From IMG/VR virus record IMGVR_UViG_3300032240_000250, positions 1-27,927 of that record: 27,927 bases of DNA; one strand, written 5' to 3'. This document shows, in pieces, positions 1 through 27,927 of the stretch (position 1 is the stretch's first letter; each line of letters starts with the position of its first letter). The position numbers and the translations under genes are program-made. Origin of the DNA: a virus. The notes under the pieces are model-generated. The model was not told where the DNA came from and made no database searches. It worked only from the letters and a program-made list of their open reading frames with translations.

Positions 1-572
1 AGTTTGACCAGCACCTTGTCCTCATACGTCACGCCAGAGGCGTCTAGGATGCCCTGTAAGCGCCCGAAGAACGCCGCCTGTAACTTCTTCTGCTCCTCGG
101 GTTTGATGCGGAAATCAACGACCGTGCAGCGAGAATGGAGTGGGTCAACAATCTTGTTGATGAAGTTACAGGTGAAAATGAAACGACAGTTGCTATGAAA
201 CTCTTCCACAAAAGCACGAAGAGATAGCTGAACGTCATGGGTGGTATTATCTGCTTCGTCAATGATGACGACTTTATGCTTACCACCACCAGTTAAACTG
301 ACAGAACTGGCGAACTGTTTGACACGGGTTCGAATAGTATCAAGGAAGCGACCTTCATCCGAACCGTTGATAACAATGTATGAAGCACCAATCTCTTCAC
401 ACAGGGCTTTGGCAACTGTAGTTTTACCAACACCAGGAGGACCAGACAGAAGGAGATTAGCAATCTCCCCCTGTTCTACAAATCCAGTGAATACTTTCTT
501 TAACGAATCAGGGAGGATACAATCTTCGATTTTACGAGGACGATATTCCTCCACCCACAAAAAGTTTTTCAT
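1..572 (-). CDS. 44: Sliding-clamp loader large subunit gp44 (partial, 3' end beyond window)
   Basis: AAA+ ATPase that, with gp62, opens the gp45 clamp and loads it on primer-template DNA for the phage polymerase. I read 190 codons from ATG 572-570. Visible are the Walker A SGPPGVGKTT (about residues 43-52), Walker B IIDEAD (103-108) and the clamp-loader SRC motif (147-149) that carries the arginine finger. The opening, WVEEYRPRKIEDCILP, is typical of clamp-loader/RFC subunits. The reading frame runs off the left edge without a stop, so the C-terminal collar domain is not seen. The ATG shares one base with the gp45 stop codon (TGATG) and has no clear Shine-Dalgarno of its own, which suggests translational coupling to gp45. 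gp62 would be expected next, outside the window. Confidence 0.96.
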   Translation of the reverse strand, partial: MKNFLWVEEYRPRKIEDCILPDSLKKVFTGFVEQGEIANLLLSGPPGVGKTTVAKALCEEIGASYIVINGSDEGRFLDTIRTRVKQFASSVSLTGGGKHKVVIIDEADNTTHDVQLSLRAFVEEFHSNCRFIFTCNFINKIVDPLHSRCTVVDFRIKPEEQKKLQAAFFGRLQGILDASGVTYEDKVLVK

Positions 573-1237
573 CAAGGTTCAAGTGCAATATAATAAGTAA
601 GGTCAAAGTTAAGATGTTTCCACTCAGAAATATGATGCTTGGAAACTCCAACCTGATAATCACCTTGAAGAAGACGAATGTTCTCAACCTTCAGATCAAG
701 TGAATGTGTTCCTTCAAAGGTTCCAGGAACAATGATATCATATGTGTTGGAAGTTGACACTTCGTTGTCACGCACCGAGAGAACAATCTCTTCATCAGAA
801 CTGATATTCAGATCAGGCAGTTTGTAAATACCCGTTGCCTTTTGAATGGCAGCGATGTTAGTAGCAGACAGAGTGAACTGAATATCAGAACCAGGATACT
901 TCACAGATTTATCTGGAGCAGTTTTAAGTGTAATCTCAGGGTCACTAAAGTAATATTTGACACGGCTGCGCCCATCTTTGATAGTAACATAATCGGCATT
1001 ATCAAAGACCAGAGAAGGATTGTCGAACAATGATAGACCAGCCAGAAACTGATTAAGGTCATAAATCGCAAAAGTTTGAGGAAAGGATTCCTCAACGTTT
1101 GCCGCTGCGAGAATGTTCTCAGCATTTGAGATAGTTCGTAGCGTGTTTCCTTTTTTAATAATGATACCATTGTTAATCGTGGCGAAGTTCTTCAAAATCT
1201 GAAGTGTGGACTGGGAAAGGGCTACTGTACTCATCAT
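572..1237 (-). CDS. 45: DNA polymerase sliding clamp gp45
   Basis: Processivity ring for the phage DNA polymerase and, in T4, the mobile activator of late transcription. The product is 221 residues, close to T4 gp45 (228). It begins ALSQSTLQILKNFATINNGI and has the clamp-like alternation of beta strands and LSATNIAAIQKATG-type helices. The start has two adjacent ATGs (1237 and 1234). An AGGAG lies 5 bases before the first and 8 before the second, so either may be used. It overlaps the end of the upstream 102-residue gene by 4 bases and the gp44 start by 1 base, so clamp and loader appear to be made in a coupled series. Assignment rests on sequence resemblance plus the adjacent gp44. Confidence 0.95.
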   Translation of the reverse strand: MMSTVALSQSTLQILKNFATINNGIIIKKGNTLRTISNAENILAAANVEESFPQTFAIYDLNQFLAGLSLFDNPSLVFDNADYVTIKDGRSRVKYYFSDPEITLKTAPDKSVKYPGSDIQFTLSATNIAAIQKATGIYKLPDLNISSDEEIVLSVRDNEVSTSNTYDIIVPGTFEGTHSLDLKVENIRLLQGDYQVGVSKHHISEWKHLNFDLTYYIALEP

Positions 1238-1542
1238 TTAAACTCCTGCAGACCGTTTTGTGTGCGGGTATAATGCCCGTCAAAGTGAAGCAGTAGCATA
1301 GCATAATGAATCACTTTTAGCAAATCACGTTTGTTGCGACCCTCTTTATCGCCATAACGTGAACCGTATTTAAGAATATTTGCTTGACAGAAAGGTGCAG
1401 CAAGTTTCTTAGCTGCCATCAAATCAATTGTTTGAATATCGTCATATCCTTCTTCATCTCCACAGTAATGACCATGATAGGTACTTACGACATAATCTTC
1501 AACATCTTTGAGAATTTTATCCTCGTTGTATTTCCATTGCAT
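1234..1542 (-). CDS. Conserved small protein, DUF3310-like
   Basis: A 102-residue protein of unknown function. The C-terminal half, FCQANILKYGSRYGDKEG followed by KRDLLKVIHYAMLLL, resembles the DUF3310 pattern (N-[IL]-x-K-Y-x-x-R-[YW]-x-x-K-x-G then D-L-x-K-A), found in many phage proteins next to nucleotide-metabolism or replication genes. The N-terminal half is acidic and aromatic. It lies between the CobS-like ATPase group and gp45, 2 bases after the preceding 67-residue gene, and overlaps gp45 by 4 bases. It is thus co-transcribed with the replication core. The family match is from memory of the motif and the function is not established. Confidence 0.75.
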   Translation of the reverse strand: MQWKYNEDKILKDVEDYVVSTYHGHYCGDEEGYDDIQTIDLMAAKKLAAPFCQANILKYGSRYGDKEGRNKRDLLKVIHYAMLLLHFDGHYTRTQNGLQEFK

Positions 1543-1544
1543 AA

Positions 1545-1748
1545 TTAAAGGTTCTCCAATACAGAATCAATATCAGTAATATAGCATGTCCAAGGTTCAT
1601 AGTCAACCCTTGTGTCGTCTTTATAAAGATGACCAAGGTAACACGGAACTTGTTTCATACTATGCCATTCATAAATTTTACACTTGATTAAAAAAATACC
1701 CCCACTCTTTAGGCGAATGAGGGTGTGACGAGAAAGGTCATCAAACAT
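1545..1748 (-). CDS. Small conserved hypothetical protein
   Basis: A 67-residue protein I cannot assign. It has an SH3-like small-barrel pattern of short strands (LIRLKSGGIFLIKC, then VPCYLGHLY, then PWTCYITDIDSVL), with two cysteines in the middle and no transmembrane segment. Its ATG overlaps the stop of the CobS-like gene by one base (TGATG) and its stop lies 2 bases before the next start, so it belongs to the CobS-like/gp45/gp44 series. That tight coupling, not a recognised motif, is the main evidence that it is a real gene. Confidence 0.75.
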   Translation of the reverse strand: MFDDLSRHTLIRLKSGGIFLIKCKIYEWHSMKQVPCYLGHLYKDDTRVDYEPWTCYITDIDSVLENL

Positions 1749-2830
1749 CAGAGAGTTACAGTTTCAACAGTTTCAGTAGGAGCTTCAATCGAAGCATCAA
1801 TTTTAGTGTAGAGTTCCATGAAGGATTGTTTGGTCTCATCATCGAAACGAGCAATACAAACTTCGATTGCTTTCTTACGCTTACCGAAGATGCTGAAGGC
1901 ACGAATAACGTGAACCAGACGGCGAGTGGAAATGATTTCATCAACACCACCATCGTAGAAGGTCTTACGAATAATCTCTGCCCATGCAACCAGACGACTC
2001 ACAAACTCTTCATCGTAGCAGTTGAGTGCCTCAGCAGCTTTCTTAAGAATAGCAGTTTCAACTTTAGGAGTAGGATATGCCTGCTCAAAAGTTACAGGGA
2101 ATCGCTCAAGGAACGCTTCGTTGAGAACGTTGGTGCCGATGAAGCGCCCATCGTCAGAACCTTTGCCCTTAGTGTTAGCAGTAGCAACCACATTAAAACC
2201 AGCAGCAGGTTTGACATATTTACCAATCTTCTTAAGGAACACACCTTTACCTTCAAGCACAGATTGCAGGCAGAGGATTTTATTAGAGGCAAGGTCAATC
2301 TCATCCAGCAACAAAATAGCGCCACGGTTGAGTGCCTGCACCACAGGACCATCGTGCCACACGGTCTCACCGTTGACCAGACGGAAACCACCAATCAGGT
2401 CATCCTCATCAGTTTCAATGGTGATGTTGACACGAATCAGTTCACGTTTCAGTTGAGCACAAGCTTGCTCCACACTGAAAGTTTTACCATTACCAGAGAG
2501 ACCAGTGATGAAGATAGGATAATACTGACGAGAAGAAAGAATCTTCTTAATATCGATGAAATTACCAAAGCTGACAAAGGAAGCATCTTTAGCGGGAATA
2601 AAGTTTTCGGGGTTTTCTACCACAGATTCAACAGCAGGTTGACTATAAGTTTGTTCCAGTTGCTCAATGGCAGTCAGGTGCCACATACCACGATGCACCT
2701 TAAACTGATCCAGTTTTTTAGTGAGAGTTTGGTAGGACATACCAATCTCATCGGCATAGGTGCGAAGGTCGGCGGCAGTAACAACCGAACCAAATCGGTC
2801 AATCAGTGGGGCAACTTCAAAATTTTTCAT
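1748..2830 (-). CDS. cobS: CobS-like / MoxR-type AAA+ ATPase
   Basis: A 360-residue AAA+ ATPase of the MoxR/CobS group, the gene usually called cobS in cyanophages. An N-terminal HTH-like segment (about 10-55, TAADLRTYADEIGMSYQTLT) precedes the ATPase domain. Motifs are Walker A GLSGNGKT (110-117), Walker B LLLDE (173-177), sensor-1 asparagine in ATANT (219), arginine-finger region LERF (241-244) and sensor-2 STRRL (301-305). I start at ATG 2830, not at the in-frame ATG near 3016. The upstream start would read back through the promoter and into the CobT-like gene, and its extra residues have no MoxR character. The product probably remodels a partner through the CobT-like VWA protein encoded just upstream. 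In bacteria CobS works with CobT and CobN as a cobalt chelatase, but no CobN is visible here, so a chelatase role is only one option. Confidence 0.9.
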   Translation of the reverse strand: MKNFEVAPLIDRFGSVVTAADLRTYADEIGMSYQTLTKKLDQFKVHRGMWHLTAIEQLEQTYSQPAVESVVENPENFIPAKDASFVSFGNFIDIKKILSSRQYYPIFITGLSGNGKTFSVEQACAQLKRELIRVNITIETDEDDLIGGFRLVNGETVWHDGPVVQALNRGAILLLDEIDLASNKILCLQSVLEGKGVFLKKIGKYVKPAAGFNVVATANTKGKGSDDGRFIGTNVLNEAFLERFPVTFEQAYPTPKVETAILKKAAEALNCYDEEFVSRLVAWAEIIRKTFYDGGVDEIISTRRLVHVIRAFSIFGKRKKAIEVCIARFDDETKQSFMELYTKIDASIEAPTETVETVTL

Positions 2831-2855
2831 GGTGTGGGTCGTTTGGTATGTAGAT

Positions 2856-2884
2856 ATTATAGGGCAAAGGGGGTGGGGGCGCAA
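2856..2884 (-). promoter_or_regulatory. Sigma-70-type promoter of the CobS-like gene, -35 in a hairpin
   Basis: On the minus strand TTGCGC (2884-2879, 3 of 6 to TTGACA) is followed after exactly 17 bases by a perfect TATAAT (2861-2856). The start codon is at 2830, giving a leader of about 20 bases. The weak -35 hexamer lies in the loop and 3' arm of the hairpin at 2874-2891. The same arrangement occurs before the CobT-like gene. The -10 match and spacing are seen in the sequence; activity is inferred. Confidence 0.6.
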
Positions 2885-2891
2885 GCCCCCA
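2874..2891 (-). terminator. GC-rich hairpin between CobT-like and CobS-like genes
   Basis: A perfect 7-bp stem with a 4-base loop, TGGGGGC-TTGC-GCCCCCA on the minus strand, starting 9 bases after the CobT-like stop codon. The stem is strong enough for a terminator, but only CACCCCCTTTG follows, without a proper U tract. It may be a partial terminator, an mRNA 3' end stabiliser or an operator for the overlapping promoter. Confidence 0.5.
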
Positions 2892-2900
2892 TTGATCAGA

Positions 2901-5045
2901 TCAACTGATGAGTGTGGCGAAGGAGGTGAGCATCTTCTTATTGACGCCTTTTTTGGCGAGTGCTTTAGTGAATGCTTTACCGATTTCTTTCTCAGAAGCA
3001 TCCTCTTCCACATCAAATTCGCTATTCGCAGATAGCGAATCAGTGCCCATCAGATAGAGTGCTTGATAACCAAGATGCTCCATCAGTTCAGCGGACTTAG
3101 ATTTTTTCCACTGTTTCTGAACTTCACTCCAAGAGGTTTTACATTCATCAGCACTGTAAGTGTTATTCAGACCACGACCATTCACCAGACGAATACCAAT
3201 CAGGTTTACATCAGGGAAACGGTCACGAACATTTTGAAGAAACACTTTGGTGATTTTATCTGAGTTACCATAGTAACCACCATCATCAAAGCGAGGATAC
3301 ACACGACCAGTTTTACGATCACGCAGAACACAATCACTGGTTACATGATTCGTGCCCATACGGCTACCATACTTCTGGTCAGTGTAGTAGTTAATGCCCG
3401 CAGATTCACCATCAGTCAGAATAATAACATTAGTTTTTTGAACTTTGTTACGTTTCTGAAAGTCAGGGATAATAGCAGTCAGAGAGATTGCTGCCTCATG
3501 CAAAGGAGTGCCAGACAAACTATATCCAGCAGGAAGATGATAACCACAGTAACCACCGTTACCTACAACCAAACGCCAGAAGTTTTTAAGTTGTGCTTCA
3601 AGGTCTTTACCATTGCGACCGTTGCTGTTGACAAGATTTAGCATATTGAAGTGATCACACAGTTTGACTTGACCTTCTTTAGGAGTTTGAATGCGAGCAG
3701 ATTTGGTGCGAGTTTGAGTAGCATAATCATAGTTTCTCTGATACCAATAGTCATTGGTGAAAGCATAGATGTCAAAAGGAATCTGCACTTTCTTACAGAA
3801 CCATGCAAGGTTCAACAGTTGTTTAGCAGTATCCTGCAGAATGTTACCCATAGAACCAGACCAGTCAAGGATAAAAATTAGACCATGATTCTTACCGTCA
3901 GGCACAACATTGATTTTCTTAAACACATCTTCATTCCATTTGTAAGTGTGAAGAAGTGCGGTATCAAGGATGCCAGTTTTAGCAGTAGATGCACGAGCAT
4001 ACTGATCTGCCGACTTACGCATCTCAAACTCTTTCACAAGGTAGTTAACCTCACGTTGAGCTTCCGAACGGAAAGTCAGATACTGTTTGTCAACTTCTTT
4101 GAAGAGACATTGTGCCTGCTCATTGAAACAAGTTTTGCAATCTTCCTGCACTTGATTGTTAAAGACAACAATGTTATCTACTTTCAGTTCAGGCAGCTCA
4201 ATATAGTTCAGGTGATTAGAGCGAGGATGCTGACTAATCAGTTGTTTCTGATTCTCAGTAAATGCCTTATCGGTTTCAGATTCAAGCGTATTGTGTTGAT
4301 CACCACCATTAGTAGCACCTTCACCCTGATTCTCAGGTTGATCAGAATCAGCACCTTTGGTTTGGTTACCGTCACCAGAAGTTTGCTGAGGTTGATCACC
4401 TTCACCATCGGTAGGATCACCCCCACCTTGAGTGGAATCACCCCCACCTTGAGTAGATTGCTGGAGGTCTCCCTGTGCTTCTACAACTTGCTGTTTTTCT
4501 TGCTGCTCAGTATATGCAAGAATTTTGCGAGCAACATCTACAACTTGATCAAAAGTTTCAGCATCAGCAAGTTCATCTACAATAGCTTTCTCTTCAGTAT
4601 TCCAAGCGAACACTTCACCAGCATGAATACCAATCTTAAAGTAAAGATTTACACGGTCAATCAGAGCATAACTATTCAGTTCACGGTCGCCAATGCAGAA
4701 GAAATCATCATCCTGCAGTTCTTTGTAACCGCTGTAAAAGTTACGAGCGAGGCCAGGAAACTTACGCTTCATCAGTTTCTCAATACGAGCATCCTCACAT
4801 ACATTCAGGTAGGACTGAGGAATGCCATAGTCATCACCCCAACGGTCAGGGGTATAGATAGCATGACCGACTTCATGCCCCACCAACATATCGTAGACGT
4901 TGGCAGATGCCCGCTCCCACATAGGCAGCGTAAGGATACGGTCTTTCACGTTGAACATCGCCGTCTCTACAGGGCGGTGCTCTACAATAAGGTTCTCAGT
5001 AGCAAGGAGGCGAGCGAGGTTGCCCTTAACTTCGGCGTTGAACAT
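2901..5045 (-). CDS. CobT-like protein: HEXXH metallopeptidase-like domain plus VWA domain
   Basis: A 714-residue protein, commonly annotated as a peptidase or VWA protein in cyanophages. The N-terminal domain has HEVGH (57-61), a full HEXXH zinc motif, followed by NVCEDARIE (81-89) whose E84 could be the third ligand. A low-complexity Gln/Gly/Asp/Thr linker spans about 180-250. The C-terminal VWA domain has MIDAS residues DWSGS (394-398), T513 in SGTPL and D545 in ILTDGES. This is the CobT/VWA partner architecture of MoxR ATPases, and a CobS-like ATPase gene follows directly. I start at ATG 5045, with GAAAGAGA just upstream; a TTG at 5069 would extend it by 8 residues but overlaps the -10 box. 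Whether the peptidase is active, and on what substrate, is unknown. Confidence 0.88.
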   Translation of the reverse strand: MFNAEVKGNLARLLATENLIVEHRPVETAMFNVKDRILTLPMWERASANVYDMLVGHEVGHAIYTPDRWGDDYGIPQSYLNVCEDARIEKLMKRKFPGLARNFYSGYKELQDDDFFCIGDRELNSYALIDRVNLYFKIGIHAGEVFAWNTEEKAIVDELADAETFDQVVDVARKILAYTEQQEKQQVVEAQGDLQQSTQGGGDSTQGGGDPTDGEGDQPQQTSGDGNQTKGADSDQPENQGEGATNGGDQHNTLESETDKAFTENQKQLISQHPRSNHLNYIELPELKVDNIVVFNNQVQEDCKTCFNEQAQCLFKEVDKQYLTFRSEAQREVNYLVKEFEMRKSADQYARASTAKTGILDTALLHTYKWNEDVFKKINVVPDGKNHGLIFILDWSGSMGNILQDTAKQLLNLAWFCKKVQIPFDIYAFTNDYWYQRNYDYATQTRTKSARIQTPKEGQVKLCDHFNMLNLVNSNGRNGKDLEAQLKNFWRLVVGNGGYCGYHLPAGYSLSGTPLHEAAISLTAIIPDFQKRNKVQKTNVIILTDGESAGINYYTDQKYGSRMGTNHVTSDCVLRDRKTGRVYPRFDDGGYYGNSDKITKVFLQNVRDRFPDVNLIGIRLVNGRGLNNTYSADECKTSWSEVQKQWKKSKSAELMEHLGYQALYLMGTDSLSANSEFDVEEDASEKEIGKAFTKALAKKGVNKKMLTSFATLIS
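4416..4454 (-). repeat. 21-bp tandem repeat in the CobT-like linker
   Basis: The 18-base string ATCACCCCCACCTTGAGT (plus strand) occurs at 4416-4433 and again at 4437-4454, a 21-base period encoding STQGGGD twice. It lies in the disordered linker between the HEXXH and VWA domains. Repeat number is a likely point of length variation among relatives. Confidence 0.85.
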
Positions 5046-5068
5046 CGGTCTCTTTCGTTGATGAATCA

Positions 5069-5097
5069 ACTATACAGCAAACGGGGTGCCGTAGCAA
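5069..5097 (-). promoter_or_regulatory. Sigma-70-type promoter of the CobT-like gene, -35 in a hairpin
   Basis: On the minus strand TTGCTA (5097-5092) is followed after exactly 17 bases by TATAGT (5074-5069, 5 of 6 to TATAAT). The proposed start codon is at 5045, giving a leader of about 17 bases. The -35 sits in the bulge, stem and loop of the hairpin at 5080-5105. This is the same geometry as the promoter of the CobS-like gene. Confidence 0.5.
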
Positions 5098-5105
5098 CCC
5101 CCGTT
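5080..5105 (-). terminator. Hairpin between gp46 and the CobT-like gene
   Basis: AACGGGG (minus 5105-5099) pairs with CCCCGTT (5086-5080). A 2-base bulge separates this from an inner TGC/GCA 3-bp stem and a TACG loop. It starts 3 bases after the gp46 stop codon and is followed by TTTGCTG... only if the GTT of the stem is counted, so the U tract is too short for a strong intrinsic terminator. It may end or stabilise the gp46 mRNA and overlaps the next promoter. Confidence 0.5.
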
Positions 5106-5108
5106 AAC

Positions 5109-6833
5109 TTATTCTAATATTTCCTCTGTGACGTATGAGAAATTCTTATGCTTCTCAAATCGTAGGCAGCGGTCAAATTTATCTGCCATATTGTCTCGAT
5201 GAGAGATAACAAATACATTTGTTTTGTCATCAAACGTTTTTAGAATCCACCCCAAGTCACTGTTACCATTTTGGTCAAGTGACCCGTCAAAGATTTCATC
5301 AAGGATTAGAAGATTAGTATCCACGCTATTCTTAAGTTTAGCAATGCTACGCCAAGTAAGCAGCAAAGCAATATCGATTCTAGCTTTTTCACCTTCAGAA
5401 AAAGATTCATAACTAAACTCATCTCTGTAACGTGATTTGATTACTTCCTCAAAACTTTCATTTAACATAAACGATGCAGAAAACTCCATCTTTTCAAGGT
5501 AATCATTGATGAGTTTATTCATCGTCGGGAGGTATTTTTTGATGATCCTCGTTTTGATCCCCGAATCTTTGAGAAGTTGTGCTGCTGTGAGTAAGCAATC
5601 TTTTTCTTCTTTTGTTTCTGAAATCGTTTCTTGGATTCGCTTCCCGTCTTCGCTGAGGGATTTAAGAATTGAAAACTGCTCTCGTTGATTGACATCTGAA
5701 TCCCGCAGTTTTCTGATGTCGTCGTCCAGTTCTTCAATTCGTCTATGAAGTGACTTAATTTCATTATTGAGTTGTCGATTCCTTAGATTGAGTTCGTTTA
5801 TTTCATCAATCAAAAGAATAAAGGTATTCTCTTTACTTTGGAGATCGGAAAGTTGTTGTCCGAGATCAGACATAGCTTTCTCCACCTCAACAAGTTTATC
5901 CGAGAGAATCTGGATCTTCTCTTGTTTAAAATGCTCCTCAATGTTTTGTCCGCATGTCGGGCACGAATCATTCTGCTCAAAGAATACTTTTTCCTTGCGA
6001 TGTGCTTTTTGTTTGGATGATATTTTATTTCTGAGCGAATCAACCTTAGAGATCGTTGCTTTAACTTTCGACGTGTCTGAAACGGCAACGGTCTTAGTGT
6101 TGATTTCCTTGTCGTTATCGATGATTTGTGATTCATAATCTAGAGCTTCTTTTAATAGAGATTCTTTCTTATTCTCTTTTTCTTGAATGTCTTCTTTATT
6201 CTTCTTTTCAATGTCCAGCATAAACTGCTTCTGCATATCAATCTTCTCTTTGACAAGAGACAGTTTATATTCGTGGTCTTTTAGTTCGTCGTTAATAACT
6301 TTAATCTTTTCTTTCAAGTTGACATTCATTGTTGAGAAGATCTGAATGTCAAGGATGTCTTCGATGATTTCTCTACGAGCAGCCAAGGGAAGACGCATAA
6401 ATGGCACAAAGGTCGATGACCCTAGCACAACAATCTGAGTAAATGATTTATAGTTCATTTTCAAAATCGTTTGCTCAAAATGTTTCTGCTGATCTACAGC
6501 AGAAGAATCTTGGTTAAGTAGAGCACCATTCTGATAGATTTCAAACTTCGCTGGTTTAATACCACGAATCACTTTGTATTTATTATTACCAATATCAAAG
6601 CTAACTTCTACAACACAATCACCCTGATTGATAGAGTTGAGAAGTTGAGGTTTATTAATCTTTCTAAATGGTTTACCAAACAAAGAAAAAGTGAGAGCAT
6701 CTAAAATGGTGGATTTACCAGCACCATTTGCCCCCACAATCAAACTACTCTTTCTATCGGTCAGTGAAATATCAGTAAACTGATTACCAGTAGAAAGAAA
6801 GTTTTTCCATTTAATCGTTTTGAATGTGATCAT
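5109..6833 (-). CDS. 46: Recombination endonuclease subunit gp46 (Rad50-like)
   Basis: SMC/Rad50-type ATPase that, with gp47, processes DNA ends for T4-style recombination-dependent replication. The product is 574 residues, near T4 gp46 (560). Motifs are Walker A GANGAGKS (34-41), a long coiled coil (about 175-430) interrupted by the zinc-hook CPTC (291-294), ABC signature FSEGEKARID (478-487) and Walker B LLILDEIFD (508-516), with the H-loop in VISHRD (543-547). I use ATG 6833, where MITFKTIKWKNFLSTGN matches the family start; the longer frame would add 12 unrelated residues. The start lies 23 bases inside the upstream DUF3110-like gene. Confidence 0.96.
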   Translation of the reverse strand: MITFKTIKWKNFLSTGNQFTDISLTDRKSSLIVGANGAGKSTILDALTFSLFGKPFRKINKPQLLNSINQGDCVVEVSFDIGNNKYKVIRGIKPAKFEIYQNGALLNQDSSAVDQQKHFEQTILKMNYKSFTQIVVLGSSTFVPFMRLPLAARREIIEDILDIQIFSTMNVNLKEKIKVINDELKDHEYKLSLVKEKIDMQKQFMLDIEKKNKEDIQEKENKKESLLKEALDYESQIIDNDKEINTKTVAVSDTSKVKATISKVDSLRNKISSKQKAHRKEKVFFEQNDSCPTCGQNIEEHFKQEKIQILSDKLVEVEKAMSDLGQQLSDLQSKENTFILLIDEINELNLRNRQLNNEIKSLHRRIEELDDDIRKLRDSDVNQREQFSILKSLSEDGKRIQETISETKEEKDCLLTAAQLLKDSGIKTRIIKKYLPTMNKLINDYLEKMEFSASFMLNESFEEVIKSRYRDEFSYESFSEGEKARIDIALLLTWRSIAKLKNSVDTNLLILDEIFDGSLDQNGNSDLGWILKTFDDKTNVFVISHRDNMADKFDRCLRFEKHKNFSYVTEEILE

Positions 6834-7098
6834 AATCTCTAGGAGGCACAATAATATCGTCAGGTTCAACGATAACGTATTTCATTCCTCTCATCTCACA
6901 CATACCGATTCCTGCTTTTGCATCAATCTCGTATGTAGTTAATGGAGGTAGCGAATCATCAGAATCATTTGCTTCTAACAATCCAAGATACCTTTCGGCA
7001 TCGTCTTCTTCTTCAAAGAAGTATACCACATGATCACCCTCTTCGTCAACAACAGAATAAACTCCATCACTGTGTTCGGCAAGAGTGATAAGAAACAT
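6811..7098 (-). CDS. DUF3110-like small acidic protein
   Basis: A 95-residue acidic protein between gp47 and gp46. MFLITLAEHSDGVYSVVDEEGDHVVYFFEEEDDAERYLGLLE has the DUF3110 pattern (a FVLxxNxxxxxxGIYxL strand, then VxxFExEDDAxRYxxLLE), a family I know from cyanobacteria, plants and cyanophages. The C-terminal part, MCEMRGMKYVIVEPDDIIVPP, continues the ferredoxin-like alternation. It overlaps gp47 by 1 base (TAATG) and gp46 by 23 bases, so it is strictly co-translated with the two nuclease subunits. A role tied to the gp46/47 complex is possible from position only. The biochemical function of DUF3110 is unknown to me. Confidence 0.82.
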   Translation of the reverse strand: MFLITLAEHSDGVYSVVDEEGDHVVYFFEEEDDAERYLGLLEANDSDDSLPPLTTYEIDAKAGIGMCEMRGMKYVIVEPDDIIVPPRDYDHIQND

Positions 7099-8147
7099 TA
7101 CACCACCTCACAACTCTCAATATATAGCGTTTTCATTATACTCTTTAACTTTGCTTTGTCTACGGCAATCTCTACTTCATCAATGTATTCATTCAGAAGT
7201 GTGAGAGTGTCTTTGATTTCTACATTGTCATTGTCTTCAACAAACGCATCGTTAACTAGTGTTTCAATAATCTTAACATCATGTGGTTGAGTAGCAAACA
7301 CAGAATCAACAAACTTCTCAAACTCTGTGTAATCTTTCTTATCTTCTACGATAATCTTGACAAAAGAACTTGCACACTGAGAGGTATCGAAGCTGAGATG
7401 AGAACCAGTAGAATCATTATAATATATTTTTTGGAAAATCTCATAAGGGTTCTTGACCCGTTTGAGTTTATTTGTTGTTGGTTCATAGAGATGAAATCCT
7501 CGCTCGTCTTTGTAATCATTCCAATACATCTGATAAGGATTACCAAGGTAGGTGATGTTGCCTCTGGTAGATTTATGATGATAGTGTCCTGAGAATACTT
7601 GTTTAAACTTTTTAAAGATGGAAGGATCCATACCATGTTCTTGTTTGTTGCCAGGTGTCACTTCAAAACCAGATAGTTCAAGGTGACCCATAGCAATCTC
7701 AGCATTAGTATCATTGATCCAACGCATTGTTTCTTCATAGTTAGAAGAATTAATCCAAGGCATCATCAGAATTTTAGCGCCATCAATGATTACTGTTTCT
7801 GGGTGAGCGTAAATTTCAATATTACTAAAGTCCTTGAGCAGAAGTTCAGGTGAGTTAATCTCGTTCGTATTCTTGTAATAAGTGCAGTGATTGCCAAGAA
7901 TCATGTGAACGAAGATACCCATATCCTCAAGGCGTTCAAAATAATAACTACGCACACGGTTCCAAACGTTAAAGTCAATGCCCTTACGATTATCAAATGT
8001 ATCACCAAGGTCAATAACAGTTTTGATTCCGTGTCTTTCCAGTGTTGGGAAGAAGATGTCGTCGTAAAATTTTTTAAAATATTCCCAAAAAGCGACACTA
8101 CCTTTCCTCCCATCTAAATGTTGGTCTGTAATAAGTGCTATTGTCAT
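7098..8147 (-). CDS. 47: Recombination endonuclease subunit gp47 (Mre11-like)
   Basis: Calcineurin-like metallophosphoesterase that forms the nuclease complex with gp46. The product is 349 residues, close to T4 gp47 (339). The five phosphoesterase motifs are visible: DQH (8-10), GDTFDNR (48-54), GNHC (85-88), MGHLE (153-157) and SGHYHH (186-191), supplying the two-metal ligands. The C-terminal part (after about 250) is the variable capping and gp46-binding region. It overlaps gp55 by 4 bases upstream (ATGA) and the DUF3110-like gene by 1 base downstream. Confidence 0.96.
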   Translation of the reverse strand: MTIALITDQHLDGRKGSVAFWEYFKKFYDDIFFPTLERHGIKTVIDLGDTFDNRKGIDFNVWNRVRSYYFERLEDMGIFVHMILGNHCTYYKNTNEINSPELLLKDFSNIEIYAHPETVIIDGAKILMMPWINSSNYEETMRWINDTNAEIAMGHLELSGFEVTPGNKQEHGMDPSIFKKFKQVFSGHYHHKSTRGNITYLGNPYQMYWNDYKDERGFHLYEPTTNKLKRVKNPYEIFQKIYYNDSTGSHLSFDTSQCASSFVKIIVEDKKDYTEFEKFVDSVFATQPHDVKIIETLVNDAFVEDNDNVEIKDTLTLLNEYIDEVEIAVDKAKLKSIMKTLYIESCEVV

Positions 8148-8659
8148 CGTTTAGATCGCATCTCAAGGTTTTCTTTAATGCTGTTCATGTCAGCACTACT
8201 GCTACTATAACCATACATATCACCGCTGTGACTGTCCATATGCAAAACTTCATCATATCCTGACCTTTCAAGGATCTTGGATTTAATTTCTAATTGTTTT
8301 TTCTCTCTTTGAATACGACGCAGAAAAGCGTAGTAGATAATTTGAGTAAAATAAGCAAATGGATTAGTAGATTTTTCTGGATTAAAATTATCAATATACT
8401 GAAGGCAGTTTTCAATGCCATCACAAATCATATCTTCCCTAAACATGTAGTTGACAAAGTTTGGTTTGTATGATAGATGAGTAGCAATTTTTAAAAAACA
8501 CTCTCCAACATAGTTGGGAACTTTTGGTTTGGGAGAACCTGTCTCTTTTGCCGCAGCAACCTTTTGTCGATACACCATCAAGGCATCGAGAAACTCACGG
8601 TTGTTGACGTAATTTTCTTTTGTGGTTCTTTTACCCATCGGTTTTTCGACAGTTAACAT
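8144..8659 (-). CDS. 55: Late-transcription sigma factor gp55
   Basis: Phage sigma-70-family subunit that directs host RNA polymerase to ATAAATA-type late promoters. The product is 171 residues (T4 gp55 is 185). The conserved sigma region-2-like core is seen in NFVNYMFREDMICDGIENCLQYIDNFNPEKSTNPFAYFTQIIYYAFLRRIQREKKQLE (about 73-130), containing the ENC...Y..F.P...NPFAYFTQI signature. The C-terminus ends SIKENLEMRSKR without an obvious hydrophobic or aromatic tail. The start at ATG 8659 follows a strong host-type promoter by about 20 bases; ATG 8638 is an alternative. As first gene of the gp55-47-DUF3110-46 cluster it can be made before late genes. Confidence 0.95.
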   Translation of the reverse strand: MLTVEKPMGKRTTKENYVNNREFLDALMVYRQKVAAAKETGSPKPKVPNYVGECFLKIATHLSYKPNFVNYMFREDMICDGIENCLQYIDNFNPEKSTNPFAYFTQIIYYAFLRRIQREKKQLEIKSKILERSGYDEVLHMDSHSGDMYGYSSSSADMNSIKENLEMRSKR

Positions 8660-8682
8660 GGTTTATAATCATCAGTGTGTAT

Positions 8683-8711
8683 ATTGTAACACACCCAACT
8701 GATTTTGTAAA
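8683..8711 (-). promoter_or_regulatory. Strong sigma-70-type promoter of gp55
   Basis: On the minus strand TTTACA (8711-8706, 5 of 6 to TTGACA) is followed after exactly 17 bases by TACAAT (8688-8683, 5 of 6 to TATAAT). Transcription would start near 8676, about 17 bases before ATG 8659. This is an early or middle type promoter for the late sigma factor and the recombination cluster. It lies back to back with the plus-strand promoter at 8717-8745. Confidence 0.75.
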
Positions 8712-8716
8712 GGGGC

Positions 8717-8745
8717 TTGACACAAGCTCTAAATCCGTATATAAT
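8717..8745 (+). promoter_or_regulatory. Perfect consensus sigma-70 promoter on the plus strand (antisense)
   Basis: TTGACA (8717-8722), a 17-base spacer, then TATAAT (8740-8745), all as in the consensus. It is the best promoter match seen in the window and points the opposite way to every gene. Transcripts would begin near 8752 and run antisense into the 138-residue gene and UvsW. No plus-strand coding gene follows. The -35 lies in a small inverted repeat, GCTTG-ACA-CAAGC (8715-8727). Confidence 0.65.
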
Positions 8746-8760
8746 AGCAATGTTGCGCTT

Positions 8761-9177
8761 TCAAGATTTATTATATATCTCTTCTAATAACTTCTTAGAT
8801 TCTTTAATAGATCCTAAGTACCCTTCGTGGTCTTTTGTTTTTTGTCTTTTAGAATTTAATTTTTCTTTTATATTATTTTTTTTATAAAGAGATTTATTTT
8901 CTAAATGATCTTCATAAAAACCTGCAATACGTTTATCAAGTTCAATCATTGTAATAATTTGAGAACGAGGAATAATAAACATATTTTCTAAAGTAGCATT
9001 TATCCAATCATCAAAGACAATACCTTCAATGATTTGATTACCTTTTCTTTGTTGTACTTTTTCAACTAAACGAGGTTCTAATAAAATAATTACATCATCT
9101 TCTGAATCGTAACTAACTTTAGCTACGATTTCTTCACCAGAAGTTAATTTAATAGCAGCATAAAATTCTTCTTCCAT
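8761..9177 (-). CDS. Conserved hypothetical protein, possibly Sm-like
   Basis: A 138-residue protein between UvsW and gp55 that I do not recognise by name. The N-terminal 80 residues look like a small beta barrel: YAAIKLTSGEEIVAKV, DDVIILLEPRLVEKV, then NMFIIPRSQIITMIEL. This pattern (conserved G-E-x-[IV]-x-A, later P-x-x-x-I-x-x-[IM]) is reminiscent of Sm-like folds. That is inference from strand pattern, not a family match. The C-terminal 50 residues are Lys/Asn/Glu-rich, helical and encoded by A/T-rich codons. It starts 1 base after the UvsW stop, so it ends the gp3-like/uvsY/uvsW transcript. Its 3' end faces the plus-strand promoter at 8717-8745. Confidence 0.8.
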   Translation of the reverse strand: MEEEFYAAIKLTSGEEIVAKVSYDSEDDVIILLEPRLVEKVQQRKGNQIIEGIVFDDWINATLENMFIIPRSQIITMIELDKRIAGFYEDHLENKSLYKKNNIKEKLNSKRQKTKDHEGYLGSIKESKKLLEEIYNKS

Positions 9178-9178
9178 A

Positions 9179-10657
9179 TTACCTTAAATCTAGTTTGATG
9201 ATTTCTACATTAAAGTTTTCTTCTTCATAGATTTTCAAACGCTCATCCAAATGTTTAAGCGTGTAGTTTTTTTGTGGTGTTCGACAATACTCATCAGCAA
9301 TATCATAAAGAGTAGCAAAGGTTTTATTATTTCCTTTGCGTAATACTCTACCGATGGATTGTAAATTTCTTACCCTTGATTTAGATGGAGAGGCAAATAC
9401 AACATTATGAAGATTACGAATGTTGATACCTGTACTAAATGTTCCGTATGAAGCTACGATCACTGCGTCATTTTCTGTTTCAGTGATTCTTCTAATCTCT
9501 TCTCGTTCTTCTGTATCTACACCACCATAGACCAGAAAAACTTTACGACCATCTTTAACAACACTATTTATGCTTTCATATAAAGGCATTCCGTGACGTT
9601 CAACATAGTTGAACAACACAAGAGTGTTTCCTTCTAAGTCACGCACAAGATTTTTAATTAATCTATTGCGTTTTGGATTATCAACAATTTCATCAATTTC
9701 TTTTTGATAATCAAAAAACTCCATCTTCTCGTGCTTGAGCAAAAGAACTTTGATTCTAAAATCAGATAGGTGACCATCCTTGATAAGCTTATCTGTTTTG
9801 ATAACATGCTTACATTCACCAAACAATCCTTCCAACACCCATTTATGTGTAGCAGAACCATCCAGTGTTCCAGTGAAACCAAAGCGATACTTAGCTTCAT
9901 GGAGTTTTGTCATAATACCCGTCAAAGATTTTGACTTGAACAAATGTGCTTCGTCGCCAATCACACATGAGAAATCATCAAACCAACGTTTGGGGAACTT
10001 GTAAATGGATTGCCAAGTAGAAATGATAACTGCTTTTTCTACGTTTTTATCTTTACCACCGTAGATCTTGTGGCAGTGCTCTTCTATATCCCAACCATAA
10101 TCTTCGAAATCTTTATACATCTGTTCTACAAGAGAAGTAGTGGGAACAATGATAAGAGTTTTCTTTCCAGTTTTTTTATACTCTGACGCATAGTAATAAC
10201 GCACCAAAGAATAAATCATTAACGATTTACCTGATGCAGTTGGTGAAAGTAAAAGCCTACGATTGTGTAGCAGTGCTTCGTATACCGCTTGAACTTGGTA
10301 GTCACGTGGGGTGTGGTTAGGGCACACAACTCCCATGAATCCTTTTACACCTTCTAGTGTAATATGGTCATTGTGTTCTTCAACATCTCCGTAGAATTTG
10401 TTTGGTTTGAAGTCAATTGAATAGTTTTTGATTCCACACCATTCTTTGAGGTGGCTGATGAGACCACAGTATAACTCACCTGTTCCTGGCGAGTATAAGC
10501 GGATTTTGCCGTCCCATACTCCACTTCTATACTGGGGCATGAATTTAGCGTTAGGGATGTCGAATGTGAAATAATCAGAGAGTTCATAGTGGACGTGTGG
10601 TTCTGCGTTGATTGTTAAGAAGATATTATTCTTCTTTGCGACTACCAGATTTGACAT
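9179..10657 (-). CDS. uvsW: UvsW-type recombination helicase
   Basis: Superfamily 2 helicase that, in T4, branch-migrates recombination intermediates and unwinds R-loops so that origin-dependent replication gives way to recombination-dependent replication. The product is 492 residues (T4 UvsW about 500). The N-terminal DNA-binding domain (1-110) includes FMPQYRSGVWDGKIRLY. Motifs are Q-like PRDYQ (117-121), I SPTASGKS (138-145), II DEAH (235-238), III FTGTLDG (261-267) and VI QSIGRVLR (433-440). The ATG overlaps the UvsY stop by one base. Confidence 0.96.
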   Translation of the reverse strand: MSNLVVAKKNNIFLTINAEPHVHYELSDYFTFDIPNAKFMPQYRSGVWDGKIRLYSPGTGELYCGLISHLKEWCGIKNYSIDFKPNKFYGDVEEHNDHITLEGVKGFMGVVCPNHTPRDYQVQAVYEALLHNRRLLLSPTASGKSLMIYSLVRYYYASEYKKTGKKTLIIVPTTSLVEQMYKDFEDYGWDIEEHCHKIYGGKDKNVEKAVIISTWQSIYKFPKRWFDDFSCVIGDEAHLFKSKSLTGIMTKLHEAKYRFGFTGTLDGSATHKWVLEGLFGECKHVIKTDKLIKDGHLSDFRIKVLLLKHEKMEFFDYQKEIDEIVDNPKRNRLIKNLVRDLEGNTLVLFNYVERHGMPLYESINSVVKDGRKVFLVYGGVDTEEREEIRRITETENDAVIVASYGTFSTGINIRNLHNVVFASPSKSRVRNLQSIGRVLRKGNNKTFATLYDIADEYCRTPQKNYTLKHLDERLKIYEEENFNVEIIKLDLR

Positions 10658-11133
10658 TAGGTATTTCCGTTAATAAATTTCTCCCACTCGATAGCGTTTT
10701 TAATTTGGAAACTTCTGTTGGAAATCATCTTAAGAATATTATCCAAAAAGAAAAGTGCCTTATTAATAAACTCTATTTTCATTTCAATGTTAATTAAATC
10801 CTCATCCGCTTCTAAATATACTTTCATTTTCTCGGATGTTTTTATGGATTGTCCAAAAGGTTTTTCTTTGTAAACTTCGGGGTCCGCTTCTCCTTGGTAG
10901 TATTCTCTTTTTTCTTTTAACTTCATACGATACTGGAATTCCAGTGCTGTTTTCTCTGTAGAAAAATCGTTGTAAAAGTTTAAATATTTATTATGTTGAT
11001 AAGGAATGTCTAGCGAAATTTGTGCTAGGTCTGCTGAGTATTGTTTGTTTTTAAATTGAAAGTCAATATGTGAATCTTCTTGCCATTCTGATTTAACATG
11101 ATCAAATAGGGTTTTCAAATCATCAAATTTCAT
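10657..11133 (-). CDS. uvsY: UvsY recombination mediator
   Basis: Mediator that helps UvsX recombinase replace single-strand binding protein on DNA. The product is 158 residues (T4 UvsY is 137). It has the family features: an N-terminal segment KFDDLKTLFDHVKSEWQEDS, the YNDFSTEKTALEFQYRMKLKEKREYYQG helix, and a C-terminal helix with SNRSFQIKNAIEWEKFING. It is mostly helical, acidic/basic mixed, with no signal or membrane segment. It sits 3 bases after the gp3-like gene and overlaps uvsW by one base, so these recombination genes appear to be read from the late promoter at 11673-11679. A TATTTAT at 10985-10991 lies inside the gene. Confidence 0.92.
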   Translation of the reverse strand: MKFDDLKTLFDHVKSEWQEDSHIDFQFKNKQYSADLAQISLDIPYQHNKYLNFYNDFSTEKTALEFQYRMKLKEKREYYQGEADPEVYKEKPFGQSIKTSEKMKVYLEADEDLINIEMKIEFINKALFFLDNILKMISNRSFQIKNAIEWEKFINGNT

Positions 11134-11136
11134 AAA

Positions 11137-11652
11137 TTAAATCCTTTGATTATTTTTATTATTAAAAGTATAACGTGTAAATTTAAAAGTTACTGCAGCG
11201 GTAAAAAATTCCATTTCTCTATCTTCAACATCAAAACTTAATTCAGATAAATCAACTGGAAATAAATTATCAAAATTTATAATAATATTTGTTTGAAAAT
11301 TACTGTTTAAAATTTCTAACTGTCCGTCGGAATATTGAGGATCTTTTTCTGTATCGTATCCTTCTGCTAAATTATTTTTAATAATCCAATCATGGATTGT
11401 CAAATAATTTTTCATATCTTCGTCAATCAAAAATTTAAGACGAACATCCCCATAAGATAATCCACCAGAAGATGTGATTGCTATTCTTCTAAATGGAGTT
11501 TGAATCTCAGCATTTGGAACGCTGATATCTGGCAAATTTACAGATTGACAAAAGAAATCAACTCCAGCAAAAATATCTAAATTCATTCTAAAACCAACTG
11601 GAGCTAGAAAATTTCTATTTGTTGGTTGTTCTGTGTACCACTTTGAAGGCAT
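11137..11652 (-). CDS. Tail-tube-fold protein, probably tail completion protein gp3
   Basis: A 171-residue virion protein. It resembles the gp19 tail tube encoded at 16884-17501: C-[KQ]-S-x-x-L-P, then E-x-x-x-P-F-R, then a strand ending F-[IL]-x-[DN]-[ED], then W-[IM]. Both therefore probably share the tube fold. In the cyanophage gene order I recall, the gene between gp23 and uvsY is gp3, which caps the tube and stabilises the sheath. Phage tube-terminator proteins also adopt this fold. A second tube protein is the alternative. It is preceded by a late promoter (11673-11679) and follows the gp23 terminator, so it starts a new late unit that continues into uvsY and uvsW. Confidence 0.72.
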   Translation of the reverse strand: MPSKWYTEQPTNRNFLAPVGFRMNLDIFAGVDFFCQSVNLPDISVPNAEIQTPFRRIAITSSGGLSYGDVRLKFLIDEDMKNYLTIHDWIIKNNLAEGYDTEKDPQYSDGQLEILNSNFQTNIIINFDNLFPVDLSELSFDVEDREMEFFTAAVTFKFTRYTFNNKNNQRI

Positions 11653-11672
11653 GACTTTATCCTTTTTTCACT

Positions 11673-11679
11673 ATTTATT
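11673..11679 (-). promoter_or_regulatory. Late promoter element (ATAAATA) before the gp3-like gene
   Basis: AATAAATAG on the minus strand, 20 bases before the start codon at 11652 and just downstream of the gp23 terminator. It matches the T4/cyanophage late -10 element (TATAAATA / NATAAATA). Confidence 0.7.
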
Positions 11680-11684
11680 TGCAT

Positions 11685-11709
11685 AAAAAAAGACCCCCTT
11701 TCGGGGGTC
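11685..11709 (-). terminator. Intrinsic terminator after gp23
   Basis: On the minus strand a perfect 7-bp stem with a GNRA-type loop, GACCCCC-GAAA-GGGGGTC, is followed directly by seven Ts. It starts 18 bases after the gp23 stop codon. It is the only full intrinsic terminator seen in the window and separates the highly expressed capsid gene from the gp3-like/uvsY/uvsW unit. Confidence 0.93.
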
Positions 11710-11727
11710 GAAAGATTTACCTGAGGA

Positions 11728-13149
11728 TCAGGTGAGGTTGACAACCTTAACTCTTCTGTAATACTGGTTGGTATTAGCAGTGAGGGTTTGACCGTCTGGA
11801 GTTGCACCAGCAATACCACCCGACTGAGTGGTTGAAACGAATGGGTTGCTGACCATGCCGTAACGTGTCTTGAAGCCAATCTTAGGCTGGAAGGTGTCTG
11901 GGTTGATCGAACGAACCATTTGGAGAGGAACGTATGGGCAATAGAAGAGACCAGCATCATAAGGTGATGTGCCCTTATAACCCATGACGTAGTAGTGCTT
12001 AGCATTAGCGCCTTGGCTATAGATAGGAGCACCGAATGGATCGATATAAACACGAATACCACCTTGAAGAACACCAGCAAATACGTTACCAGTGTCATCA
12101 ACGTTGAGTGAAGTGTTGAGAGCAGGAGCGTAATCAAGCATACCAGCCATTGACATGGCGGAAGCAACGTCTGCAGAGCAGATCATGAAGTTGCCCTTAC
12201 CTCTACGTGTTAACTGACCGATAGCATTTGCGTCACGGTTGATTTGGAAAAGTAGACCTTTGAACTTCTCTGCCATCCAACGACCGTTTGAATCAACGTC
12301 AAGGTCAAAAGTGCCTTGAGTAGCAACGTCGGTTTGAGCACCAGCTTGAGCGACGGTGTATACAGTACGGATGATTTCACGGTTGATCTCAGCGAGAATC
12401 TCGCTTGAGAGGATGTTAGCAAGTTCTTGCTCAGCATCAAGACCATGGATAGCCTTGAGGTCTTGTGCGAGTTCTAGAGTGTATTCTGCTTTGAGAGCAC
12501 GTGTCTTAGCAGTCACCGAGGTTTTCTCGATGCTGAAGCTCATCTCACGGAAGAGAGTTCCTGCTTCGCCAAGAACTTCAGAAGCTTCACGGGTCATGCC
12601 ATGCTTAACTTCGTAAGTTCCAGGTGAACCATCGTTAAGAACAGCAGGGTTGTTACCTTCTGCATCGCCACCAGCACCGAAAGCATCACGAACAGTGTAA
12701 GCGCCTTTGGTAGCATCAGAAGCAGCAGAGAATCCCGAATCTGGTTCGTAGTAGAGAGCTTCCTTACCAACTTGATCTTGATAACGTGCTCTCATTGCGA
12801 AGATAAGTCCAGTAGGACCGCTCATTGGTTGAACGCCTGCAATATCATAAGCGATAAGGTTAGGCATTGAACGGCGGATTAGGCTGATTAGGATAGGATC
12901 GAAACCAGCGAGACCAGCAGTGTTGGTCGATGATAGAGCTGAACCTGAAGGTGAAATAGCAGAAGCACCTAATGCGTTGACTGGTGTTTCTGTAAGCATT
13001 GCGTACTCTTCACGCATTGCTCTTTCTTGATTTTCTAGCAGGGAAGCAGTAACTGATCTACGGTATCCGTCTTTGATCTCGTTGAGACCAGCGCCAGAAG
13101 CATTAAGAACAGGTGCCCACTTTTCCTGCAATTGTCTTGTTTCGGACAT
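11728..13149 (-). CDS. 23: Major capsid protein gp23
   Basis: HK97-fold major head subunit, cut by the gp21 protease during maturation in T4. The product is 473 residues (T4 gp23 is 521). Recognisable pieces are the N-terminal SETRQLQEKWAPVLN scaffold-binding segment, SLIRRSMPNLIAYDIAGVQPMSGPTGLIFAMRARY, ALKAEYTLELAQDLKAIHGLDAEQELANILSSEI and the C-terminal SINPDTFQPKIGFKTRYGMVSNPF. The start has a strong AAGGAG 9 bases upstream and a late promoter at 13190-13196. A perfect terminator follows. No separate gp24 vertex gene is seen beside it. Confidence 0.97.
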   Translation of the reverse strand: MSETRQLQEKWAPVLNASGAGLNEIKDGYRRSVTASLLENQERAMREEYAMLTETPVNALGASAISPSGSALSSTNTAGLAGFDPILISLIRRSMPNLIAYDIAGVQPMSGPTGLIFAMRARYQDQVGKEALYYEPDSGFSAASDATKGAYTVRDAFGAGGDAEGNNPAVLNDGSPGTYEVKHGMTREASEVLGEAGTLFREMSFSIEKTSVTAKTRALKAEYTLELAQDLKAIHGLDAEQELANILSSEILAEINREIIRTVYTVAQAGAQTDVATQGTFDLDVDSNGRWMAEKFKGLLFQINRDANAIGQLTRRGKGNFMICSADVASAMSMAGMLDYAPALNTSLNVDDTGNVFAGVLQGGIRVYIDPFGAPIYSQGANAKHYYVMGYKGTSPYDAGLFYCPYVPLQMVRSINPDTFQPKIGFKTRYGMVSNPFVSTTQSGGIAGATPDGQTLTANTNQYYRRVKVVNLT

Positions 13150-13189
13150 TTGCTTTAACTCCTTTGAGTGTTTGGGGTGTTATGTTAAT

Positions 13190-13196
13190 TATTTAT
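13190..13196 (-). promoter_or_regulatory. Late promoter element (ATAAATA) before gp23
   Basis: GATAAATAATT on the minus strand in the 53-base gap between gp22 and gp23, 40 bases before the gp23 start. It matches the late consensus and gives gp23 its own late promoter. Confidence 0.72.
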
Positions 13197-13202
13197 CAAA
13201 AA

Positions 13203-14324
13203 TCATTGCCAACGTGATAGCGCCTGTAGATAAGCAGACATTGCTGGTGAATGCTCATCAGTTACACCTTCAACTGTTGACTCTACTTGTTCAGTTACTA
13301 CATGCTTAGGGAAGTAGCTGCTAATGAGTGTGGAAACTTTGTTTTTGAAATCTTCTTCCGAAACAAAATCTACGCTCTCAGCAAGAGAAGCAAGTTTTTC
13401 TCTTTGGGTATCAACAAGACCTTCGCTCATGCGAGCAAGGATTGCTTGCTTCTGATAACCAGCGAGTTTATTATTAAGTTCAATATTACGCTCAAGTTGT
13501 TCGTTGAGGCGACCTTCCATTTCACAAAGCTCTTCTGTCATTGATTCTACTGCATCGATTTTCTCTGCAGGTAGATCAATGTAGTTTTCTTCAAAAACTT
13601 TTTTGAGGCTGCCCATGAATTCTTCTGCGATCTCTAAGCGGAGACCTGCATCAAGGGCAATCTGATTTTCCTCTACCCATGACATGATGGCATAGGTAAG
13701 AGTTTCATCGATTTTCTCAGAGAGAGTATCGATTTCACTTTGAAGCTTTTCGCTAAACTTCTCTTCTAAAGTAGAAGCAATCTTAACGACTTGCTCTTCG
13801 ATACGTGCTTTAACAGCAGCTTCGAAGATTGTTGTTGCTTTTGATTTGAACTCTTCGGAGAAATCTCCACCTTCCGTAAGAGCAGCAACATCTTCTGCGG
13901 CAGAGTAATCAATCGCTTCCATACCAAATACTTTGGTATTGTTGGGACCGCTCTCTAGACCGTAACCAGATGACTTAACCGATGGCATTGGATCTTGGTG
14001 CTTACCACGAGTTTGCTGATCGCTAACTCTCTTATTGTGGTTAGATGACTTAGCACCAGGATTGCTTTCGCCTTGTGGTTTTTCTAATGAAGAACCACCA
14101 TCATCTTCTTCTGATTGACCAGGAGCAACAGAAGTAGGAACTTTAAAACCAGGATCTTGCTTACCTGATTTTGAGTTAACTGCTGTTACACTTTGTCCAG
14201 TAATGGGTTGCATATACTGACTACCAGAAGCTTGACTTGGAACAATGGCAGGAGATAGTGCATTGATACCTACTTCTGCTTCAGTTACAAGCTCCTCAAA
14301 TTTTTCGTTTAAGTTATCTGACAT
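13203..14324 (-). CDS. 22: Prohead core scaffold protein gp22
   Basis: Main scaffolding protein that shapes the prohead and is degraded by gp21. The product is 373 residues, longer than T4 gp22 (269). The first 150 residues are a low-complexity Ser/Gly/Pro/Gln region. A long acidic coiled-coil region follows (about 155-345): FEAAVKARIEEQVVKIASTLEEKFSEKLQSEIDTLSEKIDETLTYAIMSWVEENQIALD is the typical gp22 segment. The C-terminus ends HSPAMSAYLQALSRW, the conserved tail. I start at ATG 14324 (MSDNLNEKF), which has GAGGG upstream; the longer frame to 14405 adds 27 residues that run through the late promoter. Confidence 0.9.
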   Translation of the reverse strand: MSDNLNEKFEELVTEAEVGINALSPAIVPSQASGSQYMQPITGQSVTAVNSKSGKQDPGFKVPTSVAPGQSEEDDGGSSLEKPQGESNPGAKSSNHNKRVSDQQTRGKHQDPMPSVKSSGYGLESGPNNTKVFGMEAIDYSAAEDVAALTEGGDFSEEFKSKATTIFEAAVKARIEEQVVKIASTLEEKFSEKLQSEIDTLSEKIDETLTYAIMSWVEENQIALDAGLRLEIAEEFMGSLKKVFEENYIDLPAEKIDAVESMTEELCEMEGRLNEQLERNIELNNKLAGYQKQAILARMSEGLVDTQREKLASLAESVDFVSEEDFKNKVSTLISSYFPKHVVTEQVESTVEGVTDEHSPAMSAYLQALSRWQ

Positions 14325-14368
14325 TTGAGATTCCCTCGTAATTCTACAATATTTGTTTATTCTATGAT

Positions 14369-14375
14369 TATTTAT
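14369..14375 (-). promoter_or_regulatory. Late promoter element (ATAAATA) before gp22
   Basis: AATAAATAATC on the minus strand in the 55-base gap between gp21 and gp22, 44 bases before the chosen gp22 start at 14324. Its position supports that shorter start. Confidence 0.7.
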
Positions 14376-14379
14376 TAAA

Positions 14380-15024
14380 TTAAAGATTTTGTAGGAAGTT
14401 TTCAAAAACCTCTAACGATCTTTGTTCAATATTCTTTCTGGTAGATTCAGAAATATATCTTTTGTATTTAGCAATATTAACTTCCTTAATAATGCCATTT
14501 TCCCAAACCCACTCTTTTCCTTCCATGATTCCATTGACAAATGCATCTGGTGCGGAAGGATCTGCTACAATGTCAGCAGCAGTAGCGAGCATGAAATCAT
14601 CTCTCACATAGTTTGCACCATTCTTTTCCTCGATCGAACCCATACCACGAGAAGAAACGCCGAGCTTAACGCCTGACTCTAAAAGTGATTTGGCGATGTT
14701 CCCCATTGGTGTGTTTAAAATCTGTGCTTTACCAATGAAGTTTGTTCCTTCTGCTCTAAGTGATGTGATTTTGTGAGATACACGATCTAGGTTTACAGTA
14801 GGACCATCTGGATGACCTAACTCACCTAAAGCACGACCAACGGAAACATATTGTTCGGTGTAGCGATTAACTTCTCTTTCTAATACAGAAAAAGGATAAA
14901 CACGACCATTGCGGTTCTTAAGATCTGCTTGAAGGAACACTCCTTCAATATACAGATTTTTTGTGCCATTCTTTTCTTCTACAAGAACTTGAATGTCTTC
15001 GATGCTTTCTGTGATAAGTTTCAT
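14380..15024 (-). CDS. 21: Prohead core protease gp21
   Basis: Serine protease that cleaves scaffold and capsid proteins at L/I-x-E sites during head maturation. The product is 214 residues (T4 gp21 is 212). Seen are the N-terminal YIEGVFLQADLKNRNGRVYP segment, the likely catalytic histidine in LGELGHPDG (H71), the nucleophile region LGVSSRGMGS (S124/S125), and DIVADPSAPDAFVNGIMEG. The family is the herpesvirus-type prohead protease fold. Its start overlaps the gp67-like gene by 4 bases (ATGA), so the two are translationally coupled and read from the late promoter at 15225-15231. Confidence 0.95.
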   Translation of the reverse strand: MKLITESIEDIQVLVEEKNGTKNLYIEGVFLQADLKNRNGRVYPFSVLEREVNRYTEQYVSVGRALGELGHPDGPTVNLDRVSHKITSLRAEGTNFIGKAQILNTPMGNIAKSLLESGVKLGVSSRGMGSIEEKNGANYVRDDFMLATAADIVADPSAPDAFVNGIMEGKEWVWENGIIKEVNIAKYKRYISESTRKNIEQRSLEVFENFLQNL

Positions 15025-15203
15025 TGTTCTGTTTCCTCTTCTTCGGTTTCTTCGTTTTCATAACCAAAGAATGATTGTGCTACAATTTCTTTATAAGAAC
15101 TCATAGCTTCTGATGCTCTATTGTATAACATATCGTTAATTTTTTCAATAGCAGCTGCACGATCTTGATTGCGAATGCTTGTAATAATATCAATAGTGTC
15201 CAT
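15021..15203 (-). CDS. Small prohead core protein, gp67-like
   Basis: A 60-residue protein between portal gp20 and protease gp21. The N-terminal part forms helices (DTIDIITSIRNQDRAAAIEKINDMLYNRASEAMSSYKE) and the last 12 residues are almost all Glu/Thr (NEETEEEETEQ). T4 gp67 occupies the same place in the head cluster and is also a short helical protein with an acidic tail. The assignment rests on position and composition more than sequence identity; gp68 or an unrelated core peptide is possible. It has its own late promoter at 15225-15231 and overlaps gp21 by 4 bases. Confidence 0.7.
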   Translation of the reverse strand: MDTIDIITSIRNQDRAAAIEKINDMLYNRASEAMSSYKEIVAQSFFGYENEETEEEETEQ

Positions 15204-15224
15204 TTGATTTAACCTATAATAAAT

Positions 15225-15231
15225 TATTTAT
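15225..15231 (-). promoter_or_regulatory. Late promoter element (ATAAATA) before the gp67-like gene
   Basis: AAATAAATAATTT on the minus strand, 22 bases before the start at 15203. It overlaps the gp20 stop codon (15228-15230). Confidence 0.7.
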
Positions 15232-16847
15232 TTTTCTGATGTTTTTGGTTTAGGTGGAGCTGCTGGAGCAGGTGGTGGCGGTGGTGCCGCCCCCATCTCT
15301 AATGTTGCAGCATTCATTAAATTGGTGTGGATAGGATCTGGGATCTTACCTTCCGCAATCTCGGCATCCATCTGTTTAGTGATTTCTTCATACTCAGTAT
15401 CAGTTTGCATTAGAACTTGCTTTCTGACATATTCAATAGAATAATATTTGCCTAAGAACGGATCTAGTTGAGTAGCAACTTGAAGGCGATTGCCCATAAG
15501 TTCTGCTTGTTTGAGTTCTTCAAAATGATTATCAAATTGAAAATCATATTGAATATGCTCTTGCATTTCTTCCCAATCTTCGGGTGCAATAACACCTTTT
15601 AAAATGAGTTGAGTTTTAAGAATGTCGTGAAATAATGCACTAAACTTTTTGCGAAGACGAGCAATAAACTTAGCAAACTTAAGTTCATCACGTAAAATTT
15701 CAGATGAACGACCAAGTGAGAATCCTTGATTTGCATCATCTAAACGTGATGGTGGGAGGTTAAGTGAGTTGTATAGTTTCTTTTTGAAGTATTCAACGTC
15801 TTTTAACTCACCAAGATTTTGACCACCAGGAAGAGTCGTAATTTCTGTTCCTCTACCACCTTCTCTACGTGGAAGCCAAAAGTCCTCCAACATAGACATA
15901 TGTTTTTTATCATCACGGATTTCTCCAGTTTGTGCGTCATAAACAAGCTTGTTACGATAACGAGCCATTGTTTCTCTGAGATATTGTTCCGCTTTTACCT
16001 TGGGAAGATTACCTACATCAATGTAAAAAATACGACGTTCTGGTGCTCGTGACAAACGATAGATAACCAGAGCATCTTCAATCATGCGAAGCTGGTTAAG
16101 TGATTTAATTGCTTTGTGGAGAAAACTCAAGACCATTTTTTTGTTGAGGTCTTGTAAACTTGATGTTATGTAAGTGATAGAATCGTTCGCAATTTTGACG
16201 CCACTTGTAGCGTTGTTAACGTCAAAAGTTGAACTGATGAATCCTTTTGGATTATACATGTAGTATTCTACATATTCACCAAAATCATATTGATATGCTG
16301 AACCTTGAACTCCTCTCAAAGCATCTGCCATTTTAGGGTCTTTAGTTTGAACCCTAACTTTTTTAATTTTTAATGGATCGATGTACCTGAGTTCTAAGAT
16401 ACCTGCTTTTGGATTCGCAAGATCTACAACTTTGTGGTAAAATAATCTACCGTCAATATACCATGTTCTAAACATTTCATGCGCTCTTGTATCAAAATGC
16501 AAGAGGCGAAGAATATATGCAAATTCTTCTCTAATTTTATTTTTAATTGATTCGCTTACTTTTAAATTAGATAGTTCAACAGATACTGGAGTATCATCTA
16601 AACTTGAGTTAATTGCTTCGTTAACAATTTCATCAATAGCAGAATCAACTTCTGGGTGCATAGACATATCACGGTAGCGTTTAATGAGATCAAACTCATT
16701 TCTTGCTACCCCGTCAATATCTACATATGAACCAAAATAACCACCTGCTACAGTGGTTACTGAATCGTCAGCAGCAGGAGGAACTGGGGATTGACCCCTA
16801 GGTTCCTCCACTTTGCTTTTGATTGAAAATCCAAATAGTTGACTCAT
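15228..16847 (-). CDS. 20: Portal vertex protein gp20
   Basis: Dodecameric portal through which DNA enters and leaves the head, and the initiator of prohead assembly. The product is 539 residues (T4 gp20 is 524). Family signatures include NEFDLIKRYRDMSMHPEVDSAIDEIVNEAI, RLFYHKVVDL, ELRYIDPLKIKKVR, LNQLRMIEDALVIYRLSRAPERRIFYIDVGNLPK, MARYRNKLVYDA, FWLPRREGGRGTEITTLPGGQNLGE and NSLNLPPSRL. The last 30 residues are Pro/Ala-rich (PPPPPAPAAPPKP), a flexible tail. It starts 36 bases after gp19, with a variant late element CTAAATA at 16875-16881. Confidence 0.97.
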   Translation of the reverse strand: MSQLFGFSIKSKVEEPRGQSPVPPAADDSVTTVAGGYFGSYVDIDGVARNEFDLIKRYRDMSMHPEVDSAIDEIVNEAINSSLDDTPVSVELSNLKVSESIKNKIREEFAYILRLLHFDTRAHEMFRTWYIDGRLFYHKVVDLANPKAGILELRYIDPLKIKKVRVQTKDPKMADALRGVQGSAYQYDFGEYVEYYMYNPKGFISSTFDVNNATSGVKIANDSITYITSSLQDLNKKMVLSFLHKAIKSLNQLRMIEDALVIYRLSRAPERRIFYIDVGNLPKVKAEQYLRETMARYRNKLVYDAQTGEIRDDKKHMSMLEDFWLPRREGGRGTEITTLPGGQNLGELKDVEYFKKKLYNSLNLPPSRLDDANQGFSLGRSSEILRDELKFAKFIARLRKKFSALFHDILKTQLILKGVIAPEDWEEMQEHIQYDFQFDNHFEELKQAELMGNRLQVATQLDPFLGKYYSIEYVRKQVLMQTDTEYEEITKQMDAEIAEGKIPDPIHTNLMNAATLEMGAAPPPPPAPAAPPKPKTSEK

Positions 16848-16874
16848 ATTTACATAATCATTGATTGTATAATA

Positions 16875-16881
16875 TATTTAG
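16875..16881 (-). promoter_or_regulatory. Possible variant late promoter (CTAAATA) before gp20
   Basis: CCTAAATATATT on the minus strand, 28 bases before the gp20 start, differing by one base from ATAAATA. The A/T-rich gap makes chance matches likely. Confidence 0.4.
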
Positions 16882-16883
16882 GA

Positions 16884-17501
16884 TTACGAAATAACCCCAG
16901 ATGAAGCACCTGATGACAGAGCACCACCAGTTGGAGATTCTACTGTCCAGTATTGAAGTTGGAACTCAACTGTGAAATCTTCAATTTGATCATTGCTGTC
17001 ATATGCAAGATCAATTTGAGATACGTTAGTTGGGAAGCAACCCCATAGTTTGTAATTGCGGAGAACTCCACCGCCTACCGAAGCGTCTCTTTCCAATTGT
17101 GCAATTGTGATGTCTGCGGTATAACCTTGTGAGTTATTTGGTGTGTATAGTTCAGCAGTGTTTGCTTCATGGGCATTCATTGATCTCATCCAACGCTCCA
17201 TGGCGTTGCGAATCACCATATTTCTATCATTAATGAAAGTTGCTGTCCAAGTATCAAAAGTTCTGTCACCTGCAATCTTAACAGTTCTTCCTCTAAAAGG
17301 AACTTCAATAACACCAAGGTTTGAAGCTGGTAGAGCAGCAGATTTGCAAAGTAAATTGACCAAATCTTTATCATCTGTTCCAGTAGGGAGACCTACAGTT
17401 CCAGCTGTTCCTGGGAAATTAATTGATGCTAGGAATAGATTAGGGCGTACACCCTGATTAACCTTTCCTAAAAATTGACTTACGCTACTAGTGATAGCCA
17501 T
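16884..17501 (-). CDS. 19: Tail tube protein gp19
   Basis: Subunit of the inner tail tube. The product is 205 residues (T4 gp19 is 163). It starts after a GGAG and opens AITSSVSQFLGKVNQGVRPN. Tube-family features are CKSAALPASNLGVIEVPFRGR, FDTWTATFINDRNMVIRNAMERWM and the C-terminal FTVEFQLQYWTV strand. The ending GGALSSGASSGVIS is low complexity. It follows the sheath gene by 32 bases in the usual gp18-gp19-gp20 order. The 171-residue protein at 11137-11652 appears to be its paralogue. Confidence 0.95.
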   Translation of the reverse strand: MAITSSVSQFLGKVNQGVRPNLFLASINFPGTAGTVGLPTGTDDKDLVNLLCKSAALPASNLGVIEVPFRGRTVKIAGDRTFDTWTATFINDRNMVIRNAMERWMRSMNAHEANTAELYTPNNSQGYTADITIAQLERDASVGGGVLRNYKLWGCFPTNVSQIDLAYDSNDQIEDFTVEFQLQYWTVESPTGGALSSGASSGVIS

Positions 17502-17522
17502 TGTTCTTTACTCCGTGAAAGT

Positions 17523-17530
17523 TTTTTATA
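17523..17530 (-). promoter_or_regulatory. Possible variant late promoter (TATAAAAA) before gp19
   Basis: TATAAAAA on the minus strand, 7 of 8 to the T4 late element TATAAATA. It lies in the 32-base gap between gp18 and gp19, 21 bases before the gp19 start. Confidence 0.4.
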
Positions 17531-17533
17531 AAA

Positions 17534-19420
17534 TTAACGACCTGTTACTTCACTGAAGCTTACGCCAGATCTTGTTGCTACAAACGTAATTGTAATGTAG
17601 TTAATTGATCTGGTTGGCTTTACATAAATCTCAGCTACGAATTCATTTCTGTCGATTACATCTGGGGTGTTGTTTGTGGTATCACATACAACTAGGTAAT
17701 CACTAACACCTCTCTTGGACTGAACTTCCGAAAGGAATGAATTTGCTGCACTTGCGAACGATGCACGAGTTGATGAATCGTTGAATTCAAATAGAACTGT
17801 TTTAGCAAGTTGACCAATTCTCTTTTCAATGGCAAGGAACAATCTACGAACGTTAATACGATCGAAAGCACTTGGAGTGGAAAGAGCAGTTTTGTCACCA
17901 AAGAGAACAATACCTTGACCAGCGAAAGAAGCAATAGGATTGATTCTCTTCTGGTAGAGCTTATCTCTATCTGTTTTGGTTGGAGTGTAGGCAAGTTTAA
18001 CAGCGTTCTTTAGATTTCCTCTATTGAGACCTGCAGGTGAGAACCAATCTTCGCCATTAGCAGAAACTTCAACACAGAGTCCAGCAACGTCTCCACAGCA
18101 AGGAATATAACGATAAGTATCGTTATATTTGTCGTAGATGTATTTGTATCCACTATCAAATACTGCATAAGAAGAACTGGTTCCTACAGTATCGAAGAAA
18201 CTAGTAATTGCATCTCTTTGTGATGTTGCTGAAGAAAGACCAACAAATCCATTGTGAGGTGAAACAAAAGCAACGCAATCTTTTCTACTTGAAGCAATAG
18301 AAATTGCTTTTTGTGCTTTTGTTACTTGATCAGCAAGAACTGATAAACTTCCACCAGCAAGTACAAAATCAATATTAACTTCTTCTGTATCTGTAAAAAT
18401 GTCAAATGCAGCAGTGATAGTTGAAACGGTTGTGGTATAAGCATCAACACCGTTTGCTAATGTGTATGTTTGAGCACCAGCAGTTAGCGTAGAAGCACCA
18501 GCATAGACATAAGAAGATCTATCTCTTACTACATTTACATAATAATTTGAAGCACCTTGATCATTTTTTGATGTTGAAGTTTGTGATAGATATAAAAATG
18601 TTTCTAAGATATTATTGTTTGAATCTAATACTGCAATATGTACAGTATCCGAATCAGCAGGAGCATTTGCAACAGTTGACCAAGCAGTTCCGTTTACGAC
18701 ATTTTTACTTAAATAAGCAGCATTTGTCGAAGCAGTTCCACTAACGCTAACTCCAGTAATAGCACCAGAACTAACTGTGGTAACAGTTAATGTAAGATCA
18801 TTTGTAGGTGAAGTTCCACCTAAAGATGTCCCTAAAATTTTAATGGTGTTTCCGTTTGCGTATCCAGTACCACCACCACCAGATGCAACTGCTGCTGCGT
18901 ATGAAGTAGAACCTTGTGTTACAGTAATATCGAATGTAGCGTTTGCACCAGAACCAGTCAATGTTGAACCAGATACAGCAGCATACGTTCCAGTGAATGC
19001 ACTTCCATCAATTGTTGCTACCTTATAACCATTTGCAAAAGTTCCTGGTGTACGAGCAGCAAATTTCCAAGTTGTGTATGTTGAAAAGTTTGCTAGATAA
19101 TCTTTTGATGATCTAATTAATGGAGCTGTTCCTGCATTAACAGCATTTTTGAGTGTGGTATCTTCGATACGAACAACCAATAATTGACCGCCATATGAAA
19201 GATATGTTGAAGCGGTAAACCAATCCTCGTAATTATTTGCGTTAGGGGCACCGAATGTGTCTAGGAGTTCTCTCTCAGTAGCAATATTTGTAATTACTCC
19301 AACTGGACCCTTAGCAAAACTGCCAACAAAAGCAGCGGTATTTGCTTGTGTAGTAACGATAGTTTGAGTAGTTAAGTCACGCTCTCTTAGAACAATTCCA
19401 GGTGATACTTGACCTGCCAT
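17534..19420 (-). CDS. 18: Contractile tail sheath protein gp18 with an inserted domain
   Basis: Contractile sheath subunit. The product is 628 residues (T4 gp18 is 659). The N-terminus SPGIVLRERDLTTQTIVTTQANTAAFVGSFAKGPVG and the C-terminal half (DTYRYIPCCGDVAGLCV, NPIASFAGQGIVLFGDKTALSTPSAFDRINVRRLFLAIEKRI, VAEIYVKPTRSINYITITFVATRSG) are clearly gp18. Residues about 137-231 form an insertion of Gly/Ser/Thr-rich strands, including GSGANATFDITVTQG, SGGGGTGYANGNTIKILGTS and TNDLTLTVTTVSSG. These resemble a repeat I know from marine phage surface proteins. The insertion follows the conserved PGTFANGYKV, so it lies in the outer protruding domain. A late promoter lies at 19460-19466. Confidence 0.95.
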   Translation of the reverse strand: MAGQVSPGIVLRERDLTTQTIVTTQANTAAFVGSFAKGPVGVITNIATERELLDTFGAPNANNYEDWFTASTYLSYGGQLLVVRIEDTTLKNAVNAGTAPLIRSSKDYLANFSTYTTWKFAARTPGTFANGYKVATIDGSAFTGTYAAVSGSTLTGSGANATFDITVTQGSTSYAAAVASGGGGTGYANGNTIKILGTSLGGTSPTNDLTLTVTTVSSGAITGVSVSGTASTNAAYLSKNVVNGTAWSTVANAPADSDTVHIAVLDSNNNILETFLYLSQTSTSKNDQGASNYYVNVVRDRSSYVYAGASTLTAGAQTYTLANGVDAYTTTVSTITAAFDIFTDTEEVNIDFVLAGGSLSVLADQVTKAQKAISIASSRKDCVAFVSPHNGFVGLSSATSQRDAITSFFDTVGTSSSYAVFDSGYKYIYDKYNDTYRYIPCCGDVAGLCVEVSANGEDWFSPAGLNRGNLKNAVKLAYTPTKTDRDKLYQKRINPIASFAGQGIVLFGDKTALSTPSAFDRINVRRLFLAIEKRIGQLAKTVLFEFNDSSTRASFASAANSFLSEVQSKRGVSDYLVVCDTTNNTPDVIDRNEFVAEIYVKPTRSINYITITFVATRSGVSFSEVTGR

Positions 19421-19459
19421 GTTTTTTACCTCTTGAAAAGTTCATTTTTTAACTACAAA

Positions 19460-19466
19460 TATTTAT
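19460..19466 (-). promoter_or_regulatory. Late promoter element (ATAAATA) before gp18
   Basis: CATAAATATTTG on the minus strand in the 83-base gap between the zinc-finger gene and gp18, 39 bases before the sheath start. Confidence 0.7.
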
Positions 19467-19503
19467 GAAAATGTTTATTTCAAATGGGGAAACAATGCAT
19501 GAA

Positions 19504-19731
19504 CTACCAATCGGGGTATTCCCAAAGATTAGTTGATTTTCCTTGACGATATTTTATTACTCTTTCTATGGTGCAATCTTTGCACTCATATGAATATGAA
19601 GATGGTAAGTATTTTTTTCCTTTTCTTATTACATAAAAATCAGTCATCAGATCTTTTGTAATGCCACAGACCCGACACTTTCTTTCTCTGAATAGCAAAT
19701 GTTCTAAAGAAAACTCATCTTCGATTTCCAT
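19504..19731 (-). CDS. Small zinc-finger protein downstream of terminase
   Basis: A 75-residue protein with two Cys pairs, CRVC (19-22) and CKDC (50-53), spaced like a small treble-clef or zinc-ribbon finger. The intervening FYVIRKGKKYLPSSYSYEC looks like the metal-binding start of endonuclease VII/HNH-type proteins, but no HNH catalytic residues follow, so nuclease activity is not supported. It overlaps the gp17 stop by one base (TAATG), so it is coupled to the terminase and might contact DNA or the packaging motor. That role is inferred from position only. Confidence 0.8.
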   Translation of the reverse strand: MEIEDEFSLEHLLFRERKCRVCGITKDLMTDFYVIRKGKKYLPSSYSYECKDCTIERVIKYRQGKSTNLWEYPDW

Positions 19732-21395
19732 CAGTAACCAAGCATATATTCTACGTCTGCAAAAGGATTGCCATAACCATCTGTATACCAGACATTACCA
19801 TCTTCATCTATGAACTTCTCTTCAACATCCGTAATACCATCTGAGATGAATCCAAATGGTGCCATATCCTGTTCAATCTGATTCTTCTGTTCTTCGTAAA
19901 TACGTTTACGAACATCGTTATCAGTCATCTCCCTGAAGTAGGGTTGAACTGCTAACCACGCAAACAGAACCAGACACATCACAAGGTCATCGTTGTATCC
20001 ATCGTCAGCTTCAAACGATTGATTCTTTTGAATGAATGTGGTAAGTTCACTGATAATCTCGTAATCAGAGATTAGAAGTTTATCATCCTCAATCAATGTC
20101 TTTAAGTTAGAGCATCCTACCTTCTTAGTCACCTTTGACATCTTCAGACCAAGTTGAGATTTGGTGCCAGAGAATCCTTGACCCACAATCTGACCAGCTC
20201 TACCACGCATGGCACACATCAGAATGTTTGGATACTCCAAATCGTAGTGGAGAATATTTGTTACCTGCTCACCGATGTCATTGACTTCTGCAAGGATGTA
20301 TGCTTTATTGTAGTTTTTTCCAACCTGTTCTATAATATTGGGAAACAAGATTGGTTTGATTTCATTGTTTCGATACTTAGCAACTACCTTCCAAGGTAGT
20401 GTAGTAATATCGAATACGACAAAAGCGGAGTAATCATTGTTGGTTCCACGGGATACGTCAACCGTCATAATGTAGTCGTGGTCTTTCTTTGCTTCCTCGT
20501 ATACCTTCAATCCTTTACTGTTATCTTGTATAGGATCTTCAAAGACCATCGAGCGTAGTTTAGACGCTGAGATGAGAGTATCAACCGATCCGAGGAACTC
20601 ACACTCAAACTCTTGTGTGAACTGCCTCTCAGAGGTGTTTCTGATCGTCTCCTCTTTCCACTTCTCATCTCTTCCAGGAACTGCACTCCAATGCACTTCA
20701 AGGGGCACGTAACCGTTTCTACCACGCTCTGCGTCGTGCCACAGCTTGTAGAACATATTCATACCCTGTGGGGTAGAAATGATAATAACTTTAGTGGTCT
20801 TACCAGATGAGATGGTAGGATATACAGACGAGAAGAACTGTTCCGCCATGTGGTTAGGAACGAACGCAAACTCGTCAAGGAAGATGATGTTGAAAGAGTT
20901 TCCTCGAACAGCAGATGATGAGGTGGATGCTGCTATAATCTTGGAACCGTTATCCAGTTCCATAGATCCTTTGTTCCATGCTACAATACCTTGCTGCATC
21001 CACTTAGGAAGGTTTTCATACGCCAACTGCAAACGAGACAGAAGTTCCCTTGACGTTTCTGCTTTGTTTGCTAGAATAGCAATCTTAATATTGTCATTGA
21101 AGACAGCATAATGCAACAGATAAGAAATAACTGTTGTGGATTTTCCTGTCTGTCTAGGAAGTTTAGCAATGTTAAATCGATGTGTATGGAAGTTAGTAAT
21201 AAGTTTCTCTTGGAAATCATACATCTCAAAAGGAACAAGACCTTCATCAAGTGAGATGATCTTCACATAGTTTTTTGCAAAGTAAACTGGATTATCTTTG
21301 CAGTTAATAAACTCTTCGACTTGATCCTTTGTAAAACTAATAGCGGTATTAGCTTTCTTTAGATTAGGATTACCAAGATATACATTATCACTCAT
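19731..21395 (-). CDS. 17: Terminase large subunit gp17
   Basis: DNA-packaging motor with an N-terminal ATPase and a C-terminal nuclease. The product is 554 residues (T4 gp17 is 610). ATPase motifs are Walker A RQTGKST (81-87), Walker B IIFLDE (170-175) and coupling motif IISTPQG (205-211). The RNase H-like nuclease has D313 in TVDVSRGTNNDYSA, E370 in LAEVNDIG and D469/D470 in YNDDLVMCL as probable metal ligands. It overlaps the small Cys-rich gene upstream by 8 bases and the zinc-finger gene downstream by 1 base. Confidence 0.97.
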   Translation of the reverse strand: MSDNVYLGNPNLKKANTAISFTKDQVEEFINCKDNPVYFAKNYVKIISLDEGLVPFEMYDFQEKLITNFHTHRFNIAKLPRQTGKSTTVISYLLHYAVFNDNIKIAILANKAETSRELLSRLQLAYENLPKWMQQGIVAWNKGSMELDNGSKIIAASTSSSAVRGNSFNIIFLDEFAFVPNHMAEQFFSSVYPTISSGKTTKVIIISTPQGMNMFYKLWHDAERGRNGYVPLEVHWSAVPGRDEKWKEETIRNTSERQFTQEFECEFLGSVDTLISASKLRSMVFEDPIQDNSKGLKVYEEAKKDHDYIMTVDVSRGTNNDYSAFVVFDITTLPWKVVAKYRNNEIKPILFPNIIEQVGKNYNKAYILAEVNDIGEQVTNILHYDLEYPNILMCAMRGRAGQIVGQGFSGTKSQLGLKMSKVTKKVGCSNLKTLIEDDKLLISDYEIISELTTFIQKNQSFEADDGYNDDLVMCLVLFAWLAVQPYFREMTDNDVRKRIYEEQKNQIEQDMAPFGFISDGITDVEEKFIDEDGNVWYTDGYGNPFADVEYMLGY

Positions 21396-21621
21396 TTGTT
21401 CTACTAATATCCTTTTCGATTTCTTGCATACTATTTAATCTTTTTTCCCACCCATCGCCTTTGGTGGTTCCCTTTGCTGGATTAATACAGGTATCGTCAC
21501 CAAACTTGTCGCATACTAAAGAAGCGAGTTCTGTTTCATCTCCCTTCTTATTTGTGCCAGACCAGAAGTGTTGACCCCCAATCCAGCAAGCCCCGCACTT
21601 AGGGCAGGTTTTAGTATCCAT
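21388..21621 (-). CDS. Small cysteine-rich protein upstream of terminase
   Basis: A 77-residue protein with TCPKCGACWIGGQHFWSGT near the start (C6, C9, C12) and VCDKFGDDTC (C37, C45), a possible metal site. I recall similar small proteins next to gp17 in cyanophages but know no function. I prefer ATG 21621: the alternative ATG at 21633 would sit only about 8 bases after the predicted transcription start, and GGTAAG lies just before 21621. It overlaps the gp17 start by 8 bases and is the first gene of the cluster led by the promoter at 21648-21675. Confidence 0.78.
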   Translation of the reverse strand: MDTKTCPKCGACWIGGQHFWSGTNKKGDETELASLVCDKFGDDTCINPAKGTTKGDGWEKRLNSMQEIEKDISRTNE

Positions 21622-21647
21622 GTGTCTTACCATGAGACGGTAATCTT

Positions 21648-21675
21648 ATTATATATGGAAACTAATGTTTGTCAA
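21648..21675 (-). promoter_or_regulatory. Consensus sigma-70 promoter before the terminase cluster
   Basis: On the minus strand TTGACA (21675-21670, 6 of 6) is followed after 16 bases by TATAAT (21653-21648, 6 of 6). It lies in the 75-base gap before the Cys-rich gene and gp17. No ATAAATA element is seen in this gap, so the terminase cluster seems to have a host-type promoter plus read-through from upstream. Confidence 0.7.
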
Positions 21676-21696
21676 GTAACAAATGATATACTTTTG

Positions 21697-22248
21697 TTAG
21701 CAGTTCCAAGCACGAAGCGATTTATTAATACGTGAATCTGGGTCTCTAGATGTTTTCTTGGATGTTAGTTTTGCCTTCATGCCTTTCATACGGGCACAGA
21801 ATGATGCTCTACGTTTATTGCCTTTTTTCTTTGAAGGTGCTTTGAGATCTGAACCAGGATGCTCACGTTCATATGACTTGCGACCTTTCTCATTAAGACC
21901 ACCATTCTTGTTTTTGCCAGCGGAACGTTGCCATGCTGCTACTTCATTCATCTCAAACTCTTCTTTAACAAGACCATCCATATAATCTGCCACAGTATCA
22001 ATGTAATCAACACCAAGAGAAATCTTAGTTTGAACCCATGCTGGAAGGTCTCCCTCACCTTTGAGATGAGGCATCAAACGTTCGATTGCTTTTTGACAAA
22101 CAGTAAGTTGATTACGAGCCATTTCATACTCGTAATCTTTTTCTTCTTCCATTTTTTTAGGTTTCTTACCTGCCTTTTTCATATTCACAGCAATAGCAGC
22201 TTGTTGTACTGCATTTGCTGCTTCTTGGATTTCTTTGAGTGTTTTCAT
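21697..22248 (-). CDS. Basic protein with DUF6321-like C-terminus
   Basis: A 183-residue protein. The N-terminal half has a helical segment and EYEMARNQLTVCQKAIERLM followed by LPAWVQTKISLGVDYIDTVADYMDG, a motif I associate with many marine phage virion and scaffold-like proteins. The C-terminal 80 residues are strongly basic: WQRSAGKNKNGGLNEKGRKS, EREHPGSDLKAPS and KRRASFCARMKGMKAKLTSKKTSRDPDSRINKSLRAWNC, which fits my memory of DUF6321. High Lys/Arg content suggests nucleic-acid contact or an internal head location, but no function is proven. It overlaps the upstream structural gene by 4 bases. Confidence 0.8.
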   Translation of the reverse strand: MKTLKEIQEAANAVQQAAIAVNMKKAGKKPKKMEEEKDYEYEMARNQLTVCQKAIERLMPHLKGEGDLPAWVQTKISLGVDYIDTVADYMDGLVKEEFEMNEVAAWQRSAGKNKNGGLNEKGRKSYEREHPGSDLKAPSKKKGNKRRASFCARMKGMKAKLTSKKTSRDPDSRINKSLRAWNC

Positions 22249-22895
22249 GCTAGCTCCTTAATGTTTATGGAAAACCATAAATCTAATTTTGTGCCGTTAT
22301 CTACTCTTTTAGCACATAAGGTAAGCATGTTAGGAGTAGAACCACCATATTGAGTAACAATATTTCCGTCACCACTATCTGACTTACCAATAATAATACC
22401 ACTATGTCTTAGGTTAGTGCCAGTTGGAACTGTGAAAGTATTACCAGTATTGGTCGAATATTTATCTTGGTAAATACGATATTGAGTTCTTGTTCCAACT
22501 GTGCTCCAAGCAGGAATAGCAGCACCAGAGATAGTTAAATCACCTTCATACCATTCGTATATAACTGTGCTTTGATTAGCATTATTATTTCCCAACACAT
22601 ATTCTTCAATTGTCATTAAGGAAGATGTAGTAGTGCCTGATGGATTAACACGAATACTAAACATAGGTCTCATGGTGTCATCCATCGTCCACCCACGATT
22701 AGTTGCTATGGCATGATTGTTGAAAGAAAATTTAGAACCTGCTGGTTCATTGGAAACAATAGTTACATTAGCATCAACAGGAAAACGGTGAGTGCTATCA
22801 ACAATGCTTCCATCTTTATTGGCAAGCATCATTACATCGTGTAGTAATGACCTACCACCAATATAATCGTGGGATTGTACATTAAACTGTGCCAT
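22245..22895 (-). CDS. Probable virion surface protein (shared MAQFN module)
   Basis: A 216-residue, Ser/Thr/Asn/Gly-rich, beta-strand protein without signal or membrane segments. The first 33 residues (MAQFN...SLL.DVMMLANKDGSIVD) align without gaps to the start of the next gene upstream. The body includes MFSIRVNPSGTTTSSLMTIEEYVLG and a conserved-looking C-terminus LCAKRVDNGTKLDLWFSINIKEL. The composition, the module and the placement between gp16 and gp17 suggest a head or tail decoration or fibre-associated protein. It is 1 base after the 370-residue gene and overlaps the DUF6321-like gene by 4 bases. Confidence 0.75.
   Translation of the reverse strand: MAQFNVQSHDYIGGRSLLHDVMMLANKDGSIVDSTHRFPVDANVTIVSNEPAGSKFSFNNHAIATNRGWTMDDTMRPMFSIRVNPSGTTTSSLMTIEEYVLGNNNANQSTVIYEWYEGDLTISGAAIPAWSTVGTRTQYRIYQDKYSTNTGNTFTVPTGTNLRHSGIIIGKSDSGDGNIVTQYGGSTPNMLTLCAKRVDNGTKLDLWFSINIKELA
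22797..22895 (-). repeat. N-terminal module copy 1 (pairs with 23911-24009)
   Basis: Encodes MAQFN, then [SL]-L-x-[DE]-VMMLANKDG and VD, aligned without gaps to residues 1-33 of the neighbouring gene. The DNA string ATTGGCAAGCATCAT (plus strand) is shared by both copies, so the module looks duplicated. Confidence 0.8.
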
Positions 22896-22896
22896 G

Positions 22897-24009
22897 TTAT
22901 ACTACCCTCTTTGGAATAACTAATAATTGGAATGATGTGCCGACATTACTGGCTTCCACCAAAGCAAATGCTCTGATTTCTACATCCGATTTTTCTGGGA
23001 TGCGTAATGGTGTTCTCATGTTGTGGTCGTATAATCCACTAATAAATTTATAAGCAAGTTTCAATTCCCAACTTCCATTGAAAGTTCTTACCCAGAATGA
23101 ACTTGTGATTTCGTCATCCTTACCAGAGTTGCCATTTAGATTTAGCAAAAATGCTTCGTATCCAGCAGGCACAGTATAAAAACAATTCTGACCTCTTCCC
23201 CAAGGTGCTGTTAGTTTTGCTATTACTGTTCCACCAGAACTACCGTAGGTAACATAAACATCGTTATCGTGTGGTAAACTATTGGTGTTATTTCCACTCA
23301 AATATATTTTATTGACACGATAGAAATTTGCCGAAGTGGAAACTGGTGTGGTAGTATCAGTAGCATTTAAAGTAACAGTTTCACTAATCACAGCATAACT
23401 ACTATTCAATCCTTCAATGGTTATTGACTTACCTTGAATTTTTGGGTCATTGACTAATGTTTTGATGTAAAGTTTATCCCCACTACCAGTGTAAGTTTGC
23501 CATGGATACAATCCACTGCCACCCCACACAGTAGTCATTGTTGTTGGTGAAGTTCCTATTCCAGTTGCTGCCCCAGTTTTATCAATAAGAAAAGAGGATA
23601 ATACATCAGTTTCGGTAACGGCACTACCACGAGAATAAGCAATCAAACCTTCGTCGTTTAGAACTCTGGTTGGTAGAGCAACGGCGTCACTTACAGGAAC
23701 ACCATTCTTCATAATGCTGATGGGAACAGCTGTGTTTCTTAACTGAGCATCTGTTAAAGGACCACTAACATTTAGAGCACCACCATTATCATTCTTAATG
23801 GGAATACCCTGAGCAGTTGTATTGTTTACTTTGACTTCTGTTCCTACATTTACTGTTCCAGTAATCGTAATACTTTCTGACCCCAAGGAAACATGAAGTG
23901 GGTTGCTTTGGTCAACAGGGTCGCCATCCTTATTGGCAAGCATCATCACTTCATAAAGTGATTTTTCTTGGTTGAGAAATGCCTGTGTAACTTTATTAAA
24001 CTGTGCCAT
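22897..24009 (-). CDS. Probable virion structural protein (shared MAQFN module)
   Basis: A 370-residue beta-rich protein. After the shared N-terminal module (1-33) comes SLGSESITITGTVNVGTEVKVNNTTAQGIPIKNDNGGALNVSG, a repetitive strand pattern common in phage fibre or baseplate decoration proteins. The middle region, LYIKTLVNDPKIQGKSITIEGLNSSYAVISETVTLNATDTTTPVST, resembles a jelly-roll-like or Ig-like sheet. The C-terminus FWVRTFNGSWELKLAYKF...EIRAFALVEASNVGTSFQLLVIPKRVV is typical of small virion surface proteins. It shares one base with the 81-residue gene upstream. Specific function is unknown. Confidence 0.75.
   Translation of the reverse strand: MAQFNKVTQAFLNQEKSLYEVMMLANKDGDPVDQSNPLHVSLGSESITITGTVNVGTEVKVNNTTAQGIPIKNDNGGALNVSGPLTDAQLRNTAVPISIMKNGVPVSDAVALPTRVLNDEGLIAYSRGSAVTETDVLSSFLIDKTGAATGIGTSPTTMTTVWGGSGLYPWQTYTGSGDKLYIKTLVNDPKIQGKSITIEGLNSSYAVISETVTLNATDTTTPVSTSANFYRVNKIYLSGNNTNSLPHDNDVYVTYGSSGGTVIAKLTAPWGRGQNCFYTVPAGYEAFLLNLNGNSGKDDEITSSFWVRTFNGSWELKLAYKFISGLYDHNMRTPLRIPEKSDVEIRAFALVEASNVGTSFQLLVIPKRVV
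23911..24009 (-). repeat. N-terminal module copy 2 (pairs with 22797-22895)
   Basis: First 33 codons of the 370-residue structural gene, the partner of the module at 22797-22895. The core VMMLANKDG is identical in both. Confidence 0.8.
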
Positions 24010-24254
24010 TAGATTGAATACGCAACTTTAACTGCTTTGAATGCTGCGCCTCCTTCTAATGTGTCAGTTGGATCTTTTTCTACATACGCAATTTCGTTTG
24101 CTGCCATTGTGAAACTACCAATCGTAGCACCACCGCTATCTTTGCGAGTTACTACTGCTGCTGTGTTAGTATTCAAAACTCTAACAACAGTTGCTGAGTC
24201 AACATTAGTAGCTGATGTAAGCGTTGTTTCCGCCGCTAATACTTTGAGTGTCAT
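24009..24254 (-). CDS. Small beta-rich virion-like protein
   Basis: An 81-residue protein of alternating strands: TLKVLAAETTLTSATNVDSATVVRVLNTNTAAVVTRKDSG, then GSFTMAANEIAYVEKDPTDTLEGGAAFKAVKVAYS. Small proteins with this Thr/Ala/Val strand pattern and the E-x-A-Y-V-E-K turn occur in marine T4-like phages near the terminase genes and are probably virion components, but I cannot name a function. It has its own late promoter (24274-24280) and shares one base with the next gene, so it leads the accessory structural unit. Confidence 0.78.
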   Translation of the reverse strand: MTLKVLAAETTLTSATNVDSATVVRVLNTNTAAVVTRKDSGGATIGSFTMAANEIAYVEKDPTDTLEGGAAFKAVKVAYSI

Positions 24255-24272
24255 GATACTTCCGTTTATTTT

Positions 24273-24680
24273 CTATTTATTCTTGGCAGCATCTTTAATC
24301 ATCTTTTGAAGATCTGCAGTGGTGCCAATAAACATTGTGTTATTGACTGTAGTTGGTGCTGACTTTTTATCTTCCTTCCCAAGATTCTTCATCTTATGCT
24401 GAAGGTCTATAAGTTTGTCAGTCATGTCTGAGACCTGCTTCATAGCGTTCACAGCGACTTCATACGCTCTGGGGTGCCCTGACTCCTGTGCGACCTCTAA
24501 AGCGCCTTGTACCGCCTCCTGCCCCTGTGATATGAGGGTGTATAACTGCCCCCTGGTATATTCATAATCTTTGTTAGCATCAACGTTAATCTCACTATTT
24601 GCTTGGGTAATCATTTCAGTTTTTTCTTCGAGGGGTGATATGTCAAATATTTCTTCCATGTTATTTTCAAACTTACTCAT
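24273..24680 (-). CDS. 16: Terminase small subunit gp16
   Basis: Regulates gp17 and recognises DNA for packaging. The product is 135 residues (T4 gp16 is 164). The pattern matches T4 gp16: an acidic N-terminus, DYEYTRGQLYTLISQGQEAV, a central helical hairpin ESGHPRAYEVAVNAMKQVSDMTDKLIDLQHKMKNLG (the oligomerisation domain), and a C-terminal NNTMFIGTTADLQKMIKDA close to the T4 sequence ATVFMGSPTELMDEI. It overlaps gp15 by 4 bases. gp17 lies some 2.9 kb downstream, so four accessory genes and a small Cys-rich gene separate the two terminase subunits. Confidence 0.9.
   Translation of the reverse strand: MSKFENNMEEIFDISPLEEKTEMITQANSEINVDANKDYEYTRGQLYTLISQGQEAVQGALEVAQESGHPRAYEVAVNAMKQVSDMTDKLIDLQHKMKNLGKEDKKSAPTTVNNTMFIGTTADLQKMIKDAAKNK
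24274..24280 (-). promoter_or_regulatory. Late promoter element (ATAAATA) before the small virion-like gene
   Basis: AATAAATAGAAA on the minus strand, overlapping the gp16 stop codon and 19 bases before the start at 24254. It would give the four accessory genes their own late transcript. Confidence 0.7.
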
Positions 24681-25471
24681 AGCAACTCAATACCCTCATT
24701 AAATCCAAAGTCATCGCCAGGCATGAGTAGAAGATCATCCTGTGAATCAATCACATGATCATCATTTAGATCCTCTAAAGCTTTAGGAGTTACATCGTAT
24801 CTTAACTTTCTTCTATGAGTTTCAATGTCACCAACGTTCTCAAATACAGTTGCCTTACGAATGAGAGTAGCATCTGTAATAGGACCATACATGTAGGTCT
24901 TCAAAGTGAAATCAAGCGTGTAAGTAATAATCCTACGATTCATCATATCGCCTTGATAATCATCTTCGTAGTTAATACTATTCAATACGATTGGTAAATC
25001 TTTTTTCTCATCCATCTCTGGGATAAGATTAATCGTTACCATGAATGCTGGTTGAAAGAATGGTAGAATCTGTTCTAGGATTTGCAGAGCATCATCTTGT
25101 GTGCGTGAAAGAATGCCAAGTTCAAACGATAGATTGTAAGGAACTGGCATATACTGAACCTTAGTTTGATTACCATCTTGGTTCAGATACTTTTGGATTG
25201 GTGATGTCTTTCTACTTGGATCATATGATAATCCAGTCATCTCAAAAGCAATACGAGGCATTGTAATACTAATTTTTCTTTCTGTTGTGGGGTCTTGTTC
25301 TAAGCGAGCAAGGAATTTACTCTTTGGACCATAAGCCAGTGCAACTTTTTCCAAACGTAAAACTTCGTTGGTATTTGGATCAGTTTTAACAATCTCAATG
25401 TTGTTGAATACTGTTCCGAATGCCTTTACATTCTTTTTAATAATCTCGTGGTAAAAATGTTTTCCTAACAT
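24677..25471 (-). CDS. 15: Tail terminator / sheath stabiliser gp15
   Basis: Hexameric protein that caps the tail and joins it to the head. The product is 264 residues (T4 gp15 is 272). Family features are the start MLGKHFYHEIIKKNVKAFGTVFNNIEIV, ERKISITMPRIAFEMTGLSYDPSRKTSP, MPVPYNLSFELGILSRTQDDALQILEQILPFFQPAFMVTINLI and ITYTLDFTLKTYMYGPI. It shares one base with the gp14 stop and overlaps gp16 by 4 bases. Confidence 0.95.
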   Translation of the reverse strand: MLGKHFYHEIIKKNVKAFGTVFNNIEIVKTDPNTNEVLRLEKVALAYGPKSKFLARLEQDPTTERKISITMPRIAFEMTGLSYDPSRKTSPIQKYLNQDGNQTKVQYMPVPYNLSFELGILSRTQDDALQILEQILPFFQPAFMVTINLIPEMDEKKDLPIVLNSINYEDDYQGDMMNRRIITYTLDFTLKTYMYGPITDATLIRKATVFENVGDIETHRRKLRYDVTPKALEDLNDDHVIDSQDDLLLMPGDDFGFNEGIELL

Positions 25472-26367
25472 TAGAATACTCCCATATCTCCATATTCACC
25501 AAATGGATTGCCCTCACTGAAATCTAAAATATCATCAGCATTATCTTCATACCATTTGTTCTCAGCAAAGTCATAGTTATCAACTTGAAAGTCGATCGTG
25601 GAGAATGTATCAACATCCCACGTTGCACCACTATCTTCTCCTACCAATGGTAGATTCTGTTGCAATACACCATTTATATAGGTTAACTTCAACTTGCGAT
25701 TGGTGGCATCCCATTCAGCAACTGTTGCTTCTACTGTTACTGGACTACCATCTACAGTGTAAGTTTGAGTTACTTTCTCCCCAACAATGAAAGCACCATC
25801 TCCACCAGCTTTGACTGCAACAGGAAATACGTGTGTTTCTTGTACAAGATTATCAATTTCATCAATGCCAGTATCAAACTGATTGTCTGCCTTTTCAAGT
25901 AATTCACATGATAACGAATAGATATAATTTTTACCTAATTGATAAAAAGGAGTTTCTCTTTCTACAAATTTAATTTCGTAGGTATTTTTTGTCATCGGCA
26001 CATAAATCAAATCACCTTCATTTGGTCTTCCTTCTACCTGTGTTGACAATGCTAAAGAAGTCCAAGATTGCCACCTTCTTTTTGAAACGGCAAACGTAAT
26101 CTCATCTGTTAATCGAAGACCAAACTTGTTCATGGTAACTGCACTAGCACCACCAAATCCCTCGACATTAATTAACATCATTTCAATCATATAAGTTTCT
26201 TTAAACTCATTTAAAATAACATCATTTAAAGTTTTATCGATTAACATTGATTTAGGAACATAATATACATCCATTCCAAACAGTTTAATTTGTTCGTCAA
26301 CCAAACTTTGCACTAGTTCTTGTTCGGTGTTGATTCCCCCGAACTGTGGAAAATGAACGCTTTTCAT
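25471..26367 (-). CDS. 14: Neck protein gp14
   Basis: With gp13, completes the head-tail neck. The product is 298 residues (T4 gp14 is 256). Recognisable parts are the start KSVHFPQFGGINTEQELVQSLVDEQIKLFGMDVYYVPKS, GFGGASAVTMNKFGLRLTDEITFAVSKRRW and EGDLIYVPMTKNTYEIKFVERETPFYQLGKNYIYSLSCELLEKAD. An extra acidic C-terminal region (about 185-298) with a small beta unit, TQTYTVDGSPVTVEATVAEW, ends NPFGEYGDMGVF. That extension accounts for the greater length. It starts 1 base after gp13. Confidence 0.94.
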   Translation of the reverse strand: MKSVHFPQFGGINTEQELVQSLVDEQIKLFGMDVYYVPKSMLIDKTLNDVILNEFKETYMIEMMLINVEGFGGASAVTMNKFGLRLTDEITFAVSKRRWQSWTSLALSTQVEGRPNEGDLIYVPMTKNTYEIKFVERETPFYQLGKNYIYSLSCELLEKADNQFDTGIDEIDNLVQETHVFPVAVKAGGDGAFIVGEKVTQTYTVDGSPVTVEATVAEWDATNRKLKLTYINGVLQQNLPLVGEDSGATWDVDTFSTIDFQVDNYDFAENKWYEDNADDILDFSEGNPFGEYGDMGVF

Positions 26368-26368
26368 A

Positions 26369-27175
26369 TTATCCGATTGCGTCTAATGGTGGTAATTCGT
26401 AATCAGAAATCATTTTACTTTCAATTTCTTCAATTTCTTTTAAAGCATCTTCATATATCTGGCGACCATTTAATGAAACTCCACCAGGCAATTGAACATT
26501 ATTAAACTTGATTAGATTTTGACCCCACTGACGTTTGAATAAAGAAGTGGTGTAACGCTTCAACCAAAAATCATTATAAATTTTTGTTAGGTCTGTTGGG
26601 TCTAATGCCCTATAACATTCAATAATAATAATTTTATCTTTGGTCAACATTTGAGGATCGTAGTCAATATAAAGACGACCATCTCTTTTAGTGAATCTGA
26701 AACGAATTAAAGCACCAGTATTGAGCACCATATCAAGTGTCTCAATATAAGATTTAACCATGTAGTAATTTAAAATATCAATTGATCCAAAAGCATATAA
26801 ATCATTAAGAAAAATTTGATATTCAATACCGAACAAGTCACCCCTGATACTACTTGATGTTACACCAAATATTTTTTCTACGCCAATGATATGATCTGGC
26901 AAATCAATGTAGTTTCCACGTTCTGTCCAAGTATCTCCATTTGGAGCAGTGTGGGTAATATTATTATGGAGAAATCTATCTACTTCTGTTTGCGTTAAGG
27001 TATGTTTAAGATACATTTTATCCATACCATCAAAATGGCGCTCAGCAAAATATTGTAAAGCTTCATCAATACGATCTTCTAATTGGTCATCATCTACGTT
27101 GATTTCCAATACAGGAGCACCTAGTTGTCGAAGACAATACAATTTTAATTCTTCTCTTGATGCTGGCTTAGCCAT
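26369..27175 (-). CDS. 13: Neck protein gp13
   Basis: Neck protein that joins the portal and gp14 after packaging. The product is 268 residues (T4 gp13 is 309). Typical segments are REELKLYCLRQLGAPVLEINVDDDQLEDRIDEALQYFAERHFDGM, YIDLPDHIIGVEKIF, LNYYMVKSYIETLDMVLNTGALIRFRFTKRDGRLYIDYD and FWLKRYTTSLFKRQWGQNLIKFNNVQLPGG. It leads the gp13-14-15-16 series. The late promoter at 27199-27205 is 24 bases upstream of its start. Confidence 0.95.
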   Translation of the reverse strand: MAKPASREELKLYCLRQLGAPVLEINVDDDQLEDRIDEALQYFAERHFDGMDKMYLKHTLTQTEVDRFLHNNITHTAPNGDTWTERGNYIDLPDHIIGVEKIFGVTSSSIRGDLFGIEYQIFLNDLYAFGSIDILNYYMVKSYIETLDMVLNTGALIRFRFTKRDGRLYIDYDPQMLTKDKIIIIECYRALDPTDLTKIYNDFWLKRYTTSLFKRQWGQNLIKFNNVQLPGGVSLNGRQIYEDALKEIEEIESKMISDYELPPLDAIG

Positions 27176-27198
27176 TATTTTACTTTTACTTTATTGAC

Positions 27199-27205
27199 TA
27201 TTTAT
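27199..27205 (-). promoter_or_regulatory. Late promoter element (ATAAATA) before gp13
   Basis: CATAAATAGTC on the minus strand in the 41-base gap after the fibre-like gene, 24 bases before the gp13 start. It would drive gp13-gp16. Confidence 0.7.
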
Positions 27206-27216
27206 GAATACAAGGT

Positions 27217-27927
27217 TCAATCAAAAATCAAATCATACTGATAAATGGTATCGGATGTATCACCAACCATATAAATTTTATTTCCATCATTACTAAAAAC
27301 TACTGCTCTTGAAGTACCTTCTTGTTGTGATATATCAATACTTCTCACAAAAGAAGCAGTTGAAATACTCCAAGGAGTAGTCAAATTATACTGATAAATT
27401 TTATCGTTAGTAGTACCATTTACAATAAGTTTAGTACCATTTCTATTGAAAGTAAATCCATTCGGAGTAGCATCTTGACCAGAAAGTGTTAATTTTACAC
27501 TATCATATGTTAAAGATGTAATGTTCCAAGCAGGAGTTAATGAATACTGATAAATTCCAGCAGAGGTAGTGGTTCCGAGATGATACATTTTGGTTCCATC
27601 AGATTTAAAATAAAACCCAGCTATAGCACTATCTTGAGCAGTAACTGTTGGAGAAATATAAGCATTTGCAGTGGATATATCCCAAGGAGTAGTTAAATAA
27701 TATACAAATACTTTTGATTGTGATGCTAATCCTGTGTTTTGACCTATAAAATAAATTTTGGTTCCATCTGAACTGATATCTAATCCTGTAGGTGTTGTTT
27801 CATAATAATTATTATCAAAATAAGTAACAATTGTTTTTGATGCATAAGTTGCTGTACTAATATCCCAAGGAGTACCTAATGTATATTGAAAAATGGCATT
27901 AGTTGCTGCACTTCCATCATTAATTAC
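27217..27927 (-). CDS. Repeat-rich beta-propeller-like fibre or adhesin protein (partial, 5' end beyond window)
   Basis: The last 236 residues of a larger protein whose frame stays open to the right edge; the methionine at 27588 is internal. It consists of repeats, each with [YF]-Q-Y-x-L-x-x-P-W-x-I-[ST] followed by a strand, then F-x-x-[DN]-G-x-K-[IML]-Y-x-x-G. The Trp codons at 27865, 27682, 27526 and 27370 are spaced 61, 52 and 52 residues apart. A final YQYDL strand at the C-terminus could close a ring. This resembles beta-propeller blades (PD40/NHL-like DGxKxY turns). Its position beside gp13 and late genes suggests a receptor-binding fibre or other surface protein; enzymatic function is not indicated. 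Confidence 0.8.
   Translation of the reverse strand, partial: VINDGSAATNAIFQYTLGTPWDISTATYASKTIVTYFDNNYYETTPTGLDISSDGTKIYFIGQNTGLASQSKVFVYYLTTPWDISTANAYISPTVTAQDSAIAGFYFKSDGTKMYHLGTTTSAGIYQYSLTPAWNITSLTYDSVKLTLSGQDATPNGFTFNRNGTKLIVNGTTNDKIYQYNLTTPWSISTASFVRSIDISQQEGTSRAVVFSNDGNKIYMVGDTSDTIYQYDLIFD

Follow-up and report, generated by a model that had tools for sequence, protein, structure and literature searches.

The stretch of DNA analysed here, referred to as the window, is a 27,927-base fragment (positions 1-27,927) of virus record IMGVR_UViG_3300032240_000250, and protein matches assign its genes to T4-like cyanophages. All convincing genes lie on the minus strand. Between the stop of a gene for a 138-residue protein (8761) and the start of the gene for the late sigma factor gp55 (8659) lies a gap of 101 bases, the plus strand of which carries a -35 hexamer TTGACA (8717-8722), a 17-nt spacer (8723-8739) and a -10 hexamer TATAAT (8740-8745). 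As an earlier note on this DNA had observed, these boxes match the sigma-70-type consensus perfectly, at 12 of 12 positions; its further observations that no plus-strand gene follows and that a transcript would start near 8752 agree with the gene layout and with the +1 at G8752 that we infer from the -10 spacing. We refer to this antisense promoter as P_as. The features of the locus are as follows.

8144-8659, minus strand: gene for gp55, the late sigma factor (protein matches in annotated relatives, alignment, weak match to sigma-70 region 2).
8683-8711, minus strand: divergent gp55 promoter, with TTTACA (8711-8706), 17 nt and TACAAT (8688-8683); conserved in relatives.
8717-8745, plus strand: antisense promoter P_as; two hexamers, conserved in 74 of 74 loci selected by gp55.
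8746-8767, plus strand: conserved element around +1, AGCAATGTTGCGCTTTCAAGAT, with the predicted +1 at G8752 (alignment of 117 sites, weight matrix).
8752-8850, plus strand: predicted short antisense RNA of about 95 nt against the 3' end of the Sm-like gene (promoter, and terminator position in close relatives).
8816-8850, plus strand: candidate terminator, a weak hairpin (8816-8834) and a U-tract (8833-8850); a far stronger hairpin occupies the same place in close relatives.
8761-9177, minus strand: gene for the 138-residue Sm-like protein, its 3' end overlapping the predicted RNA (PF16243, PDB 3by7).
9179-10657, minus strand: gene for the UvsW helicase, upstream of the Sm-like gene (PF21241 UvsW_N and helicase domains).

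Elsewhere in the window, a second perfect TTGACA/TATAAT pair, with a 16-nt spacer, lies on the coding strand at 21675-21648 (minus), about 250 nt upstream of a 554-residue gene (19731-21395), and sequence much like it is found in genome G002 at 147,563 (plus). A strong canonical terminator, GACCCCCGAAAGGGGGTC followed by seven T residues, is located at 11692-11709 (minus), just after a 473-residue gene (11728-13149) that by gene order probably encodes the major head protein.

P_as is the sole 12/12 match with 16-18 nt spacing in window positions 1-20000, and shuffling gives an expectation of 0.11 TTGACA/TATAAT patterns with 15-19 nt spacers per window, which as evidence against chance is suggestive only. 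A DNA search with positions 8640-8800 returned chance matches only, and the exact 34-mer of the promoter is absent from viral_contigs; direct DNA searches being uninformative, conservation had to be found via the flanking proteins. Among 74 distinct loci gathered by gp55 protein similarity alone, all 74 carry an antisense TTGACA-17-TAnnnT upstream of gp55 in the same place and orientation, against 0.14 expected from dinucleotide shuffles, these counts, like all others given here, being inflated by kinship as they come from related sequences and not from independent events. The earlier view that P_as is unlikely to have arisen by chance is thus borne out, and the loss of a hexamer in relatives keeping the flanking genes, which that view had raised as a counterindication, was seen at none of these loci. 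The -35 box and the spacing are nearly invariant among the relatives; the -10 box often varies (TATAAT, TACAAT, TAGAAT, TACACT, TAGACT). P_as is present in ten named phages whose hosts are Synechococcus, Prochlorococcus or Pelagibacter, i.e. S-PM2, Syn9, S-RSM4, S-SM2 (with a 16-nt spacer), S-SRM01, P-HM2, P-SSM2, P-SSM4, P-SSM7 and Pelagibacter phage HTVC008M, and no such element was found upstream of gene 55 in T4. At the level of sequence, strong conservation of P_as is confirmed in the T4-like cyanophage relatives checked.

The conservation extends beyond the -10 box to approximately +16 in the alignment of 117 sites, giving an element that spans -35 to about +16 and reads, past the -10 box, AACTCTGTCAGGGTTCAAGA in most lineages and AGCAATGTTGCGCTTTCAAGA in the group of the window. 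When four large genomes were scanned with a weight matrix of this element, no more than two to three sites per genome scored high, well separated from all lower ones, and the gp55 gap is one of these sites. We rejected a genome-wide early-promoter motif as the identity of the element because the matrix gives so few high matches per genome. An imperfect inverted repeat, e.g. AACTCT-GTC-AGGGTT, straddles the predicted +1 in 8746-8767 and its homologues; its arms carry matching changes in several lineages and are broken in others (ACGAGTGTGCGAG), and the sites of one genome share it without differences. As the predicted +1 falls inside the repeat, it is unlikely to form an RNA stem, and with the repeat broken in some lineages a 5' RNA hairpin was discarded as a candidate.

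With a threshold of -9 kcal/mol or better and synonymous-codon shuffling of the overlapping gene as the null, 25 of 117 loci have antisense-strand terminator-like hairpins with T-rich tracts within 250 nt of +1, against 3.9 expected, and such hairpins are about eight-fold denser there than further along the antisense strand. The synonymous-codon null was used because covariation inside the terminator hairpin, assessed by column shuffling, is modest to weak. The hairpin lies at about +90 in close relatives of the window (-16 kcal/mol in locus L004, for example) and at about +105 to +230 in other lineages; the remaining 92 of 117 loci have no strong terminator at this threshold and could therefore give rise to a longer RNA. 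The window retains a weak hairpin, decayed to -4.6 kcal/mol, with a long U-tract behind it. Of the end previously placed in U-rich sequence at about 8836-8885 without a clear terminator hairpin, the U-rich part stands near 8836-8850, and the lack of a clear hairpin holds for the window but not for relatives, which have a candidate, the closest about 90 nt after +1.

The enrichment of terminators implies that the RNA should be about 90-230 nt long in many lineages, and a short antisense RNA of this size at the 3' end of the Sm-like gene is the most likely product as judged from sequence. P_as is oriented opposite to the gene for the 138-residue protein and the predicted RNA covers the 3' end of that gene, as had been proposed; the suggested reach into uvsW is not supported, since a terminator, in the lineages that have one, should stop the RNA within the Sm-like gene. 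ORFs starting in the first 250 nt of the predicted RNA are short and unconserved, and a plus-strand small ORF after P_as was rejected on these grounds. Likewise, Rfam covariance models gave no match in the window, and a known RNA family was dropped as the identity of the predicted RNA.

The gene opposite the predicted RNA is labelled "methylamine utilization" in PHROGs and in many phage records. The protein is Sm-like, matching PF16243 (E 6.8e-10) and, with a family profile, PDB 3by7 (E 3.8e-8), and from its sequence the label for the gene at 8761-9177 (minus) looks wrong. In pairs of 65-85% protein identity, synonymous identity in the last ten codons of the gene is 0.88 against 0.50 expected, the highest excess in the gene; this excess is found in close relatives and is small in more distant lineages.

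Combining these data, we suggest, with about even confidence, that the uvsW-Sm/gp55 junction harbours a cis-antisense RNA resembling lambda OOP together with a divergent promoter. In this model, P_as would be a genuine strong sigma-70-type promoter, used by host RNA polymerase to start at about 8752 and read into the 3' end of the Sm-like gene; in the lineage of the window and several others, an intrinsic terminator within that gene would end the transcript after roughly 90-230 nt. The resulting RNA, short and non-coding, would be complementary over its whole length to the 3' end of the uvsW-Sm message as well as to transcripts that read through into gp55. By analogy to lambda OOP, a duplex formed at the Sm/gp55 junction would cause the read-through message to be cleaved or lost, the action of RNase III being taken over from lambda. 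As a consequence, gp55-47-46 would be expressed from their own promoter and the output of the Sm-like gene would be tuned. The conservation, the rare element past +1, the enriched terminators, the synonymous excess, the lack of a conserved ORF and the layout shared with lambda OOP argue for this model; it is weakened by the 92 of 117 loci without a strong terminator, the weak hairpin of the window, the modest covariation and the small synonymous excess outside the close group.

The second promoter in the gap opens a different possibility. The promoter of gp55 itself is conserved, matching at 10 or more of the 12 positions in 86 of 117 relatives against approximately 2.4 in shuffles, and its -35 box lies back to back with that of P_as, 5 bp apart in the window and 2-8 bp apart in most relatives. 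On this sequence evidence, P_as most likely forms, with the gp55 promoter, a conserved divergent pair located between the uvsY-uvsW-Sm and gp55-47-46 units. Two polymerases probably cannot occupy such closely spaced -35 boxes simultaneously, so that initiation at one promoter should lower initiation at the other. Alternatively to an antisense RNA, it could therefore be the act of transcription that matters, with P_as competing with the gp55 promoter or blocking uvsW-Sm read-through by collision and in that way setting the timing of the late sigma factor. The short distance between the -35 boxes, an RNA that has neither a conserved ORF nor a strongly conserved structure, and terminators that are absent or weak in most loci are in line with this possibility; we nevertheless consider it rather unlikely as the whole explanation, given that pure competition requires neither conserved sequence past +1 nor the selected terminators of several lineages. 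Promoter interference should be regarded as a rival to the antisense RNA or as a second layer beside it, and the block of read-through, also proposed in the earlier note, similarly remains a rival to, or a component of, the OOP-like explanation.

The element also has copies elsewhere in these genomes. In five of the genomes examined, a second copy follows closely on a baseplate-hub-like gene and points, in the sense direction, at a small ORF: in S-PM2 it is found at 162,737 (plus) before S-PM2p214 (phrog_507, of unknown function; the stretch 162,737-163,169 corresponds to L264:7738-8170), and the small ORF at this place differs in other genomes. In genome G004 the copy at 90,608 (plus; L266:4609-4645) is antisense, in the gap between the 3' end of a 242-residue gene and the start of a 714-residue gene, and it faces a TTGACA-17-TATTAT, repeating the divergent arrangement seen at gp55; S-SRM01 likewise has its second copy in a gap and antisense to its neighbours. 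The first eight bases after the -10 box are identical between the sites of one genome in 7/7 genomes and differ between lineages, a pattern that would fit a trans-acting factor or concerted evolution. It is conceivable, although on balance doubtful, that such sites constitute a family-wide regulatory pair, in which an antisense RNA and/or a divergent promoter switch acts on the late sigma factor and is controlled, jointly with a second promoter, by a phage factor reading the +1 element, and the RNA is perhaps tied to the Sm-like protein as a phage-encoded RNA-chaperone/small-RNA module.

P_as might instead give rise to a long antisense RNA that extends across uvsW, uvsY and late genes and protects or masks their messages, a role suggested in other cyanophages for antisense transcription and RNase E. 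Antisense transcription has been reported for Kyanoviridae according to PMC10976474, which cites Stazic et al. 2016, and most loci have no strong terminator; we consider such a transcript improbable in view of the terminators near +1, which are enriched above the synonymous null in many lineages. A function as a transcription-primed replication origin is very improbable. The ori(uvsY) of T4 consists of a promoter, an R-loop and an AT-rich unwinding stretch, and P_as resembles it as a strong promoter without a gene of its own, close to uvsY-uvsW, followed by AT-rich sequence and present in few copies per genome; however, cumulative GC skew, which mostly follows gene direction in these genomes, does not turn at the sites, and the second copy in S-PM2 directly precedes a gene. 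Finally, even in an AT-rich genome in which about 55 weaker promoter-like sites are expected by chance in 20 kb, a chance match in the gap is excluded, to near certainty, by the comparison across relatives, with P_as kept and its -35 box and spacing fixed in 74/74 loci and the extended element far above background in each genome.

Returning to the OOP-like antisense RNA, in lambda the expression of OOP and its dependence on RNase III are proven (PMC5869508 and references therein). In both loci, a promoter sits between two genes that run in one direction (pO-oop-to lies between cII and O), and the downstream gene has a key role, O in lambda and gp55 here; the RNA predicted here would, like OOP, be short and antisense, run over the 3' end of the upstream gene and stop at an intrinsic terminator, for which 25 of 117 loci have a strong candidate and the window a weak one. 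The loci differ in their genes and in phage type, and the RNA described here is a prediction from sequence; moreover, P_as lies directly beside a divergent promoter, and its extended element recurs at a second site. Within T4-like cyanophages, CfrI of S-PM2 is an antisense RNA at a gene 3' end in a gap (PMC2984593, PMC12197685); it is about 225 nt long, was detected experimentally and belongs to the locus of psbA and a homing endonuclease gene. The earlier appeal to CfrI as a precedent for the class holds (PMC2984593), the likeness being one of class and layout, and P_as differs in lying at the junction of the Sm-like gene and gp55. Host-like TTGACA/TATAAT boxes have been described upstream of early-gene homologues in S-PM2 and Syn9 (PMC2984593). 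P_as has the same host-type boxes as these ordinary early promoters, which do not have the +1 element and drive sense genes, whereas the class of P_as has two to three members per genome and its gp55 member is antisense. The GenBank records of S-PM2, Syn9 and S-RSM4 have nothing annotated at the P_as site, and the locus is unmentioned in the cyanophage literature compared, with Doron et al. 2016 (Syn9 transcriptome) and Stazic et al. 2016 outside this comparison; novelty is accordingly provisional, and the RNA may have been detected earlier.

T4-like cyanophages rank with the most abundant viruses of the sea, and their control of early and middle transcription in the absence of the MotA/AsiA system of T4 is unsettled (PMC2984593). 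The exact starts predicted in cultured phages, with antisense 5' ends at approximately 123,698 (minus) in Syn9 (NC_008296), 120,709 (minus) in P-HM2 (NC_015284) and 84,439 (minus) in S-PM2 (NC_006820), make P_as directly checkable in RNA-seq data from infections. In all relatives tested, P_as provides a concrete, unannotated candidate control element, antisense and beside the gene for the late sigma factor.
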